Position numbers and translations under genes: made by a program. DNA of 64,000 nt. It comes from a virus. The stretch lies in IMG/VR virus record IMGVR_UViG_3300040771_000047, positions 1 to 64,000 of that record; one strand, written 5' to 3'. Of this stretch, positions 1 to 64,000 are shown piece by piece. A model generated the notes under the pieces. That model did not search any database. It was not told where the DNA came from and saw nothing but the letters and a program-made list of their open reading frames with translations. The stretch's first letter is position 1; every line of letters begins with the position of its first letter.

Positions 1-15
1 CTTTGTACACCTTTA

Positions 16-768
16 CTATAAGCTGACTGTACTCTCTGTATTAACTCTGTTATTTTCATGTCTAAGTAATAAGTATTTGTTTAAGTCTTCAGTTAAGTCT
101 TGTGTGTGGTACAGTTTATAAGTACCATCTAGTTGTAGCCAAATAACAGTTCTTTGATAAACATTTATTCCTAATTGTTGAAGTAGGATTTGATAGAAAG
201 AAAGCTGAATTTGATAATGGTTAAAAGGATTGTCTAAAAAGTTACTAAACATTCCAAGCATTTTCTTTTCCTTGAAATTCTTAAACAAGTCTTTGTTAGT
301 TTTGTAATCAGCTATAATGTATTCTTGATTTTTAGTATTGAATAATAAAATATCTGCTGTACCTGGAAATCTAAATACTTTATGATACATCTTAATTTCT
401 ACTCCAACTGGTACTATCCATTCTGGAAGCTCTTCCCAAAACTTTACTACTGCTTCTTCTTGAGGACAAGAAGGTTTCATACCTCTGTTAAATGGGTAAA
501 GTTCACCAAATATGTGAACTCTGTTTCCTCTGTCTATGGCTTCTTTATTGGTGGCTGCCCACTCTGCTAAAACTTCTTCTTTAGTGATACCTCTGTACTT
601 AGCTGTTCTTTGAGCTATTTTAGGTGCATCAAATTTTTCATAAAAGGTTTCAATTAATTTGGATACTGAACCATTAAATGCTTTACCGCCTACAGAATAA
701 ATGTGCTTTTCTTCATTAAACTCTAGGTCTTTAAAACTCTCTCTAATTATGTGTCTGATTTTTTCCAT
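16..768 (-). CDS. RecB/Cas4-like PD-(D/E)XK nuclease
   Basis: A 250-residue protein with the marks of the RecB/Cas4-like PD-(D/E)XK nuclease fold. I see GNRVH at 81-85, a glutamate at 124, a GTAD loop ending in D139, then IIADYKTNK with D154 and K156, and a later HYQIQLSFYQ helix of the kind that follows the active site in RecB-family nucleases. Such enzymes trim or resect DNA during recombination, replication or packaging. It is the last gene of the leftward virion block in this window and has its own TANNTTTG promoter element just upstream. The fold is well supported; the exact role is not known. Confidence 0.75.
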   Translation of the reverse strand: MEKIRHIIRESFKDLEFNEEKHIYSVGGKAFNGSVSKLIETFYEKFDAPKIAQRTAKYRGITKEEVLAEWAATNKEAIDRGNRVHIFGELYPFNRGMKPSCPQEEAVVKFWEELPEWIVPVGVEIKMYHKVFRFPGTADILLFNTKNQEYIIADYKTNKDLFKNFKEKKMLGMFSNFLDNPFNHYQIQLSFYQILLQQLGINVYQRTVIWLQLDGTYKLYHTQDLTEDLNKYLLLRHENNRVNTESTVSL

Positions 769-772
769 GACA

Positions 773-780
773 CAAATATA
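773..780 (-). promoter_or_regulatory. Bacteroidota-type -7 element (TATATTTG)
   Basis: On the minus strand TATATTTG lies five bases before the nuclease start codon at 768. It matches the TANNTTTG -7 element of Bacteroidota housekeeping promoters. No good -33 TTTG is seen at the usual 18-19 base spacing, so this is a partial match. Such a site would give a nearly leaderless transcript. Confidence 0.4.
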
Positions 781-811
781 TAAAAAGTTTTACAATAAGT
801 CAATTTTACTT

Positions 812-1267
812 TTACTTTCTAAACACTACATAGTATTCACTATCTATTTCACAAGCTGGTTCATGCAAAGATTTAGATGGGTATACAACAGTTTCCCCAA
901 CATTGTAAATACGTCTTTTGTTGAGTAATTCAATTAAATGTCCTTTTACAACAGTTGTATGTTCATCACAATCATGTGAATGGATACCATATTTGCCACC
1001 AGCTTTTAAATAGGTTTTAAAATGCATTTCTTTTTCATCTTCTAAAACTTTAACAAATGAAACTTTAGAAGTCAAGATAATTACTTCACCTATTTTCACA
1101 GCTTTAAAATCTTCTACCGTCACCATGCTGCAATTACCTTCTCTACAGTTTAAATTATCCATAATACTAGATATGTTATCTGTTATGACTTCAAACTGCA
1201 TACGTACTTCATACCTTTCTTTACGTAAGTTTTTTATTTTTTCTTCGTAATTTTTACTTTCTAACAT
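812..1267 (-). CDS. Cupin-domain protein
   Basis: A 151-residue protein with a small cupin (double-stranded beta-helix) domain from about residue 60 to the end. Metal-ligand candidates sit in the classic first motif (H96, H98, E102 in GIHSHDCDEHTTVVKG) and the second motif (H135 in YPSKSLHEPA). The first 45 residues are charged and helical. Cupins include dioxygenases, isomerases and ligand-binding proteins, and nothing here fixes the reaction. The start overlaps the previous gene by 14 bases, so the two are probably translated together as part of the lysis-end cluster. Confidence 0.6.
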   Translation of the reverse strand: MLESKNYEEKIKNLRKERYEVRMQFEVITDNISSIMDNLNCREGNCSMVTVEDFKAVKIGEVIILTSKVSFVKVLEDEKEMHFKTYLKAGGKYGIHSHDCDEHTTVVKGHLIELLNKRRIYNVGETVVYPSKSLHEPACEIDSEYYVVFRK

Positions 1268-1517
1268 CTAATAAATCTTTTAGGTTTTGAGTAAATTGAT
1301 GATATTTTTCTACAAACACTTTCATATCATTGTTAGCCTCTTTTAAGTCATTCTGGTGATTTAAAATAACTTCCCTTATTCTATCATCTTTTTCTTTTAA
1401 AGCTAAATCTTTCGACACTACAACTTGTTTAACAACAACTGCCATACCTATAACAGCAGCTATTAGTAATGATTTTAGTCCAAGGTCTTCGTAATCTATT
1501 ATTGCAGTTAGGAGCAT
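1254..1517 (-). CDS. Small membrane protein with coiled coil (spanin- or holin-partner-like)
   Basis: 87 residues. The N-terminus has one hydrophobic segment (about 15-32), followed by a long charged stretch likely to form a coiled coil to the C-terminus. This N-in, C-out layout is that of inner-membrane spanins and of Rz-like lysis accessories. It follows a holin-like gene by two bases and overlaps the cupin gene. No homology beyond topology is claimed. Confidence 0.45.
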   Translation of the reverse strand: MLLTAIIDYEDLGLKSLLIAAVIGMAVVVKQVVVSKDLALKEKDDRIREVILNHQNDLKEANNDMKVFVEKYHQFTQNLKDLLDVRK

Positions 1518-1519
1518 AA

Positions 1520-1750
1520 TTATTTTTTGTTTGGAGGATTAGCATTTTTAATTAATGAAGTTGAAAATATTCCAACGATTAATCCTGTTAATTTTATCAA
1601 AGATACTACTTTAACTGTAAATCCAATGTCTATTAGTAAAGAAGCATTATCAGTAAGTAATGTAAAAACTGTGTCTGCAAATGCACCTACTCCTATAAGT
1701 GCACTTAATAATTGTACTTTAGTATATTTCATATTACACATGTTTTGCAT
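1520..1750 (-). CDS. Holin-like small membrane protein
   Basis: 76 residues with two hydrophobic segments (about 12-30 and 41-66) joined by a short polar turn and ending in a positively charged tail (KNANPPNKK). Size and topology fit a class II holin that would let the muramidase at 20137-20712 reach the cell wall. The muramidase is far away in the same transcription direction. The call rests on topology and on the neighbouring coiled-coil membrane protein. A translation start at the internal M7 is also possible. Confidence 0.45.
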   Translation of the reverse strand: MQNMCNMKYTKVQLLSALIGVGAFADTVFTLLTDNASLLIDIGFTVKVVSLIKLTGLIVGIFSTSLIKNANPPNKK

Positions 1751-1762
1751 ATTGCTTTAAGG

Positions 1763-1834
1763 TTAACCAACACCACCGCTAAATAATGCGGTGATGATGG
1801 CTAAGTTTTCTATTAAAAAATTAATTAGTGACAT
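1763..1834 (-). CDS. Possible 23-residue hydrophobic peptide
   Basis: A short open frame, ATG to TAA, encodes a hydrophobic 23-residue peptide (it begins MSLINFLIENLAIITALFSG) between the tail fibre gene and the holin-like gene. An AAGGATC stretch precedes the start. A perfect six-base hairpin (CACCGC/GCGGTG) lies inside the frame, so this could be a structured spacer instead of a gene. Confidence 0.3.
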   Translation of the reverse strand: MSLINFLIENLAIITALFSGGVG

Positions 1835-1911
1835 AAACTGATCCTTTGTAATTGTTTTTTATTGATAACACTGCCAACCCCTAATAAGGAGGTGGAAAAA
1901 AAACTATTGTT

Positions 1912-4668
1912 TTAACTTAAATAATAAGTTGATTGTTTTAATATATCTTTCGGCAATACTGCATCAACAGTAAACCCGACAACTCCCAATTTTGCAAGCT
2001 CGAAACATTCTTCATTTGAAAAAACATCCCAAGCTATAATGCCTATATTACTATTTTTAGCAAGAATAATGTCAGCCAATGTATTTTGATTCAAGTGTAC
2101 TTTCTGAACTGTTACATAGGCTTTATTAACCCCATTTTGAAATGTAGAAACTATTGATATCATGGCCTGAGTTATTGCAGTATAAGGCACATATACAACA
2201 GTTGCATTTGGCTTGAGGTTTACTATTTTCACCAAATTAGACGAATAAGAAGATAACCACATACATTTGTCCAACATACCGTATTTACTTAGTATCGATA
2301 AAAGAGTGCTTAACTGAGTGTCTGATAAATTCGATTTTGTTTCAAAACAGGGAATTGCGTTTTCACATAGGCACATATGTACAAACTCTTCAAAAGATGG
2401 TATTTTCACTCCAGTATATTCTGGAGATTTCCAAGAGCCGAAATCATATGTTCTTGCCGTCGCAAACGTCATTGAAGATATGTTACCCGTTCCGTTAGAT
2501 GTTCTATCTATTGTATTGTCATGCAGTAATACAGGCACTCCATCAGAAGTCCATGAAATGTCAGTTTCAAAATATTTATATCCTTTTTCAACAGATAAAG
2601 CATAGGCTTCTAATGTATTCTCAGGAGCTACATTATTAAACCCTCTATGACTTAAAACCATGTAAGTGTTAAAGTTGTGGTTATCATTAACAATGCGCGC
2701 GCCAATGATTTTAGTCACAGTAGTTGAATCCAAAAAAGTCTTGTCTGACGAGTATGTCAAACTTACGTTTGCATCTATAAAACTACTAACACTCACGCCC
2801 GCATCAGTAACCAAAGCAATTGTAAACCTCGCATAATCGTACCCAAGCGGAACCTTAAAAGAACCACCATTATACACATAGCCACTATCTAAAGAAGTAG
2901 AGTAATTTACGCCATCAGCAGAATATGAACAACCAATTTTATATAAAGGATTTATACTTACTTTTATATTAAAAGGGGAAATCAATATCATAGGTACTAA
3001 TGTATTAATCCGTGTATTTGCGTATGGACTAAATGGCGACCCTAAAGTCCAAACTGTTTTGCTAAAGTCTAAAAATTGAGTTTCTTTAGGTATTAATTTT
3101 TCTATTTTCTGAAACGGCAATATAGCATCTCTTATGTTCGATAATGTACTTATTCTAGCAGTAGAAGTTGTTTTCAAACCTAGTACACTTATAGAAGGGA
3201 TATCCGAAGGTAAAATCGAAGCTTCGTTTGTTCTCGACACAATTATTCGTAAATAACTATATCCATCAGGAATAGAAACAATGTTCCCATTATATTTCCA
3301 CCCCGTATTATAAATTGCATCGTAATCTACCCCATTCAAACTATACCACACAGCTATTTTATACAATGGGTCAATACTCATTTGTAAAGAAAAAGGAGCA
3401 CTTACATATAGATTTACTCCAGTCGAAACCCTGTTAGCATTAAGAAGAGAGGGGAAACTGCCCTGTACCCATATCGCATTTTTTAAATCATAAGTTACCG
3501 TTGGCACAACAGGTAATAATTTTTCAATAATAGGTATGTTTTTTACTATAGAAGATGAAAATTTAATACTTAAACCATGATCATTTGTGTCTGTTAATAC
3601 TGACCCATCTGTTTTTTTAATAATAAACTTTACAAATTTATCTCCTGTAGGTACTGTGTATGTTGCAGAATTAAGCAACCAAGCAGAATCCCCACCTAAT
3701 GAAGTACTTATTACCCCTGAGCGTATAGCAACTTCGTAGCCGCTATTAATAGCAATAGTTATTGTTGGATTATCAATAATTTGAAACGCCTCTGCTGTTT
3801 TTATCCTTGTATTATTTGTATCTTCAACAACTCCACTAATGCTACCTATTACGTATTTAGTTTTATTAGATAAGTTAATATCAGACTCTACAGGAAGAAC
3901 CATATTAACGGGTGATAGTTTAAGTAAATCCGTTAATTTACTTAAACTATCGCTTATAGCTTGATAAAACAATCCCGTTGTTTGTATCGTGCCATCATAA
4001 CTAACTAAACATAAAATTTGCGATTGCGTAGGTACTACATTATCCAAGAATTGGAATAAACCTGTACTTGTTCCACCTGCATTGTCCCATAATATATCAC
4101 TATTACCTGAAAGCATAGAGGAATTAATAATTAAATACATCCTAGTTCCCAAAAGAGGAAGAGTTAAATTATAATCTAAATTTCCAACTATATTATACCG
4201 AATTCCTTTAGATAAAATAGAAAATCCTGCTTTTTTTACAGTTACTTTTCTTAATGTACTATTGTATGTGATGTTATTTATAGAGCTTGCAAAAGAAGGA
4301 ATTACACTAGCTAATTCGCTGCTTTTTACATAAGTAGTCAAATCGAAAGCTGTTTGACTTATAGAAAATGCACCCGCAGCACTTCTTGAAATAATAGCAA
4401 AACTGTTAGATTCTACTATTACACCCCCGTAATTAGTGTATGTTCCTGCTTGGGTTGCTGTGAATGATGCAATACCCGTACCCGTTGGGGCTGGCGAAGT
4501 GGGTACTATTGAGATACCACTTGCACCTGTTACAGTAGCAATAATTAGATTTTCTAAATCTCTAGCTGAGCCAGTGTATCCACCTCTTAAAAGTCTGTCT
4601 GCTAAAGCAAGTGCTGTCAGATTTGAAGTATAGTCTTCAATTCTTTCTTTTCTTATTTTAATACCCAT
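1912..4668 (-). CDS. Tail fibre with C-terminal glycerophosphodiester phosphodiesterase (GDPD) domain
   Basis: 918 residues. The N-terminal part is a beta-rich, Thr/Ser/Gly-rich fibre with two similar blocks in the middle (around 400-510 and 530-660). From about residue 670 to the end is a GDPD TIM-barrel domain. It has the motif HRG with PENTLEAY, the metal-binding pair in FETDISWTSDG, the HD of VLLHDNTIDRT and a later ETKSN. GDPD enzymes hydrolyse glycerophosphodiesters, so a fibre-borne copy would cut phosphoglycerol groups on surface glycans or lipids at the receptor stage. GC-richer patches suggest mosaic exchange, as is common in host-range genes. The enzyme domain is clear; the substrate is inferred. 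Confidence 0.8.
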   Translation of the reverse strand: MGIKIRKERIEDYTSNLTALALADRLLRGGYTGSARDLENLIIATVTGASGISIVPTSPAPTGTGIASFTATQAGTYTNYGGVIVESNSFAIISRSAAGAFSISQTAFDLTTYVKSSELASVIPSFASSINNITYNSTLRKVTVKKAGFSILSKGIRYNIVGNLDYNLTLPLLGTRMYLIINSSMLSGNSDILWDNAGGTSTGLFQFLDNVVPTQSQILCLVSYDGTIQTTGLFYQAISDSLSKLTDLLKLSPVNMVLPVESDINLSNKTKYVIGSISGVVEDTNNTRIKTAEAFQIIDNPTITIAINSGYEVAIRSGVISTSLGGDSAWLLNSATYTVPTGDKFVKFIIKKTDGSVLTDTNDHGLSIKFSSSIVKNIPIIEKLLPVVPTVTYDLKNAIWVQGSFPSLLNANRVSTGVNLYVSAPFSLQMSIDPLYKIAVWYSLNGVDYDAIYNTGWKYNGNIVSIPDGYSYLRIIVSRTNEASILPSDIPSISVLGLKTTSTARISTLSNIRDAILPFQKIEKLIPKETQFLDFSKTVWTLGSPFSPYANTRINTLVPMILISPFNIKVSINPLYKIGCSYSADGVNYSTSLDSGYVYNGGSFKVPLGYDYARFTIALVTDAGVSVSSFIDANVSLTYSSDKTFLDSTTVTKIIGARIVNDNHNFNTYMVLSHRGFNNVAPENTLEAYALSVEKGYKYFETDISWTSDGVPVLLHDNTIDRTSNGTGNISSMTFATARTYDFGSWKSPEYTGVKIPSFEEFVHMCLCENAIPCFETKSNLSDTQLSTLLSILSKYGMLDKCMWLSSYSSNLVKIVNLKPNATVVYVPYTAITQAMISIVSTFQNGVNKAYVTVQKVHLNQNTLADIILAKNSNIGIIAWDVFSNEECFELAKLGVVGFTVDAVLPKDILKQSTYYLS

Positions 4669-4761
4669 GTGTATGTATGTATTTTATATTAGTGTATAAA
4701 TTTTCTATTAAAAATGACAAAGTTCATAAATTGTACCTTTGTTACTTATTTAATTTAATTA

Positions 4762-7700
4762 TTAATGACTTACCCAAGATGTGCCATTAAAAAATACAGG
4801 ACATTTAACCGTTCCTCCTCCTGTTAAAGCTCCTATATAAGTTGGAGCAGTTGCATCTGTAACAAAAGCAATGTCTCCCAAAATTCCACTAGGTAAGGTA
4901 GCTACTGTGTAACCATTATTAGGACTGTAACCTCCTATAACCTCCCATTTAGTGCCATTATCAAATAGAGAAATAGCTTGACCCTTTTGTAAAACTAAAG
5001 AGACAGAATCTACATTTGTAAATATAACATCTGTTACAGCCCTATTTATAGTTAAAGAGGATTGACTTTCATTTTTAAAGTAATAAATACCATCATTAAT
5101 TAATGCCCTGTCAGGCAGTGTAAATACCCCATTAGCACCTCCATTATAAACCCATCTGTTAGCTGTTTTGTTTATTATTGTGTTGACTGCAACTGTTTTA
5201 GAAAAATTTCTAATATCGCTAGTGTTAAAACTCCTTGACACTTCCCACCATAATGTCCCATTAGTCATTAATGTAAGTGATGCCTCTGCTTTGTTTTGAA
5301 AATCTCCTAAAAGTTCTAGCCTTTGGGATAAAGGTACGGCAGCATCAGCATCTTTTACTGTAACAGCATTACTGCTAAATCTTATTGTAGTTATTTTATT
5401 TTGCCTGCCTCCATCAATACCTTGAATGTCTAAAGTACCTGTGTAATTAAATACATCACCTTGATACGGCAAGTATAATATATTTCTAAAAACTCCACCC
5501 CCCACATCTGTACTGATTACGTTCGAGTTTGACAAAGCACCCATAGTAGCACTTCTTGTGTCTGCATTATTTTTAATGACAGAGGCAACATCTTTCTGAC
5601 TGTCTAAAACAGAGTTATTCGTAGAAGTAGGGTTAAAGAAATTATCTTGAATTGAGTAAAAAGAGTTTGAATTATTTTGTATTTCCACAATAGGGTTAGT
5701 AAAATCAACGGCTGTATTGTTGGTGACTACAGTACCTATATTGGCAGCTCCTAAGAAAATAAATCTATTAGTAGACGCTAAATTTTGCCCGTCCACTTCG
5801 TTTGAAACAATTTTCATTCTTTTAGTACTGTTGAGCCTCACGCCTTTACCGCTTGTGACTTTCTTCGCAAAATCGTAAAATTCAAAGCCTGTTATCAAGC
5901 AACCCTCGCCACCGTCAATATCAAAAACATCCTCGTCGGTGTCGTGTACACGCCCCCCAAATAGCTTGAAGTCTGACCGTGAAGCGTCTGTGTTTATATT
6001 CCACTTAAATAAATTTTCACCAGTAAAAGATACATCATAAGGGCTTCTAACAACTCCATTTAAATTGTAAATTTTTATCCCCCAATGAGAATTACCACTG
6101 AATGTAATGCCATTCTCACCAACTTTCCCCTCGAATTCCATAACTCCCTTAACCGAGTCTCCACCAATATTTTTGAAATTAGCGGTTTCAGTCCCTCCTG
6201 TTTTAGTGTTCCCCGTTAAAAAATTGGCTATCTGCTTGTAACCATAAACAATTCTTTTATAATTATATCCAAAAATATTTTCGTAATTACTCCAAGAGTT
6301 GCGACCAAGTTCTAACACAATACCGTTATCCCATACCCAATTTACAAGGCTATTATCTTTATTAACCGTACCTGTATAAGTGTAGGCTGGATTAAAATGA
6401 ACATCAGAAACTAAATCATTATCTATCATTCCACCAATTCTTATACCTCTGTACAAAGGATAACCATTAATTTTAGAAACCTTAAGTTGTCCGTGATCTC
6501 TCCTTGCATCAACCGCAATATAAGAATTGCCAAAGTTTACATCGTCAATTTTATTTTCTAATGAGTTTTGCAAAATAACAATAGATGCTGGATAACTTAC
6601 AGGAGTTAAAGATTGCATTGTTTGTTCTGGATAATTGAAAGATACCCCTTTTATTCCCGCCCCTTGTTCAAATTTAAAAACAGAATTTGCAGTTGTGTTT
6701 TCCCCATCACCTTGCCCAAATTTCACAAAAATTATACTTCCTTTTAAATTTTCCCACAAAGAAGTAGTATTATTAAATCTTGGTATATCGTGACCCCCAA
6801 AATTAAGGGTTATACCCTGTTTAACGGTTATAGCTGAAAACACAGTTATTTGGGCAACTATTTTTATTTCGCCAATTTCCCTTGTAAATGCGTAATCAAT
6901 TGTTTTTTGAATAGCTATTGCATCGTCATTTATTCCATCATATTTAGCACCAAAATATTGACAATCTAATTCTGTAAATATTCTTTTAATTCTCTTACCG
7001 TCAGCAGTAACTAAAACAGTACCCATATTATCTGGGCTTGTCGTATCTGTTGCATCATAATACCAGTTACCCTCTTGTCCTTTGTCTGTGGTGTAAAGAT
7101 TAATATTTGTTAAGTCCCCTGATAAAAGTCGTATTTCTGATATTGTTCTTTTGTATTGTTTTGTGACTTTTTCTTCAATCTGAGCCTGAGTATAATAAGG
7201 TGCATTATTAGCACTTGCATTTGTCCCGTAAATAAATGTAATGTAATCTCCTGCAACTAAAGCATAATTGACTGTAACTTGAGTTGTTGAAGTAAGTGTG
7301 TATTCAAAATTTGCAAAGGACAAGCCAATACCTTGAACCTGGATACCAACTATTGTAAAATAGGTATTAGGTAAAGTAAAAACTTGTGAACCTCCATTAA
7401 ATGTGACTTCGTACCTAAGAAACTGTGACTGATCTGAAATGTTAACTTTCAAGTCTAGTTGACTTTTATTTACCGCTTGTCCTGCTAGTGTAGCATTAGG
7501 TACAAGTACTGACCCAGTGAAAGTAGCATTTATAAATTTAACTAGTTTTTTAAATGGATTATAAGTAAAAAAGGTATCTTTAAATATAAAGTCATATAGA
7601 CCTGTATTACCAAAGAAAGGTACCGGAAGGTCATTATCAACATTTGATGTATCAGTAAGAATTGAAAAAGCTTTTGTAGCAGTTACTGCATTACCTTTTT

Positions 7701-8010
7701 CTCCTAATTCATAAGCTTGAAAAAAGTTAAAAGAAAGTAAAGAGTAGTCTTTACCATTTCCTACCCATCCATCAGGGTATACAAAGTTAGTAGTAAGTAA
7801 GCCAACTTCTTCTTCTTTAGCTTCTCTCCATTCCCATCTAGTTTTTTCCTGTTGACAGTATACTTTTAAGCCTTCAAAATAAGTATAAGCTAAATTATTT
7901 TCTACTCCTAAATCTGATAACACAGCTTGACTTAAAGCATGTTTCTTAGCATCTAATTCAACTTGATGCGCTATTCTTAATCCTCCAGGTATATCACTAG
8001 TGTTCCCCAT
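4762..8010 (-). CDS. Tailspike with pectate-lyase-like beta-helix
   Basis: 1082 residues. The first 200 or so residues look like a virion-attachment region. At about 345-375 is the signature start of a pectate-lyase-like right-handed beta-helix (FGAKYDGINDDAIAIQKTID), followed by several hundred residues of short beta-rich repeats and a C-terminal trimer-type tail (GGYSPNNGYTVATLPSG). Proteins of this build are trimeric tailspikes that bind or degrade capsular polysaccharide. It ends next to the GDPD fibre gene, and its start touches the gene before it. No catalytic residues can be assigned by eye. Confidence 0.75.
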   Translation of the reverse strand: MGNTSDIPGGLRIAHQVELDAKKHALSQAVLSDLGVENNLAYTYFEGLKVYCQQEKTRWEWREAKEEEVGLLTTNFVYPDGWVGNGKDYSLLSFNFFQAYELGEKGNAVTATKAFSILTDTSNVDNDLPVPFFGNTGLYDFIFKDTFFTYNPFKKLVKFINATFTGSVLVPNATLAGQAVNKSQLDLKVNISDQSQFLRYEVTFNGGSQVFTLPNTYFTIVGIQVQGIGLSFANFEYTLTSTTQVTVNYALVAGDYITFIYGTNASANNAPYYTQAQIEEKVTKQYKRTISEIRLLSGDLTNINLYTTDKGQEGNWYYDATDTTSPDNMGTVLVTADGKRIKRIFTELDCQYFGAKYDGINDDAIAIQKTIDYAFTREIGEIKIVAQITVFSAITVKQGITLNFGGHDIPRFNNTTSLWENLKGSIIFVKFGQGDGENTTANSVFKFEQGAGIKGVSFNYPEQTMQSLTPVSYPASIVILQNSLENKIDDVNFGNSYIAVDARRDHGQLKVSKINGYPLYRGIRIGGMIDNDLVSDVHFNPAYTYTGTVNKDNSLVNWVWDNGIVLELGRNSWSNYENIFGYNYKRIVYGYKQIANFLTGNTKTGGTETANFKNIGGDSVKGVMEFEGKVGENGITFSGNSHWGIKIYNLNGVVRSPYDVSFTGENLFKWNINTDASRSDFKLFGGRVHDTDEDVFDIDGGEGCLITGFEFYDFAKKVTSGKGVRLNSTKRMKIVSNEVDGQNLASTNRFIFLGAANIGTVVTNNTAVDFTNPIVEIQNNSNSFYSIQDNFFNPTSTNNSVLDSQKDVASVIKNNADTRSATMGALSNSNVISTDVGGGVFRNILYLPYQGDVFNYTGTLDIQGIDGGRQNKITTIRFSSNAVTVKDADAAVPLSQRLELLGDFQNKAEASLTLMTNGTLWWEVSRSFNTSDIRNFSKTVAVNTIINKTANRWVYNGGANGVFTLPDRALINDGIYYFKNESQSSLTINRAVTDVIFTNVDSVSLVLQKGQAISLFDNGTKWEVIGGYSPNNGYTVATLPSGILGDIAFVTDATAPTYIGALTGGGTVKCPVFFNGTSWVSH

Positions 8011-9029
8011 TATATGTTAAGGTTTTTGATTTTAAAAAATATATTACTAAAACTGTAATTGGCTTTAGAAACAAATAAAATTGTTTTAGTTGTAGGGTTG
8101 TAAATTTTATCAAACTGTGCAGTCACATTGTTGTTGAGCGAGTCGTACAAAGCAAAACTATCACTTAAAGCTCCTTTAATAACAAAAGCAGCTTTAGCTA
8201 TATTAGAGTAATTGATAGTTTTTCCTATGCTAAAATTCTTTAAAGTATCTTTATCTTTAGAAGCTAAGTAAATATCTGTAAGAGGTGCTAAAACATTATT
8301 AATAGTTTCAGTTGAAGTAAGTAGCTGCCAGTAGTAAATATCAATACCTGTAGTAGTAACTGTTTCAGTGTTAGGTACAATTATACCTATACTGTTAAGA
8401 CAAGTTATAACATCAGCAGCATTATATTTAGCTTTAACATAAGACACCTCTTCTGGGTCTTTTGCTGCTACTAAATCTGTGTAATAAAAAGATAAATAGT
8501 GAGCACCTACAGTTTGTATAACTAAAGGAGATACATTACCTTGTCCGTACACTAAGTTTTCACTAAGGTATTTAGTTGTTTTATTAATGATTACATCATT
8601 TAAATTAAGGTTTAGACTTTCAAAATATTCATTATAAATAGGACTTTGTAAGTATGCATAATTTAAGACAGCTATTAATAAAGATAATTGAAGTTTAGGG
8701 TCTTCACATTTATCACAACTTCCACATTCTTTACAAGTGATTTCTTTTATTTTGCTAATAATAGTTTGTAGTAAAGTAGGAAAGTATTTAATTTTAATAG
8801 GTTCCGCAGTATTATTAACAGCAGTTATATCTAATTGATAAGTACCATCAAAGTTACCTAAAGATAAAGTTGAGGTAGCACTTGGTAAAATAACACCTGA
8901 AGTTATTACACTAGGCACACTGTTCACTACTCTAGAAATAGAGTAATTAATAGATATACTTCCAATGTTTTTTAAGGTATACACATCTTTATACTTTAAG
9001 AAAATGTAATCTACTGTAGATATAAGCAT
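8010..9029 (-). CDS. Virion-associated protein of unknown function with a CxxCxxCxxC knot
   Basis: 339 residues, not recognised. Residues 1-85 look like a beta-sandwich. A regular cysteine cluster follows at C99, C102, C105 and C108 in CKECGSCDKC, and a mostly helical C-terminal part comes after it. The cysteines could hold zinc or form disulphides. Its place between the structural protein at 9120-10322 and the tailspike suggests a tail or adaptor protein. A terminator and a TANNTTTG element lie just upstream. Confidence 0.55.
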   Translation of the reverse strand: MLISTVDYIFLKYKDVYTLKNIGSISINYSISRVVNSVPSVITSGVILPSATSTLSLGNFDGTYQLDITAVNNTAEPIKIKYFPTLLQTIISKIKEITCKECGSCDKCEDPKLQLSLLIAVLNYAYLQSPIYNEYFESLNLNLNDVIINKTTKYLSENLVYGQGNVSPLVIQTVGAHYLSFYYTDLVAAKDPEEVSYVKAKYNAADVITCLNSIGIIVPNTETVTTTGIDIYYWQLLTSTETINNVLAPLTDIYLASKDKDTLKNFSIGKTINYSNIAKAAFVIKGALSDSFALYDSLNNNVTAQFDKIYNPTTKTILFVSKANYSFSNIFFKIKNLNI

Positions 9030-9049
9030 AGCAAAGCATTTATTTCAGC

Positions 9050-9057
9050 CAAATGTA
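9050..9057 (-). promoter_or_regulatory. Bacteroidota-type -7 element (TACATTTG)
   Basis: Minus-strand TACATTTG lies 20 bases before the start at 9029, just after a terminator. This placement suits a promoter that restarts transcription for the tail genes. The -33 box is not convincing. Confidence 0.4.
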
Positions 9058-9064
9058 CAAAATA

Positions 9065-9098
9065 AAAAAACACCTTTATATAAAATAAAGATGTTTTT
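9065..9098 (-). terminator. Terminator after the 9120-10322 gene
   Basis: On the minus strand a hairpin (CATCTTTAT against ATAAAGGTG, one mismatch) is followed by a run of seven T. It is 22 bases after the stop codon at 9120. Confidence 0.65.
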
Positions 9099-9119
9099 TA
9101 ATATATAATTATTTAAGTA

Positions 9120-10322
9120 TTATGCAATACCATCAACTGCAGCAGAAGTTGGGTTAGCTTCTACTACTGTAGGACCTACATTAGCAGCAGCAGCATCATC
9201 AGCCAAAGGCTCAAAAGCACCACCAGCAACTATAGCATCTAACAAAGTAGCTACACTACCTCTAGTTACAGTTTCTGTTGAAGGGATAGCAAAGAAAGTA
9301 CTTAAAGTATTCTCATATTCTAACCATCCACTAGCAGACTTAACGAAATACTCTAAAGCAAATTGGTCATACTTAATGGCATCAATTGCTAAATAAAGAA
9401 TATCTCCTTTTGCAGTACCTGTAGTTTCAGATAACACATATGGTCCACTCCCATTGTAAGAAGAAGAATGATATTCTTTCTGCTTAACATTTGTTCCAGA
9501 ACCTTCTTCATAAGCTAATTCTTGTGTAGTAGAAATCACTACTGCAGAATTAAATCCTTCAACTGCAGATACTGTAATATTAGTCTCTACAAATTTATGG
9601 AAGCCTAAGTTGATTTGGAAATTAGCTCCTACTTTAACTGGTGCACTTTGTAAAGTAAAGTCTGAGTAGACTTTAGCTGAAGCTGCAGCAGTCAAGTTAA
9701 ATACAATTAATCTATCTACATCAGCTAAAGTCATAGTAGCTCCTGTAGCATAATCTGCTGAAGTTCCATGAGTAATAATAGTTAATGGTTGTCTTGCTAC
9801 AAACTTAGCTGAAAGCATACCTGTTTCATCTAAAGATACTTCAGCTACTAAAAGCTTAGTTAGTACATTAGCATCAACTGCTCCTTCAGGAGTTCTCACT
9901 ACGAAAGATTTAGTAAAAGTATTTTGACCTTGGATATTAGAAATCTTAGAGTTTCTGAACTCTACTTTAATTCCGTAATCTGTATCTCCTACAATTCCAT
10001 AAGCACCTACTTTTACAATCTTAGGTCTTCCCGCAGAATGAGCTCTAAAAGTGTAAGCAGTAATACCTGCTTTTTGAATATTTTGTCCTGCTGAAGTTCT
10101 AATGTCTCCTAAAGCACCTGTTCCCATAGTGTCAATTCCTACTGCAAAGTAGAAGTCTCTAGACATAGGAGAAGTAGCAGGCCCAATAGATAAACCAGTG
10201 TTTACATCAAAAGCCCCTATTTGACCTACGGCCAAAGAAGAGATGTCTGCGCCAGCACCTAGAACAGCTTGGTTTCCTTTAGTTACAAGAACTTGGAACA
10301 CGTCATTGTTTCTATTACTCAT
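9120..10322 (-). CDS. Virion structural protein (unidentified)
   Basis: 400 residues, Ala/Thr/Gly/Val-rich with short beta-type segments throughout, as in major structural or decoration proteins. The N-terminus (MSNRNNDVFQVLVTKGNQAV) and the compact Ala-rich C-terminus show no enzyme motif. It lies four genes downstream of the portal and is closed by its own terminator, which suggests high expression. It could be a capsid decoration, head-fibre or tail protein; sequence alone does not decide. Confidence 0.6.
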   Translation of the reverse strand: MSNRNNDVFQVLVTKGNQAVLGAGADISSLAVGQIGAFDVNTGLSIGPATSPMSRDFYFAVGIDTMGTGALGDIRTSAGQNIQKAGITAYTFRAHSAGRPKIVKVGAYGIVGDTDYGIKVEFRNSKISNIQGQNTFTKSFVVRTPEGAVDANVLTKLLVAEVSLDETGMLSAKFVARQPLTIITHGTSADYATGATMTLADVDRLIVFNLTAAASAKVYSDFTLQSAPVKVGANFQINLGFHKFVETNITVSAVEGFNSAVVISTTQELAYEEGSGTNVKQKEYHSSSYNGSGPYVLSETTGTAKGDILYLAIDAIKYDQFALEYFVKSASGWLEYENTLSTFFAIPSTETVTRGSVATLLDAIVAGGAFEPLADDAAAANVGPTVVEANPTSAAVDGIA

Positions 10323-10338
10323 AATAATACGTTTTTAA

Positions 10339-11043
10339 TTAGATAATTTGATTAAAATTCAATTTGTTCAGTTTTACCTGATAATCAGAAGTTTGAATTT
10401 CCGAAGATGCAAGCATTACAGCAATATCAACAATTTCCCTGTGAGTATGGTCTGGAAGTTCACAATTTACAGAGCCAATTAAGGCTACTCCAGGAGACAA
10501 CTCATATCCACCGACTCTGAAATCTTCAGCATTGTGCATATAACTAGTCTTGCGTATATAGGTAATACTAACATTATTAACAGTAAATGTACCATCAGTA
10601 AACACCTTCAATCCATCAGAATTAAATACAGCATTAACTTCTCTCCATTCAAAGGAAGACTTATCGAAGACACTGTCTTCAGCTTCATCATCATGTTGAA
10701 TAATAACTAATTTAGCTTTATTATTCAAACATTTTCCTTTACTTATAGTAGCCTTACCTGCTACATAATATCTATATGTAGTAGGTAAAACCCCTGTTCC
10801 AGTCATAGAATTTGGGACTATTAAAGAGGTTACAACAATAGACCTAATGTCTTCTGTACTTCTTTGACTAGTTTCAAAACCTAAACTACCTTTTTTCCTA
10901 GGTTCTGCAATTAATTTTACAAAGATTTCTTCAGCTTCATTTAAGTATAGGTCAATCTCAGGCACAAGAATATTTCTATTCTTTTGACTATCAACCTTGT
11001 TGAATTTTCTTTTAAAATCATAATGCATCTCCTTGATTGTCAT
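10339..11043 (-). CDS. Putative connector/ring-type virion protein
   Basis: 234 residues. The N-terminal helix region (MTIKEMHYDFKRKFNKVDSQ, then a segment ILVPEIDLYLNEAEEIFVKL) resembles the helical start of head-tail connector or ring proteins, which begin with long helices and continue into a beta domain. The position between capsid and tail genes agrees. The family is not confirmed. Confidence 0.45.
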   Translation of the reverse strand: MTIKEMHYDFKRKFNKVDSQKNRNILVPEIDLYLNEAEEIFVKLIAEPRKKGSLGFETSQRSTEDIRSIVVTSLIVPNSMTGTGVLPTTYRYYVAGKATISKGKCLNNKAKLVIIQHDDEAEDSVFDKSSFEWREVNAVFNSDGLKVFTDGTFTVNNVSITYIRKTSYMHNAEDFRVGGYELSPGVALIGSVNCELPDHTHREIVDIAVMLASSEIQTSDYQVKLNKLNFNQII

Positions 11044-11048
11044 ATCTC

Positions 11049-11849
11049 TTAGTTATTAGCTTGTGATAAAAGAACTAATTTTAAGTCTTGATTTTCATCT
11101 TCAGAAAGATACTTAGCCACTTCTAACTCATCTATTCCTAGTAAGGAATCCATGTGCATGATTTTGTGACCTTCTTTTCTTAAGATACTTTTCTGTAAAC
11201 ATTCTAGAACTAAAGCATAGTTAGTAACTTCTTTTTTATCCATATTTAAATGTCTTAAGAAAGAATCTGCATCTTTAGTAATAATCTTGTCTAGAGCCAC
11301 TTCAACAAAAGATGAGCTTTGACCTTTTAGGTTTTTACCATCTATAATCATAATTAGCTCAATTTTCTTATCAACAGATAATTTAGATGCTTCAACAATA
11401 GCCTTAGTTTTTGTGGCAACTTTACTTGCTACAATATCAGCTTCTTCTGACTCATCAAAAAGTACGTGTGTTGCTTCAGGATAAAGACCTTCATTATAGT
11501 CTGACATTGAGTTAGCAATGTATTTACTTGCTCTCATAATCTTAACCTTAATAAAGTTTAAAGGTAAACTTACATCAAAAAACATAGTGTTGTTTTCTAA
11601 TTTAAACATACTCATGTTTGAATCCCAAAAAGGATGTGGAACTTCAGAGTCAAAGTTATCTGACAAATCATACTTAATTCCTTTAGCTTTTAAATCTTTT
11701 ATGTCTGCAACGGATAGACCTGTAGAGTACTTCATTGTCTCTGTGTCCACTAATGCTTGCATTTTCTTTGGCCTTGTGAAAGACTCACTGCCTACTTTTC
11801 CGTGCCATTTTTTGACTTCGATAGGTCTTACTTCTACTAATGTGCTCAT
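11049..11849 (-). CDS. Virion-block protein of unknown function
   Basis: 266 residues, not recognised. It is a mixed alpha/beta protein with a helical C-terminal half rich in Lys, Glu and Leu. It is the first gene after the major capsid protein and its terminator, and it has its own TANNTTTG element. It is five bases upstream of the connector-type gene. A role in head completion or as an auxiliary capsid protein fits the position only. Confidence 0.45.
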   Translation of the reverse strand: MSTLVEVRPIEVKKWHGKVGSESFTRPKKMQALVDTETMKYSTGLSVADIKDLKAKGIKYDLSDNFDSEVPHPFWDSNMSMFKLENNTMFFDVSLPLNFIKVKIMRASKYIANSMSDYNEGLYPEATHVLFDESEEADIVASKVATKTKAIVEASKLSVDKKIELIMIIDGKNLKGQSSSFVEVALDKIITKDADSFLRHLNMDKKEVTNYALVLECLQKSILRKEGHKIMHMDSLLGIDELEVAKYLSEDENQDLKLVLLSQANN

Positions 11850-11874
11850 AATTTTTCTTTTTAATTATTTTAAG

Positions 11875-11882
11875 CAAATATA
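11875..11882 (-). promoter_or_regulatory. Bacteroidota-type -7 element (TATATTTG)
   Basis: Minus-strand TATATTTG, 25 bases ahead of the start at 11849 and just past the capsid-gene terminator. The -33 box is weak. Confidence 0.4.
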
Positions 11883-11896
11883 AATGTTTTAATTAA

Positions 11897-11928
11897 ATAA
11901 AACTACCTTAAAATTAATTAAGGTAGTT
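11897..11928 (-). terminator. Terminator after the major capsid gene
   Basis: A ten-base hairpin stem (AACTACCTTAA against its complement) is followed on the minus strand by TTTTATTTAA, 17 bases after the capsid stop codon. The stem is flanked by A/T runs on both sides, so it may act in both directions. Confidence 0.75.
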
Positions 11929-11944
11929 CTTTATTTATCTACTA

Positions 11945-13402
11945 TTAGTTTCTTGATAAAATCAATTCACCACATTTAGTTACATCTTCAATATGGATTC
12001 CTCCAGATTTTCCAACGTGCATTTCATAGTAATCTCCAGCATGTGCAGAAGAACCACCATTTTTAGGACCATAAGGACCATACATACCTTCAACATAAGT
12101 GAAGCTGAAACCATCTTTCTTGTTCATAATTTTCAAGTTAGATTTTTTACCTTCTCCTGAGAAGTCTAAGAATGTAATTCTTTGAGACTCAATTGGGAAT
12201 CCAGTTACTTCATCAATCTCAAAGTTGATTTCTCTATCATCATAAAGAGGATTGTGGATCAATTCCAAAGATGCTCCATTTGCCATGTTGTATCTTACAA
12301 ATTGGTACCCAGCTTCTAATGCATTTGTATGCACATCAGACTGTACTTTGTTTGTATAAACTTCAACATTTTTAATGAAAGAAGATTTAGCTTGCCAGTC
12401 TTGGATAGCTCTGTGGAATTGTAACATTCCGTATTCTCCTGTGTATCCTTTGATTTGTCTTCCTTTTCCAGGTTTAACTCTAGAATAGAAAATATCTTGC
12501 AAGTACTCTTCAATTAACTTAGCAGTCAATATAGAATATCTGTGTTGATGAGAATCTTCCAATTGTTCTTGGATTCCAGGACCCATTCTTACAGGTCTAC
12601 CATTTGCACCAAGTACAGTTTCAGCAGATCTAGAATACCAGTAACCTCTTTCAATTTCTCTGTACCATTGAATCCAGTATTCAACTTCAGCATAACGCAT
12701 CCAGCTGTTGTGATATGTACCTTTTGAATCAGGAATAGCTACAGCTAAAACTTCAGTAGAAGCATAGTCAGTAATTCTGTATTCTTTTCTGTACTTAGAC
12801 ATTTTGTTTCTGAAAGCAATTGGCATACTAAATACAGTAGAACCTGATTGCTCAGCAGCTTCCTCGTATTGAGAGAATAATTTACCCCATTGTTGTCCAG
12901 GTTTCAAGTACTTAATAGGCATAAATGCTTGTGGATCATCAGAGTTCATTCTTACAGTATAAACTGTACCATCCCCTGATTTTTGACCTTGATTTTGAAT
13001 CCTTACTTGGTATTTCTTGTTAGAAGTACCTGGGAAAATAACATCCCCTGGAAGATACCAGTTTTCATCCAATTTAATTTTGAATGTTTTTCTAAATTTT
13101 CCTGGAGTTACATTTGTAGTTGGTTCTACATTTGAAATAACAACTAGAGGTCTAGTGTTAGCTCCTTTCAATTCCCATTCCCATTCTGTAGCAGCAATAG
13201 TTTCCTCTGTTCTTGGACTACCCATTAAGGTAGAACTGATAGGATTATCAGAGTAATAGTTTTGTGCTGAAAACAATTTGTCCATTTCTCCTATCAATCT
13301 GTGTGGTTTTGCAAGTAAAGCTTTCCCTAAGTGAGACTGCTCAGTCATATTTGCATTCCACTCCATCTCTTTGATAATGAGTTTATTTCCTAATGTAGCC
13401 AT
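11945..13402 (-). CDS. Major capsid protein
   Basis: 485 residues, of the size and position expected of the crAss-like HK97-fold major capsid protein. It follows the portal and the acidic scaffold-like gene and has a strong terminator after it. I recognise the overall style of that family (N-terminal MATLGNKLIIKEMEWNANMT, a long loop region with YRKEYRITDYAS, and a C-terminal AGDYYEMHVGKSGGIHIEDV). The gene has a slightly higher GC content and cleaner codon use than its neighbours, as is usual for a highly expressed protein. It would assemble into the icosahedral shell around the portal. Confidence 0.75.
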   Translation of the reverse strand: MATLGNKLIIKEMEWNANMTEQSHLGKALLAKPHRLIGEMDKLFSAQNYYSDNPISSTLMGSPRTEETIAATEWEWELKGANTRPLVVISNVEPTTNVTPGKFRKTFKIKLDENWYLPGDVIFPGTSNKKYQVRIQNQGQKSGDGTVYTVRMNSDDPQAFMPIKYLKPGQQWGKLFSQYEEAAEQSGSTVFSMPIAFRNKMSKYRKEYRITDYASTEVLAVAIPDSKGTYHNSWMRYAEVEYWIQWYREIERGYWYSRSAETVLGANGRPVRMGPGIQEQLEDSHQHRYSILTAKLIEEYLQDIFYSRVKPGKGRQIKGYTGEYGMLQFHRAIQDWQAKSSFIKNVEVYTNKVQSDVHTNALEAGYQFVRYNMANGASLELIHNPLYDDREINFEIDEVTGFPIESQRITFLDFSGEGKKSNLKIMNKKDGFSFTYVEGMYGPYGPKNGGSSAHAGDYYEMHVGKSGGIHIEDVTKCGELILSRN

Positions 13403-13429
13403 AGTTATTTACATTTTTAATTAGTAATA

Positions 13430-14605
13430 TTAGTCTAGTAAATCTGCTAGAGATTTCTTTTGTTTTTGTGAACTTGCCGAAGACCCTTTTAAATTTATTT
13501 TATCTGAGTTCTCTATACTAGCTTGAGTTTTCTTAGAGAAGTCTGTTATTGTTTTATTGCTTATAGAACTGAAATCAAAATCACTATTAATAATTTTAGC
13601 TAATCCTATTAATTTTGCTTCATCTCCTAGTATTGCAAATAAGTCAGCTTGGAACTTACTTACTGTAGTACCATTTTGAAGAGGAACTTTTAAATCTGCA
13701 ATATAACTAGGAAGACTTTCTTTATCTTTCTTGTTAATTACAATGCCTTTAAAGTTCTCTACTGAACTAAGATGGCTAGATAGTTTCTCTTTGTATTCTT
13801 TGGCTACTCTTTTATTCTTTACTTTATTAGCTTCGTTTTCAGCTATACCTGCTTTTCTTTCTGTTTCCTGCTTAGCTAATAATTTCTTATAAGCCTTAGT
13901 AGAATAGTTTTCTAATTTACCACTGTCTCTTAAAAAATCTATTTGTGCAGCAATATCTTCTTCATCATATTCTTGAGACTGTAGGTCTAAAGTAACAGCT
14001 ATAATTTGGTTAGCTTCTTCAGACATATCACTATCTTTATCTAAACCTGTTCTTGCATGAGAAGACATTTTAGAAAGCAATTCTGTAACATTTCCTCCTT
14101 GAGAAGCAAACTTTACTAAATCTTTAACTGCATCAGGAAGGTCTTTAATTATATCTGCAACTCCATCTTGAATAGAATCTTCCCAGCTACCCTCCAATAT
14201 TTCCTGTGCTAAATCCTCAGTCATTTCAGCACCTTCTTCTAATTCGTAAGATACTAAACCTTTTTCTTTTAAGAACTCTATAGTACTCATACTACTCACT
14301 TTTGCAGCAGGCTCTTTCTTTTCTTCTTTATCTTTCTTCTTATCTTTTATAGGTAAGTCATCTACATCATCATCATCATCATCGTCTTCATTACTAGAAA
14401 CATCAAATTCTTTAAACTGGTCATCAGTTGCTTTATCTTCAGCTTTTTCTGCTTTGATAGTTTCTTCTTTATCTTCAGTAACTTTATCTTCAGTTACTTT
14501 TTCTACTATTTCTTCAGCGGTAAGCACTTCAACTTCTTGTTTTTCTCCAAAAAAGTCATGTGAATTACTATCAAATCCTCCGAAGTTGTCTAATGTTTTA
14601 CTCAT
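13430..14605 (-). CDS. Acidic scaffold-like head protein
   Basis: 391 residues between portal and capsid genes, the usual place for a scaffold or head-maturation protein. The first 130 residues are highly acidic and low in complexity, with a run of Asp (about 76-83) and many Glu/Lys repeats. The rest is predicted helical, and the C-terminus is basic (SSASSQKQKKSLADLLD). That charge pattern is typical of scaffolds, which pair a disordered acidic part with a basic capsid-binding end. A direct family match is not claimed. Confidence 0.55.
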   Translation of the reverse strand: MSKTLDNFGGFDSNSHDFFGEKQEVEVLTAEEIVEKVTEDKVTEDKEETIKAEKAEDKATDDQFKEFDVSSNEDDDDDDDVDDLPIKDKKKDKEEKKEPAAKVSSMSTIEFLKEKGLVSYELEEGAEMTEDLAQEILEGSWEDSIQDGVADIIKDLPDAVKDLVKFASQGGNVTELLSKMSSHARTGLDKDSDMSEEANQIIAVTLDLQSQEYDEEDIAAQIDFLRDSGKLENYSTKAYKKLLAKQETERKAGIAENEANKVKNKRVAKEYKEKLSSHLSSVENFKGIVINKKDKESLPSYIADLKVPLQNGTTVSKFQADLFAILGDEAKLIGLAKIINSDFDFSSISNKTITDFSKKTQASIENSDKINLKGSSASSQKQKKSLADLLD

Positions 14606-14688
14606 AATGGTACAAATTTAAGTTTAATTATTTATAAATTGCAAGTTTAATTCTTTACTTGACTTAATTAAAGAGTAATAGCTATTTC

Positions 14689-17082
14689 TTATTTTTTATT
14701 AATTTTAGCTCTATCAATCTTGTTCTTTTCTTTATCATTTTCAATTTGATGGTCTAAAGCTCTGCTCTCCCTAGCTTCTTTCTTCATCTGTATGTCAGCA
14801 TTAACCCCATCTCTAGCAACTTCCAATGCATCAGGTATGCCATCATTGTCCTGATCTTTATTAGGGTCAAACCCAACAGTAAGTATAAGTTGTTTCTGAA
14901 TGTCAGTTTTTCTTTTCTCTTCTTCTTTAAGAATGATATTATTTTTTTCATTTTCCCATTTTTCCTTTTCGTAAGCTCTAGCTTTTTCAGCTTCTTCAGA
15001 TTTAAACTTTCTATCTGCTTCAGAGTTGGCTTGTTCTCTCTCAATTCTAGTTCCTTCAGCAACCTCAAGTATTTCACTAGCTTCTTGTATAGAATCTTGT
15101 CTAATAATTTTAAGTACATCAGAAAGTTCAATTTTTTGATTCTGCATTGCAGCATGAGCCAAGTTTTGAATAGTTTCTCTAATACCTTCTGAGATAGAAC
15201 TGTCTTCTACAAATAAACCTAAAGTACTTCCGGCTAATAAGTTTAAATCCAGGTTTAATATTTCTACAGACATATCATCTAACACATTAGTAAGTACCTG
15301 TAAGTCAGAGTTTACATAAGCTATCTTAGCTGTATCAAGTAAACCTTGAAGTACATTCTTCTTTACACAATTATGTAATTCAAAGTAAGGTTCAAGTATA
15401 TAAGAAGTTTGTACAAGATTTTGTTGGTTGTTACTTACTCTTTCAGACACTGCAGTTTCACCTAATACAGGGTCTGTAACCCCTACAGATTTACCACACT
15501 TTTGTTCTAAGTATTCAGCCAGTTCAATATACTTGTTAATATCAGAAGCTAAAGATAAATCTAAAGTTTTAGCTACAGTATTAATATCACTTTGGTTCAT
15601 ACCTTCTTCATCAGGATTAAACCACATAAAAGGAGAACTCTTAAAAAAGTATTGCCACTTTTCAATATCAATTCCTGCACTTTCTGGTATAGCATTAATG
15701 TTCATTAAGATTTTCTTACCATCATCAGATGCCATAAGAAGTTCTACTCTGTACATTACAATATTGTAGTAGTACTGATAAACCTTCATTCTATCCATTA
15801 TAGAAGTAGGGTCAGAGTTCATATTATCATATACAGCTCCATAGTACGAAAGTTTGGATTGATATATGTTGTCCATATCCTTTAACTGACCCTCTACGAG
15901 CTGCATATCTTTATAAATATCCGCACCTATTTTATATCCTTCATAAGTTTGCACTATCCATTCCCTTGAAATAGCTACATCACCAATTTCTTTATTTAAC
16001 CTGTAGCTTTCATCTACTAAATACTTTTTCTGTAAAACACCATCTTGGTCAATGTAGTCTAGCCAAGCAACTTGTCTTAAACTTTTAAATTGACAATGTA
16101 TTACTTTTATTCCTATCTTAGAATCAGAAGCTACCTCATCTCCAAACTGAAACAAATTATGCTGAGCATGCATACCTGTATTCTGCAAATAGTTACTATA
16201 GACCTTATCAATTTCTACTTCTGTTAAATCAAACATAGTAACAATCTCAGCTGGATGCATTCTAAATTCAGCTACAGCCCAATTAGCATCTTCAATAAAT
16301 TCTACTTCATCAGATTTTTGAAAACTAAATCTAAGTGGATTTACTACTTTAAGAGTAGGTTTACCATTAACGATTCCTATCCAATACACTTCGTAAGCAG
16401 AAAGTAAAGCATGTTTCCAACCTGCATTTAATTTTCTTTTTACATCTTGTGCCTTAGTAACATAGTTTAGAATTTGTTGACCTTGTATTTCAGAAGGGTC
16501 TTGGTGTTCCCTTCTCATGTACTTTTTAACTTGCTCAGGAGTTTGAGCCACAGTTTCTTCTTGTATTTTCTGAAGTATTTCTTGTTTCTGTTGAGGGGTA
16601 AGTTTCCCATTAAGTTCCTCTTGGTACTGAAGTTCAATTTGTTGTTGAATAGGTTTCATTATACCTTCAATAACATATTGTCTAAGTCTAGAGGTTTCTT
16701 CTGTTTTCTTTCTATTAGTAGCTTCAGGATTAGTTGCAAGTAGCTTATAATTAAAAGGCTTCTTCATCTCCATACCTTGAAGAGCTTTTATCCTGTTAGA
16801 TGAAATATCTCTATTAACCATCTTAGCTGGAAGCTCCCCTACATTGGCTCCAAAGGGACTACATACATATTCAAAATCTTTTAGGTCAAGAATATTATTA
16901 TTAAGATTGTAATTTACTTGCATTCTTTTGTGCTCAGAAATACCAGCACTATTAGTATTGTGGTTTCCATTAGCCTGTACATCAAAAGAATCTATTTTTT
17001 CTCTATACCACTGAAAGTTGTTTTCTTCTCTCTGTGCCTTAGTAAGTCTTTCTGTATCCTTTATAATTGCTCTAGTTCCCAT
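14689..17082 (-). CDS. Portal protein
   Basis: 797 residues. It follows TerL and precedes the scaffold-like and capsid genes, and its length fits crAss-like portals. The protein has long helices, a region around 385-500 with NMNSDPTSIMDRMKVYQYYY and SDPVLGETAVSERVSNNQQN-like portal features, and a long charged C-terminal coiled coil. At about 742-753 is a calcium-loop-like DQDNDGIPD. It would form the dodecameric ring through which DNA enters and leaves. The identity rests on position, size and style. Confidence 0.75.
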   Translation of the reverse strand: MGTRAIIKDTERLTKAQREENNFQWYREKIDSFDVQANGNHNTNSAGISEHKRMQVNYNLNNNILDLKDFEYVCSPFGANVGELPAKMVNRDISSNRIKALQGMEMKKPFNYKLLATNPEATNRKKTEETSRLRQYVIEGIMKPIQQQIELQYQEELNGKLTPQQKQEILQKIQEETVAQTPEQVKKYMRREHQDPSEIQGQQILNYVTKAQDVKRKLNAGWKHALLSAYEVYWIGIVNGKPTLKVVNPLRFSFQKSDEVEFIEDANWAVAEFRMHPAEIVTMFDLTEVEIDKVYSNYLQNTGMHAQHNLFQFGDEVASDSKIGIKVIHCQFKSLRQVAWLDYIDQDGVLQKKYLVDESYRLNKEIGDVAISREWIVQTYEGYKIGADIYKDMQLVEGQLKDMDNIYQSKLSYYGAVYDNMNSDPTSIMDRMKVYQYYYNIVMYRVELLMASDDGKKILMNINAIPESAGIDIEKWQYFFKSSPFMWFNPDEEGMNQSDINTVAKTLDLSLASDINKYIELAEYLEQKCGKSVGVTDPVLGETAVSERVSNNQQNLVQTSYILEPYFELHNCVKKNVLQGLLDTAKIAYVNSDLQVLTNVLDDMSVEILNLDLNLLAGSTLGLFVEDSSISEGIRETIQNLAHAAMQNQKIELSDVLKIIRQDSIQEASEILEVAEGTRIEREQANSEADRKFKSEEAEKARAYEKEKWENEKNNIILKEEEKRKTDIQKQLILTVGFDPNKDQDNDGIPDALEVARDGVNADIQMKKEARESRALDHQIENDKEKNKIDRAKINKK

Positions 17083-17115
17083 TTACTAATATTAAGTGTT
17101 TACAAAAATAGTAAT

Positions 17116-19338
17116 TTAATTTAATCTATTATTCAAATTACCACTATTATTTTTACCATGCATTCTAGACATCATTTCAACTAACTTTTTACCTTTGTTA
17201 GAAACAGGCTTAGCTTTCTCTTCATATACTTTAGTTAAAGCATCTTCTTCTTCTTGAAACATAACTTGCATTAAAGCCATCACCCTATCAAAGTTACCTT
17301 TTCTATTATAAGCTATGAGTTCTTCTAGTAGTCCTGGAGAGTAGATTCTATCTATAGTTCTAACAGGGTCATCATTCTCATCAAAATCAATTACTTCTAA
17401 TAACCAGTCTTTAATATATTTTTCACCAGCATCTTTCAATTTATCAATCATGTGACAGCCATACACTCTGGCTACCTTACTATTTTTTACATTTTTACTA
17501 ATTACAGCATCAGGTTGATAAGCTAGAAAGTGTAACTGTTTTCTTCTTCTAAAATAACTCTTAACATGAGTTACATCATTCTCATGCATGACTTTAGTAT
17601 TATAAAGTTCAGCAAAAAGTCTTGCAATGTAGTTAACATCATCAGCTTCATTAGGTCTTCCCGTGTATTCAGCTACTATAATTCTTTTAGTTCTATGCCC
17701 TATGATTACACTTTTGTACACAATAATAGCTGCAAGAGATGTACCTCTGTCTTGTCTATATGGGTCATACCCTATTTTATAGGCTCCAGGTGCAGGTGTA
17801 TCTGCAGGATATTCATAAATTATTGGACAACCTGCTAATGAAGTATTTTCAGGCATTCTTCTATGGATAGCGTTATCAGTTCCATCTAAGATAGGGTCTG
17901 CTTTAACTTTCTTAGTCTCATAGTCATAATAAAGTTTTACAGGTGTACCTTTAGTTAAATGTAGGCCTTTAGATAAAGTGATATCTAATTGCCTTTTTAA
18001 TTCTAGTACAGGAAAGTTATTAGTGGACACCATTCCAAATGCTTCAAAAGGACCAAAAGGTTTTTCCTGCATTCTACTTTGCATGTCAGAACTAGTGGCA
18101 CCATTATCCTTTCTAGTTTTTCTAACTTTTAACTCCGCTTCTTTAGCGGATACAATACCAGAGTTTCCTTGGTTATCATAGTGGCCGGGCATGTTCCAAG
18201 TAATAGGATGAAAGAATCCACACTTAGTATCTTCACTATCTTCATCCCATACATTCTGAAATGGCATTAATCCAAATCTTAATGGACTACCATGCATCTC
18301 TGCATAATCAGCAGTACCACCACCCATATCTCCAGATGTACCAAATATTGTAATAAGACCTGTCTTAACATCTCCATCCATTACACAATCCTCAGAAGCT
18401 TTATAACTATCCTTGAGCAAACCTGGAGGTCCAAATGAACCAGCTTCTTCAAAAATTAAATCATAAGCATCCTTACCCCTTGCAGCATCAGGATTATCTG
18501 AGAATGTAAGTGACATAATCTCTGACATAAATCCTACCTCTACAGGGACTCCGTTTCGAGTCTCTAATGTTGATGCTCTAAAGTGCCCTTTGGAAGCTTG
18601 GTTTATAACATCTCTAGGATATACCCACGGAGTATGCTGAGTTATAAAGTTTAAGTAATTGTTTGCCATAGTAAAGATACCTTTTGGATATAGGTACTTC
18701 TTATCTTCTGCAGCAAATATGGAAAGCTTATCAGGTCTAGTTAAATAATTATTAACTCCAATAGATGCATTCTTAAAAGAGTATCCCTTTCTTCTTGCTT
18801 TACCTACAATTAAATTATACCCACCATAAAGGTAATCTACTTCAATTCTTACTTCTAAATGAAGAGAATCAAATACCTTTTTCATTTCTAGAGCTTGCTC
18901 TAAATCAGGAAGATTATAAATCTCATCAGCTTCTTCAGCTGTAATAAGACCTGAATCTAATATACCATTTCTAGCTATTTCCCTTGACCAATAATAATTG
19001 TAATCTCCATCCCAAAAATCAGGGAATTCTTTTTTCTTACTACCCTTAAGTACTCTTTTTCTTTTGATAGCATTAGTACCTGTTTCATCTTCTTCTGTCT
19101 TCATTATGGGACAAAAGTTTAGATAAAAATAATGGTCCCCGGTTATTCTAGAACCACCTACAGTATAACCATACCTACATCTTCTACGTTGTTCCTGCCA
19201 ATAGTTAAACCAATCAGGACTTCCTTCAGGGTCTGCACAATAGTAGCCATACTTCTTAAAATTCAAAGCTTCTTCTCTAAAAGCTTGTGAATTTATCCAT
19301 ATACCATCAGGATTCCTTATTGAATTTACTACACTCAT
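17116..19338 (-). CDS. Terminase large subunit (TerL)
   Basis: 740 residues. The N-terminal ATPase has a Walker A-like loop at 179-187 (GKARRKGYS, with the Lys/Arg-rich form seen in terminases) and a Walker B segment at 293-299 (DLIFEEA) followed by GSFGPPG. The C-terminal part has an RNase H-like nuclease start (YKIGYDPYRQDRGTS, about 517) with later acidic residues. It pumps DNA into the prohead and cuts the concatemer. It overlaps nothing and lies four bases after a 72-residue gene. No separate small subunit is recognisable, though one of the small genes just upstream could be it. Confidence 0.85.
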   Translation of the reverse strand: MSVVNSIRNPDGIWINSQAFREEALNFKKYGYYCADPEGSPDWFNYWQEQRRRCRYGYTVGGSRITGDHYFYLNFCPIMKTEEDETGTNAIKRKRVLKGSKKKEFPDFWDGDYNYYWSREIARNGILDSGLITAEEADEIYNLPDLEQALEMKKVFDSLHLEVRIEVDYLYGGYNLIVGKARRKGYSFKNASIGVNNYLTRPDKLSIFAAEDKKYLYPKGIFTMANNYLNFITQHTPWVYPRDVINQASKGHFRASTLETRNGVPVEVGFMSEIMSLTFSDNPDAARGKDAYDLIFEEAGSFGPPGLLKDSYKASEDCVMDGDVKTGLITIFGTSGDMGGGTADYAEMHGSPLRFGLMPFQNVWDEDSEDTKCGFFHPITWNMPGHYDNQGNSGIVSAKEAELKVRKTRKDNGATSSDMQSRMQEKPFGPFEAFGMVSTNNFPVLELKRQLDITLSKGLHLTKGTPVKLYYDYETKKVKADPILDGTDNAIHRRMPENTSLAGCPIIYEYPADTPAPGAYKIGYDPYRQDRGTSLAAIIVYKSVIIGHRTKRIIVAEYTGRPNEADDVNYIARLFAELYNTKVMHENDVTHVKSYFRRRKQLHFLAYQPDAVISKNVKNSKVARVYGCHMIDKLKDAGEKYIKDWLLEVIDFDENDDPVRTIDRIYSPGLLEELIAYNRKGNFDRVMALMQVMFQEEEDALTKVYEEKAKPVSNKGKKLVEMMSRMHGKNNSGNLNNRLN

Positions 19339-19341
19339 ATT

Positions 19342-19560
19342 TTATAATATATACATTTGTCCTGCAACACTATGTTTTACTTCTTCCCATTCCCACTCTT
19401 CTAATTTTCTAGGTACAAATAAAATATCTATGCTCATTCCTCTAACTCTTTCTAAGTTTTCTAAATCATCCATAGTAAGAATAACTATAGTATGAAATTC
19501 TCCTCTTAAGTGTTTACTAGTAACTTTAGTTGTTCTTGGATTATGTTCTATTAGTGTCAT
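19342..19560 (-). CDS. Small protein upstream of TerL, unknown
   Basis: 72 residues, mostly alpha/beta, with SIDILFVPRKLEEWEWEEVK in the middle. Not recognised. It is packed between the 189-residue gene and TerL with gaps of two or three bases, so it is part of the same operon. A packaging or head role is inferred from position only. Confidence 0.5.
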   Translation of the reverse strand: MTLIEHNPRTTKVTSKHLRGEFHTIVILTMDDLENLERVRGMSIDILFVPRKLEEWEWEEVKHSVAGQMYIL

Positions 19561-19562
19561 AT

Positions 19563-20132
19563 TTACAATGTATCAGGATTAGCAAAAACACTTACAGTTT
19601 TTTGTCCTTTAACTTTTACACTCTCAAATATCTCATTGTTTACTTTCTCTTCAAGTAAAGTAAGATTTTGTAGTACTCTCTCAGTATCATTCAAAGCAGA
19701 TGTAATATCTTTAGGTTTAAGTAAAGGATTACCTGTCTTGATATTTACTGCATCTAAGTCAAATGTATTAAAGAAATTCTGCAGCCTAAGAGCTGCTTTT
19801 TTAACTGACATATAGTAGTTATAAGTAGCAGAAGCATTGGCTTGAAAATCTTGAAGCACAGCAATTCCTTTAAGTACCAACTCGTCAGGCACATAGTTAT
19901 CATGTTTCATAATGTCCACATTAAGCCTTTGTCTTCTTTCATCTTCAGGGTATCCTTTATAAGGATTTGTCTTATTAACAGATACCATAAACTCAATATA
20001 AGTAAACTCCTCCATAGCAACGAATTTACCTGGATTGACATCTCTTTCCCATATTTCAGTAAAAGGAGACATGAGAAGAGTTTCTATATTAGGTTTAACT
20101 ATTTTGTTTTCTAATGTGAATAATAGACTCAT
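19563..20132 (-). CDS. Conserved-looking protein upstream of TerL, unknown
   Basis: 189 residues. The N-terminal half carries a motif of the kind ERDVNPGKFVAMEEFTYIEF, and the C-terminal half is a long helical region with a coiled-coil character. A small terminase subunit or head protein is possible from its place immediately before TerL, but no DNA-binding motif is visible. Confidence 0.5.
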   Translation of the reverse strand: MSLLFTLENKIVKPNIETLLMSPFTEIWERDVNPGKFVAMEEFTYIEFMVSVNKTNPYKGYPEDERRQRLNVDIMKHDNYVPDELVLKGIAVLQDFQANASATYNYYMSVKKAALRLQNFFNTFDLDAVNIKTGNPLLKPKDITSALNDTERVLQNLTLLEEKVNNEIFESVKVKGQKTVSVFANPDTL

Positions 20133-20136
20133 AAAT

Positions 20137-20712
20137 TTAAGCTTTAAAGATTGCTACACTTCTATTTAACCAACCTTTAATGAATTTCTTCATCTTAATG
20201 TTAGCTCTTACTATGTTGTTATAAGTAGTGTTTCTAGCATTGTACAAACACTCTTCAGTAACAAACTTCATCTTTTCCCTAGTCATAGGTCCAATTAATC
20301 CATCTTGAGGTACTCCGGCACAACCTTGCATAAGCTTTATTGCCCTCATATTCCCCATATTGTAAGCAATATCAAAATACATAAGACGAGATTCAACAGG
20401 CAGTATAAAAGCATTAATAGCCCTGTAGTACTTTGTGTAAGCAAGAGCTGCAGCTTCTTCATAAGTTGTATCTTTAAAGTCATCAAAGTTTTTAAACATT
20501 CCACTATTATGATTATAAGCTATACCCCATAAAGTCCAGCCACCAGTGTCTCCAGCTACATTATGTAATTGACCACCTTTACTAATATCTCTTACACCTT
20601 CCCATACTAAGGTCTTGTTAAAGATTTCTTTTTTAAATAATTCAAATTCCTTTGCTACTGTAGAATTAACTTTTGCCAATCTTACATAGTCTTCTATCAT
20701 TACTTTTCCCAT
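20137..20712 (-). CDS. Endolysin: GH108-type N-acetylmuramidase
   Basis: 191 residues. The N-terminal domain resembles glycoside hydrolase family 108, with the likely catalytic glutamate E38 in VWEGVRDI, then GDTGGWTLWGIAYN (55-66). The C-terminal half, from about 115, resembles the peptidoglycan-binding domain that accompanies this family (AYNMGNMRAIKLMQGCAGVPQDG-type start). It would cleave the glycan chains of host peptidoglycan at lysis. There is no signal peptide, so it needs a holin. The holin-like gene is at 1520-1750. Confidence 0.75.
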   Translation of the reverse strand: MGKVMIEDYVRLAKVNSTVAKEFELFKKEIFNKTLVWEGVRDISKGGQLHNVAGDTGGWTLWGIAYNHNSGMFKNFDDFKDTTYEEAAALAYTKYYRAINAFILPVESRLMYFDIAYNMGNMRAIKLMQGCAGVPQDGLIGPMTREKMKFVTEECLYNARNTTYNNIVRANIKMKKFIKGWLNRSVAIFKA

Positions 20713-20715
20713 AAT

Positions 20716-20937
20716 TTAAAAATTTTTAATTCTTTCTTTTAGTATTTTAAAATAACTAATCATAATGTACCTCTGATGTCTAAGTCTTTCACTTTCATTT
20801 ATTTCTAGCCCTTTAAAAATAGGACTTGAATTTATAAAAGTATTTAAAGCATCAACTTTAATACCTAACTCATTTGCTTCCTCAATAACTCTTTGTTGGT
20901 GAGGTAACTCACTTGTAATTTCAATTTTATATTCCAT
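20716..20937 (-). CDS. crAss001_48-related small protein
   Basis: 73 residues. The pattern of a start LPHQQRVIEE, a middle LNTFINSSPIFKGL and a C-terminal helix LRHQRYIMISYFKILKERI matches a widespread phage family that I know as crAss001_48-related. Function is unknown. It sits three bases ahead of the muramidase gene. Confidence 0.55.
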   Translation of the reverse strand: MEYKIEITSELPHQQRVIEEANELGIKVDALNTFINSSPIFKGLEINESERLRHQRYIMISYFKILKERIKNF

Positions 20938-20938
20938 A

Positions 20939-21151
20939 CTACTTTCTTTTATTTTTCTTAGGTATTAAATGTGACATAGGATTTCTATGTTTCTTTTTAT
21001 CTGTATCTTGTTTCTTATCTGGACCCTCAACATAAGATTGTTCATCTTCTTCAACTTTACCGAAAAAAGCTTGTCTCTCTAACTCTCTCATAAAATTTCT
21101 TTCTTCTCCATCAAGAAAAGATTGGTCAGCAAGTATATTATTCTTTTGCAT
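20939..21151 (-). CDS. Small charged protein, unknown
   Basis: 70 residues, very rich in Lys, Glu, Asp and Gln, ending in a basic tail (HLIPKKNKRK). Probably disordered. It is one base away from both neighbours, so it is co-transcribed with the muramidase cluster. Confidence 0.45.
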   Translation of the reverse strand: MQKNNILADQSFLDGEERNFMRELERQAFFGKVEEDEQSYVEGPDKKQDTDKKKHRNPMSHLIPKKNKRK

Positions 21152-21152
21152 A

Positions 21153-21455
21153 CTATCTAGTTTTAATTCCTTCTATTGTTAATATATCTTTACTACCATC
21201 TTTGTAAGTAATATCAATAGTTTTAAAAACTCTTTGGTTACCTTGAATGTGATTAGGAATTTCTCCTGCATCAAACCTTACTTTAAGTAGTCTAGTATTA
21301 GGGTCATACTTTACTTTAGTACATCCACAACTGGCTCTTACCTCTGTTACTTCAGGTATTCTAATTGTACCTTGAAATTCAAAATCCCTAGAACCATTTC
21401 TTTTAATTGTCCCAAAGTCTACTTTTTTACTCTGCCAATAGTCTGTCATAATCAT
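21153..21455 (-). CDS. DUF1573-like Ig-fold protein
   Basis: 100 residues. The core RASCGCTKVKYDPNTRLLKV (C43 and C45) followed by GEIPNHIQGNQRV and a beta-strand pair matches the DUF1573 domain, an Ig-like fold common in Bacteroidota. In host proteins it is usually secreted, but here no signal peptide is present. The start overlaps the previous gene by 29 bases. A virion or assembly role is possible. The domain is also an indirect pointer to the host phylum. Confidence 0.6.
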   Translation of the reverse strand: MIMTDYWQSKKVDFGTIKRNGSRDFEFQGTIRIPEVTEVRASCGCTKVKYDPNTRLLKVRFDAGEIPNHIQGNQRVFKTIDITYKDGSKDILTIEGIKTR

Positions 21456-21747
21456 TAATTTTTAAATTGATTTGAAATATTTTCCACTCTTTTTTATTCA
21501 TCATTTTAGGGTAACACTCCCCAACACAAGCTTTATTTGCCATTTGTAATGCAGTAGTATCACAACCACATTTGATACAACTTCCTTCAAGATAACAATC
21601 TAAGTTCATTACAGAGATTCTCCATTGTATCTGTTCAAAGATATGGTTTCTTATTAAGAACTGAAGCTTTACGTTATAAAAAAGTTTATACCTGTATTTC
21701 CCTATTATGTAAGCAAGCACATCATTGGGAGTTCTTTTGTGTTTCAT
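21427..21747 (-). CDS. Cysteine-rich small protein, unknown
   Basis: 106 residues. The middle holds a cysteine cluster (DCYLEGSCIKCGCDTTALQM and then CVGECYPK), probably a zinc site. The N-terminal third is basic and helical. It overlaps both neighbours by a few to tens of bases, a sign of coupled translation. Confidence 0.5.
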   Translation of the reverse strand: MKHKRTPNDVLAYIIGKYRYKLFYNVKLQFLIRNHIFEQIQWRISVMNLDCYLEGSCIKCGCDTTALQMANKACVGECYPKMMNKKEWKIFQINLKINDYDRLLAE

Positions 21748-22034
21748 CTTTCTTTAGGTTTTACTGTATATGTTTTACCCCCCATAGTATTGTCCACAGC
21801 TTCCCATTCAGGGTTTACCTCAACTTGACGGCCTGAGTACTCTACAGAGAATTGTTCTTCTATAAAACCTATATCTTTATAGTAGTATTTGAGAAAATCT
21901 TTATTAGTAAGGTATTGCCCTTCTTTAAATACCGGCATGTCAACATAACCATTGTTACAACAAGTTTGGATGTGCATTACCATTCCATTAGAATTATGAC
22001 AACTACAAGTACATCTAATTTTATATGTCTCCAT
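21744..22034 (-). CDS. Small cysteine-rich protein, unknown
   Basis: 96 residues. The N-terminus has CTCSCHNSNGM and QTCCNNG, a likely zinc-knuckle, followed by an acidic beta-rich tail. Not recognised. It overlaps the next gene by four bases. Confidence 0.5.
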   Translation of the reverse strand: METYKIRCTCSCHNSNGMVMHIQTCCNNGYVDMPVFKEGQYLTNKDFLKYYYKDIGFIEEQFSVEYSGRQVEVNPEWEAVDNTMGGKTYTVKPKER

Positions 22035-22335
22035 GTTTTTTTAAGTATTTATCAATTATTGCTTTCTTTTCAAAGTAAGTTTTAGCGGACAGAGTTAAAC
22101 TCTTGAATTGTTCTTCCATTCTAATAAGCACAAACTTTATCCTATTAGGATAAGTAAGAAATGTACCAAAAAACTTAAGCCTTATAGTCTTTAATTCCCC
22201 ACTTTCCATTTCTTTTCTTACAAATAAGAAAGGAGTATTACAACATAGTTTCATATCCTCTAAACTAATACCAGGATATAAATGCTTGTTAAGTTCATAA
22301 AACTCTTCTACTAATTCTTGATTACTTATTATCAT
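22021..22335 (-). CDS. Small protein, unknown
   Basis: 104 residues, helical at both ends with a basic middle (RIKFVLIRMEEQFKSLTLSAK). It overlaps its neighbours by 14 bases on each side. Not recognised. Confidence 0.5.
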   Translation of the reverse strand: MIISNQELVEEFYELNKHLYPGISLEDMKLCCNTPFLFVRKEMESGELKTIRLKFFGTFLTYPNRIKFVLIRMEEQFKSLTLSAKTYFEKKAIIDKYLKKHGDI

Positions 22336-22534
22336 TTATAAATTGTTTTATATCTAATTTATTTGCATCTACTATCTTTATATCTTGTTTAGTTTCCCCT
22401 AATAAATAAGGCTTATCCCCATTTTTACTAGAGTCATAAAGGAGTATTCCTTTTTCTACAGCAAAAGTAATAAGATTTTCTAAAGTTGTATCACTACCAA
22501 AATCAGGTGTAGATGTTATGTCGTATATTATCAT
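22322..22534 (-). CDS. Small protein, unknown
   Basis: 70 residues, acidic N-terminus with YDITSTPDFGSDTTLENLIT and a Lys-rich C-terminus. Overlaps neighbours at both ends. Not recognised. Confidence 0.45.
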   Translation of the reverse strand: MIIYDITSTPDFGSDTTLENLITFAVEKGILLYDSSKNGDKPYLLGETKQDIKIVDANKLDIKQFINDNK

Positions 22535-22881
22535 TTCTTTATGATTTTAAATTGATAAAATTGTTGATTTTCTTCAGGAAATAGATAAGTGAGTATACTA
22601 AGATTACCATCTAGGTTTTCTTTAATGGCCCCCTTATTCTTAAGGTTAGTCAAGTGATTAGATAAGCCACCATCAGACATCTTAAGACCTGTCTTAACTT
22701 CTTTTCTAAAGGTAGTTCCGAATCTATCTTTCTGTGCTAACTCACCCTTTAAAGCCATAAAAGCAGCCAATACTTCAACTTCTTTAGGAGTTAAATTTAC
22801 TGGTAAAAAGGGATTAATAATATTTAAATGTGATATGTTATAATCAATTTCACTCAAATCTTCTATAGCTCTTTGTATCAT
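22531..22881 (-). CDS. Winged-helix DNA-binding protein
   Basis: 116 residues with a likely winged helix-turn-helix: LTPKEVEVLAAFMAL (about 31-45), then GLKMSDGGLSNHLTNLKNKGAI with a recognition helix around residues 72-88, and a short wing. The layout recalls MarR- and LuxR-like regulators. It could control late transcription or mark DNA for packaging. The gene shares bases with both neighbours. Confidence 0.6.
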   Translation of the reverse strand: MIQRAIEDLSEIDYNISHLNIINPFLPVNLTPKEVEVLAAFMALKGELAQKDRFGTTFRKEVKTGLKMSDGGLSNHLTNLKNKGAIKENLDGNLSILTYLFPEENQQFYQFKIIKK

Positions 22882-23144
22882 TATATCTTTTTTAAAGGTT
22901 GAACATTACCTAGAGCATCTATAACGTATCTTCCCTCAAAAGGATACTTTAGTTTAGCTACTTCTATATCAGCTTGCTTATCATCTTCAGTGTAGTCTCT
23001 ACCTTCTGCCCTAGCTTGCTTTTTCATTTCACACCAATAGTCAGTAAGTAACTCTCTCCTACCCTTATAAGTATTCCCAGAAGGTTCTGCAAAATTATCA
23101 CTAGTGTTTACTGGCATTACTATTTTTTCATTACTCTCTTCCAT
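22881..23144 (-). CDS. Small protein, unknown
   Basis: 87 residues, acidic N-terminus and a charged middle (RRELLTDYWCEMKKQARAEG) followed by YVIDALGNVQP. Not recognised. It overlaps the next gene's stop and the previous gene's start. Confidence 0.45.
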   Translation of the reverse strand: MEESNEKIVMPVNTSDNFAEPSGNTYKGRRELLTDYWCEMKKQARAEGRDYTEDDKQADIEVAKLKYPFEGRYVIDALGNVQPLKKI

Positions 23145-23307
23145 TTTTTAATTTTTTAACAATTACTATTTCTTTTTCTTTAACTTGACCAAGTATACCT
23201 TTACCTGGATTCTCTTTAATCTCAACAGCTTTTACGGCTTCAATAAACTCTTCCATACTAGAGAACCTTGCACTATGTTTTTTATTACTATGGTGGAAAT
23301 TTTTCAT
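23131..23307 (-). CDS. Basic small protein (58 residues), unknown
   Basis: An intact frame from ATG at 23307 to TAA at 23131 encodes MKNFHHSNKKHSARFSSMEE, then a helix and an IVIVKKLKNGRE end. It overlaps the start of the following gene by 14 bases, the same tight packing seen in the whole cluster. A TAACTTTG promoter element sits 24 bases before its start, so it probably heads this transcription unit. Confidence 0.55.
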   Translation of the reverse strand: MKNFHHSNKKHSARFSSMEEFIEAVKAVEIKENPGKGILGQVKEKEIVIVKKLKNGRE

Positions 23308-23330
23308 ATACCTTAAAGATTAATCTGAAG

Positions 23331-23338
23331 CAAAGTTA
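23331..23338 (-). promoter_or_regulatory. Bacteroidota-type -7 element (TAACTTTG)
   Basis: Minus-strand TAACTTTG, 24 bases upstream of the start at 23307, placing a start site about 17 bases from the codon. It lies directly after a terminator of the previous gene. The -33 TTTG is not clear. Probably the main entry to the minus-strand block. Confidence 0.5.
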
Positions 23339-23388
23339 AGAATAATATTTAAAGAAAAGCTATTATGAAAAATAAAATTTTATCTACA

Positions 23389-23426
23389 AAAGAAAACCCT
23401 AGACTACTGGCGAGATAGCTAGGGTT
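23389..23426 (-). terminator. Terminator after the 23463-23825 gene
   Basis: Minus-strand hairpin of eight bases (AACCCTAG against CTAGGGTT) followed by TTCTTTTG. It separates the 120-residue gene from the 58-residue gene and the long operon behind it. Confidence 0.7.
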
Positions 23427-23462
23427 ATACAATAAGACATTTTGTATGTGAGAACTACAAAG

Positions 23463-23825
23463 TTACTCTTTTTTATTTACATCATCCTTTTTAGGAAAAC
23501 CTTTTTTAGATGTTTTAACTTCCACAGGTTCTACTACATTAATATTATCTGTTGCTATCTTATCTTTAGGTTCATCTTTTACAATAACCTCATCAAAATC
23601 TTTTTCAAACTTTTCCTTCTTATACACAAAATTTTCACCATTTTCTACAGTTACGTAGTCAGTTTCTTTTAATCTCCAGTACCCTTTCTCAGAAGAACCT
23701 GGGAACTTAGCTAAGTAAACATTGCCTTCTTCTTGAAGTAAATCCTTCTTTGCTACTAAACCTTTCAATACATTAATATCTCCTAGATACTGTACTGCTT
23801 GCACAATCTTTACATAATTCTTCAT
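23463..23825 (-). CDS. Lys/Glu-rich small protein, unknown
   Basis: 120 residues. The N-terminal half is folded-looking (MKNYVKIVQAVQYLGDINV, GNVYLAKFPGSSEKGYWRL), and the C-terminal half is charged and repetitive. It is the first minus-strand gene beside the divergent region, with its own promoter element and terminator. Not recognised. Confidence 0.5.
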   Translation of the reverse strand: MKNYVKIVQAVQYLGDINVLKGLVAKKDLLQEEGNVYLAKFPGSSEKGYWRLKETDYVTVENGENFVYKKEKFEKDFDEVIVKDEPKDKIATDNINVVEPVEVKTSKKGFPKKDDVNKKE

Positions 23826-23858
23826 AGCTTATCTTTTTAAATTTAACATGTTAGGTAA

Positions 23859-23866
23859 CAAAGATA
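23859..23866 (-). promoter_or_regulatory. Bacteroidota-type -7 element (TATCTTTG)
   Basis: Minus-strand TATCTTTG about 34 bases before the start at 23825. No clear -33 box. It would fire leftward, away from the plus-strand repeat motif at 23947. Confidence 0.35.
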
Positions 23867-23946
23867 TAGTAATGAAGTTTAGTGTAAAAATTATTTTGGA
23901 AAAATTTTTTGGTAGAAATTTATTGAGAGTGTAGACTACCTTGAGA

Positions 23947-23963
23947 CAAAACCCTCACCTATT
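23947..23963 (+). promoter_or_regulatory. Early-region repeat motif, copy 1
   Basis: CAAAACCCTCACCTATT. First of seven copies in the window, all on the plus strand. No clear gene start follows within 150 bases. It may launch an RNA or be a distal start for the region. See the findings for the consensus. Confidence 0.5.
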
Positions 23964-24144
23964 CTGAGCAAGTATAAGTCCCCTCCCATGCTTACATGGA
24001 AAGCTTATTTCTTGGCGTAATATATATTATGTATATCTTACTTGATGTTACAACTAGTACTTGTTACAGTTGACCTGTTGATACTTAGGACACTTGATTG
24101 TTGTACCTATCATCTTCATGTTCAACTGTACTGCTTGTTGTACT

Positions 24145-24161
24145 CAGAACCTTCACTCATT
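24145..24161 (+). promoter_or_regulatory. Early-region repeat motif, copy 2
   Basis: CAGAACCTTCACTCATT, a variant copy ending about 50 bases before the start at 24212. Confidence 0.5.
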
Positions 24162-24211
24162 GTTACATATCATAATGATATGTACTACTAACTAATTTAA
24201 TACCTATTGTT

Positions 24212-24331
24212 ATGTTCACACTTATCACATTCGTTGGTCAAAAGCATAAAAGACCATTGCTTATTGCATGCCTTACAGTATACATGGATTTTGTATTCGC
24301 TGCCCTTGTGTTAGTGGTTATACGCCACTAA
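24212..24331 (+). CDS. Small membrane protein (39 residues), unknown
   Basis: Starts MFTLITFVGQKHKRPLLIAC and continues into a hydrophobic segment near the end (FVFAALVLVVI). The leader AATACCTATTGTT before the ATG is nearly identical to the leader of the next gene at 24374, which supports this as a real start. It is preceded by repeat motif copy 2. The gene ends one base before repeat motif copy 3. Confidence 0.45.
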   Translation: MFTLITFVGQKHKRPLLIACLTVYMDFVFAALVLVVIRH

Positions 24332-24348
24332 CAAAACCTTCACTCATT
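24332..24348 (+). promoter_or_regulatory. Early-region repeat motif, copy 3
   Basis: CAAAACCTTCACTCATT, ending 25 bases before the start at 24374. Close spacing fits a promoter with a short leader. Confidence 0.6.
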
Positions 24349-24373
24349 AATACTAACCTTAATACCTATTATC

Positions 24374-24604
24374 ATGTTAAAGAACATCATTATCATCTTG
24401 TCTGTTATCCTAAACCTTGTGTTTATACCTGCATTCATTGTAGACTATACTGCACAAGAAGAAGAAGAAAATCCTATTCAATACTCATTCGTATGGAATG
24501 ATGATGAAGAGTCAATACCTCAAGAAGGTAGCTCTGTCATCATTGAAGAGATTAGTAGTGACACTATATGGTTAACTACCGTAGAAGCTTCACGTACACA
24601 ATAA
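24374..24604 (+). CDS. Small acidic membrane-anchored or secreted protein
   Basis: 76 residues. An N-terminal hydrophobic segment (LKNIIIILSVILNLVFIPAF) is followed by a very acidic tail (EEEENPIQYSFVWNDDEESI). It is either a signal anchor or a signal peptide. The motif copy 3 promoter candidate lies just upstream. Function unknown. Confidence 0.6.
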   Translation: MLKNIIIILSVILNLVFIPAFIVDYTAQEEEENPIQYSFVWNDDEESIPQEGSSVIIEEISSDTIWLTTVEASRTQ

Positions 24605-24608
24605 CCTA

Positions 24609-24640
24609 ATACCTAATGCAACTAACGTTGTATTGGGTAT
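24609..24640 (+). terminator. Hairpin after the 24374 gene
   Basis: A 14-base inverted repeat (ATACCTAATGCAAC against GTTGTATTGGGTAT with wobble pairs), five bases after the stop codon. It is not followed by a T run, so it may stabilise the mRNA end instead of terminating. Confidence 0.45.
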
Positions 24641-24661
24641 TATAACGCTGAGCTATCAGCA

Positions 24662-24678
24662 CAAAACCCTCACCTATT
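24662..24678 (+). promoter_or_regulatory. Early-region repeat motif, copy 4
   Basis: CAAAACCCTCACCTATT, 66 bases ahead of the first duplicated gene (start 24744). The leader between them folds into two alternative hairpins. Confidence 0.65.
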
Positions 24679-24708
24679 TATAGCAATGAATAATCATTGT
24701 CAACAAAA

Positions 24709-24734
24709 GCCCAGCTCGGGATTACAATAGAGCT
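24709..24734 (+). promoter_or_regulatory. Leader with two mutually exclusive hairpins, copy A
   Basis: CCC-AGCTC-GGG can fold as one hairpin, or AGCTC can instead pair with GAGCT at 24730-24734. Both share the AGCTC bases, so they exclude each other. The same arrangement is conserved in the leader of the second gene copy. This suggests control of translation or of transcript stability. Confidence 0.5.
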
Positions 24735-24743
24735 CAACATATT

Positions 24744-25010
24744 ATGTCTACTCCAAGAAACACTAACGTTACATTTCTTACGGTTACTGAATTTAAAGCT
24801 CAAATGGGTTTAGACAATGTCAAATTAGACGTTGTACGTTCTCCCTTGACAAACAAACTGTTTGTTGCTATCGGAAATTCAAACTTCAAATGCCAGCAGG
24901 ACATAGATGGTGGAAAAGAAATGAAATTCCTCATCGAAAATGCAGATTACGGTAACGCATGTCTTACCAACGTGAAGGAAACTGCAAACAACGTGTTATT
25001 CTCTTTGTAG
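24744..25010 (+). CDS. Duplicated early protein, copy A (unknown)
   Basis: 88 residues, closely similar to the 90-residue product of 25240-25512 along its whole length (for example LDNVKLDVVRSPLTNKLFVA and a shared end ACLTNVKETANNVLFSL). No known domain. Codon use is GC-richer than the neighbours, which together with a strong terminator and a repeat-motif promoter suggests high expression. The conserved cysteines in FKCQQDID and NACLTN may matter. DNA- or polymerase-binding roles are possible but not shown. Confidence 0.75.
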   Translation: MSTPRNTNVTFLTVTEFKAQMGLDNVKLDVVRSPLTNKLFVAIGNSNFKCQQDIDGGKEMKFLIENADYGNACLTNVKETANNVLFSL

Positions 25011-25070
25011 AATAGCATTGTAAAGATACACTGTAGAAATACAGTGTGTCAATACATCATAGAATATTAT

Positions 25071-25116
25071 ACCTGTTCACATTGTAGAGATACATTGTGG
25101 ATAGGTATACTTTTTT
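25071..25116 (+). terminator. Terminator of duplicated unit A
   Basis: A 16-base hairpin with a GAGA loop (ACCTGTTCACATTGTA against its complement with one mismatch) followed by TATACTTTTTT. A smaller hairpin (ACACTGT/ACAGTGT, 25028-25047) precedes it. Confidence 0.8.
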
Positions 25117-25150
25117 AAAGGCTTATTACCGTATAATGTGTAAAAGTTTA
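25117..25150 (+). repeat. Downstream repeat of unit A
   Basis: AAAGGCTTATTACCGTATAA and the following bases recur with few changes at 25573-25606, so the duplication covers gene, terminator and this spacer. It lies 12 bases before the next repeat motif and may be part of its regulation. Confidence 0.6.
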
Positions 25151-25161
25151 AAATTTAGACT

Positions 25162-25178
25162 CAAAACCCTCACTTATT
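25162..25178 (+). promoter_or_regulatory. Early-region repeat motif, copy 5
   Basis: CAAAACCCTCACTTATT, 62 bases before the second duplicated gene, almost the same spacing as copy 4. Confidence 0.65.
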
Positions 25179-25204
25179 AGGAGTATAATTAAATACTTAA
25201 AAAA

Positions 25205-25229
25205 GCCTAGCTCGGGCATATAGCAGAGC
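25205..25229 (+). promoter_or_regulatory. Leader with two mutually exclusive hairpins, copy B
   Basis: GCC at 25205-25207 can pair with GGC at 25215-25217, or GCTC at 25210-25213 can pair with GAGC at 25226-25229. The bases have drifted from copy A but both pairings are kept, which argues for selection on the structure. Confidence 0.5.
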
Positions 25230-25239
25230 CACCTATATT

Positions 25240-25512
25240 ATGACAACTTCAACTCCCAAATCAGCGAATGTAAGTTTCTTGACTATCAATGAGTTCAAAG
25301 CTAAGCTTAACTTGGACAATGTTAAAGCAGACGTGGTAAGAAGTCCGCTTACAAACAAGTTATTCCTAGCAATAGGAACCAGTAACTTCAAATGCCAACA
25401 AGACATTGACTCCACTAAGGAGATGAAAATGCTGATAGAGAATGGCGACTATGATAATGCCTGCTTAACCAATGTTAAGGAGACTAGTAACAATGTGTTA
25501 TTTAGTCTGTAA
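25240..25512 (+). CDS. Duplicated early protein, copy B (unknown)
   Basis: 90 residues, a close paralogue of the 24744-25010 product, with most changes in the first 20 residues and at the DIDSTKEMKMLIENGDYDNA segment. Both copies keep the VRSPLTNKLF and CQQDID blocks. An early function with dosage or two variants is likely. No domain is recognised. Confidence 0.75.
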   Translation: MTTSTPKSANVSFLTINEFKAKLNLDNVKADVVRSPLTNKLFLAIGTSNFKCQQDIDSTKEMKMLIENGDYDNACLTNVKETSNNVLFSL

Positions 25513-25530
25513 CACATTACCCAGGAATAA

Positions 25531-25572
25531 CGTATACATTATGTGCAAACATAGTGTATACGTATTCTTTTT
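25531..25572 (+). terminator. Terminator of duplicated unit B
   Basis: A 14-base stem (CGTATACATTATGT against ACATAGTGTATACG, one wobble) with a four-base loop, followed by TATTCTTTTT. Confidence 0.8.
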
Positions 25573-25606
25573 AATGGCTTATTAACGGATAATGCATAAA
25601 AGTTTA
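25573..25606 (+). repeat. Downstream repeat of unit B
   Basis: AATGGCTTATTAACGGATAA and following bases, the second copy of the spacer repeat at 25117. The rest of this 340-base gap holds repeat motif copy 6 and a 24-codon frame at 25700-25774 of doubtful status. Confidence 0.55.
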
Positions 25607-25644
25607 ATTAGGTTTATAGTTATTTTTATTGTAAGGCTTCCTCT

Positions 25645-25661
25645 CAAAACCCTCACTCATT
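25645..25661 (+). promoter_or_regulatory. Early-region repeat motif, copy 6
   Basis: CAAAACCCTCACTCATT followed by TGGAG. The next clear gene starts at 25855, so the leader would be long, about 190 bases. Confidence 0.6.
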
Positions 25662-25854
25662 TGGAGTATTATTATCTTGGAATATATGTCATAAAGTCAA
25701 TGAGAGTCACGGTTACAGCGTGTTCTACAACACAACACCCACTATTCAGCACATATTCCATATTACCTATTTAATAAACATTATCATAATAGCTTAAATC
25801 TAAATACCACAATAGACTACAAACTATTTACTAACCCTTAATACCTAAATACGC

Positions 25855-26271
25855 ATGAAAACATATAAAGGGTTAATTACCCAATTAGATGACAATTCCA
25901 TATTTGTCTTTGGTTCTAATACTCAAGGTAGACATGGTAAAGGTGCAGCATTAATAGCTAGACAAAAGTTTGGAGCTATTTATGGACAATCTGTAGGAAT
26001 ACAGGGTAACTCCTATGCAATATGCACTAAAGATTTAACTAAGTCAGTTCATCCTTCTGTGTCTACTAGAGACATTATAGGACAGATAACACTGTTATAC
26101 TCTTTTGCTAAGGCAATGCCAAGATTAACATTCTACGTTGCATACAGTGGACAAGGTGTAAACTTAAATGGTTACACTCCGTTAGAAATGGCTAATATGT
26201 TTGGACATAAAGATATACCAGACAATGTAATATTTGAAGAATACTTCAGTAAGATAATACCAATAATATAA
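25855..26271 (+). CDS. Macro-like phage protein (A1S_2505-type family)
   Basis: 138 residues. The start NSIFVFGSNTQGRHGKGAAL, then FGAIYGQSVGIQGNSYAI and later FYVAYSGQGVNLNGY, match a phage family that resembles macro domains, which bind or process ADP-ribose and related nucleotides. The conserved glycine-rich loop GRHGKGAA is the likely ligand site. Its early position makes a role against NAD-based host defence or in nucleotide recycling possible, but nothing shows this. The family call is from memory of the motif, not from a search. Confidence 0.6.
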   Translation: MKTYKGLITQLDDNSIFVFGSNTQGRHGKGAALIARQKFGAIYGQSVGIQGNSYAICTKDLTKSVHPSVSTRDIIGQITLLYSFAKAMPRLTFYVAYSGQGVNLNGYTPLEMANMFGHKDIPDNVIFEEYFSKIIPII

Positions 26272-26289
26272 ATCAAAATTTAGATAACC

Positions 26290-26496
26290 ATGAATATTCC
26301 AATATCACACTATGCTCCTTATGTAGTATTCGCAATATTACTTTATGCTTTTATGTACTATGCAGTTTTTACTACAAAGTCTACCAGATGGCGTAATAAT
26401 TATGACGATACAGTGTTATTTAAGTTCTTAGCATTTTTTGTCTCTATGACATGTACTGCAATACTTTACGTAAATGACATTACTATTACATGGTAA
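26290..26496 (+). CDS. Small membrane protein with two hydrophobic segments
   Basis: 68 residues with hydrophobic helices at about 8-27 and 46-64 and a basic middle (TTKSTRWRNNYDD). Not recognised. It follows the macro-like gene by 18 bases. Confidence 0.6.
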   Translation: MNIPISHYAPYVVFAILLYAFMYYAVFTTKSTRWRNNYDDTVLFKFLAFFVSMTCTAILYVNDITITW

Positions 26497-26527
26497 AATA
26501 ATTAAAAACAATTTATATTACAAATGC

Positions 26528-26701
26528 AATGTTATTATCTACACTCCATAGTAGTTTATAGTCCAATAACAACAAGATAGCATAAGGATGTAAATTGTTT
26601 TATCTTTACAATATAGCTTAACTAGTAATATAATCTGCATCATAGTGTGCAGGACAAACAAGTAGTCATAATTCCGTCTGGGTACGGTCAGGGATAACAT
26701 T
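26528..26701 (+). ncRNA. Candidate structured RNA, about 175 nt
   Basis: Closed by an eight-base outer helix (AATGTTAT at 26528-26535 with ATAACATT at 26694-26701). Inside are three local hairpins: GTAAA..TTTAC, CTGCA..TGCAG and CCGT..ACGG. There is no credible open frame here. The family is not recognised, and the strand is inferred from its neighbours. Confidence 0.4.
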
Positions 26702-26780
26702 TTGTATTATTAGGGAAGTTATATTATTACATTTACAATTAAAACAAACAATTAAAACCAACCCACTAAAACATATTACC

Positions 26781-26870
26781 ATGAAAACATACATCAAATA
26801 TTGGTTCTCAATTTTTATGAAAGAACTACGTGAAACAGGTGCTAATGCTTCTTATGCTATCCATAGATAA
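26781..26870 (+). CDS. Possible 29-residue peptide
   Basis: An ATG-to-TAA frame gives a short amphipathic peptide (begins MKTYIKYWFSIFMKELRETG). Upstream is an A-rich leader AACATATTACC of the kind seen before other starts here. Function unknown. Confidence 0.4.
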   Translation: MKTYIKYWFSIFMKELRETGANASYAIHR

Positions 26871-26872
26871 AT

Positions 26873-26956
26873 ATGAAAGCTAAAACACACTACAGAATAG
26901 GCTTGTTTATAATAAGCTTATTCTTTATTTCTACAGTACTATTAATCAACCTTTAA
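26873..26956 (+). CDS. Possible 27-residue membrane peptide
   Basis: Starts two bases after the previous stop and encodes one hydrophobic helix after a short basic start (MKAKTHYRIGLFIISLFFIS, then TVLLINL). Its coupling to the previous frame supports it. Confidence 0.4.
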   Translation: MKAKTHYRIGLFIISLFFISTVLLINL

Positions 26957-26968
26957 TTCATCTTTGTT

Positions 26969-27178
26969 ATGAGTAAAAAACCTAAAACCTATTCAGATTC
27001 TAAGCAAACTATGTGGGAAACATGGTTTGTTATATCCATTGTTATTGTATTTGCTTACTTATGTGTAGGTGTTATGACAGGTTCAGCAGAACAATTCCCT
27101 AATTGGGATATCTTTGCTATACTTGCAATAGTTAATTTACTAGTATGTCTTTATAAAGGTAGTACAATAAAACATTAA
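26969..27178 (+). CDS. Small membrane protein with two hydrophobic segments
   Basis: 69 residues, basic N-terminus, hydrophobic helices around 18-36 and 48-62. Not recognised. It belongs to a run of small membrane proteins in this early region. Confidence 0.6.
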   Translation: MSKKPKTYSDSKQTMWETWFVISIVIVFAYLCVGVMTGSAEQFPNWDIFAILAIVNLLVCLYKGSTIKH

Positions 27179-27180
27179 TT

Positions 27181-27330
27181 ATGAAGAAAGCAACTTATGA
27201 TGTAACTCTTAATGGAATTACAGTTGTAGTCAAAGCAAGAGATAGATTTGAAGCTTTACTTAAAGCTGAAATTAAAGTAGCTATAATATTAAACAACAAC
27301 AAAGTAAAAAGCTCTACACCTGACTCTTAA
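27181..27330 (+). CDS. Small protein (49 residues), unknown
   Basis: ATG at 27181 to TAA at 27330, two bases after the previous gene. MKKATYDVTLNGITVVVKAR, then a Lys-rich helix, reads as a compact beta-beta-alpha protein. Not recognised. Confidence 0.5.
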   Translation: MKKATYDVTLNGITVVVKARDRFEALLKAEIKVAIILNNNKVKSSTPDS

Positions 27331-27850
27331 CTGAGAGGGTAAATAGTATATATAGAATGCTAGTGAAGTCTAGAAGTTGTTGTTTATAAAGTGGACTAAA
27401 CATTGAAAACCACTATAAAAATTGGATACTATCAGTAATGGTAGATGTGTAGCGTCCTTGAGAAAGATGTGGTACATCTCAGTAAGAAACACTGACTACA
27501 CAAATGAGCCAATATCCGTGAGGACTTGGGTTATTTATACTTAATGAAGTGGCTCAATAAAACCGAGAGCCTTGAAAACTGTTAGTCATACAGGATGTAG
27601 GATAGATTCCTTTAAATAACTTGAATAAGAGCATTAAGCAACCGGACTTAAGTATAAATAATTTCTCAGCAAAAGAAGTAAACTGTTTGAAGCCTGCTAA
27701 TCAGAAAGGAATGGACAGGCAAATAGTCAAAACTCAAACCCGTTAACCGTTTACTGACCCTACTCTTATACATGACAGATGAAAATCGTTGTCTTAGGGC
27801 ATAGTGTATAAGAAAGAGGGTGCTAATATATTTTTGCGAGTAAATATAAT
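27331..27850 (+). ncRNA. Large structured RNA, about 500 nt, with predicted pseudoknot
   Basis: A long stretch with no credible frame but dense pairing. Helices found by eye: TGTGTAG 27446-27452 with CTACACA 27496-27502; GATGT/ACATC 27466-27478; TGAGCCA 27505-27511 with TGGCTCA 27550-27556; CTTATACA 27765-27772 with TGTATAAG 27805-27812, extended by CCCT/AGGG. A perfect 14-base complement joins 27531-27544 to 27648-27661. The first of these lies inside the TGAGCCA hairpin loop, so it would form a pseudoknot. Group I and II intron cores were looked for and not seen. It may be one of the large ornate phage RNAs (GOLLD, ROOL type), but no match was made. Confidence 0.6.
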
Positions 27851-27903
27851 GATAAGTGCCACTACAAAGTGGATTTTTATTAACAATCTTAAAAACAAAT
27901 GTT

Positions 27904-28587
27904 ATGAAAGAGCAGTTTAAAAGAGTACAGGTAATTATGTTACCAATGATAAATAGTATTGGTAAAGTAGGTATTTACTTATATGAAGGACATTTAGGGT
28001 ATAATGATAGAAAGGTGGTTAGTACAGATGCTCTTACACAACATCTTTACATTATTTCGGATGAAGAAATTAAGGAAAGTGATTGGTATTATGATTTATA
28101 TTTTAAAGAAGTGTTTCAATGTAGAAATTTGAAATATACTGAAGAACATAAAAGAATACATAAAAAGATTATAGCTACAACAGATAGTTCTCTGCTCTAC
28201 ACTGAACAAAGGACTGAAAGAGGAAATTTTGAAAACTTACCTTTTGAAGAAGGTATACATAAAGCTAATTTTAAGCCTACTTATATCTCTAGACCATCAC
28301 AACAGTTTATTGAAAAGTACATTGAGGCCTATAATAAGGGAGAGATTATCACGGATGTGTTAGTGGAGTATCATTCTATCATAAATACTAGAAATCACAC
28401 TGAAAGGTATCAAGTTCAAACTTTAAAGATGAACCCTAGAGACAACACTATTACAATTAAGAAATTAAAAGATAGTTGGAGTAGAGAAGAGGTTTTTGAC
28501 TTAATGAAAAAGTCCCTTCAAAAAGGTTTTAATAGAGACATTTTAGCATGGGACCAATTAGAAATTTGGATTAAAGAGAAATTATAA
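27904..28587 (+). CDS. crAss-like phage hypothetical protein
   Basis: 227 residues from the ATG at 27904, chosen over an upstream ATG that would begin inside the RNA region. The style is familiar from Bacteroidota phages and mobile elements: ISDEEIKESDWYYD, an ATTDSSL block, a central FIEKYIEAYNKGEIITDVLV block and a C-terminal TITIKKLKDSWSREEVFDLM. Function is unknown. The N-terminal part looks beta-rich. Confidence 0.65.
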   Translation: MKEQFKRVQVIMLPMINSIGKVGIYLYEGHLGYNDRKVVSTDALTQHLYIISDEEIKESDWYYDLYFKEVFQCRNLKYTEEHKRIHKKIIATTDSSLLYTEQRTERGNFENLPFEEGIHKANFKPTYISRPSQQFIEKYIEAYNKGEIITDVLVEYHSIINTRNHTERYQVQTLKMNPRDNTITIKKLKDSWSREEVFDLMKKSLQKGFNRDILAWDQLEIWIKEKL

Positions 28588-28608
28588 ACAAGTATACCCC
28601 AAATAAAA

Positions 28609-29121
28609 ATGAAAAAAGACCATTTAATATCAATTGAAAAAGAGTTAGCTTTAATAGAAAGCATATCTAATACTGTTTTAAGTTATGGACTTAATGCAAG
28701 TAATACCACAGTAGTCACAGTATCTGCAGACTATTCTAGTATTGTTGGTCAAATTATTAGGCACAATTTATCCTTTGAGGGTGAAGTTGCAGATGGTTTT
28801 TCAGTAGACGTGCCATACCCTGACCAAGTTTGGGACGAAAACTTTGTGTACGACTTAAGTTATATTTTGTCATTACAGTACAACAGGTTTAAAGGTAGTA
28901 CTTTGCTTTTAGTGGAAGCTGGAGTTATACGTGGAGGTAATTATAAATTCCTTACGGAGTGGATTGCTGAACATTACCCTGATGTAAAAGTTAAAACTCT
29001 AACTTTATTTGAAAATGTTCACAGTGCTTTTAAGAGTGACTTTGTAGGAGAGTTTTATGATGACAAGACACAAGACTTAACATTTAGCTGGGAGAAATTT
29101 AATAATCATTGGAATAAATAA
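28609..29121 (+). CDS. Phosphoribosyltransferase-like protein
   Basis: 170 residues. The segment GSTLLLVEAGVIRGGNYKFL resembles the PRPP loop of type I phosphoribosyltransferases (VLLVDDVVDTGGTL), but the two central acidic residues and the TGG are changed. The C-terminal LTFSWEKFNNHW recalls the FPWE end of the family. It may be an inactive or altered enzyme, or a nucleotide-binding regulator. Confidence 0.4.
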   Translation: MKKDHLISIEKELALIESISNTVLSYGLNASNTTVVTVSADYSSIVGQIIRHNLSFEGEVADGFSVDVPYPDQVWDENFVYDLSYILSLQYNRFKGSTLLLVEAGVIRGGNYKFLTEWIAEHYPDVKVKTLTLFENVHSAFKSDFVGEFYDDKTQDLTFSWEKFNNHWNK

Positions 29122-29134
29122 TTGCTTTTAGTTT

Positions 29135-29386
29135 ATGAACCTAAAAATAGATACAGCAGTAATCTACAGCAATGATGAAATCCTTGATGTAGTACATGGT
29201 AAAGCAGAAGGTTTATTTAGAACTTTAACAGACCATTATAGTTGGGAAACTATACTGGAAAGTTTATATGAATCTGAAACTGTACTAAAGAACTTAGAAG
29301 AGTTAGAAGACGCACAGTCCAGTGGTAAGCTGGACTCTTGCTCATACATTGTTAAAATATTTAGAGGAAAGACCTATAAATACTAA
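29135..29386 (+). CDS. Small protein, unknown
   Basis: 83 residues, acidic and mostly helical (FRTLTDHYSWETILESLYES), ending in a beta-strand. Not recognised. A 21-codon frame at 29404-29469 just after it is doubtful. Confidence 0.5.
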   Translation: MNLKIDTAVIYSNDEILDVVHGKAEGLFRTLTDHYSWETILESLYESETVLKNLEELEDAQSSGKLDSCSYIVKIFRGKTYKY

Positions 29387-29475
29387 TTAAATGCAAAATT
29401 AAGATGAAAAATCAAAATCAAATTCAGTTGGGAATTTTACAATTCCTACAGGGTATTTTCTTATTCTAAGAACCT

Positions 29476-29808
29476 ATGGAAACAAACTTAGATGAGATAC
29501 CTGAAGTGCCTCAAAATGAACAAACTTCTCAAGAACAAAATGACTCAGATGGTACAAGCCATAGAAAGACATTAAGAGAAGCGAGGTTAGAAAAGTTTGA
29601 AGAAGGAGATTACATACTAAAATTAGAAGAAATGAACTATTTAGTCATTCCTTTTGATGGGAGTAAACTTGTAATTGACACTCAAACAGAAGAATATGGT
29701 GTTATTGACTACTTTCCTAAAGCTAATAAAGTACTTATTAGAAAGGAAAACAGTTGGAAACCTCATGGACTTAAATGGATGTTGGATAACTTATTTAAAA
29801 CAGAATAA
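29476..29808 (+). CDS. Small protein with acidic start, unknown
   Basis: 110 residues. The first 35 are acidic and disordered-looking, and the rest has a small beta-rich fold (GDYILKLEEMNYLVIPFDGS). Its stop codon overlaps the next start. Confidence 0.55.
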   Translation: METNLDEIPEVPQNEQTSQEQNDSDGTSHRKTLREARLEKFEEGDYILKLEEMNYLVIPFDGSKLVIDTQTEEYGVIDYFPKANKVLIRKENSWKPHGLKWMLDNLFKTE

Positions 29809-30029
29809 TGGGTAGACATTATGTAACATTTGGACAGTCACACACTCACAGGGCAAATGGTAAAACATTTGACTGTGATTGCGTAGCTGTAATAGAAGCA
29901 GAGACATTTGAAGAGGGTAGAGAAAAAGCTTTTGAAGCTTTTGGATCTGTATTTGCAACAAGTTATCAAGATTCCCAATGGGATGAAAAAGATATGAAAT
30001 ATTTCCCTAGAGGATATTTAGAATTATAA
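29808..30029 (+). CDS. Small phage protein (HYVTFGQSH type)
   Basis: 73 residues: HYVTFGQSHTHRANGKTFD, CDCVAVIEA, then a helix EGREKAFEAFG and a C-terminal beta part. This small alpha/beta pattern is familiar in phages and in plasmid genes, without known function. Cys and His pairs at DCDC and HTH could bind metal. Confidence 0.55.
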   Translation: MGRHYVTFGQSHTHRANGKTFDCDCVAVIEAETFEEGREKAFEAFGSVFATSYQDSQWDEKDMKYFPRGYLEL

Positions 30030-30055
30030 ACAAATTTAATACCAAAAATAATCTT

Positions 30056-30559
30056 ATGAAAGCATTTAAAATCAACTCTAAAGCAGCTTTAGCTGTAATT
30101 ACTACAGCATTATCTCTTACTTTAAGTCCTAGTGCAAAACCTAAGAAAAGGGTTAAAATAATAAAACAGCTTCAACTATTAATGTTTCTTAATAATAAGA
30201 AATATAATGTACATGTTTTGGAATCAGATAGCTTTGTGTATAGAGGTATAGCACATATTAAATCTATTGAAGTAGAAGGAGATGTACAGTTCATAGAAGA
30301 GCTTGAAGTTGAAGTAAAAGAAGAATCACATGAAGTTTCTCAACATTTTTCAGCATTTGTAAAAGAGATTCTTAAAACAAAAGGAGGGTTACGCCAAGGG
30401 GAAACAGCTCAAGAACTCTTAAATAGGGTATTAGTTGAAAATAGAAGAGGTTCTTCAGATAGTGATAAACCTGAATCATCTAAAAGTCCTTGTGATTGTC
30501 AAGCTTGTACTTCTATTAGAAAGATGAAGAAGGCAAATAAACTACAAAAGAAAAAGTAA
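30056..30559 (+). CDS. Protein with signal-like N-terminus and cysteine-bearing C-terminus
   Basis: 167 residues. The first 25 residues could be a signal peptide (basic, then Ala/Leu-rich, ending SPSAK), but the following KKRVKIIKQ makes this uncertain. The C-terminus has PCDCQACTSIRKMKK. Not recognised. The last gene before a structured RNA and repeat motif copy 7. Confidence 0.5.
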   Translation: MKAFKINSKAALAVITTALSLTLSPSAKPKKRVKIIKQLQLLMFLNNKKYNVHVLESDSFVYRGIAHIKSIEVEGDVQFIEELEVEVKEESHEVSQHFSAFVKEILKTKGGLRQGETAQELLNRVLVENRRGSSDSDKPESSKSPCDCQACTSIRKMKKANKLQKKK

Positions 30560-30570
30560 CCAAAAAGAAA

Positions 30571-30668
30571 ACTCTATAGTTATCCTCTTTCCTTTAAGGG
30601 AGGAGGTTATCCTGAATACCGATGGTATGCGAGGGCAAACTCTTTGCACAAAGTTATAGAGAATTTTT
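30571..30668 (+). ncRNA. Candidate branched RNA, about 100 nt
   Basis: An outer helix (CTCTATA 30572-30578 with TATAGAG 30655-30661) encloses three local hairpins: CCTC..GAGG, ATACC-GAT-GGTAT (30616-30628) and CTTT-GCAC-AAAG (30642-30653). A run AATTTTTG follows. It may be a small RNA, a riboswitch-like element or the terminator of the preceding gene. Confidence 0.4.
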
Positions 30669-30755
30669 GAGAGTTGCAATTAAATACATGTTAGAAAAGA
30701 AAAACTTATAAACAAAAAATAAGTTTTTCTTTTTCTTTGTTATAAAACCTCATCT

Positions 30756-30772
30756 CAAAACCCTCACTTATT
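30756..30772 (+). promoter_or_regulatory. Early-region repeat motif, copy 7
   Basis: CAAAACCCTCACTTATT followed by TGGAG, like copy 6. It is 104 bases before the start at 30876, and an A-rich leader with no other gene fills that gap. Confidence 0.6.
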
Positions 30773-30875
30773 TGGAGCTAGTATTAGTGTGGTTTATTTG
30801 CTACATAAGCACTAATGCGTATAATACAATTACATTTCGATAATTAACTTAATCCAATCTTAAATTTATCTAACC

Positions 30876-31076
30876 ATGTTAAACAACACAACCAAATCAA
30901 AAAGAACAAGAATTATTACTGGCAAATTTGTAGCATCTTCTAACCATTTAAAGAACATAATGGGAAAAAGATTAGATGTATCTGTAAAATATGTCCAGTC
31001 AGGCTTTAGTAATAGAATTATTTCTATAAACGCTATAGGAATAAGAGAGTATAATTATCCAGCTTACTTAAATTAA
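30876..31076 (+). CDS. Small basic protein, unknown
   Basis: 66 residues, basic N-terminus (NNTTKSKRTRIITGKFVASS) and a beta-rich remainder. Preceded by repeat motif copy 7. Not recognised; nucleic-acid binding would fit its charge. Confidence 0.55.
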   Translation: MLNNTTKSKRTRIITGKFVASSNHLKNIMGKRLDVSVKYVQSGFSNRIISINAIGIREYNYPAYLN

Positions 31077-31081
31077 AGATT

Positions 31082-31327
31082 ATGTGGAAAAATTTTAGAG
31101 TGTGGCTATTTAACTTAGTCAACCCACCTGTAGAAGAATACCAAATAGATGAAGCAAAGAAATTGCTTACTACAATAACATCTAGGTATTCTATTGAAGA
31201 ACAAAGTGATATAGTTCACAAATTAAAACAAGAACTTGTTGCTTTTAGAGAGCAAGAAGTAGATGCAACTATAAAGCATCTTGTTAGATTAGAAGCTAAC
31301 CTTTCTGAATTGAAAAAACAAATTTAG
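31082..31327 (+). CDS. Small helical protein, unknown
   Basis: 81 residues. After MWKNFRVWLFNLVNPP comes a long helix of coiled-coil type to the end. Ends in TAG, followed by a terminator. Not recognised. Confidence 0.55.
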   Translation: MWKNFRVWLFNLVNPPVEEYQIDEAKKLLTTITSRYSIEEQSDIVHKLKQELVAFREQEVDATIKHLVRLEANLSELKKQI

Positions 31328-31355
31328 ATTGGACTAGGTTTAACGGGGGGAGTAT

Positions 31356-31396
31356 AGAGGAAAAGTCAGTCTCATGGAGCATTTTCCTCTTCTCTT
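31356..31396 (+). terminator. Terminator after the 31082 gene
   Basis: A nine-base stem (AGAGGAAAA with TTTTCCTCT) followed by TCTCTTTTCTTT, 28 bases after the stop codon. Confidence 0.7.
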
Positions 31397-31459
31397 TTCT
31401 TTAAATGTACAATTTAAATAAAATTACTAGGGCTCAATATTGAACTGTAAAAACAGATG

Positions 31460-31489
31460 TTTGGCAGGTCCTATTTTTTACTATATTTG
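31460..31489 (+). promoter_or_regulatory. Complete Bacteroidota promoter
   Basis: TTTG at 31460-31463 and TATATTTG at 31482-31489 with an 18-base spacer, the textbook arrangement for the Bacteroidota housekeeping sigma factor. It lies 24 bases before the start at 31514, and it is the best full match in the window. It supports a Bacteroidota host. Confidence 0.7.
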
Positions 31490-31513
31490 TAAAACCATTA
31501 AAACCAAAATAAT

Positions 31514-31823
31514 ATGAAAAAGATTTTATTTGTATTTGTATTGGCTTTCAGTTTGTTTTCCTTTGTTGGAAATAGAGACTATGTGAAGCCTATTGTTGCT
31601 CAAGAAACTGTATTTGTAATTTCTACTAACTTTCCCTAAAACTACTGTAAAAAGTAAAAGAAAGAGAAGAAGAGTACAACAGATTAACATTACTGCTTTT
31701 ATTAAGTGTTTAGACTATCAAGGAATTATAATATCTTGCGGCAGAGTAGACTTAAAATCTATATTCACTTTAAGAAATTATAAAACACCGTTTAGGATAA
31801 TACATAAAAACAAAAACCTCTAA
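31514..31823 (+). CDS. Secreted-type basic protein read through a CCC-TAA +1 shift site
   Basis: The first frame (31514-31639) gives a 41-residue protein with a clear signal peptide (MKKILFVFVLAFSLFSF) and ends in TTT CCC TAA. A second frame, +1 relative to it, is open from 31620 and runs 61 codons from 31638 to a stop at 31821, with no ATG of its own. A +1 slip on CCC-TAA, a known type of slippery context, would join them into a protein of about 102 residues. The added part is strongly basic (KSKRKRRRVQQINITA). The stop sits inside the terminator stem, as expected for a real gene end. A simple one-base deletion (pseudogene or sequence error) is the alternative. Confidence 0.45.
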
Positions 31824-31846
31824 CTTACAATTATGTTAGAGGTTTT
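31812..31846 (+). terminator. Terminator before the tmRNA
   Basis: Stem AACCTCTAAC with GTTAGAGGTT and a following TTTTT. It includes the stop codon of the second frame. Confidence 0.75.
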
Positions 31847-31855
31847 TATATTACT

Positions 31856-32274
31856 GGGGATGACTGGTATTGATTGCTCATACAATGTTACATAATTCAG
31901 CACAGAGAGATAACTGTTTAAAACTAAGGTGAACTCAAGTAATTGACAAACAAAACAATAATGCCCAAGTACAAGCTAATATGAATGTAGTTCATAACAT
32001 CTTAAATGGTGGAATATCTGTATCTGTTGATACAGAAGAACTAGCTGTGGCTGCCTAACCAAAGAATAGGTGATTACCTCAAATTTAGTATTGAGCTTAA
32101 ATTTTACTATTACACAGTTTGCTAGTATGACAAACTAGATGGTGGAAGTTAACTAGATCAGGAAATTCCTGGCAGTTGGCCCTTGTCTAACTTAAAGACT
32201 TTAAATAAAAGTAAGCTGTAAAAAATTGTGTAATAAAAATGAGTAAGACCCGGGTTCGACTCCCGGCATCTCCA
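31856..32274 (+). ncRNA. ssrA: Phage tmRNA
   Basis: The 5' end GGGGATGACTGGTATTGA and the 3' end ACCCGGGTTCGACTCCCGG then CATCTCCA are those of tmRNA. GGGGATG pairs with CATCTCC (one G-U). The T arm is CCGGG-TTCGACT-CCCGG. A helix P2 is visible (TGCTCAT with ATGAGTA). A tag frame ends DTEELAVAA with TAA at 32056-32058; the resume codon could be near GCC at 31963, but this is not certain. CCA is only partly encoded. tmRNA rescues stalled ribosomes and tags proteins for degradation. A phage copy would act on host ribosomes with its own tag. Confidence 0.9.
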
Positions 32275-32341
32275 CAATATGATTACCCAGCACTTAAATA
32301 AAGAATGCAGGCACAATTTGCTAACCTGTAGTGAATAAACA

Positions 32342-32512
32342 GTGTCTTTAACAGGCTACCGGATAGCAAGAAATCCAAAGGGCAAAGAAGGTACTCAAGA
32401 CATGTGAGCATTGCAAGGCAATATCATTGAGGGTACTGGTCAAAGTGGGGTTACTATTAAGAAAAATGGAAATGTTCTTATTTTTAACGTAAATATAGAG
32501 TTGGCACTCTAG
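32342..32512 (+). pseudogene. Broken gene fragment with in-frame TGA
   Basis: A frame beginning at GTG 32342 reads protein-like for 57 codons (VSLTGYRIARNPKGKEGTQD M, then TGA at 32405, then ALQGNIIEGTGQSGVTIKKN and on to a TAG at 32510). No good start or upstream frame is present. It is most simply a decayed gene, but a TGA read as Trp cannot be excluded. There is no clear function. The rest of 32275-32645 is AT-rich with no other gene. Confidence 0.3.
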
Positions 32513-32645
32513 TAAATTATCATGTATAACTAAAACTTTTACATTGTAAATTCAGAAGTTTATTTAAAGTGCTCTTTTGTTTATGTTATTATACTTGTTG
32601 CAAAGTAAAAGAATGTACAGGTTTGACCATTATCCTGTACAAATT

Positions 32646-32720
32646 GGAGAAGTAGCTCAGTTGGTTAGAGCGTGGGTATGGATATGCCTGAAGTCATAGG
32701 TTCAAATCCTATCTTCTCCA
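32646..32720 (+). tRNA. tRNA-like gene with abnormal anticodon arm
   Basis: A perfect seven-pair acceptor stem (GGAGAAG/CTTCTCC), a standard D arm (GCTC AGTTGGTTA GAGC) and a perfect T arm (ATAGG TTCAAAT CCTAT) are present. The anticodon arm (32672-32695) does not fit: the best helix is GGGTA with TGCCT and a six-base loop TGGATA, or an eight-base loop with one pair fewer. The anticodon therefore cannot be assigned. It may be a decayed tRNA, a tRNA with an unusual decoding loop, or a tRNA-like element. Confidence 0.7.
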
Positions 32721-32778
32721 CACAAATTGCGAACTAAACAAGAACAGTCAACCCTCAAGTACTTAAAAACATAGTTAT

Positions 32779-33050
32779 TAACTTTGTAACAGTCAATAGG
32801 TAATGCTAAGGTACGTTTATGCAGCTTTGGGGGCAGTAAATAGCAGTAAAATTCAGTAGCTATTTAATTATACTGATTAGTTTACATACTCCTAGGAGTT
32901 ACTGTAATCAAAAAAGCTGTCTTTTTGAAATAAGTTACTCGGTAACTTTAAGTTAATAAAAAGCATAGAATGACTAAATCAAAGGAGAAATAGTAAGCAG
33001 GTTTTTATGCTTTCTTGTATTACTATTATCTAAAAATCATTTAAATTAAA
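32779..33050 (+). other. Non-coding structured stretch with promoter-like element
   Basis: A TANNTTTG element (TAACTTTG, 32779-32786) is followed by about 230 bases with no gene but several hairpins: ACTCCTAGGAGT at 32888-32899, AAAAAG..CTTTTT near 32910, AAGTTAC-TCG-GTAACTT at 32932-32948, and AAAAGCATA at 32959-32967 with TATGCTTT at 33006-33013. It could be a small RNA or the leader of the 33056 gene. Confidence 0.35.
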
Positions 33051-33055
33051 TCATT

Positions 33056-33718
33056 ATGGAATCAAATGCAAAAGTTGCTGTTGCAACTCAAGAAGGGGTA
33101 AGAAAAGAAGAAACTTTTCACCCAATTGTAATTAGTAGGCTTTATGTTTCTCCTTATCAAAAAGAAGGAACAAGAACTGTTGAGTTAAAACAGACTGTAG
33201 GAACTAAAACTTTCTATCCTTCAAAGACTGTAACCAGCAACCTTCAAGATAATCCTTTTAATACAGAGGAATTTGGCTTTGAAGAGACAGAGTACGAAAC
33301 AGACTCAGTAAGAGTTGCTTGGGTAGATGTACCTGTTAAGTTATCTGATGCAGTTGTTATTGCTAAATTAAAAAGCATTACTTCTGCTAGACTTTACAGA
33401 ATTTTATCTAACCACCCTATTCTTTCTGACAGACAGGAGTATACTATTGAAAACCCTATTCCAGGAGCAGATATTACTCTTACTTTAGAGAGTATTGCGG
33501 ACAGACAAGCTATTAGATACCCTAAGAACCATGCTACTGATGCAGGGTTATTAATTATGGATGGTAATGGTAAACCACAGTACAAAGCTATTTTCTTTAG
33601 TAAAACTGCTAAAGAAGACATTGACAGAAGAAATGAAGTATCTGATGATTTTTATTCTACGTCAGCTATGAGAGAAGAAATGACAGGAGTTATTTCTCAA
33701 TCAATTACTTCTTTGTAA
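33056..33718 (+). CDS. First protein of the replication block, unknown
   Basis: 220 residues, beta-rich with a central KLSDAVVIAKLKSITSARLYRI helix region and a C-terminal helix. Not recognised. It is monocistronic, being closed by its own terminator. A single-stranded-DNA-binding or replication-accessory role fits the neighbours only. Confidence 0.55.
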   Translation: MESNAKVAVATQEGVRKEETFHPIVISRLYVSPYQKEGTRTVELKQTVGTKTFYPSKTVTSNLQDNPFNTEEFGFEETEYETDSVRVAWVDVPVKLSDAVVIAKLKSITSARLYRILSNHPILSDRQEYTIENPIPGADITLTLESIADRQAIRYPKNHATDAGLLIMDGNGKPQYKAIFFSKTAKEDIDRRNEVSDDFYSTSAMREEMTGVISQSITSL

Positions 33719-33723
33719 CATTA

Positions 33724-33766
33724 AGATTGAGAGTAGGGATTTTTCCTTACTCTCTATCTTTTTTGA
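33724..33766 (+). terminator. Terminator after the 33056 gene
   Basis: Stem GAGAGTAGGG with CCTTACTCTC (one wobble), then TATCTTTTTT. Confidence 0.75.
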
Positions 33767-33795
33767 TTTAGAAATATTGTAAATAAATTATAAAC

Positions 33796-35187
33796 ATGGA
33801 ATTAAAACAAGGGCAAGCAAGAGGTCTTGAAGAAAGTCTTGAGATTTTAGAAACTGAGAAAAGACTAGTTGTTAGAGGTAGTGCAGGTACAGGTAAAACA
33901 TCTATGGTTGATGCTTTAATTGATGCTGCTATAATTAAGTTTGGCATCAGAGGGACAATTGTATGTTCAGCTCCTACTCATAAAGCTTTAGCTATACTGT
34001 CAGGTAAAATACACAATAAAAAAGTAGTTTTTTCTACCATTCATTCTGTATTAAAGTACCAGAAAAAGACTGATAGACTTACTGGAGATGAGTCTTTTGC
34101 TCCTTCTTTTAGTCCTAAGTATCCTCCAATGCAAGGTTTTGGTCTACTACTAATTGATGAAGCATCTATGATAGGTCTGGAAATGCAAAGTTTTATTGAA
34201 ATGTATGCTGGTATTAGATGTATTGTTATTTTTGTAGGAGATGATAAACAATTAAATCCTGTAGGAGAAGAGGACAGTCCTGTATTTATAGGTAAACCTA
34301 CTTTGTATGACAAATTAGAGCAAATTTCTGATGAAACAGTTAAGCCTTACTTCTATGAGAAACTAGGTAAGTGGGTAACTTTCAAACCTTACCCTCAAGT
34401 TGAATTAACTGAGATTATCAGGCAAGGGGAAGGTAATCCAATTATTACTTTAAGTAGAAATATTAGTCTAATTAAAGAAGGTATTAAAGATGTTAATCAA
34501 GAGGGTCAAGGATTTTTGTATACAGAAAACTATGCTAAAATCATTGAAGAACTTGCTGCTGTTAATGGTACAGATGAGTGGAAATATTTAGCTTGGACCA
34601 ACTCTGAGATAGATAGAGTAAACCTGGAAGTTAGAAGGAGAATATACGGAGCCGAGCCAGCCAAAGTTGAATTAGGTGAGAGTATTATTTTTGATGCACC
34701 TTGTGGAAACTTTACAACTAATCAAGAATTAAAAATTGAAAAATTAGACATAGATTATGTTGATTTTGACCAAGTTGTAGAAAATACAGGAAGGCAAACT
34801 GTTAAAAAGAAGATTAAATTAAAGTGTTATATCATTAATGGTAGAAAGACTGATGACTGGGGAGATGGTATAATGAGATGGAAAGGAACTTTTATAATAC
34901 ATGAAAGTGCTGAGAACAATTTAAAACATTTTGTATATTTGCTATCCAATAATTGTAGAAATAGATTATTGGACTATGTAACTAAAAATGAATTTGTAAA
35001 TAGTTTTGCAAAATTTAAATACAATCACGCTATTACAGTACATAAAAGCCAGGGTTCCACTTATAAAAATACTATTATTAATGTTAAGAATATTGGACTT
35101 AACTCTAATTTACAAGAGAAAGAAAGATTATTTTATACAGGAATAACTAGGGCGAGTGATTTATTAATAATATATAACCTAAATTAA
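33796..35187 (+). CDS. SF1 DNA helicase (Dda/RecD-like)
   Basis: 463 residues. Walker A is at 28-35 (GSAGTGKT), motif II is LLIDEASMIG near 117, motif III is VFVGDDKQLNPV near 150, and the C-terminal motifs are HAITVHKSQGSTYKN and FYTGITRAS. The order and the wording match the RecD/Dda group of 5'-3' helicases. It would unwind DNA at replication start or remove bound proteins. It is followed by an OB-fold protein two bases downstream. Confidence 0.85.
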   Translation: MELKQGQARGLEESLEILETEKRLVVRGSAGTGKTSMVDALIDAAIIKFGIRGTIVCSAPTHKALAILSGKIHNKKVVFSTIHSVLKYQKKTDRLTGDESFAPSFSPKYPPMQGFGLLLIDEASMIGLEMQSFIEMYAGIRCIVIFVGDDKQLNPVGEEDSPVFIGKPTLYDKLEQISDETVKPYFYEKLGKWVTFKPYPQVELTEIIRQGEGNPIITLSRNISLIKEGIKDVNQEGQGFLYTENYAKIIEELAAVNGTDEWKYLAWTNSEIDRVNLEVRRRIYGAEPAKVELGESIIFDAPCGNFTTNQELKIEKLDIDYVDFDQVVENTGRQTVKKKIKLKCYIINGRKTDDWGDGIMRWKGTFIIHESAENNLKHFVYLLSNNCRNRLLDYVTKNEFVNSFAKFKYNHAITVHKSQGSTYKNTIINVKNIGLNSNLQEKERLFYTGITRASDLLIIYNLN

Positions 35188-35188
35188 A

Positions 35189-35485
35189 ATGGCAGGACAC
35201 AAACAAATGACTCTTTTAAGAGGAGTTTTGACAGCAATGACTACTCCTTTAGAGATCACTAAGGAGAATGGGTCTAAGATGACCAGAAGTGTATTAACTA
35301 TTGAAACTGTAGATGGGCAAAAAGGTTTCTTTGAAGCTAGAGCTCAAACTATAGAGAGAATTGACAAACTTTCAATTGAAGTAGGGAATAATGTACTAGT
35401 TGGGTATGTGTTTATTGGTTCTGAGAAGAATGATAAACTCTACAATAACTTGTTTATTAATTCTATTTCACATGATGAAAGGTAA
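35189..35485 (+). CDS. DUF3127-like OB-fold (single-strand DNA-binding) protein
   Basis: 98 residues with an OB-fold pattern: MTLLRGVLTAMTTPLEIT, GSKMTRSVLTIETVDGQKG, EVGNNVLVGYVFIGSE, LYNNLFINSI. It resembles the small DUF3127 proteins of Bacteroidota, thought to bind single-stranded DNA. It sits between helicase and polymerase genes. The C-terminus lacks an acidic tail. Confidence 0.6.
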   Translation: MAGHKQMTLLRGVLTAMTTPLEITKENGSKMTRSVLTIETVDGQKGFFEARAQTIERIDKLSIEVGNNVLVGYVFIGSEKNDKLYNNLFINSISHDER

Positions 35486-35882
35486 ATTAACTTCACAAGA
35501 ACTTAGTGATGTGATGATGCAAAGTGTTGCTCTTAGTACTATTTTAGCTGAAAAGTTTGAAATTATGACAGAGAACAATCTTGTTATTCATAAAGCTAAG
35601 CAAAGTTTAAAGACTACTACAGGTTTTCTCAATAATTATGTAGACAAAGTTTTCCAAGTTGATGATGCAGAATCTGAAGAGGGCCAGCACATGAAAACAG
35701 GAGCTAGTCACATAGCAGAACTTACTAATAGAATAGAAACTTCTTTAACTACAGAGAATCTTTTATCTATTAGTGATAGAAAAACTTTGTTACTAAAGAT
35801 TGTAGATAATACATTATTAGAAGCTACAGATAAACACTTGTTGTATGAGCAAATTAGAGATTCAGGAATTATAGACTACTAA
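35472..35882 (+). CDS. Helical protein, unknown
   Basis: 136 residues from ATG 35472 (or the next ATG at 35475), which overlaps the end of the OB-fold gene by 14 bases. I chose this over a far upstream start in a different frame that lies inside the OB-fold gene. The protein is almost all helix. Not recognised. Confidence 0.5.
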   Translation: MMKGKLTSQELSDVMMQSVALSTILAEKFEIMTENNLVIHKAKQSLKTTTGFLNNYVDKVFQVDDAESEEGQHMKTGASHIAELTNRIETSLTTENLLSISDRKTLLLKIVDNTLLEATDKHLLYEQIRDSGIIDY

Positions 35883-35886
35883 AATT

Positions 35887-36108
35887 ATGGCACAACTAGA
35901 AATTTTCATTGGCTACATGGGGTTAATTCCTCAGTATCATATAATTAACTACCCTGAATTTAAAATTCCAAGAGACATAAAGGCTAAAACCCATTTTGTA
36001 GAATCTGATAATAAACCTGCTAGACTTAGAAGTAACTTACTTAAGCACCATAATAAATCTAACAAGACGTCTACTAATTATGAAGGTACAGGTTTAAACA
36101 AAAGATAA
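35887..36108 (+). CDS. Small basic protein, unknown
   Basis: 73 residues. A short beta start (MAQLEIFIGYMGLIPQYHII), then a basic disordered C-terminal half. It lies between two replication genes with gaps of two to four bases. Not recognised. Confidence 0.5.
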   Translation: MAQLEIFIGYMGLIPQYHIINYPEFKIPRDIKAKTHFVESDNKPARLRSNLLKHHNKSNKTSTNYEGTGLNKR

Positions 36109-36110
36109 TT

Positions 36111-38054
36111 ATGGAATATACAGTATTTGATTTAGAATCAAATGGATTACTAGATGAAGTAACTGTAATCCATTGTCTTTCTTGGTATAAGTCAGATGGT
36201 ACCAGTGGTACTATTGTTGATTACCCTAGTATAGTTGTTTTTATGGGAGAACAAAAAGTCTTGGTTGGTCACAACATAATTCTTTATGATATTCCTGTGA
36301 TAAGAAAAGTGTTAGGAGTTTCTCTTGATTGTATAATGATAGATACTTTGGCTTTATCTTGGTATTTATATCCTACACTTAAAATTCATGGTTTAGAAGC
36401 TTGGGGAGAAAAATTGGGTGTTAAAAAACCTCATATTGTAGATTGGGAAAACCAATCTTTAGCTGACTATATACATAGGTGCGCGACAGATGTTGTTATC
36501 AACACAAAACTATTTAAAAAGCAAATCCAGTACCTAGTTCAAATTTATGAAGGAATAAACATCAACGAATTACTAGAATACTTGACTTTTAAACTTAAGT
36601 GCGCGGAAGAACAAGAAAGAGTTAAGGTTAAAGTTGATGTAAATCATTGTAATAAAGTTTTATTAGAATTAGACCCTGTAATCTCAGAAAGAGTATATGC
36701 ATTAGAGTATGCTATGCCTGAAATTATTAAGTATAGAATAGTGATGAAACCTAATAAAATGTACAAAAAGGATGAATCTTTATCTGCTGCTGGAGTCAAA
36801 TGGTTAGAACTATTGTTTGAACATGAGTTAGATGCCAACCATGAAGAACCTATTAAAGTAGTAAAGACAAAAGAAAAGCCTAAAGCTTCTTCTGTCCCTC
36901 AACTTAAGAAATGGTTGTTTACTTTAGGATGGGAACCTACTATATTCAAGTATGTTAAAGGTAAAACTTATAATGACCCTGTTAGAAAAGTTCCTCAAAT
37001 CAGTGATAAAGATGGTAAAATTTGCAGAGATATAAAAAGATTGTACATAGGACATCCATATTTGGAAAACCTGGAAAGTCTTTTTATGCTTAAGCACCGA
37101 CAAACTACCTTAAAAGGTTTTATAGAATGTGCAAACTCCAATGGCTATATGAAAGCTCAAGTTGGAGGTCTTACTAATACTTTAAGATTTAAGCATAAGA
37201 AACCTATAGCTAACCTACCTTCAGTTTTTAAACCTTATGGTAAAGAAATTAGAGGAGCTATTGTTATTCCTGATAATAGATTTTTGTTTGCTGGTAGTGA
37301 TATGGAAGCATTAGAGGATACTACTAAGCAACATTATATGTATTTCTATGACCCTGAATATGTTACACAGATGAGAGTTCCAGGATTTGACCCTCATCTC
37401 GATATTGCCTTGCAAGGTAAGATGCTTACATTAGAACAGGTTGAAGCTCACAAAGCTGGAACTGAAGATCATTCTAATGTAAGAAAAGATGCCAAGCAAG
37501 TTAATTTTGGTGCAGTCTATGGAGTTGGCCCGCCCAAATTATCTATGACTACAGGGTGGGAATTAGAGAAATCTACAGCTATGTTAGCAGCTTATTGGGA
37601 AAGAAATAAAGCAGTAAAACAAGTTGCTGCAGACATTACAGTAAAAATATTTCACAAAGATGGTACTATCTTTAACTATGTTGCAAAGAACATAACTGCA
37701 CTTGCTAGAAAAGATATGAATGCCTTTGAAGAAACTATTAAAACTATGTGGTTATATAATCCTGTTTCTAAATTTTGGTACTCTCTAAGGTATATAAAAG
37801 ACATATTTTCTACCTTAAATCAAGGTACAGGTGTGTACTGTTTTGATACTTGGGTAGGCTTTGTCAGAGAAAAAGGAATTAAAATCTGTCTACAATACCA
37901 TGATGAAATCTTGTTACCATTTCTTAAACAATACTCTGAAAGAGTTAAAGAAGCTTTACAGTTATCTATTACTCAAACTAATGAGAAGTTACAACTCAAT
38001 GTACCTTTGGCAATATCTGTAGACTTAGGTGTCACTTATGCAGCTTGCCATTAG
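36111..38054 (+). CDS. DNA polymerase, family A, with proofreading exonuclease
   Basis: 647 residues. The 3'-5' exonuclease domain has motif I (FDLESNG, D7 and E9), motif II (VGHNIILYDIPVI) and motif III (a Cys-rich ATDVVINTKLF). The polymerase domain has motif A (GSDMEALEDTTKQHY), motif B (RKDAKQVNFGAVYGVG) and motif C (LQYHDEILL). Length and layout resemble T7 DNA polymerase and other phage family A enzymes. It is the replicative polymerase of the phage, presumably acting with the DnaB-like helicase and primase further along. Confidence 0.9.
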   Translation: MEYTVFDLESNGLLDEVTVIHCLSWYKSDGTSGTIVDYPSIVVFMGEQKVLVGHNIILYDIPVIRKVLGVSLDCIMIDTLALSWYLYPTLKIHGLEAWGEKLGVKKPHIVDWENQSLADYIHRCATDVVINTKLFKKQIQYLVQIYEGININELLEYLTFKLKCAEEQERVKVKVDVNHCNKVLLELDPVISERVYALEYAMPEIIKYRIVMKPNKMYKKDESLSAAGVKWLELLFEHELDANHEEPIKVVKTKEKPKASSVPQLKKWLFTLGWEPTIFKYVKGKTYNDPVRKVPQISDKDGKICRDIKRLYIGHPYLENLESLFMLKHRQTTLKGFIECANSNGYMKAQVGGLTNTLRFKHKKPIANLPSVFKPYGKEIRGAIVIPDNRFLFAGSDMEALEDTTKQHYMYFYDPEYVTQMRVPGFDPHLDIALQGKMLTLEQVEAHKAGTEDHSNVRKDAKQVNFGAVYGVGPPKLSMTTGWELEKSTAMLAAYWERNKAVKQVAADITVKIFHKDGTIFNYVAKNITALARKDMNAFEETIKTMWLYNPVSKFWYSLRYIKDIFSTLNQGTGVYCFDTWVGFVREKGIKICLQYHDEILLPFLKQYSERVKEALQLSITQTNEKLQLNVPLAISVDLGVTYAACH

Positions 38055-38072
38055 GATTAATATGAACCTTTC

Positions 38073-38115
38073 CAATGTATGTTTATACATTGTTGCTTAC
38101 AGTAAACTACTGTAA
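38073..38115 (+). promoter_or_regulatory. Two adjacent eight-base hairpins
   Basis: CAATGTAT-GTTT-ATACATTG (38073-38092) and TTACAGTA-AAC-TACTGTAA (38097-38115) lie between polymerase and SF2 helicase genes. Neither is followed by a T run, so they look like mRNA processing or stabilising elements. Confidence 0.45.
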
Positions 38116-38146
38116 ACATACCAACACGTTACTTAAAAATTTTGTT

Positions 38147-39424
38147 ATGAAAAAGATATTTAAACAATTAGACGTTTTTATTAAGAAAACTAGCTCTATT
38201 ATTGATGTTGCAGATGAAGTAGAAATACTTAGGAAGCAATTAAAGAAGGAAGAAGACATTGTATTATTTGTAAATGCAGTTAGAGAAAGAGTTCAATTTG
38301 AAGCTTTCAATGCTGTAGTTAATAATAATGGTAGAGGATTAATAGCTATGGCTACTGGTGCAGGTAAATCTAGAGTAGGTGTAATGCTTGCTAGATGGTA
38401 TGCTCCTAATGATTTAGGGACTAACCTTGGACTTGTAGTCCCTACTGAAAAACTTAGAGATGAAAATTGGAAAGAAGAATTTGACAAATGGGGTGCCACT
38501 GAATTGTGGAGTAAAACACTAAGACTATGTTATGCTTCAGCTTCTAAAATAGACTCTTATTACATTGACTTATTGATTCTTGATGAAGGGCATAATATTA
38601 CTGCTTTATCATCTGAAATCTTTAAGAATAATAAAGTAAAGAATGTAGTACTACTTACCGCTACTCCACCTACAAGTGTAGATAAGCTTGAAATATTACA
38701 AGAGTTAGACATACCTTTGGTGTACCATCTTACTTTAGATGTTGCAGTTAAACTAGGATTTGTAGCTCCGTATAGGATTACTGTAGTTTACACTGAATTA
38801 GATGCTGTTGAGAAATATGTAGTAGCCGGTAACAAACTTAAACCTTTTTATCAAACTGAAAAGGCTAATTATGATTATCTTACTCTTGTTATTGACACAT
38901 ATAAAGAAAAAGTGTCTCCTACTTTTCAAGAAAGAGAAAGAAACAAGTTTGCTATTCTTAAAAGGATGCATTCTATCTATAGTTACAAAAGTAAAACTTT
39001 AGCTGCTAAGTTTATCCTAGATAACCTTATACCTAAAGATGATAGAACTCTTATCTTTTGTGGAGGTATACCTCAAGCTGAAGCTCTTTCTGACCATTTT
39101 TACCATTCTAAGACCAATAGTAAATCTTACGATTTGTTTAAATCAGAGAAAGTAAACAGGTTGTCTTGTGTAAAAGCTATTAATGAAGGACATAATTTTC
39201 CTGGTATTGATAGTGGTGTAATAGTTCAGATAAATTCTAAAGAAAAAGACTTAATTCAAAGACTTGGTAGACTTCTTAGATTTAGACCTGGACATGAAGG
39301 ACATCTTTACATTGTAGTAATTAAAGGGACTCAAGATGAAGTGTGGTTAAATAATGCATTATTAAACTTTGACAGTACTAGAATAGAATACACTGACTTT
39401 AAAACCTTAAAAGATAACCAATGA
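38147..39424 (+). CDS. SF2 DNA helicase
   Basis: 425 residues from the ATG at 38147; an upstream ATG would start before the hairpins. Motif I is LIAMATGAGKSRVGV, motif II LLILDEGHNI (DEGH), motif III VVLLTATPP, motif VI QRLGRLLRFRPG. This is the helicase core of the UvsW/RecG-like or DEAH-type SF2 enzymes used in recombination and fork repair. The gene ends in TGA overlapping the next ATG. Confidence 0.85.
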   Translation: MKKIFKQLDVFIKKTSSIIDVADEVEILRKQLKKEEDIVLFVNAVRERVQFEAFNAVVNNNGRGLIAMATGAGKSRVGVMLARWYAPNDLGTNLGLVVPTEKLRDENWKEEFDKWGATELWSKTLRLCYASASKIDSYYIDLLILDEGHNITALSSEIFKNNKVKNVVLLTATPPTSVDKLEILQELDIPLVYHLTLDVAVKLGFVAPYRITVVYTELDAVEKYVVAGNKLKPFYQTEKANYDYLTLVIDTYKEKVSPTFQERERNKFAILKRMHSIYSYKSKTLAAKFILDNLIPKDDRTLIFCGGIPQAEALSDHFYHSKTNSKSYDLFKSEKVNRLSCVKAINEGHNFPGIDSGVIVQINSKEKDLIQRLGRLLRFRPGHEGHLYIVVIKGTQDEVWLNNALLNFDSTRIEYTDFKTLKDNQ

Positions 39425-39633
39425 TTACAAAATTTTTACAATTTACAAATAGTAAATTAAAAGCAGTGGATAAGCAAATTCTTCTTACAATTGATAACCC
39501 AGGTTCTATTGTTAGTCATAAAAAAACAATGGTAATCCACCCTGAGAATAAGACTTTCACTCAAGAAGAAACACAAAAAATAACTGAATTATTAACTAAA
39601 ACTAAAGAAAATGGAAATAAATCCAATGATTAG
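39421..39633 (+). CDS. Small protein, unknown
   Basis: 70 residues, basic and beta-rich at the start, acidic helix at the end. Both ends overlap the neighbours. Not recognised. Confidence 0.5.
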   Translation: MITKFLQFTNSKLKAVDKQILLTIDNPGSIVSHKKTMVIHPENKTFTQEETQKITELLTKTKENGNKSND

Positions 39634-40159
39634 AGAAACTTTAAGAAGTTTTAGTATTACTGAGGAAGATGGTATAGCATATTTGCTTTCTATTTACTTT
39701 GATTGTAGACCTTCTTATGTACCTACTATTTTAGTTCAAAAGATGAATGTTACTAATATTCTTGGTTTAGATGATGATAGACTTTTGAAATGGAATATCC
39801 CATTGTTTGACACAACTGTAGAAGGTATAGGTAAATGGGACTGGGTACATCTTTGGATGGAAGGTTTTGCTAGAATTAATAAGTCTAGAAAAGGTACTAA
39901 ATCTACTTGTGTATCAAGAATGAAGATATTTTTCTCTCAAAATCCTGATGTAAGAAAAGAAGAAGTACTTGGTGCCACTGAATTATACTTTAGAAGTGTA
40001 AGTGATCCAGAATATATTTTTACTTCACACTATTTCATATTTAAAGACAAAGGTGCAAACAGAACTTCTGCACTAGAACAATGGATAGAGACTTACAGGG
40101 AGTCTGTACAAGAAACACCTACTAGTAATAGAGTACACATTTCAAATCAAATGCAATAA
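39611..40159 (+). CDS. Replication-block protein of unknown function
   Basis: 182 residues, helical, with WIPLFDTT and KWDWVHLWMEGFARINKS in the middle. It overlaps the previous and next genes. A helicase-loader role would fit its place just before the DnaB-like gene, but no motif proves it. Confidence 0.5.
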   Translation: MEINPMIRETLRSFSITEEDGIAYLLSIYFDCRPSYVPTILVQKMNVTNILGLDDDRLLKWNIPLFDTTVEGIGKWDWVHLWMEGFARINKSRKGTKSTCVSRMKIFFSQNPDVRKEEVLGATELYFRSVSDPEYIFTSHYFIFKDKGANRTSALEQWIETYRESVQETPTSNRVHISNQMQ

Positions 40160-41295
40160 TGAATGTAATAGAGAAGTTCAACGAAGGACAGAGGGGAACC
40201 AATAAAGGTTTGTCTATGGGAGAAGGATTAAAAGCTATCTCTCTTGCTATTAATGGTATTCAAAAAGCAAGGGTATATACTGTAGCCGCAGGACCTAAAG
40301 TTGGTAAATCTACTTTAGTTGATGTTGGCTTTGCTATAGAACCTTGTTTGGATGCTATGGAAAACAATATTCCTTTTGAGTTGATTTACTTTTCTTATGA
40401 AATTGATAGAGTAAGTAAGGAGTTTGATTTTATTGCTCACTTCATTGCTAGAGATTATGGAATTACAGACATATCTTTAGCAGAAGGAGTTACTTATAAA
40501 GGTGAGAAAACTGTTCCTTTGGAAGCGGGCTATCTTATGGGTCAAGTACAAGACGACAATGGAAAAATTATAAAAGTTAGTCCTGAAGTCTTTACTATGA
40601 TAAAAGCAGTTTACATGAACAGAATTATACCTTTATTTGGTGAATTTGGAGAAGATGGTACTCAGATTAAACCTGGAATCATTACCTTTATAGACAATAG
40701 AGAGAACCCTACAGGAATTAGAAATAAGCTCATTACTCATGCTAAAACTGAAGGAAAGTTTGTCTATGAAAATAGTGTAGGTTCAGGTGGAAAGCAGTTC
40801 CAAAGAATGGTAGGTTACAAGCCAAACAATCCTGCAAAAATGACTCTTATTATTACTGACCACTTAAGAAAACTTATTCTAGAAAGAGGTTTTACCCTCA
40901 AGCAAACAATTGATAAGTTTGCAGAATATTCTACTGAATTAAGAAATAGTTGTGGTTATTCATTTGTCCATATTATCCATTTAAATAGAAATATGGCAGA
41001 TATTAAGAGAATGCAGTATTCTGATGATAGACTTTTTCCAACTGCAGATGATATTAAGGAAACAGGTAACTTAAGTGAAGAAAGTAACTACATATTCACT
41101 ATGTTTAACCCTAATGATGATAAGTACAATCTTAAGAAACATTTTGGTCTAATGCTTAAAGATGTAAAGAATAACTTATTACACCCTAATATCAGAACTA
41201 TTCATTTAGTAGAAAGTAGGCATTGTGCTTACCCTCAACATTTTAGAGTTAACATGTTAGGTGCCACAAAACAATTTAAACAATTAACAATTTAA
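40159..41295 (+). CDS. DnaB-like replicative helicase (RecA-type ATPase)
   Basis: 378 residues. Walker A is at about 48-55 (GPKVGKST), with the Walker B region LIITDHLRKL and the long segment HIIHLNRNMADIKRMQYSDD, ending in a block with KETGNLSEESNYIFTMFNPND. This is the SF4 DnaB-type layout, lacking an obvious N-terminal primase-binding domain. It should move on the lagging strand together with the primase at 43573. Confidence 0.75.
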   Translation: MNVIEKFNEGQRGTNKGLSMGEGLKAISLAINGIQKARVYTVAAGPKVGKSTLVDVGFAIEPCLDAMENNIPFELIYFSYEIDRVSKEFDFIAHFIARDYGITDISLAEGVTYKGEKTVPLEAGYLMGQVQDDNGKIIKVSPEVFTMIKAVYMNRIIPLFGEFGEDGTQIKPGIITFIDNRENPTGIRNKLITHAKTEGKFVYENSVGSGGKQFQRMVGYKPNNPAKMTLIITDHLRKLILERGFTLKQTIDKFAEYSTELRNSCGYSFVHIIHLNRNMADIKRMQYSDDRLFPTADDIKETGNLSEESNYIFTMFNPNDDKYNLKKHFGLMLKDVKNNLLHPNIRTIHLVESRHCAYPQHFRVNMLGATKQFKQLTI

Positions 41296-41300
41296 TTTTT

Positions 41301-42020
41301 ATGTCAGAAGTTCAAGAAGCAGTAACACCTGCAGCAGTTTCAGTAGCACCTTCAAAGGTGAGGTCCATTTGTATAGACACTCTCACAGCTATACAGAATG
41401 AAGAATACATGAGAGACAAAAAGAAAGCAGGACATGATAAGTGGAAGGATTACGGTCAAGACATTTACAGTTTTAATGCTGACTTACAAGCTTTGGGGTT
41501 TGAGTTAATCTTAGTTTTGGGAGAGCCTGGTACAGGTAAATCTTCAGGAATGAGAACTTTACACCACAATAGTAATATCTGGTACAATACAGATAACAAG
41601 AATCCTACTTGGCAAGGTGGTAGAGAAGAATATGGTAGAAAAGTTGCACCGAGAGCACCTTTCCATATTATTCCTAGTACTTATTCTGAGATTATCCAGC
41701 ACATTCAAATGGGTCTTGAAAGAGGTATGTTTGAACAGGATAGGTTTGCTTTTATTAGTGGTCATACTGAAACTTACAAAGTAGGTAATGATACCAAAGA
41801 AAGATTAAAAATTCTTGGTACTATGGGTACTAAAATGCAATTAGAGGGTAAAATGGAATCTGTTTTCTATAGTAGAGTAGAGAAAGTGGGTTCTGATGTA
41901 AGCTTCTTTTTAGAAACTCAGAATAGTGGTTTTAATACTGCTAGAAGTCCTCAAGGTTTATTTGAAGGAAAGATAGAAAATGACTATCAAATGATTTTAG
42001 ATAAACTACTAACTTACTAA
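41301..42020 (+). CDS. RecA/Sak4-like ATPase with permuted motif order
   Basis: 239 residues. A Walker B-like segment (RSICIDTLTAIQNEEYM, about 22-38) comes first, followed by WKDYGQDIYSFNADLQALGF and only then by Walker A (GEPGTGKSSGM, about 76-86). In Sak4/RecA-type ATPases Walker A comes first. The later HTETYKVGND and TARSPQGLFEGKIENDY blocks match Sak4-like proteins. It is probably a circularly permuted single-strand-annealing or recombination ATPase. Confidence 0.6.
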   Translation: MSEVQEAVTPAAVSVAPSKVRSICIDTLTAIQNEEYMRDKKKAGHDKWKDYGQDIYSFNADLQALGFELILVLGEPGTGKSSGMRTLHHNSNIWYNTDNKNPTWQGGREEYGRKVAPRAPFHIIPSTYSEIIQHIQMGLERGMFEQDRFAFISGHTETYKVGNDTKERLKILGTMGTKMQLEGKMESVFYSRVEKVGSDVSFFLETQNSGFNTARSPQGLFEGKIENDYQMILDKLLTY

Positions 42021-42023
42021 AAC

Positions 42024-42230
42024 ATGAGTACTCAAACACAAGAATTAATGCCACTTATAATTGCTATTGCAATATTATTAGGTGTAATTATTGGAGCAAC
42101 ATTTGTTGTTTTAAATACCAAAAGAATCTCTAAACAAGATGAAGAAGAATTTGCAGAGTTTCTTTATAAGAAAGAACTTAGAGCAAGAGATTTGCAAAAA
42201 CAAGCTAAGGATTTAGCAAACAACTATTAA
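42024..42230 (+). CDS. Small membrane protein, unknown
   Basis: 68 residues. One N-terminal hydrophobic helix (about 8-29), then a long charged helix. A membrane anchor for a cytoplasmic coiled coil. Position alone links it to replication. Confidence 0.55.
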   Translation: MSTQTQELMPLIIAIAILLGVIIGATFVVLNTKRISKQDEEEFAEFLYKKELRARDLQKQAKDLANNY

Positions 42231-42255
42231 TTTAAACAATTTTTATACATATATT

Positions 42256-42648
42256 ATGTCAGAATTACAAGAAGGTACTCAACAAGTACAAAGTGAAGCT
42301 ATTGCTCCAAGACCACAAGTTAGAATTTCAGATTGTAAGCGTATGCTTAAAGAAGGTATGGACAGAAAGGCTATTGCAGCTCATTATGGTATTCCTGCTT
42401 CAGCTATGGCTGAGAAAGTTTGGTCACACCCTGAACTAAAGGGATTGAAAACTAAGAAAATCTATGAGATAGATTTGATTGATGACACTCTAGTTGAAGA
42501 AGTTGCAGAAGTTGCGGAACTTGCGGAACTTGCGGAAGTGGTAGATGAAGAGTTAGTTACTACTGAAGCTAATGTTGCTTTTAGTGATATGCAAGCTGAA
42601 GTAGGTGAGACTGAAGTTGCAACTACTGTTAATGATTGGGGAAATTAA
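42256..42648 (+). CDS. Helix-turn-helix protein with acidic repeat tail
   Basis: 130 residues. Residues 21-56 look like a helix-turn-helix (CKRMLKEGMDRKAIAAHYGI). The C-terminal half is acidic with VAE/ELAELAE-type repeats and ends NDWGN. It might bind DNA at an origin or regulate the next gene. Confidence 0.5.
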   Translation: MSELQEGTQQVQSEAIAPRPQVRISDCKRMLKEGMDRKAIAAHYGIPASAMAEKVWSHPELKGLKTKKIYEIDLIDDTLVEEVAEVAELAELAEVVDEELVTTEANVAFSDMQAEVGETEVATTVNDWGN

Positions 42649-42714
42649 TCATAGATTAAAGATTACGCATACAAAAACTAAATTTCAATATTAACAATAA
42701 TAAATTTAAAAATT

Positions 42715-43518
42715 ATGTCAGAAACGACAAGTCCTCAAATTCAAGGTTACGGGTATACTTCAGATAATGATGAAGCTTTAAAAACTAAATCAGGTGGTAG
42801 ATTTGGGTTAAATGCAGGTACTGCAGTATTGGCTAAATTTGCTTACAATCCTAATACAGCAAAAGAAGGTCAAGAAATAAGAGAAGCTATTGAGATTACA
42901 GTAAAAGTTGGTGATAGAGATTATCCTATGTGGATTTCTCCTGTTACTAGAGTTTATGTTAAGAATCAAGAGTACACTGAGTTTACTACTCCAGAAACTA
43001 TTGCTGCAGTAAATGCAGAAATGAAGCAACAACAAGCAGTAATTACTCATATTGTGAAGTCTCAAGGTGTTACTGATGCACAGTTACAAGCTGCATTATC
43101 TTCATCTCCTATTACATCTTTTGCTGACTATGCTAACAGATTATGTTCAGTGTTACCAGCAGGTTTTGAAACTAGGGCATTAGATGTATTCTTAGAGTAT
43201 CAATGGGATTTTGGTAAAAAAGCTGATGGTACTTTGAATGACAAAACTTATGCTCAATTGCCAAAGAACATGAAAGGTGGTTACTTTATTGTACCAGCTC
43301 AATCTGGTGTATGGGTTGCATCTCTTGCTGCTGATGGTGCTTTGTCTTATAAAAATGCAAATGGTGTAACACACCCTATTGAAAAAGATGCAGCTTTTAT
43401 GGAAGGTAAGAAAGGTACTCAGCAAGTTGTAGGACAAGCAGTTAAACCTGTAGGTACTGCAGCCATTACTCCTATTGCTCCGGGTGCAGCAACATCTTCT
43501 ACTTGGGATAATGTATAA
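42715..43518 (+). CDS. Single-strand DNA-binding-like protein (tentative)
   Basis: 267 residues, Ala/Thr/Val-rich and beta-rich, highly expressed by look. It ends with a low-complexity Ala/Pro tail and STWDNV, an acidic tip of the kind seen in SSB proteins. It is separated by its own leader and lies directly before the primase. The call is by position and tail only. Confidence 0.4.
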   Translation: MSETTSPQIQGYGYTSDNDEALKTKSGGRFGLNAGTAVLAKFAYNPNTAKEGQEIREAIEITVKVGDRDYPMWISPVTRVYVKNQEYTEFTTPETIAAVNAEMKQQQAVITHIVKSQGVTDAQLQAALSSSPITSFADYANRLCSVLPAGFETRALDVFLEYQWDFGKKADGTLNDKTYAQLPKNMKGGYFIVPAQSGVWVASLAADGALSYKNANGVTHPIEKDAAFMEGKKGTQQVVGQAVKPVGTAAITPIAPGAATSSTWDNV

Positions 43519-43572
43519 TTAATTATTTTCTTAATCTCTTTTGTTCTAAGTTTGTCTTCCTAAATAATATTT

Positions 43573-44619
43573 ATGAAACAATATGGATTTATCTCCGACA
43601 AGTTAAGTAGAAGAGGTTTTATTAAAAAGGAAGATATTCTTGCTGTTATAACCCAAGAGGAGATTTTCAAGTTAGTTTTTAAAGAACTTCCTATAGAATT
43701 TAAATATGTAAAGTCCCCTTTTCGAGAAGACACTAATCCTGGATGTTGGTTTCATTATAATATTGATGGTAAATTAAGATTTACAGATTTTGGTAATCCT
43801 GCCGTAATCAATGGCATATCTATGGGTAACATAGATTGCTTTGATTGCGTACAGGTTTACTTTAAACTTGCAAACTTTTATCTTACACTAGAGTTTATCT
43901 TTAATCACTTAATCAAAGGAAAAAATGTTGACACTGACAATAGAATAGAAATTCAGGTTCAAAAGAATGAAAAGAAGGCTGTAAAAATATTAATTGAACC
44001 TAGACTATTTAATTCAAAAGATGCTGCCTATTGGACTTCTTATGGAGTTAGTAAAGCACAATTAATAGAGGATAAGGTTTTCCCAATTTCAAGGTACCAT
44101 GCTTTAAATACTAAATTTGGTAACTTTAGTTCTAGTTGTCCTGATATATCCTATGCCTACACAGAGTTCAAAGAAGGGAGGAAAAAACTATACTTCCCCC
44201 AGAAGGAAGGCAATAAAAGATTTCTTACTACCTGCAGTAAAGAAGATGTAGGTGGTACTACTTCCTTATCTTATGGTAAACAATTAATCATTTCTAAAGC
44301 CTATAAAGATTATAGAGTACTGAAGAATGAAGGTAAAAATGTCAAGTGGCTCCAAAATGAAGGCATGGTTCCTAGCTTAGATAACTTAACTGAGTTGGTT
44401 AAAGATTTCAAGAACGTTATTGTTTTCTTTGACAATGATGAGACAGGTATTAAAGCTTCCAAGGACATTACAGACATTATTAACTCAATTTCTAGAGGTA
44501 AGGCTAAATCTTTACATCTTCCTGAAAGATTGCTTAGTGAAAAGATTTCTGACCCTTCAGATTTATTCTTAAGGAGAGGTAAAGCATCATTAACTAACTT
44601 TTTAAATACTTTTACATAA
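43573..44619 (+). CDS. DnaG-like primase
   Basis: 348 residues. The N-terminal zinc-site-like part has SPFREDTNPGCWFHYNIDGK and GNIDCFDCVQVYF. The C-terminal TOPRIM domain has KQLIISKAYKD and VIVFFDNDETGIKAS (FFDNDETG near 285-292), the acidic catalytic patch. It makes RNA primers for the lagging strand. Its stop is directly followed by ung. Confidence 0.8.
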   Translation: MKQYGFISDKLSRRGFIKKEDILAVITQEEIFKLVFKELPIEFKYVKSPFREDTNPGCWFHYNIDGKLRFTDFGNPAVINGISMGNIDCFDCVQVYFKLANFYLTLEFIFNHLIKGKNVDTDNRIEIQVQKNEKKAVKILIEPRLFNSKDAAYWTSYGVSKAQLIEDKVFPISRYHALNTKFGNFSSSCPDISYAYTEFKEGRKKLYFPQKEGNKRFLTTCSKEDVGGTTSLSYGKQLIISKAYKDYRVLKNEGKNVKWLQNEGMVPSLDNLTELVKDFKNVIVFFDNDETGIKASKDITDIINSISRGKAKSLHLPERLLSEKISDPSDLFLRRGKASLTNFLNTFT

Positions 44620-45348
44620 ATGAACCCCTTTGAACAATTTCATCCTTCTTGGAAACCTATTATTGGGTTACTACATCAAGGACTTTTAGCAGAGCTTAGT
44701 GCAGACATTCTGCCTAACTGCGTGTATTACCCACAAAAGGAAAACATCTTTAGAGTTTTCAGAATGCCTTTAGATAAGATTAAGGTAGTTATATTAGGTC
44801 AAGACCCTTATCACGGACCCGGCCAAGCAAATGGTTTATGTTTTGCAGTAGATGGACTTAGCAGAGTTCCTCCTAGTTTAGAGATAATATCTAAAGAACT
44901 GACTAATCAAGGATTGAAAGAAAGTCATAATTATGACACTCCTTGGAAGACTTTAGCACATTGGGAAAAACAAGGTGTATTCTTGCTAAACACTGCATTA
45001 ACAGTTGAATCAACTAAACCTGGAAGTCATATAAAGTACTGGGAAGAGTTTATTAGTAAAGTAATTACCTTTATTGCTCATAACCAACCCTGTATGTGGT
45101 TACTTTGGGGTAAGAAAGCTCAATCTTACACTACTCAAATACCACATAAGACTATCTTTGACGTGAAGAACTATAGTAAAGAAACTATAGAAGGAATACC
45201 TACTAGCCCTTATTTTAACTATATTTTGAAAGCAGCTCATCCTGCTGCAGAATGCTATCAAAGCAATGCAGGATTTTTAGGATGCAATCACTTTTATTAT
45301 GTTAACAAAATCTTGACGAAAAACAATCAAGTAAAAATCAATTGGTAA
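44620..45348 (+). CDS. ung: Uracil-DNA glycosylase (Ung family)
   Basis: 242 residues. The catalytic motif is VVILGQDPYHGPGQANGLCF, with D62 as the water-activating Asp. The second motif is HPAAECYQSNAGFLGCNHF, the leucine-loop region, where canonical enzymes have HPSPLS. It removes uracil from DNA. Together with ThyX and the dNMP kinase it suggests a phage that tries to keep its DNA uracil-free, or that removes host uracil-DNA. Confidence 0.85.
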   Translation: MNPFEQFHPSWKPIIGLLHQGLLAELSADILPNCVYYPQKENIFRVFRMPLDKIKVVILGQDPYHGPGQANGLCFAVDGLSRVPPSLEIISKELTNQGLKESHNYDTPWKTLAHWEKQGVFLLNTALTVESTKPGSHIKYWEEFISKVITFIAHNQPCMWLLWGKKAQSYTTQIPHKTIFDVKNYSKETIEGIPTSPYFNYILKAAHPAAECYQSNAGFLGCNHFYYVNKILTKNNQVKINW

Positions 45349-45367
45349 AAAATAAAAAACAATTAAA

Positions 45368-46234
45368 ATGTCAGAATCAAATACAAATGCTGTAGAGAAT
45401 ACTCCAGTTTCAAGAACTATTACTATTTATGCAACAAGAGGTAACTCAGAGCCTGTTGACATTATTTCATCTGCAGTTACTTGGGGAGATTTTATTCCTG
45501 AAGTAAAGAAAGCAGGTTACTCTGTAGATAAAGTGTTATGTACAGAAAGCCATACAAGAATGGATTTAGTTAACAAATTAGCTATCTTACCTCTTGTAGA
45601 CTTTACAATCTTTATTAGAAATAAAGAAACTAAGTCAGGTGCAACAGAACTAAGCTACAAACAACTTAGAGCTGCTATTGCTGGATTTATGTCTGAAGAT
45701 TTTAACAGAGCAAAAGCTCACTTTGGTAACTACACTACTAAAACTACAGTTCTCTTAAGAGAATTGCATGCTTCTTATTCTCCTGCTGTTGTAGAAGAAG
45801 AGCAAGTGGAAATGAATGAAGTAGAAACTAATGTTGCTGATGTAGTTGAATCTGTTAAAGATTCTAAAGTAATCTACATTACTAACTCTGGTAGAATTGA
45901 AAAGATTTCAGCTTTACTTGCAGGTGTTACAGCTTGTACTACAAATGAAGAAGTTCTTGAAAGAATTGAAATCATTGAAGGAGAGATTGAAGGTCTTAGA
46001 GAAGCTGTTAATTCAGATGATACAGAAATTCTTATGGAAGCTGAAACAGCTCCTGTAGCAGAGGTTCCTGTCTTTGATGCTGAAGCTGAAGGGAGAGCTC
46101 AAGCAGTTGCAGAAGCTAAAGCTAAAGAAGAAGCTAAGATGGCTGAAGAAGCTGAATTAGCTAGACTTGCAGCAGTAGCTAAGCAAATCAGAAAAGATGC
46201 TTTGGCTTCTCAAGCTAGAGAGTTAGGTTTATAG
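45368..46234 (+). CDS. Ubiquitin-like (beta-grasp) protein with helical C-terminus
   Basis: 288 residues. Residues 17-91 have the strand-helix-strand pattern of a beta-grasp domain (TITIYATRGN, then a helix PEVKKAGYS, then VLCTESHTRMD and DFTIFIRNKETKSG). A glycine sits at 91, at the end of the domain, where a ubiquitin-like protein would be joined or cleaved. The rest is acidic and helical, with an Ala/Glu-rich coiled coil. It is the first gene of the E2-JAB-E1 cassette. The fold is inferred from pattern. Confidence 0.45.
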   Translation: MSESNTNAVENTPVSRTITIYATRGNSEPVDIISSAVTWGDFIPEVKKAGYSVDKVLCTESHTRMDLVNKLAILPLVDFTIFIRNKETKSGATELSYKQLRAAIAGFMSEDFNRAKAHFGNYTTKTTVLLRELHASYSPAVVEEEQVEMNEVETNVADVVESVKDSKVIYITNSGRIEKISALLAGVTACTTNEEVLERIEIIEGEIEGLREAVNSDDTEILMEAETAPVAEVPVFDAEAEGRAQAVAEAKAKEEAKMAEEAELARLAAVAKQIRKDALASQARELGL

Positions 46235-46258
46235 TAATTTGCAATTTATTTATATAAT

Positions 46259-46292
46259 CAAAAGTGAGAGCAGAAATGTTCTCACTTTTTTA
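46259..46292 (+). terminator. Terminator after the ubiquitin-like gene
   Basis: Stem AAAGTGAGA with TTCTCACTTTT and a run TTTATTTTTT. It would limit read-through into the E2-like gene. Confidence 0.75.
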
Positions 46293-46302
46293 TTTTTTAA
46301 CT

Positions 46303-47523
46303 ATGAATATAACATCAAATTTTAATTACAATGAAAGAAGGCTAGGTCTTCCTTTAGATAGAATAGTACATTCTGCTAGACTTTTGTCCTTAACTAAGGA
46401 TAAGAAATGGTTACATAAAATTATAGATAGAGGTTTAATACGAACTTGGGATGAAGGTATTATTGTAGAAAGTGATTCACAAAAAGATAGACTTAAAGCT
46501 TTTATTGACATAATGATAGAAGGTTTTTCTAGAAGATATGGAAACAATTGGGATGTACACTTATCAAAAGTAAACAATAGACAGTATACCATAAATTTCT
46601 TTACCATATTTCCTAGTACTACTATCACTAATAGAGATGGAAACAGTCATGTTATTAAGGATTTAATAGTTCTTTTTCCTATTGCTTGCTCAACGGATGA
46701 TAACTTTTATATCACTAGAATACAAGGTGGTAGAGCTACTTATTATCAGAAAGAGCTAGATAATCAATATTCTCACAGCCATTTAAGAAGTAGTGTTTCT
46801 GGGATTTCAGTAGATGAGCCTTTCTATACAAATGACTTTTGTATTGGAGCAGGTGATTTATCTTTTCTAGAAGGTGTATTACGTAATAATTTTAATGTCA
46901 GAGACTTAGAAGCTTATCTTTATGAAATAGATGCTACAATTCAATGGGAAAGTATTGAAGGTACTCCTTATAAACATATTAGAGACCTTACTTCTACTAG
47001 AAGTAGTATTGTAAGAGAAGGTTCTTATAGTGTTTCAGGTTTTACTAGCAATTTCTCTAATGATTTAGATGTAGACTTCTATATTAGTAACAATACCTAT
47101 AAGATAAAGTTCAATAGTACTTTTAAAAGTTTTATAAGAAGTATTTTAGACCAAAATCTTAGTGAATATGGTTCATTACGACATGACATACTATGTGTTT
47201 ATAATCCTGTAACTAGAAGGTATTACAGAGCAGAAAGTTCACAAACACAAGAAGGCTACATTCCAGACATTCGTACCTATGGAGGAGAAAATGCTTACAC
47301 TATTTACAATGGTCAGAAAAAGTATTTTTCTATCAAAGCTACCCCAATAAGAGCAAATGCTCCACAAGAAGTTTATATTATTTACCCTAAATTCTTAAAA
47401 GATGTCCACACCCAATTTGAAAAATTACTCCACGAAAAAACCGTTAGACAAAGTGCAATTAGCAAATATCATTCCGCTGAATATCAGTCTTCCTATTCTA
47501 CACAAAATTCAGTTTCTTTGTAA
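46303..47523 (+). CDS. E2-like protein of a ubiquitin-like cassette (tentative)
   Basis: 406 residues from the ATG at 46303, right after a terminator. Features of prokaryotic E2-like proteins are visible: beta-strands with HVIKDLIVLFPIACS, a His pair YSHSH (H158, H160) and NDFCIGAGDLSF with C180 as the candidate catalytic cysteine. The C-terminal half is long and unrecognised. It would transfer the ubiquitin-like protein from the E1 at 48567. The final 40 codons overlap the JAB gene in another frame. Confidence 0.45.
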   Translation: MNITSNFNYNERRLGLPLDRIVHSARLLSLTKDKKWLHKIIDRGLIRTWDEGIIVESDSQKDRLKAFIDIMIEGFSRRYGNNWDVHLSKVNNRQYTINFFTIFPSTTITNRDGNSHVIKDLIVLFPIACSTDDNFYITRIQGGRATYYQKELDNQYSHSHLRSSVSGISVDEPFYTNDFCIGAGDLSFLEGVLRNNFNVRDLEAYLYEIDATIQWESIEGTPYKHIRDLTSTRSSIVREGSYSVSGFTSNFSNDLDVDFYISNNTYKIKFNSTFKSFIRSILDQNLSEYGSLRHDILCVYNPVTRRYYRAESSQTQEGYIPDIRTYGGENAYTIYNGQKKYFSIKATPIRANAPQEVYIIYPKFLKDVHTQFEKLLHEKTVRQSAISKYHSAEYQSSYSTQNSVSL

Positions 47524-48583
47524 AAGTATACCAAAAGTAGAATGGTCAGGTGTATTATTTTACTCTGTAACAGGAAGTATTAAAGACCCGACTAACTTTA
47601 AAATTGAAATTGAAGATATATTACCTTTAGATGTAGGTACTTCAGTTTTTACTTCCTATGATTTAGATAATAGATTTATTGATTATCTTATGGAAGACCC
47701 TAAAAGAATGAAATTTAAAGTAGGTCACATTCATTCTCATAACATTATGAGTGTATTCTTTTCAGGTACAGACATGGAAGAACTAAATGACAGTGCTTCT
47801 GCTTACAATTACTATCTTTCTTTGATTGTAAATAACTATATGGACATGACAGCTAAAGTAGCTTTTGTTGCTAATGCTACTGCTACTATACAGAAAGTAG
47901 ACTATGTTTCATTAGATGAAAATGGTAAGCCTTTTAGCATGTCACAAAAGGACTTTACTTTTGAGAAAGAAATTCTTTATATGTATGATTGTGGTATTAC
48001 AGTACCTAGTATAGATATTGTAGTAGAAGATAGTTTTGCTAAAAAAGTGGCAGTTTTATTGGTACCAAAACCTGTAGTTAAACATGTTCCAATAAAACCT
48101 TTAATTCCTGTAGTAAATAGAATTCTTCCTGTGCATACTCCAAAAGGAGCTCCTCAATCAAGTTTAAACAAGTATAAAGATTTCTTTAGTGGTTCTGAGT
48201 TTAGTTCTTTAGCTGATTTAATAGATGATGAAGATGATGAAGACTATGAAGAATCTGCTGAGAAACTACTTAGTTTTGCTACTTCTCTTTTTAGTAACTC
48301 TACTCAATTACTTTCAGATGAAACATTAGATGAAGTTCTATTGTCTTTACTTGATATGGAAGTAGACCCTACAGACATTGCTAAAAAAGTTCTAGATGTG
48401 TATGCTACTAATTACAGCAATCAGTTCCCTGAAAAAGATGATGTAGATTTTATTGCAGACACTTATGAAGTCTTAGATATTCTATATGATGTGCCAAGTG
48501 CACTTACAACACTTACTAACCCAACTATCAGAGTTATAGAAATGATGGTTAAAGCTTTTCAATCAGATGCAAGAACAGTTTAA
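47402..48583 (+). CDS. JAB/JAMM metalloprotease
   Basis: 393 residues. The JAMM motif is complete: E47 in VEWSGVLF, H111 and H113 in GHIHSHNIM, S121 and D124 in SGTDMEEL, that is HSH-x7-S-x2-D. JAB proteases cut isopeptide bonds of ubiquitin-like proteins. After residue 210 an acidic, helical C-terminal domain follows. The start is 122 bases inside the previous gene and those 40 residues (LDKVQLANIIPLNISLPILH) look like real JAB N-terminal sequence, so both frames are probably used. Confidence 0.8.
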   Translation: MSTPNLKNYSTKKPLDKVQLANIIPLNISLPILHKIQFLCKSIPKVEWSGVLFYSVTGSIKDPTNFKIEIEDILPLDVGTSVFTSYDLDNRFIDYLMEDPKRMKFKVGHIHSHNIMSVFFSGTDMEELNDSASAYNYYLSLIVNNYMDMTAKVAFVANATATIQKVDYVSLDENGKPFSMSQKDFTFEKEILYMYDCGITVPSIDIVVEDSFAKKVAVLLVPKPVVKHVPIKPLIPVVNRILPVHTPKGAPQSSLNKYKDFFSGSEFSSLADLIDDEDDEDYEESAEKLLSFATSLFSNSTQLLSDETLDEVLLSLLDMEVDPTDIAKKVLDVYATNYSNQFPEKDDVDFIADTYEVLDILYDVPSALTTLTNPTIRVIEMMVKAFQSDARTV

Positions 48584-49244
48584 TAGATTTAAAGACGCAC
48601 CTTGGTTCCCTAAAGATAGGGAATCTGTATTAATTGGTGGCGCAGGTGGTATAGGAAGTTGGTTAACTTTCTTTCTAGCCAGAATAGGTTTTAGTCCTAT
48701 TGTTTATGATTTTGATACCATTGAAGAACACAATCTTGGAGGTCAACTTTTTAGAAAAGAAGATGTTAACAAGCTTAAAGTATTGGCATTAGCTGATATT
48801 ACTAGAAGTTTTTGTAATACAGAGATAACTACTTTTACTGAAAAGATAGACTTAGACTCTCCTACTCATTACTTTATGTTCTCAGCTTTTGACAACATGA
48901 AAGCCAGAAAAGATGCTTTTGAAGTATGGAAAAGAAGTATTCCAAATTGTCCTGTAACTCCTATCTTTATTGATGGTAGATTAGAATTAGAGCAGTTACA
49001 AATATTTGCAGTAACCCCTAATAGAATTGCAGAGTATGAAGCTCATTTATTTGATGACAGTCAAGTAGAAGACTTACCTTGTACGCTAAAGCAATCCTCT
49101 CATACTGCAGCTATGATTGCTTCTCACATGGTTGGTACATTTACTAATCATATTACTAACTTGTATACAAGAAGAAATATTAGAAGTGTTCCTTTTTATT
49201 ATGAGTTCTATACTCCTATGGCATTAACAACTTTAAATGATTAA
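48567..49244 (+). CDS. ThiF/E1-like adenylyltransferase
   Basis: 225 residues. The nucleotide loop is GGAGGIG (24-30), with D48 and D50 in YDFDTIEEHN, then NLGGQ at 56-60 where most E1/ThiF enzymes have NLxRQ, so the arginine finger is missing. A later block is FSAFDNMKARKDAF and a candidate catalytic cysteine C172 lies in LPCTLKQSS. E1 enzymes activate the C-terminus of ubiquitin-like proteins. It overlaps the JAB gene by 17 bases. Confidence 0.8.
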   Translation: MQEQFNRFKDAPWFPKDRESVLIGGAGGIGSWLTFFLARIGFSPIVYDFDTIEEHNLGGQLFRKEDVNKLKVLALADITRSFCNTEITTFTEKIDLDSPTHYFMFSAFDNMKARKDAFEVWKRSIPNCPVTPIFIDGRLELEQLQIFAVTPNRIAEYEAHLFDDSQVEDLPCTLKQSSHTAAMIASHMVGTFTNHITNLYTRRNIRSVPFYYEFYTPMALTTLND

Positions 49245-49247
49245 ATT

Positions 49248-50255
49248 ATGTTAGAAATACATACTGAGACATATGGAAGTTTTGATAGGGATAACAGTAA
49301 GCCTGCTAATCTTGTTAGTAATAACTTCTTTCCTCTTATATCTATTAATTGCTTAAGAATGGAAGGTAATCAAGAAGAAAATTTTACGCAGACTTATTAC
49401 AAACCTAGCATAACATCTTCAGTTAGAACTAAGGCTTCTTCTAGTAAAAACATTTTACATAGTTTAAATGACGAAGCTCAAGTCACAAAGTATCTTTTTG
49501 GAGATAAAGTGTATTATATTAACAAAGGATTGGTAACAGACTCATTGGGTAAAATTTTACTTATACTTACTATTAAAAAAGAAGTTTTAGTAGAGTACGA
49601 TTACTTAAAAAGAAATACTTTTCATCACACTCATGCTAGATTTAGCTATGATAACTTTGTTTTGTTTATTTCTAGTGAGATGTCCTGTAACCCTTTACAT
49701 TCAGTATTTTACAGAAGAATACAAAAAAATTACTTGAGTTTTTGCTACGAAAAAGGAATGGAGGTACGTACAGTACCTTCTTCTGTAATAGAAAAGAATA
49801 CCTTTGCAAATTCACTTAACCTAAGATTTAACTCTATTACAGAGTTAGACTACCACCTTAGAAATGAAGTAAAGTATTTCTTAAATGCTGATGAAGGAGA
49901 ATCTGTAACGCGTGCTCTACAAATTAATATACCACCTGTAGACATGGAAGAAGATGTGGAAGTACTGAATGAAGCATCTAATGTGTCTAATGTAGAAGCT
50001 GTACAAGAAAGAATATTAGAGTTACAAGATTTAGCTACTGCTTCAGTTGGAGTACCTGCTTCATATCTTAATGACAGTACTGATAGTGTAACTTCTGGCT
50101 ATATTTCAGGAATTGATTATTACAATAATCAAGTAACTACTTCTTCTTCAATAAGTACAGATAGTATAATGGCTATGTCAATGGCTATGAATACTGCAGT
50201 TAGAACACCTACAGTTGAGCCTGTAGTTGTGGATGATGATATTATAGAATTTTAA
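49248..50255 (+). CDS. Unknown protein of the ubiquitin-like cassette
   Basis: 335 residues, not recognised. The N-terminal 200 residues are mixed alpha/beta with FHHTHARFSYDNFVLFIS in the middle, and the C-terminal part is disordered and Ser/Val-rich. It follows the E1 gene by three bases. It may correspond to the extra proteins of PRTRC-type cassettes. Confidence 0.45.
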   Translation: MLEIHTETYGSFDRDNSKPANLVSNNFFPLISINCLRMEGNQEENFTQTYYKPSITSSVRTKASSSKNILHSLNDEAQVTKYLFGDKVYYINKGLVTDSLGKILLILTIKKEVLVEYDYLKRNTFHHTHARFSYDNFVLFISSEMSCNPLHSVFYRRIQKNYLSFCYEKGMEVRTVPSSVIEKNTFANSLNLRFNSITELDYHLRNEVKYFLNADEGESVTRALQINIPPVDMEEDVEVLNEASNVSNVEAVQERILELQDLATASVGVPASYLNDSTDSVTSGYISGIDYYNNQVTTSSSISTDSIMAMSMAMNTAVRTPTVEPVVVDDDIIEF

Positions 50256-50296
50256 GAATAAAGGTATTGTAAGTTTATAATTTGTTAATAAGTAGA

Positions 50297-50824
50297 ATGA
50301 CTTACATGGGAATAGGAAAAATAAATAAGATGATGGGGAGTGAAGCAGAAATTATGTACTCTTTATTCTTTAAGGATTTAGGCTTCAGAAACTGTATACC
50401 TTCTCGTCATGTTAGTGCTAAGCATGATAATGCTAAAATAGATTTAATGAATATACCTTTTAATGTACAAGTTAAAGCAGGTAAACAAACAAACATGAAT
50501 CCTGGGAAGGAGTTGTTGTCAATGCAACATTGTATTGACCTCATGTTTGATGATGACGATGCTATAACATTAAAACCTAACATACTGATTCATTACATTA
50601 CAGTAGAAAAGGACAAAGAAAGGTTGCCTGAACATGAGATAGTTTATATGTCATTACAGCAATATGATTACTGGAGAAGTATGGGTTCAAAACTAGAATA
50701 TCTTGGAATGAGAGAATTTAGGTTTGAACTAAACTCTGAATTTAAGACCATTGTGTGTGTGACTTTAGAAGTTTTTAAAAAAGAAATCATAATAAAACAT
50801 TATCAGAATGGTAATAATAACTAA
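50297..50824 (+). CDS. PD-(D/E)XK-like resolvase or nuclease (tentative)
   Basis: 175 residues from ATG 50297; a TTG at 50282 would add five residues. The central AKIDLMNIPFNVQVKAG resembles the D..(Q/E)xK active site of Holliday-junction resolvases and Mrr-type nucleases. The lysine is present and the second acidic residue is replaced by Gln. Overlaps the RecB-like gene by 17 bases. Confidence 0.45.
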   Translation: MTYMGIGKINKMMGSEAEIMYSLFFKDLGFRNCIPSRHVSAKHDNAKIDLMNIPFNVQVKAGKQTNMNPGKELLSMQHCIDLMFDDDDAITLKPNILIHYITVEKDKERLPEHEIVYMSLQQYDYWRSMGSKLEYLGMREFRFELNSEFKTIVCVTLEVFKKEIIIKHYQNGNNN

Positions 50825-52079
50825 TCAAGAGTTAATACAAGAATATTTTGCATCTCCAGCTATAGGACAATCTACATTAAAGAAACTTCTAGGAGGTCTT
50901 CCAGGCTTTCATAAAGAAGTAGACTCTTCAGCATCACATTTTGTGCTAGGTTCTGCTGTAGATTGCATATTAACAGCAGAAGAAGGAGAATTTGAGAGAC
51001 AATATTATGTTTCTAATGTTGAAAAGAAGCCATCAGATGCTATTGTAGCTATACTAAGTGTAGTTCATGCCAGATTGTTGGAAGATTATCAAGAGTATTT
51101 ATCTGTAACTATTCCAGACACATCAGGTAAAGAAGCAGATTGGGGTTGGGAAAACCTAGAATCTAATGAAGTTACCGGCTTAATTAAAGAGGTTATAGCA
51201 ATTTCATCATTTGTAGAATTTGTAGACACTTTATCTAATTGGGAAACTTATTTACTAGATGCTGCTTCAGAAATGGATTGGCAAAGAACTTGGGGAGATG
51301 CTGCTAAAATTAAGAATTTAGTAAATGAAAGAAATGAAGAATACTTTCTTGACCTTTGTCAAGCTTATGGTAAAAGTATACTAGACAATAGACAAAATGA
51401 AACTGTTTGGAATATTGTTAGGTCCCTTCAAAATAATCCAAGAACTGCTAGGTTCTTTAATAGAGCAGGAATAAGTGAAAACCCTTTAGTAGAAGTTTAC
51501 TATCAATTTCCTATTTATTTTGAACACAAAGGAACATCTTGTAAAGGTCTTTTAGACATGGTAGTTGTAGAGAAGTCTATAGACACGGCTATTGAAGGAG
51601 TAGAAACTGACCCTTATATCACATCTATTATTCCTATAGATTTCAAGACTATGTTTGATGACACATATAACTTTATGGCTTCACTGAAGCTTAGAAGATA
51701 TGATATTCAAGCCGCTTGGTATACTTTAGGACTTCATAAATGTTTTAACATAAGTGAAGATTCAAACATAGTAAAACCTTTTATCTTTGTAGTAGAAAGT
51801 ACCACTTTTCAAGGAAAACCTCTAGCTTATGAGCTTACAGATGAGGTACTTAAAATTGGGAGGTATGGTAGAGCAGCTGTAAAAATAGTAGAATCAGCTT
51901 TTACATTTTCTGAACAGCCTACACAATTCACTATACAGAAAAAGGTTCTAGGTTTTGAAGACCTTATAGATGATTACATTTTCTATGAAAATAATGGATG
52001 GCATGAAGAAAAACTAATTCAAGCTTCAGGTACTAACCCTATCTTACTATCTTGGGATGGTATAGTTGACATGTCATAA
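50808..52079 (+). CDS. RecB-like exonuclease (PD-(D/E)XK)
   Basis: 423 residues. The start (QSTLKKLLGG, FVLGSAVDC) and the active-site region (GLLDMVVV near 245, then IIPIDFKTM near 275 with D and K) and a DIQAAWYTL helix match phage RecB/exonuclease VIII-type proteins. They resect DNA ends for single-strand annealing. It pairs with the RecA/Sak4-like ATPase. Confidence 0.7.
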   Translation: MVIITNQELIQEYFASPAIGQSTLKKLLGGLPGFHKEVDSSASHFVLGSAVDCILTAEEGEFERQYYVSNVEKKPSDAIVAILSVVHARLLEDYQEYLSVTIPDTSGKEADWGWENLESNEVTGLIKEVIAISSFVEFVDTLSNWETYLLDAASEMDWQRTWGDAAKIKNLVNERNEEYFLDLCQAYGKSILDNRQNETVWNIVRSLQNNPRTARFFNRAGISENPLVEVYYQFPIYFEHKGTSCKGLLDMVVVEKSIDTAIEGVETDPYITSIIPIDFKTMFDDTYNFMASLKLRRYDIQAAWYTLGLHKCFNISEDSNIVKPFIFVVESTTFQGKPLAYELTDEVLKIGRYGRAAVKIVESAFTFSEQPTQFTIQKKVLGFEDLIDDYIFYENNGWHEEKLIQASGTNPILLSWDGIVDMS

Positions 52080-52082
52080 ATT

Positions 52083-52667
52083 ATGAAAATAGAAATAGGA
52101 AAAGTTTTCCCTAACAAAACTGTTAAGTATTTGTTACCTAGTCTTAAACTTCTAGGAGATGATTTTAAAGCTAAATTTAATCTAGTACATGTACTAGCAT
52201 CAGGAGTACATGATACTCTTATGGATGGTACTCCTTATGAAGGGCAAAGACTAGTTTATCTTTTACTGGATAAGTTAGTAAAACCTACTTTATTTAAAGG
52301 TTTTCTTTCTTGGGTAAAACTTCAACCTTATTATGCTCTTGATTATTCATTTGATAATTTTGAAACAGGAAGAATGCACATGATTGCATTAAGCTATCCT
52401 GAAAAATATGCAGATGCTTATGATAAGTTTATATTAGGTAAATATAGTAAAATGTACACCAAAGATGAAGTAGTAGAGTTTTTTGGTGCAAATAGAGAAG
52501 ATGCTAAAAGTGTTATTAATAAGTCAGCTAAATCAGGTGAAAAACATGTGATTAATTTGAATCTTACTTATAACTCTAGCATAACTTTAACAGATTTGTT
52601 ACATGAAGGAGGAGAGCATGATTTCCCACCTCAAGAAGAACAAGAAGTATTTAATTTTAAAAAATAA
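52083..52667 (+). CDS. Recombination-block protein, unknown
   Basis: 194 residues with helices and a basic middle; KMYTKDEVVEFFGANREDAK is helix-turn-helix-like. Not recognised. Lies between the exonuclease and the HU/IHF gene. Confidence 0.5.
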   Translation: MKIEIGKVFPNKTVKYLLPSLKLLGDDFKAKFNLVHVLASGVHDTLMDGTPYEGQRLVYLLLDKLVKPTLFKGFLSWVKLQPYYALDYSFDNFETGRMHMIALSYPEKYADAYDKFILGKYSKMYTKDEVVEFFGANREDAKSVINKSAKSGEKHVINLNLTYNSSITLTDLLHEGGEHDFPPQEEQEVFNFKK

Positions 52668-52701
52668 ACCTCGCTTGCATAGGTCAAAGCTAATCTACAT
52701 T

Positions 52702-52956
52702 ATGAATAACAACCAAAAACTAACTGCTGCTGTACAAAAAGTTACAGGGCAAACTAAAGTACAGGCAGAAGAAAGCATTCAAGCAGTTCTAACATCAGTA
52801 AAGAATTTAGCTATTGAAGATGGTAAAGTAACTATACAAGGTTATGGTACATTTTCTAATAAGTTAAGAGCTGAAAGAGAAGGTAGAAATCCTATGACAG
52901 GAGCTACAATTACTATTGAAGCAAAAGAAGTTTTTAGCTTTAAAGCTTCTAAATAA
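52702..52956 (+). CDS. HU/IHF-type DNA-bending protein
   Basis: 84 residues from ATG 52702, preferred over an upstream start that runs into the previous gene. The family signature is clear: GRNPMTGATITI in the DNA-grasping arm, with a helical start KLTAAVQKVTGQTKVQAEES. A bending protein helps replication or packaging. crAss-like phages are known to carry such genes. It is closed by a strong terminator. Confidence 0.85.
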   Translation: MNNNQKLTAAVQKVTGQTKVQAEESIQAVLTSVKNLAIEDGKVTIQGYGTFSNKLRAEREGRNPMTGATITIEAKEVFSFKASK

Positions 52957-52968
52957 TTAACTAAAAAA

Positions 52969-53008
52969 AACAGAGTGAGAGTGTGCGTAACCTCACTCTG
53001 TTTTATTT
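52969..53008 (+). terminator. Terminator after the HU/IHF gene
   Basis: Stem CAGAGTGAG (52971-52979) with CTCACTCTG (52992-53000), then TTTTATTTTA. Confidence 0.8.
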
Positions 53009-53024
53009 TAAAATCTAAATTAAA

Positions 53025-53159
53025 ATGGCTAAATTTTATTACGAATGTAAGAGTTGTGGGGAAGATTTTGATTCTTCATCAGCAGAAGTAGTGTGTACAG
53101 AGTGTTTAAGTAGTAACATTGTAGGAGGAGAAATAAGGGAGGAAGAAGATGATAATTAG
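53025..53159 (+). CDS. Zinc-ribbon protein (44 residues)
   Basis: ATG at 53025 to TAG at 53159. Two CxxC pairs (ECKSCGED and CTECLSSN) with an acidic end make a clear zinc ribbon. It overlaps the start of the kinase gene by 11 bases. Function unknown. Confidence 0.6.
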   Translation: MAKFYYECKSCGEDFDSSSAEVVCTECLSSNIVGGEIREEEDDN

Positions 53160-53934
53160 TATATCTGGAAAAATAGGTTCTGGAAAGGATACAGTAGGTA
53201 GGATTATACAATACCTTGAGAATCCTATAATTACTACAGCAGATATAGTTAAAGCTCTAAAAGATAAAAATAGAAGTTATAAAAGTACTTCTTTTGAAAT
53301 CAAGAAATGGGCAGGTAAACTTAAAGATATTACTTGTATTTTACTTAACTGTACTAGAGAGGACCTTGAAGATTCTGATTTTAAGAATAAAGAATTAGAA
53401 GAAGAGTGGTGGTATTACACTAATAGTATAGAAATGTTTTCTTTTTTAAATAATCAAAAAGAACTAGACCATGAATATTATTTAGTTAAACTTACACCTA
53501 GATTACTTCTTCAACTACTTGGTACTGATTGTGGTAGAAATATTATACATCCTAACATATGGGTAAATGCTTTAATGAGTGAGTATAAAGGTTGGTTTGA
53601 TGAACAAGGGGTTGTAATAGACAATAATACAGGTAGAAAAATGAAATATCCTAATTGGATTATTACTGACACTAGATTTCCTAATGAATTAAAAGCAGTG
53701 CAATCTAAAGGAGGTTTGAATATTAGAGTTAAAAGACCTAAACCTCTTATAAAAACAGGGAATAAAACAACAGATGATGTACTTAATCATACTAAAAATT
53801 ATGGTATAGTAGAACATGAATCAGAAACAGCATTAGATCAAGCTGAATTTGATTATGTTATTTACAATACTGGTACTATTCAAGATTTACTTAAAGAGAT
53901 AAAAGAAATATTAACACAAGAAAAAATTATTTAA
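53149..53934 (+). CDS. Deoxynucleoside monophosphate kinase
   Basis: 261 residues. Walker A is SGKIGSGKDTVG at 6-17. Later WIITDTRFPNELKAV and the RVKRPKPL segment are typical of T4 gene 1-like dNMP kinases. It would phosphorylate dNMPs to feed replication. It lies immediately after a zinc-ribbon frame. Confidence 0.75.
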   Translation: MIISISGKIGSGKDTVGRIIQYLENPIITTADIVKALKDKNRSYKSTSFEIKKWAGKLKDITCILLNCTREDLEDSDFKNKELEEEWWYYTNSIEMFSFLNNQKELDHEYYLVKLTPRLLLQLLGTDCGRNIIHPNIWVNALMSEYKGWFDEQGVVIDNNTGRKMKYPNWIITDTRFPNELKAVQSKGGLNIRVKRPKPLIKTGNKTTDDVLNHTKNYGIVEHESETALDQAEFDYVIYNTGTIQDLLKEIKEILTQEKII

Positions 53935-53935
53935 G

Positions 53936-54259
53936 ATGTCATACAAAATTATAACTACAGTATCTAAAGTAGTAGAAACAACAACAGAAGTAGAAGTTAC
54001 TTTAGTGGGTTATGTTGGGTCAAGAATCAAAATGTACAGAGAGCAACTAGGTTTGAAGCAAATAGATGTTTCTCGTAAAACTATACAACCAGATGGTTCA
54101 TGTGCAATTTCAGCTGGAACTGTTTCTTACCTAGAGAGTGGTATAGGAAATCCAGGTATTAACAATTTAGAAGAAATAGCTAGAGTTTTAGGAGTTCATA
54201 TCTCTGATTTATTTCCTAAAAAAGAAGGAGAAGTTGAATCTGATTTAACAACTATCTAA
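53936..54259 (+). CDS. XRE-type helix-turn-helix regulator
   Basis: 107 residues with the HTH at about 27-80: SRIKMYREQLGLKQIDVSRK, AISAGTVSYLESGIGNP, ARVLGVHISDLF. The wording is that of Cro/CI-type and Bacteroidota XRE regulators. It may control the middle or late genes. The C-terminus is acidic. Confidence 0.75.
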   Translation: MSYKIITTVSKVVETTTEVEVTLVGYVGSRIKMYREQLGLKQIDVSRKTIQPDGSCAISAGTVSYLESGIGNPGINNLEEIARVLGVHISDLFPKKEGEVESDLTTI

Positions 54260-54260
54260 G

Positions 54261-54506
54261 ATGACTATAAAAACTAAATTTAACATAGGAGATGTTGTAT
54301 GGGTTATACATGGAACTGTAGTTCAATCAGCTTTTGTAAGAGAAATTGATATAAGAGTTACAGGTACCTATGGACATTTAAGGTATAACCTTGGTAACAC
54401 TGCTACAACTAGTTCAAGACTTCAAGATGCTTCTATACATGGGACAAAAAACTTCTTAGAAGAGAATTTGTTTAAGTCAAAAGTTCTACTTGTAAAATCT
54501 TTATAA
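54261..54506 (+). CDS. Small SH3-like protein, unknown
   Basis: 81 residues. The pattern KFNIGDVVWVIHGT, then IDIRVTGTYGHLRYNLG and EENLFKSKVLL is a small beta-barrel seen in many phages without known function. Confidence 0.5.
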   Translation: MTIKTKFNIGDVVWVIHGTVVQSAFVREIDIRVTGTYGHLRYNLGNTATTSSRLQDASIHGTKNFLEENLFKSKVLLVKSL

Positions 54507-54507
54507 T

Positions 54508-54714
54508 ATGAGTGAATTAACTGAAGGACAAAAGAAAGGATATTTAAGAGACCCTAATGAATGTCCTTATTGCATATCTGAAAATATTGAAGTAATAAGT
54601 GACTTTGATTATGAAACATTAAGCACAACTGTAGCATGTCGTGATTGTAGTAAGACATGGAGTGATTGTTATACCTTAACAGATGTAGAAGGGAGTGTGA
54701 CAAATGACACCTAG
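54508..54714 (+). CDS. Zinc-ribbon protein
   Basis: 68 residues. CPYCISENIEV (a CxxC) and CRDCSKTWSDC (a second CxxC) flank a short beta core. Its stop overlaps the next start. Confidence 0.55.
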   Translation: MSELTEGQKKGYLRDPNECPYCISENIEVISDFDYETLSTTVACRDCSKTWSDCYTLTDVEGSVTNDT

Positions 54715-56209
54715 TATAAGACAACAAGCTGTTTATGACACTTGGCAGAACACAGATGCAAATATCTTAGTACAAGCTGTCGCAGGTGGTGCAAAAACTA
54801 CTACATTAATGGGAGTATTGGCTTTGTGTGAATTTAGAACTTTGTTTTTAGCTTTCAATAAATCTATCCAAGAAGAAATTGGTGGTAGAATTGAAGCTAA
54901 TCCAGCTCTAAAGCACGCGAAGTCTATGACTCTGCATTCATTAGGTTTATCTGCTATAAAATATAAGTATGGAAGGTTTACTCTAAACAAGAGTAAAAAC
55001 TACCTGATAATTAAACATTTACAAACTTATAATAGAGCTTTATTTAATGGTATGTCTTGGGAAGAAAAGACTAAAACTACACTTACTTTAATGGAGATGA
55101 ATGATGTTAGTAGATTGTTTCTAACTGAAGACATTACTATAATTACAGGTTTCATGTCAACTATGGATAAGTTTTTCTACATTCATCCTAACATGGATGA
55201 TTTATGGAAAGAGTTCTTATTTATTAGAGAACAGTTCACTGCAGACCTAATGATAGATTATATTGATATGATTTACATTCCGGTAAGCCAGAATTTGTTT
55301 ATCCCCATTCAGCCTTATTATCTAATGATTGATGAAGCTCAAGACTTAAACTTGGTTCAACATAAGATGATTAACAATCTTATAGACCAGGGAGACATTA
55401 AAAAGTGGATAGCAGTAGGGGATAGAAGACAATCTATCTATGGTTTTAGTGGTAGTTATGCATCTTCCTTTGATTTGTTTAAACAGAAAGAAAATGTATA
55501 TGAATTACCTCTTGATGTTTGTTATAGATGCCCTGTGGACATCATAGCAGAAGCTAATATGATTTATGATGTCATAGAACCTTTTAAAACTTATGAGGGC
55601 ATAGTGAAGACTATTACAGATTATAAACTAATCCAAGATTCTTCTATGGTTATCTGTAGAAATTCAGGACCCTTGTTAGACCTGTATTTCCAATTACTTA
55701 GCCAAAACAAGAAAGTATTCATAAAAGGAGAAGATATTTTAAATGGAGTAATTAGATTTTTAAGACCTTACCAATATAAAACTGTAAGAGAAGCTCATAA
55801 AAAGATTAACTTTGAGATACTGGAAATCCAGGAATTAGAGGTTAAGACAGATGAGTTAAGATTTAAGTTGTATAAACTAAAGGATAATCTTAAAAATTTT
55901 ATACTTTTGTCTAAGCATTATTGCAAGCCTAACGATAAGGTAGGTGTAATCATTTTAGAGCTAGATTCTATGTTTAAATCTATAGATGATAGTACAGCAA
56001 TTACACTTTGTACTATTCATAAATCTAAAGGACTTGAAGCTAATATAGTCTATATTCTTAATGAGTTTTTAATACCTTCTAAATTTGCTAAGTCACCTAT
56101 GCAGTTAGAGCAAGAAAGAAATCTAAAATATGTAGCTAGAACTAGAGCCAAAGAAGAGCTTTATTATCTAAACATTAAAAATGAAAAAGATGAATCAGAA
56201 GAAGTTTAA
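54704..56209 (+). CDS. SF1A (UvrD/PcrA-like) DNA helicase
   Basis: 501 residues. Walker A is AVAGGAKTTTL, with Ala where most have Gly before the Lys. Motif II is LMIDEAQDLN, then GDRRQSIYGFSGS (motif III), CTIHKSKGLEANIVYIL (motif V) and YVARTRAKEELYYL (motif VI). It is a 3'-5' helicase of the UvrD kind, for repair or restart of forks. Confidence 0.8.
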   Translation: MTPSIRQQAVYDTWQNTDANILVQAVAGGAKTTTLMGVLALCEFRTLFLAFNKSIQEEIGGRIEANPALKHAKSMTLHSLGLSAIKYKYGRFTLNKSKNYLIIKHLQTYNRALFNGMSWEEKTKTTLTLMEMNDVSRLFLTEDITIITGFMSTMDKFFYIHPNMDDLWKEFLFIREQFTADLMIDYIDMIYIPVSQNLFIPIQPYYLMIDEAQDLNLVQHKMINNLIDQGDIKKWIAVGDRRQSIYGFSGSYASSFDLFKQKENVYELPLDVCYRCPVDIIAEANMIYDVIEPFKTYEGIVKTITDYKLIQDSSMVICRNSGPLLDLYFQLLSQNKKVFIKGEDILNGVIRFLRPYQYKTVREAHKKINFEILEIQELEVKTDELRFKLYKLKDNLKNFILLSKHYCKPNDKVGVIILELDSMFKSIDDSTAITLCTIHKSKGLEANIVYILNEFLIPSKFAKSPMQLEQERNLKYVARTRAKEELYYLNIKNEKDESEEV

Positions 56210-56693
56210 ATTCCCTAAAGAATCTTGGAATAAATGGAAAGAAGCTTTATTAAGTGGAGAATACGCGCAAGGTGAAGGGTACTTAGTTTCTTATAAACCA
56301 GACTATGAGAAAGATAAATATGAAGAATATGAAAATTCAATTGAATTTTCAACACAAACTTGTAATTTCTGTTGTTTAGGTGTAATGGCAGCTTGTCAAG
56401 ATGTACCTTTAAGTAACTTATTTGCTGTGGAATATCTTTATGCAAACAAAAATTATGAAGTTCCATCAGAGCTAGTTTCTGAGTCAACTGGAACTTTATC
56501 TCATACGGCTTTAGTTGAAATACTTTCAAGTTTAAATGATGGATTTTCTAGAAATACGTTTATAAATGATTTTAAGAAATTAGACTACGTTTTTAGAATA
56601 GATTTATTACAATATTTTGAGTATAATCAAGAACTTAAATTTAACTTTGTACAAATAGTAGAGTTTATAGAGGACAATACTGAATTTTACTAA
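56181..56693 (+). CDS. Phage protein of unknown function (SGEY..Q type)
   Basis: 170 residues. The start KFPKESWNKWKEALLSGEYA and CNFCCLGVMAACQ are familiar from a phage family without known function. The C-terminal part is helical. Overlaps the helicase end by 29 bases. Confidence 0.5.
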   Translation: MKKMNQKKFKFPKESWNKWKEALLSGEYAQGEGYLVSYKPDYEKDKYEEYENSIEFSTQTCNFCCLGVMAACQDVPLSNLFAVEYLYANKNYEVPSELVSESTGTLSHTALVEILSSLNDGFSRNTFINDFKKLDYVFRIDLLQYFEYNQELKFNFVQIVEFIEDNTEFY

Positions 56694-56694
56694 T

Positions 56695-57189
56695 ATGGAA
56701 GAAAGAGTGATTACCATTTCAATGCCTTTACCTACTCATATAGCTTGTACTGACAATGTTAAAGCTAAGAATAGCTACTGGAAGATAAATAATCAAGCTA
56801 TATATAATGGTTCTGTTAATACATTTAAGAGAGCCATTATAGTAGCTAACATGCATCATTTTGTAATCAACAGTCTAGATGATTCCATATTAAACCTTAA
56901 CCTGGAAAAGCTTATAAGAGTAGAATATCAGTTTTACACTGTTATCAATCATGGAGATATTTCTAGAAGGTCAGGTAAGACATGTTGGAAACCACCTATA
57001 GAAGACTACAAAATAACTTGGGATTTAAATAATCTCTCTGATATTTGGATAAAAACAGGTAATGATGCACTAACTGAAGCTAAAGTAATAGCGGATGATA
57101 ATGCAGGAGTAATTAGAAAAACATCTTATGAGCTTATTCTTGTAGACCATATAGATGATTTAGAATTAGTAATTAACATAATTTATTAG
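56695..57189 (+). CDS. RusA-like Holliday-junction resolvase (tentative)
   Basis: 164 residues. The block WDLNNLSDIWIKTGNDALTEAK VIADDN has the acidic residues and their spacing that RusA-type resolvases use. The N-terminal part is beta-rich. It would cut branched recombination intermediates. Confidence 0.55.
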   Translation: MEERVITISMPLPTHIACTDNVKAKNSYWKINNQAIYNGSVNTFKRAIIVANMHHFVINSLDDSILNLNLEKLIRVEYQFYTVINHGDISRRSGKTCWKPPIEDYKITWDLNNLSDIWIKTGNDALTEAKVIADDNAGVIRKTSYELILVDHIDDLELVINIIY

Positions 57190-57191
57190 AA

Positions 57192-57389
57192 ATGACAGAT
57201 ATAACTGTAAAAGAAAAAGTAGAAGGATTAAGAATAATGCTTCTAGCAATACAAGAAGGAGTTAAAGACATTCAAAAACATGGTGTTGAACTAGAGTTTA
57301 AAATAGCTAGTGAATATAAAACTGTTGATGTAAAGTCTAAAGGTATTTTTGAAATATCAGTAAAAGCAACAATTAACCAAGAACTATAA
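57192..57389 (+). CDS. Small protein, unknown
   Basis: 65 residues, helix then beta-strands (VELEFKIASEYKTVDVKSKG). Stop overlaps the ThyX start. Not recognised. Confidence 0.45.
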   Translation: MTDITVKEKVEGLRIMLLAIQEGVKDIQKHGVELEFKIASEYKTVDVKSKGIFEISVKATINQEL

Positions 57390-58036
57390 TGAGTCAAGTA
57401 ACATTGAAATCAATTACTCCGCAAATAGAACAAAATATTGTGGAAATAGCTAGAGTAAGTTCTAGTAGAGAAAATAAGTCTGAGCAAGTTGAAGGACTTA
57501 TTAATTATTTAATTAAGCACAAACATTGGAGTCCTTTTGAGCATGGTTTTATGACTTTAGAAATTAAAACTTCTAAAGCAATTGGGATACAACTTATTAG
57601 GCACAGAAGTTTTACTTTTCAAGAGTTCAGTCAAAGATATGCCAAAGTTACCGCTATGGAACCTATAGAACTTAGAGCAGAAGACCCTGTAAACAGACAA
57701 AGTAGTACGGAAGTTTTTGACCCTAAAATAACAGAAAACTATGGTTTAGCAATAGCTAGAAACGCTTCAGAATCTATAGAAATGTACCTCAAACAAGGTA
57801 TTGAACTATACAATAAACTATTGGAAGTAGGTGTAGCCAAGGAGTGTGCTAGAATGATTCTTCCATTAACAACTGAAACTACTATCTATATGACTGGTTC
57901 TATTAGAAGTTGGATTCACTTGATAATGATTAGAGACGATAGCCATGCTCAAAAAGAGATTCAGATTATAGCTAGAGAAATGAAAAGCATCTTTAAACAA
58001 GAATTGCCTTTAATTTCTAAAGCATTAGGATACTAA
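57389..58036 (+). CDS. thyX: Flavin-dependent thymidylate synthase ThyX
   Basis: 215 residues with the ThyX motif RHRSFTFQEFS at 71-81 (RHR-x7-S) followed by QRYAKV. It makes dTMP from dUMP with FAD and folate, unrelated to ThyA. A phage copy raises dTMP for its AT-rich DNA. Confidence 0.9.
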   Translation: MSQVTLKSITPQIEQNIVEIARVSSSRENKSEQVEGLINYLIKHKHWSPFEHGFMTLEIKTSKAIGIQLIRHRSFTFQEFSQRYAKVTAMEPIELRAEDPVNRQSSTEVFDPKITENYGLAIARNASESIEMYLKQGIELYNKLLEVGVAKECARMILPLTTETTIYMTGSIRSWIHLIMIRDDSHAQKEIQIIAREMKSIFKQELPLISKALGY

Positions 58037-58064
58037 TTCATTAACTTTGTAAAAAATTAAAATT

Positions 58065-58388
58065 ATGAGAGTAATAGGTACAATGGTTCTTATAGAACAA
58101 ACAATGACTAAGAAAACGTCAGCAATTATTATGACAGATGGAAACAAAGAACAATCTTTTGACACTAAGTTCAAGATTGTTGGATTAGGAGGAAAATGTC
58201 CTAATGAAAGAGAAGATACTTACGAAGGTATAAAGGTTGGTGATGAACCTATATTTTCTACTCATGTAGTTTTTCATGGTGCCAAAAGAATATCTGAGGT
58301 TAAAGCTAAGAATGGTAGAGATGTTGAAAGTGCTGTTATACACACTATGGTAGACTATGCTGACATTATTGCTATAGAAAACGATTAA
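58065..58388 (+). CDS. GroES-like co-chaperonin (tentative)
   Basis: 107 residues. The wording TSAIIMTDGNKE, FKIVGLGGKCPN, GIKVGDEPIFSTHVVFHGA and DYADIIAIEND follows the GroES/Cpn10 pattern (IIL, GDKVLF, EDILAI). It might work with host GroEL to fold capsid proteins, as T4 gp31 does. No mobile-loop motif is clear. Confidence 0.5.
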   Translation: MRVIGTMVLIEQTMTKKTSAIIMTDGNKEQSFDTKFKIVGLGGKCPNEREDTYEGIKVGDEPIFSTHVVFHGAKRISEVKAKNGRDVESAVIHTMVDYADIIAIEND

Positions 58389-58990
58389 TGAAAATTAAAA
58401 AACTAATCCACAAATCAAAATTGAATATGGAAAAGATTACAGATATAGCAGTATATCAACAACTTGCAAGTAGGACTTGTGTAGATTTAGGTTCAGAAGA
58501 ATTAAACACTAGACACATGCAAATGGGTGTAATTACTGAAGTAGGTGAAACTCTTGATGTAATTAAGAAATTTGTAGCTTATGGTAAACCTCTTGATATT
58601 GTTAATATTGGAGAAGAAATAGCTGATACCATTTGGTACAGAGCTAATGAAGCTAAAATGGGAGGAGTAGCGTGGACACAATCAGATTTAGATATTTTCT
58701 GTGGACAAATTGATGCTCAAATTCTTGAAAGTGGTTTTAAAGTTACTGCAGATACTGTAGATGCTTTTATAGTTAGTATTTTACCTTATTCTTACGGTAG
58801 TTCTGAAGCAGATAACGCTCTTAAAGATGTAGCTATTCTTAATGTAGTTGCTACTTTTTATGGACTTGATTTATTTCAACTTCTTACTAACAATATTAAT
58901 AAGTTGCGAATAAGGTATCCTGAAAAATTTACTAATGAAGCAGCTCTTAACAGAGACTTAACTGCTGAAAGAGTTGAATTAGAAAAGTAA
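58388..58990 (+). CDS. MazG-like nucleotide pyrophosphohydrolase
   Basis: 200 residues (M14 at 58427 is an alternative start). The metal-binding pattern is EVGE at 51-54, then GEEIAD with E76, E77 and D80, as in MazG-type all-alpha pyrophosphatases. The end KLRIRYPEKFTNEAALNRDL is typical. It removes unusual NTPs or dUTP, or lowers ppGpp signalling, in phages. Confidence 0.7.
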   Translation: MKIKKLIHKSKLNMEKITDIAVYQQLASRTCVDLGSEELNTRHMQMGVITEVGETLDVIKKFVAYGKPLDIVNIGEEIADTIWYRANEAKMGGVAWTQSDLDIFCGQIDAQILESGFKVTADTVDAFIVSILPYSYGSSEADNALKDVAILNVVATFYGLDLFQLLTNNINKLRIRYPEKFTNEAALNRDLTAERVELEK

Positions 58991-59001
58991 AATAAATAAA
59001 T

Positions 59002-59035
59002 ATAGCGAGAATATAAAAAGTTCTCGCTATTTTTA
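59002..59035 (+). terminator. Terminator after the MazG-like gene
   Basis: Stem ATAGCGAGAA with TTCTCGCTAT and a TTTTT tail. Confidence 0.8.
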
Positions 59036-59053
59036 TGCCTTAAAACTAACACT

Positions 59054-59806
59054 ATGGCTAGATCAGCAAATTATTGGGATAATTTTAATTTTAAAAGAGC
59101 ATTTACAAATGTACTTATCATTTTGTGTTTGCTGCTTTTATGGAGTAATTGTGAAAAAAGTAGTAAGATTAGTCAAATTAACAGCCTTAATTCTAGTTTG
59201 TCAGACACTGCTACATTCTGGAAAACTAAAGAAGGTTTTCATAAAGCTAGGATTACAGTATTGGAAGCAAACACTGCAAGGGATTTTATAAACTTATCTA
59301 CTAAAGATACTACTATAATTAAACTACAGAAACTTGTAAATAACAATAAACAATTTATTAAAAAACAAGGTAGCATTACTGTAATAGAAAGTGAGACTAA
59401 AATAAAGACCTCAGTTGCAAATATTGTGAACGATAACACTAAAGTATACCCTGATGGAAAATCTCCTATATACACCTCTCAAATTAAGTTAGGTAAATGG
59501 GTTACAGGTTCAACAATAGCTACTAGAGACAGTACTGTTATTGATATTTCATTTAGAGAAGAGATGGATTTTGTTATTGGAAGAAAGAAGACTGGATTCC
59601 TAGGACTTGGTAAGGGGCAACCTTTTGTAGAAGCTACTCTTCATAATCCATACAGTGAAATTAAAGTGATTAGATCATATCAACCCAAAGCTCCTGCAAA
59701 CAAAAAGTATCACATAGGCCCAACCTTAACGTACGGGATAGGTCAGAACCTTCAACCTGGAGTCTATATAGGTATAGGCGTTACTTGGGGCGTTATAAAT
59801 TTTTAA
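59054..59806 (+). CDS. Membrane-anchored protein with outer-membrane-like C-terminus (spanin-like)
   Basis: 250 residues. A transmembrane helix (about 16-33) is followed by a coiled-coil region (40-110) and a beta-rich domain that ends in GIGQNLQPGVYIGIGVTWG and a final phenylalanine. A terminal Phe is the usual signal of outer-membrane beta-barrel strands. A protein that links both membranes is a candidate spanin for lysis. It is separated from the other lysis genes. Confidence 0.45.
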   Translation: MARSANYWDNFNFKRAFTNVLIILCLLLLWSNCEKSSKISQINSLNSSLSDTATFWKTKEGFHKARITVLEANTARDFINLSTKDTTIIKLQKLVNNNKQFIKKQGSITVIESETKIKTSVANIVNDNTKVYPDGKSPIYTSQIKLGKWVTGSTIATRDSTVIDISFREEMDFVIGRKKTGFLGLGKGQPFVEATLHNPYSEIKVIRSYQPKAPANKKYHIGPTLTYGIGQNLQPGVYIGIGVTWGVINF

Positions 59807-59807
59807 T

Positions 59808-59996
59808 ATGGATGAAAATGAAGTAATATGGTGTTATTCTCTAATAGATAATGATGTGATTTTTATTTTTAGAGATAGAGGTAAAGAAATTAGAATTGAT
59901 TTAAAAGATAGTAACAATAAAATTGTTAAAACAATGAATTGGTTAAGACCAGAAGAGACTGAACTTATAGTTAAATTAAAAGCAGAAGTGGTATAG
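59808..59996 (+). CDS. Small protein, unknown
   Basis: 62 residues, one base after the previous gene. Mixed alpha/beta (NEVIWCYSLIDNDVIFIFRD). Not recognised. Confidence 0.5.
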   Translation: MDENEVIWCYSLIDNDVIFIFRDRGKEIRIDLKDSNNKIVKTMNWLRPEETELIVKLKAEVV

Positions 59997-60018
59997 GCCT
60001 CACTTCTGCTTTCTTTTT
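59981..60018. terminator. Bidirectional terminator between convergent genes
   Basis: Stem AGCAGAAGTG with CACTTCTGCT. It is followed by TTCTTTTT on the plus strand and by TTTAATTTAA on the minus strand, so it can end both the rightward replication block and the leftward giant gene. Confidence 0.75.
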
Positions 60019-60032
60019 ACCTCACTTTAACT

Positions 60033-63000
60033 TTAATTTTTTATTTCTTTTTGTTCTTTATCATAATCATCTCTTTCCGGTATAATAAGTTTAAGTTCTT
60101 CTAGTGTTTCAGGGTAGTTAGCTACATCATTAAGAATCCTTATTGCTTCACTATTAACTTCTTCTGCAGTAGCTTCTGGAAATTCTTTTCTTAAAGATTC
60201 TCTAGTATCTTCTAAAAACTCTTTTCTAACTCTCACTGCTTCTTCCTTGTCATTTTTAAAGTCTGAATTAAACCATCTGTCTATTTTAGAGTCAGTGTCA
60301 TATTCTTTTCTAGTTATACTTTCTAGACCTCCATTATAGTCATCTTGACCATAGTTTCTGATAATCATCGGTAACTGTTTTCTTGCAGCATTCCCTAGCT
60401 TAGACTCACCTGCATTATCTCCTGATTTAATTGTATCATCAGCACTAGCAATATCTACACTCAACTTTACTAATCTGTCTGCAAAACTAGATACACCATT
60501 ATTCTGTATAATTGCTTTGTACATACTAGTAGGGTCATCTGCAAAGTTAAGTTCAGAATAAAGATTACTTAAAAGATTACCTACTGCATTGTGTAAGGCT
60601 TTCATAGTTGAACCTTCTTCTTCTGCTGCTTTTTGTGCTAAGTATCTTTTGTTTTGAACAGAACCTTTAGCACCTTTATTTTCATCTTCTTCATCATCTC
60701 CTCTAAGAGACATTGCTGCCATACTCATCATTACAAGTAAAATATTAAACTGAGCAGATTTAGTCAGTAACTGTAGATTAGCAAAATCTTTTCTATCTTG
60801 TTCTGAAGTAGCTGATTCTTGTAAACTTGTCTTCATAATAGGTATAAAATTCTTTTGCATAGCTATAGCAGTTAAGAAATTTATTCCTGTGGTAGCAGTA
60901 CCCAAAGTTAAACTTTGAGCTATGTATTTTGCTTGATTCCAATGTTGATTATTTACAGAAGTTAATGGGCCGGTTCCTTTATCTTTTGCCATTTTATATA
61001 ATGCTGCTCCGGCTATAGCTACTGGTATAATTAATCCCATACCTCCAGCATAAGTAGAAGTAGCAAGAATAGCTAGTAAAGCTTTAGAACCATGTATACC
61101 CATTGCTGCAGTAGAAGTTTTAGGTTTTAATAAGGGACCTAAATAAAAACCATCATGTGTCTCTCCTGTAGATAAACTTTTTTGATTGTAAGCAAACCTA
61201 TCATACAAATAATTAGGTAACCAAGTCTTATACTGACTCATAGGTTTACCAATTACTTTTTGTTTAAATCTTATACTTCCTTCTTGAGAATAGTCACCGT
61301 TTAAAGAAGCTAGTATAGACTTATTCCCTTGCTTCCAATTTATCATATCAGGAGAAGAAAACTTTTCAAAATTCTCAATATTACTCGGACTGCTCCACTC
61401 TTGTTTTAGCTTTAATTTACCCTCTACAATTTCATGTGCTTGAAATTCTGTACCATTAAACAAAGGCACTGTATAAGGACTTCCATCTGCATTTGTACGC
61501 GTAGGATGTTGCACCAATATGTCCATAGCTCTTGCTATTAAAGAAACAGATTGATTTGTCCATTCTACTTTTTTAGTAAGATACATTCCATCAGTAAATA
61601 AATTACCAGCTTGCATTAGCTTAGAATTATTTTCACTCTTTTGTATTTCAGTAGTTTGATTTTCAATAGCTCTCAAACTTTCAATAAACAATACAGTCTT
61701 TTTCCACTCTTCATCATGCTTCTTACTTATTCTTCCTTTTAATCTTCCAAGTATAATATGATGAATCACTTTTCCTGCAGTACCTTCTGTCCAGAAGCCT
61801 TCAATACCATCTCTCATCATTAAACTTTGCATACCATTGAGGAAGTTCTTAAATGGTGCCACAGGATTATAAAAAAGTCCTGCTATCATTCCACCCTTTA
61901 CTACTACAGCTTGTACAAAAGCTGCTCCTGTGTAGTCTCTACCAAGTCTTTCTACAGTACCTTCTAATTTCTTTTTCTCAGTTAAAAGTTTTTCAATTAA
62001 GGTTCCATTACTTGTAGTAAGAAGTTGTCTTTCAATGTTATCTACTCTTTTGGTTGCTATTTCATAAATTTGCCTTTCTTGTGGAGTCAAGTTTTTATAA
62101 AAGAATTTTCTAACTATAACTTTAAATTTAACATAGTCAGTGGCTCCTTCTTTATTTCCTTTTAAAGCCTTACTAATGTTTGCAAATTCTTCATTTACAT
62201 TCTCATTCTGAACAAGTTTTTTTACAAAAGCATCTCTTTTCTTATTTCTATTTTCATTGGCTTTACCCCCTTCATCATTTTTAGCTATTCTATTTTTAAT
62301 AACATCTACACTAGCTTTTGTGTTTACTCTTGCTCTGTGTTCAGATGCTACTTCTAAGTGAGCTTTAAGTGTAGTAGGCAAATCTAAAGTTTGCTCTGCC
62401 ATTATCTTTTCCTGAGATATCACCTTTAAATCAGATACAAGAAAAGTTCCTTGTGGTGCAATGTCATCAATATTTTCTCTACCTAAAAGCTCTAAAATAC
62501 CATTTCTTTTTCCTGAGGAAAGTGCTAAAAAGTTGATTTTACTATTATCATTTAAATTGACATCTAGTATGTTTTTAAGAGCAGTTTTTGTAATGTTGTA
62601 GTCACTAATTACCATCTTATCAAAACTTCTAATCTGACCCCCTAGTTGTACACTTCTGTCACTATCTTCTGCAAACCTTTGACTTTCACTAAGCTCATTC
62701 TTTATTAGTTGCTTCACATTTAAAAGTTGAGCAAGACCATACTTAGCTATTTCCCACCAAGTCTTATCTATAAGAGCTTCTCTAAAGTTCTTTCTTCTAT
62801 GTAGTAAAGAAAGGGGGTCCAAGTCTAGCTTAGAACCTACTACTCTATTATTAGTAGCTACAACTGAAGCTGTGTAGGCTTCTAGCATTCTTAAAAGAAT
62901 AGGGTTGTTCTCTATTTGCTCATAATCTTTATCATAAAATTCACTCTGACTACCATTGGAATAGACACTTCTTGGAATATATGTGTTGTATTTAATGTAA

Positions 63001-64000
63001 GCCGGGAAAGAATTTGTTTGAGTTCCAAAGGTTACAGGTACTTGATTACCACCAGTATTACGTCTGTTTGTTATAAATGACATTGGGTCATTTCTTTCCA
63101 TTGTTATTTGAAAATTAACTTTAGCTCTATCTGATAAATCATCAAAATTTTGCACTCTTTCTTTCTTGAGCAAGTTTGACAATGTGTTTTCCTTCATTTG
63201 TAAAAACAAATCAAGATTGTATTTTTGTTCTTCTATAAGACTTTTATATTTAGAAGCTCCAATTTTAGCTAAAATATTAGCTTTATAAGCTGCAGCCGCA
63301 CTTGTATCTCCATTTTTATAAGCATCATACTTTGTACTACCTTCAAAAACATCATGTAATGCACTGAAATCAATCCATTCTACATTATGGTCCATAGTAT
63401 CAAAGAAAGAGTTTAACTCTGTTATAACAGCCACAGGGTCTGTTAAAGTTCTCATCTGTCTATTATGATTGATATGAGTATTTGATAAAAAATTGTTCCA
63501 ACTAGCACTAAATTTTTCTACAAGCTTACTAGAAATCTTACCTCTAATATCTTTTTGTTTAAATACGTTGTAATTATATATTTTAGTACCTAAAACAGTA
63601 AAGAACATACCTAATCTGCTTAGTTCTTTTTCTCCTATTTTTAAAGTGTCATTAATTTCTTCTATCAAAGGCTGAATAATAATCTTTTCTTTCTCTTGCT
63701 CTAGTTCTAACTCTAGTCTAATGAGTTGGTTAAGCATATCTTCCTTTGCCCACATTTCTTTGTCAACAGATATTAAATTTGCTTCTACAATACTAGTATC
63801 TTTAAGTCTAGTCATCAAAGCATCTCTTAAATCTTGCGCAGTCATACCTTTAAATTCTTCAAACTTGTCAAATCTTTGAGAGTGTTTATCTAAAAGTTCT
63901 AAGAAAAGGTCATCAAACTTAGAGTTAATACTTACTTTAAGGTCTATAATATCCTTTGTTAAAGAATTTATTAATTCACTAACTTCAGGTAAGTTAAGTT
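60033..64000 (-). CDS. Giant phage protein, 3' part (start beyond window)
   Basis: The frame stays open to the right edge of the window, so at least about 1320 codons are seen, and the ATG at 63845 is probably internal. The protein is rich in Lys, Asn and Ile, with long helices and a late hydrophobic stretch with STAAMGIHGSKALLAILA and a GMGLIIPVAIAGAALYKM segment. No RNA polymerase catalytic motif (DxDxD) was found in the visible part. It could be an ejected cargo protein or one part of a virion RNA polymerase, as such large genes lie here in crAss-like phages. Unproven. Confidence 0.55.
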   Translation of the reverse strand, partial: LNLPEVSELINSLTKDIIDLKVSINSKFDDLFLELLDKHSQRFDKFEEFKGMTAQDLRDALMTRLKDTSIVEANLISVDKEMWAKEDMLNQLIRLELELEQEKEKIIIQPLIEEINDTLKIGEKELSRLGMFFTVLGTKIYNYNVFKQKDIRGKISSKLVEKFSASWNNFLSNTHINHNRQMRTLTDPVAVITELNSFFDTMDHNVEWIDFSALHDVFEGSTKYDAYKNGDTSAAAAYKANILAKIGASKYKSLIEEQKYNLDLFLQMKENTLSNLLKKERVQNFDDLSDRAKVNFQITMERNDPMSFITNRRNTGGNQVPVTFGTQTNSFPAYIKYNTYIPRSVYSNGSQSEFYDKDYEQIENNPILLRMLEAYTASVVATNNRVVGSKLDLDPLSLLHRRKNFREALIDKTWWEIAKYGLAQLLNVKQLIKNELSESQRFAEDSDRSVQLGGQIRSFDKMVISDYNITKTALKNILDVNLNDNSKINFLALSSGKRNGILELLGRENIDDIAPQGTFLVSDLKVISQEKIMAEQTLDLPTTLKAHLEVASEHRARVNTKASVDVIKNRIAKNDEGGKANENRNKKRDAFVKKLVQNENVNEEFANISKALKGNKEGATDYVKFKVIVRKFFYKNLTPQERQIYEIATKRVDNIERQLLTTSNGTLIEKLLTEKKKLEGTVERLGRDYTGAAFVQAVVVKGGMIAGLFYNPVAPFKNFLNGMQSLMMRDGIEGFWTEGTAGKVIHHIILGRLKGRISKKHDEEWKKTVLFIESLRAIENQTTEIQKSENNSKLMQAGNLFTDGMYLTKKVEWTNQSVSLIARAMDILVQHPTRTNADGSPYTVPLFNGTEFQAHEIVEGKLKLKQEWSSPSNIENFEKFSSPDMINWKQGNKSILASLNGDYSQEGSIRFKQKVIGKPMSQYKTWLPNYLYDRFAYNQKSLSTGETHDGFYLGPLLKPKTSTAAMGIHGSKALLAILATSTYAGGMGLIIPVAIAGAALYKMAKDKGTGPLTSVNNQHWNQAKYIAQSLTLGTATTGINFLTAIAMQKNFIPIMKTSLQESATSEQDRKDFANLQLLTKSAQFNILLVMMSMAAMSLRGDDEEDENKGAKGSVQNKRYLAQKAAEEEGSTMKALHNAVGNLLSNLYSELNFADDPTSMYKAIIQNNGVSSFADRLVKLSVDIASADDTIKSGDNAGESKLGNAARKQLPMIIRNYGQDDYNGGLESITRKEYDTDSKIDRWFNSDFKNDKEEAVRVRKEFLEDTRESLRKEFPEATAEEVNSEAIRILNDVANYPETLEELKLIIPERDDYDKEQKEIKN

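What the first reader, a model, noticed from the sequence alone, without database searches (positions are those of the whole stretch)
45368..50255. Ubiquitin-like conjugation cassette in a crAss-like phage
Seen in sequence: a beta-grasp-like protein ending in KETKSG, a protein with E2-like features (His pair and C180), a complete JAMM protease (E47, H111, H113, D124) and a ThiF/E1 enzyme (GGAGGIG, C172), all adjacent and partly overlapping, plus one unknown protein. Established: E1-E2-JAB sets occur in bacterial defence (as in some CBASS) and in PRTRC-type cassettes of plasmids and phages. Inference: the phage may modify or unmodify proteins, either to shield itself from such defences or to tag host or virion proteins. 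As far as I know, its role in crAss-like phages has not been shown.
Basis: partly seen in the sequence, partly recalled or inferred. Interest (0 to 1): 0.9.

Follow-up and report, generated by a model that had tools for sequence, protein, structure and literature searches.

The report
Ubiquitin-like tagging kit in crAss-like phages
Many crAss-like phages, including a cultured one from the human gut, carry among their DNA-copying genes what looks like a complete miniature ubiquitin system (a tag, two enzymes that attach it and one that removes it), with well-preserved active sites and a chemistry that can be tested directly.

Summary
The window (89-kb IMG/VR crAss-like phage record) has the order Ubl precursor, E2-like, JAB, ThiF/E1, unknown protein. 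Of 103 loci found through the E1, 97 encode E2 and JAB in this order and 92 a recognisable Ubl; the other six are two contig ends and four distant ThiFs. Key positions are near-invariant: Ubl Gly91 81/81 rows, E2 His160 and Cys180 82/82, JAMM His111/His113/Ser121/Asp124 85/85, E1 Cys172 86/87. Seven of nine short Ubls stop exactly one residue after the glycine, as expected of a JAB-trimmed precursor. AlphaFold gives a ubiquitin fold (Z up to 9.0) and an E2/UEV-like topology (Z 6.5, weak by itself). A primase lies upstream in 79 of 79 testable IMG/VR loci; cultured crAss001 has the set as gp79-gp75. It resembles PRTRC plasmid cassettes in order but misses their cut-offs and forms a separate E1 clade. 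Best reading: a phage-encoded, reversible Ubl-conjugation system, probably acting on replication proteins; conjugation and targets are untested. My searches of open-licence papers showed no description. Prediction: Ser-Gly (+144.05 Da) remnants on lysines in infected cells.

The parts
45368..46234 (+). Ubiquitin-like precursor (288 aa): beta-grasp domain aa 16-91 (45413-45640) ending in K-S-G91, then a variable 197-aa tail
   Evidence: G91 81/81 rows, S90 77/81, K89 79/81; AF2 pLDDT 78.7; the 50 listed PDB neighbours have Z 8.4-9.0, ubiquitin 1ubq 1-76 on model 16-90; short relatives stop at Gly+1; PHROG 15560, unknown function
46303..47523 (+). E2-like conjugating enzyme (406 aa); H158-S-H160 codons 46774-46782, catalytic Cys180 codon 46840-46842
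   Evidence: S159, H160, C180, G182, G220 82/82 rows; H158 68/82; AF2 pLDDT 80.6: helix, four-strand meander, Cys loop, helices; 44 of 50 listed structural neighbours are E2, UEV or UFC1 proteins, best Z 6.5; PHROG 15310
47402..48583 (+). JAB/JAMM metalloprotease (393 aa), the predicted Ubl-trimming and de-conjugating enzyme; E47, H111, H113, S121, D124
   Evidence: E47 in 84 of 84 rows without a gap there; H111, H113, S121, D124 85/85 rows; profile match to PRTRC_A, E 2.2e-5, Prob 76; annotated 'metalloprotease domain' in crAss001 gp77
48567..49244 (+). ThiF/E1-like activating enzyme (225 aa); nucleotide loop G25-G30, D48/D50, K71, D109, Cys172 codon 49080-49082
   Evidence: Pfam ThiF 7.7e-16; profile hits UBA5, UBA6, MccB, MoeB and Cap2 structures; C172 86/87, K71, D109, R114 87/87 rows
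49248..50255 (+). Unknown protein X, last gene of the set; found in 65 of 103 loci, fast evolving
   Evidence: HMM hits; PHROG 15446; no match to PRTRC_E or PRTRC_F profiles
33796..56209 (+). Surrounding replication/recombination module: RecD-like helicase, DNA polymerase, SF2 helicase, weak DnaB-like match, Sak4-like, primase (43573), UDG (44620), cassette, exonuclease VIII (50808), dNMP kinase, UvrD helicase

Best explanation
The genes encode a phage-owned, reversible ubiquitin-like conjugation system. The JAB protease (47402) cuts the Ubl precursor (45368) after Gly91, exposing ...K-S-G. The ThiF-type E1 (48567) adenylates that glycine and loads it as a thioester on Cys172; it passes to Cys180 of the E2 (46303), with His160 helping; the E2 attaches the Ubl to lysines of target proteins; JAB removes it again. 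Because the cassette lies between primase and exonuclease genes in phages of two groups, the most likely targets are phage (or host) replication and recombination proteins, as SUMO or ubiquitin act on eukaryotic replication factors. Shown: genes, order, conservation, predicted folds. Inferred: cleavage, transfer and conjugation (about 0.85 likely). More weakly inferred: the targets (about 0.45).
For: Fixed order Ubl-E2-JAB-E1 on one strand: 97 of 103 E1-selected loci carry E2 and JAB, 92 a Ubl; the exceptions are contig ends (L049, L100; for the Ubl alone L033, L060, L061, L093), distant ThiFs (L010, L012, L051, L052) and L043, which has an unrecognised 80-aa ORF at the Ubl position. E2/JAB ORFs overlap in 91 of 97 loci, JAB/E1 in 70 of 97 (starts taken as the first possible codon, so some overlaps may be overstated). 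Key residues near-invariant although the E2s are only 13-45% identical to the window's. Seven of 9 short Ubls end Gly+1, the last residue varying A/E/I/K/R. Folds. E1 profile hits eukaryotic E1s, MoeB, MccB and CBASS Cap2. Primase upstream in 79 of 79 IMG/VR cassette loci with over 3 kb upstream of the E2; exonuclease downstream in 57 of 64 with over 4 kb downstream; same in the annotated phages looked at.
Against: No biochemistry. The E2 assignment rests on topology and motif: Foldseek E is above 0.05, Z 6.5 is below the 7-8 that models without a clear match typically reach, and profile comparisons with PRTRC_B and with the L051/L052 E2s are not significant. The His160-Cys spacer varies from 11 to 38 residues, longer than in classical E2s (recalled). 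The E1 lacks the Arg of MoeB NLxRQ; Gly stands there in 82 of 87 rows and Arg in none, so adenylation may differ. Replication targets are inferred from gene order alone. crAss002 and cr115_1 have no hit to any of the five cassette HMMs (E 0.01) in the roughly 13 kb fetched around their primase, so crAss-like phages can do without it there.
Confidence: 0.65

Rival explanations
1. Same chemistry, but the Ubl is put on host proteins or on components of host defence (or competes with host Ubl-based immunity such as Bil or CBASS): a counter-defence or takeover device rather than a replication regulator.
For: Bacterial E1/E2/JAB sets act in anti-phage defence (Cap2/Cap3, PMC10097602 passages; Bil, PMC12129868 passage), and a Bil-like system is reported in a Bacteroides phage-host study (PMC12135933 passage); PADLOC E1-E2 models hit the phage E1 weakly (best E 1.4e-7); the set is absent around the primase of crAss002 and cr115_1, as expected of an accessory trait.
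Against: Constant place inside the replication module. Neighbouring window proteins scanned against PADLOC gave only helicase-type hits.
Confidence: 0.25
2. Not protein conjugation but sulfur transfer: the Ubl is a ThiS/MoaD-like sulfur carrier, the E1 makes a thiocarboxylate and JAB trims it, for thiolation of nucleotides or tRNA.
For: The E1 belongs to the ThiF/MoeB superfamily; JAB, ThiS/MoaD-like protein and E1 also occur together in sulfur-assimilation clusters (PMC1779556, passages).
Against: All 97 loci with a JAB also have the Cys/His E2-like protein, H160 and C180 82/82; no sulfurtransferase among the neighbouring proteins scanned.
Confidence: 0.07
3. A captured defence cassette of the Bil type that the phage uses against competing phages (superinfection exclusion).
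For: Recalled: Bil operons also run Ubl-E2-JAB-E1. BilD model E 0.046 on the window E1 and 7.8e-6 on the jumbo-phage ThiF of L010.
Against: No other Bil-named model among hits at E 0.1 for the five window proteins; the phage E1s form their own group (88/95 support); location among replication genes.
Confidence: 0.08
4. Ordinary thiamine-biosynthesis gene plus unrelated neighbours, as many current labels imply.
For: 'Thiamine biosynthesis protein' labels on deposited records.
Against: Strict co-occurrence with Ubl, E2 and JAB; ThiF equivalog cut-offs not reached (53 bits against 159); no thiamine gene among the neighbours scanned.
Confidence: 0.01

Closest known systems
PRTRC plasmid cassettes (Iyer et al. 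2006 operon type 6d)
   Same: Ubl (C), E2 (B), JAB (A), ThiF in the same order, seen in the 6 of 11 fetched plasmid regions that have an A gene; several beside ParB, dnaN, SSB or topA; E1 profile match E 1.3e-19, JAB 2.2e-5
   Different: No PRTRC cut-off met; PRTRC_B has a conserved His after the Cys (PMC1779556 section 14), the phage E2 before it; PRTRC E1 keeps the Arg (invariant in 11) and has no IDGR, while 24 of 25 phage rows have IDGR; PRTRC E, F and ParB are not in the phage set; E1s form separate clades
Uncharacterised Ubl-E2-JAB-ThiF operons in a Thermoplasmata and a Planctomycetia MAG (L051, L052)
   Same: Same gene order with overlaps; Ubl ending in GA or GAR after a KxxG-type end; E2 with HPH..C; E1 with IDGR and no MoeB-type Arg; E1 groups with the phages rather than with PRTRC (95/87)
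   Different: Cys-rich (zinc-finger-like) E2 ends and a second E2 gene in L051; no X; E2 profile match to the phage E2 not significant; two genomes only, function unknown
CBASS Cap2/Cap3
   Same: E1, E2 and JAB chemistry; weak E1 match; Cap2 structures hit by the E1 profile
   Different: Cap2 is a fused E2-E1 that conjugates the C terminus of cGAS, not a beta-grasp protein (PMC10097602, passages); the phage has separate genes and its own Ubl
Bil (bacterial ISG15-like) defence
   Same: Recalled: separate Ubl, E2, JAB and E1 genes in the same order
   Different: Only a marginal BilD hit (E 0.046) on the window E1; a bacterial defence, whereas this is carried by the virus; the key paper is not held

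Membership tests
Ubl-E1-E2-JAB conjugation systems (general kind) | beta-grasp protein with conserved C-terminal glycine | tested here: met
   fold; G91 81/81 rows; short forms end Gly+1
Ubl-E1-E2-JAB conjugation systems (general kind) | E1 with nucleotide-binding residues and acceptor cysteine | tested here: met
   Pfam ThiF 7.7e-16; C172 86/87 rows; but the MoeB Arg73 equivalent is absent
Ubl-E1-E2-JAB conjugation systems (general kind) | UBC-fold E2 with catalytic Cys | tested here: inconclusive
   E2/UEV topology, Z 6.5, 44 of 50 rows E2-type, C180 82/82; Foldseek E above 0.05 and no significant sequence-profile match
Ubl-E1-E2-JAB conjugation systems (general kind) | JAMM peptidase with intact metal site | tested here: met
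   E47 and HxHx7SxxD kept in all rows that cover them
Ubl-E1-E2-JAB conjugation systems (general kind) | covalent conjugates formed | not testable with these tools
   needs biochemistry
PRTRC | members reach the TIGR03735-03738 cut-offs | tested here: not met
   ThiF 31.6 of 144.75 bits, PRTRC_A 11.7 of 101.8, no B or C hit; two plasmid PRTRC ThiFs score 251 and 367 bits
PRTRC | E2 family D with His after Cys | tested here: not met
   no Prok-E2_D hit (positive control); the phage's invariant His lies before the Cys
PRTRC | order C-(F)-B-A-ThiF | tested here: met
   same order without F
PRTRC | linked ParB-related protein | tested here: inconclusive
   no ParB hit among the window proteins scanned; not every ORF was scanned
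CBASS type with Cap2/Cap3 | fused E2-E1 protein and a CD-NTase | tested here: not met
   E1 and E2 are separate ORFs; no CD-NTase hit in the proteins scanned, not every ORF scanned
Bil | match to Bil protein models | tested here: inconclusive
   only BilD at E 0.046; the genome search for BilD rang nowhere, controls included

The most novel reading that the evidence does not exclude
Steigviridae crAss-like phages and their Flavobacterium and environmental relatives run their own complete, reversible ubiquitin-like (SUMO-like) modification pathway as a standing part of the DNA replication module: viruses of bacteria that carry Ubl, E1, E2 and the maturation/de-conjugating protease, and regulate their replisome by protein tagging.
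Probability: 0.38. Interest if true: 0.95.

Novelty: new variant of a known kind. Interest (0 to 1): 0.82.

Why it matters
Ubiquitin-like conjugation in bacteria is known best from defence systems (partly recalled); viruses that carry their own full pathway beside their replication genes would turn the story round and give a small, genetically accessible model of an E1-E2-JAB cascade. It would replace misleading 'thiamine biosynthesis' labels in gut phages, and it makes an exact prediction (Ser-Gly remnants on lysines, +144.05 Da) that any deep proteome of infected Bacteroides could test.

Tried and rejected
Thiamine biosynthesis was rejected on gene context and cut-offs. PRTRC membership was rejected on cut-offs, E2 motif order and E1 tree, although gene order agrees. 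Profile comparison of the Ubl with PRTRC_C and of X with PRTRC_E and PRTRC_F gave nothing. PDB sequence profiles of the E2, JAB and Ubl alignments found no relevant structure; only the E1 did. A SAP/HeH-like DNA-binding domain in the Ubl tail is suggested by eye, but Pfam gives SAP only at E 0.05 and 0.22 in two of nine proteins, so it is not claimed. In the E2 fold search six of the 50 listed rows are not E2-type by title (BRCA1-A and BRISC complexes, four Mediator entries). In the viral structure library the eight hits below 0.001 carry no functional name; a Faunusvirus E2 appears at rank 17 with E 0.24. Literature: searches showed no description of this cassette, but several were weak: one search listed 25 of 800, mostly unrelated, and 125 listed 15 of 152. 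In-text finds in the crAss001 and Yutin 2021 papers for ThiF, ubiquitin, JAB and related words gave nothing. Only open-licence PMC papers are held, so later surveys of prokaryotic ubiquitin systems and the Bil papers could not be checked. The BilD genome search (99 genomes of one phylum) rang nowhere, controls included, so it says nothing.
Full report
What is there. The window is part of an 89,262-base IMG/VR virus record. Terminase, portal and major head protein match PHROG families at E below 1e-200; the terminase finds 150 phage records, many of them crAss-like, with Flavobacterium psychrophilum phages of the Fpv group nearest (77-78% identity). At 45368-50255 lie five + strand genes, the E2/JAB and JAB/E1 pairs overlapping. 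Pfam recognises only the ThiF (7.7e-16); the others have no hit above cut-off, and PHROGs places all five in families of unknown function.

Relatives. tblastn with the ThiF finds 78 phage records: 29 Flavobacterium phages, 29 named Bacteroides phages (cultured crAss001, gp76, and DAC15 among them), 12 uncultured, Dulem virus 41 and others, and more distantly four Xanthomonas/Erwinia jumbo phages. The seven crAss-like records opened are all Steigviridae. In IMG/VR a profile scan gives 244 contigs, the best 80 kept. A pattern-based scan of one genome for each of 84,980 species gave five loci: L048, L049 and L050 carry all or part of the phage-type set (presumably phage contigs in MAGs, not checked), L051 and L052 are different, cellular-type operons. 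Where genes are named, the E1 is mostly 'thiamine biosynthesis protein' and the JAB 'metalloprotease domain'; Ubl and E2 are 'hypothetical'.

Co-occurrence. Over 103 loci, all selected by the E1 only, HMMs find E2 and JAB in 97 and the Ubl in 92, always in the order Ubl-E2-JAB-E1; X follows in 65. Missing cases are contig ends (L049, L100 without E2/JAB; L033, L060, L061, L093 without Ubl), four distant ThiFs (L010, L012, L051, L052) and L043, which has an unrecognised 80-aa ORF in the Ubl position. The ORFs of E2 and JAB overlap in 91 of 97 loci and those of JAB and E1 in 70 of 97. Some contigs are near copies of each other, so these counts are not independent.

Conservation. Identical proteins and ORFs cut by contig ends were dropped first; rows include the window. 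Ubl: G91 81/81, S90 77/81, K89 79/81. E2: S159, H160, C180, G182, G220 82/82; E216 and S217 81/82; R144 75/82; H158 68/82. JAB: H111, H113, S121, D124 85/85; E47 84 of 85 with one gap (L002, an interrupted gene). E1: K71, D109, R114, D136 87/87; C172 86/87 (L097 has a gap). The Ubl tail has no 80%-conserved position in well-filled columns. Of nine distinct short Ubls (106 aa or less) among 80, seven end exactly one residue after the motif glycine (A, E, E, I, K, K, R); L103 has five more residues and L008 two, the latter gene being interrupted. One variable residue after an invariant glycine is what a ubiquitin-type precursor needing proteolytic maturation looks like.

Folds. AlphaFold on 26 Ubl rows gives beta-beta-alpha-beta-beta, pLDDT 78.7. 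The 50 listed PDB neighbours have Z 8.4-9.0; their titles are ubiquitin, Rub1, UBX, DIX, FERM and similar domains (fold classes partly recalled; for one, a radial-spoke chain, the title does not tell), ubiquitin 1-76 lying on residues 16-90; Foldseek E from 7e-4. The E2 candidate (27 rows, pLDDT 80.6) shows helix 58-79, a four-strand meander 84-144, the HSH motif, Cys180 in the following loop, then helices 185-195 and 199-213. VIA-align lists UEV and E2 enzymes (TSG101 Z 6.5, UBE2S 5.3, UBE2K 5.2, UFC1 4.6); 44 of 50 titles name an E2, UEV or UFC1, counting Rad6 and Cdc34 as E2s from recall. Z below 8 and Foldseek E above 0.05 mean that the fold claim rests on consistency plus the invariant Cys and His, not on one score.

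Context. In the window the cassette lies among a RecD-like helicase, DNA polymerase, SF2 helicase, a weak DnaB match, Sak4-like protein, primase, UDG, exonuclease VIII, dNMP kinase and UvrD helicase. With HMMs, a primase lies upstream in 79 of 79 IMG/VR cassette loci holding over 3 kb upstream of the E2, an exonuclease downstream in 57 of 64 holding over 4 kb downstream, and a UDG is seen in 58 of 86, upstream in 47. cr115_1 (Suoliviridae) and crAss002 (Intestiviridae) have no hit to the five cassette HMMs at E 0.01 in the roughly 13 kb fetched around their primase, while Fpv3, in the same test, has all five. So it is a trait of certain lineages.

Comparison with known systems. Eleven PRTRC plasmid regions were fetched. 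In the six that have a JAB (protein A) the order is C-F-B-A-ThiF, which contains the phage order; Iyer et al. 2006 (PMC1779556, section 14 and passages read) predicted the same chemistry for that operon type. hhalign: ThiF Prob 99.2, E 1.3e-19; JAB 76, 2.2e-5; E2 0.8 and Ubl 0.2. Family cut-offs are missed widely. An IQ-TREE of 40 E1s puts 25 phage E1s on one side of a branch (88/95) and 11 PRTRC E1s on another (98/98); the archaeal and planctomycete MAG E1s and the Xanthomonas jumbo-phage E1 fall with the phages (95/87), share IDGR or LDGR and lack the Arg of NLxRQ (the tool warns of long branches, L012 above all). The MoeB residues are as given in PMC12355090 (passages); their mapping to the phage motif is mine. 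The phage E2 places His160 before Cys180, as classical E2s place HPN (recalled), whereas PRTRC_B has the conserved His after it (PMC1779556). CBASS Cap2/Cap3 show that a bacterial E1-E2-JAB set conjugates and that a single C-terminal glycine suffices (PMC10097602, passages).

Mechanism and confidence. Trimming, activation, transfer, conjugation and removal follow from the residues, with about 0.85 probability that covalent conjugation occurs. The target class is a weaker inference from position (0.45). The missing Arg73 equivalent suggests that another residue, perhaps R138 (86/87), serves in adenylation; this is speculation.

Interrupted genes. In three relatives an element interrupts a cassette gene at its catalytic motif: Fpv1 JAB directly before the HxH pair (about 1 kb, with an annotated endonuclease that looks LAGLIDADG-like by eye; absent from near-identical DNA of the Fpv3 type), cr106_1 Ubl directly after KSG (HNH ORF), and L026 E1 after GGAGGIG (Rfam group I intron, E 1.5e-21). 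Such elements tend to settle in the most conserved sites of needed genes (recalled), which fits genes under strong constraint.

Novelty. In the open-licence library I saw no description of this cassette (searches, some with capped or noisy listings; finds 91, 92). Key subscription surveys are not held, so priority is not claimed.

Noticed in passing
L002:5056-6111 (Flavobacterium phage Fpv1), L008:3019-3550 (cr106_1), L026:7715-7995: Mobile elements (LAGLIDADG-like insert, HNH ORF, group I intron) interrupt cassette genes at the JAMM motif, after the Ubl KSG and after the E1 GGAGGIG loop.
   Followed up: partly
L051:4529-8639 and L052:5924-8615: Cellular Ubl-E2-JAB-ThiF operons in a Thermoplasmata and a Planctomycetia MAG with the phage gene order, Ubl ending in GA/GAR and E2 HPH..C; the genome of L052 (G001) has four ThiF matches.
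   Followed up: partly
L010:4754-8630 (Xanthomonas phage PhiXhv-16): Jumbo phage with a ThiF, an 892-aa protein holding an HPHM...CLGS E2-like motif, and a 140-aa protein ending in ASGG; the JAMM pattern was not found in this 16.5-kb locus: possibly a second, JAB-less phage Ubl system.
   Followed up: partly
L012:5663-7588 (595-kb uncultured phage LR756511): A JAMM-motif ORF and a ThiF lie near each other in a huge phage.
   Followed up: no
window 31856-32277: A tmRNA gene (Rfam RF00023, E 8.3e-23; tag VDTEELAVAA) encoded by the phage, with a tRNA of odd anticodon at 32646-32721.
   Followed up: no
L004:6560-7711 and other Steigviridae E1 genes: The E1 of crAss001 (about 385 aa) and some relatives carries an N-terminal extension of about 150 aa absent from the window's 225-aa E1.
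   Followed up: no
window 45641-46231; L035, L038, L041, L008:3551-3943: The Ubl tail looks by eye like a SAP/HeH-type helix-extended-helix domain; Pfam SAP only E 0.05 (L038) and 0.22 (L035).
   Followed up: partly
L117:12542-12649 (crAss002): A small 'UBA-like domain protein' is annotated in a crAss-like phage that shows no cassette around its primase.
   Followed up: no
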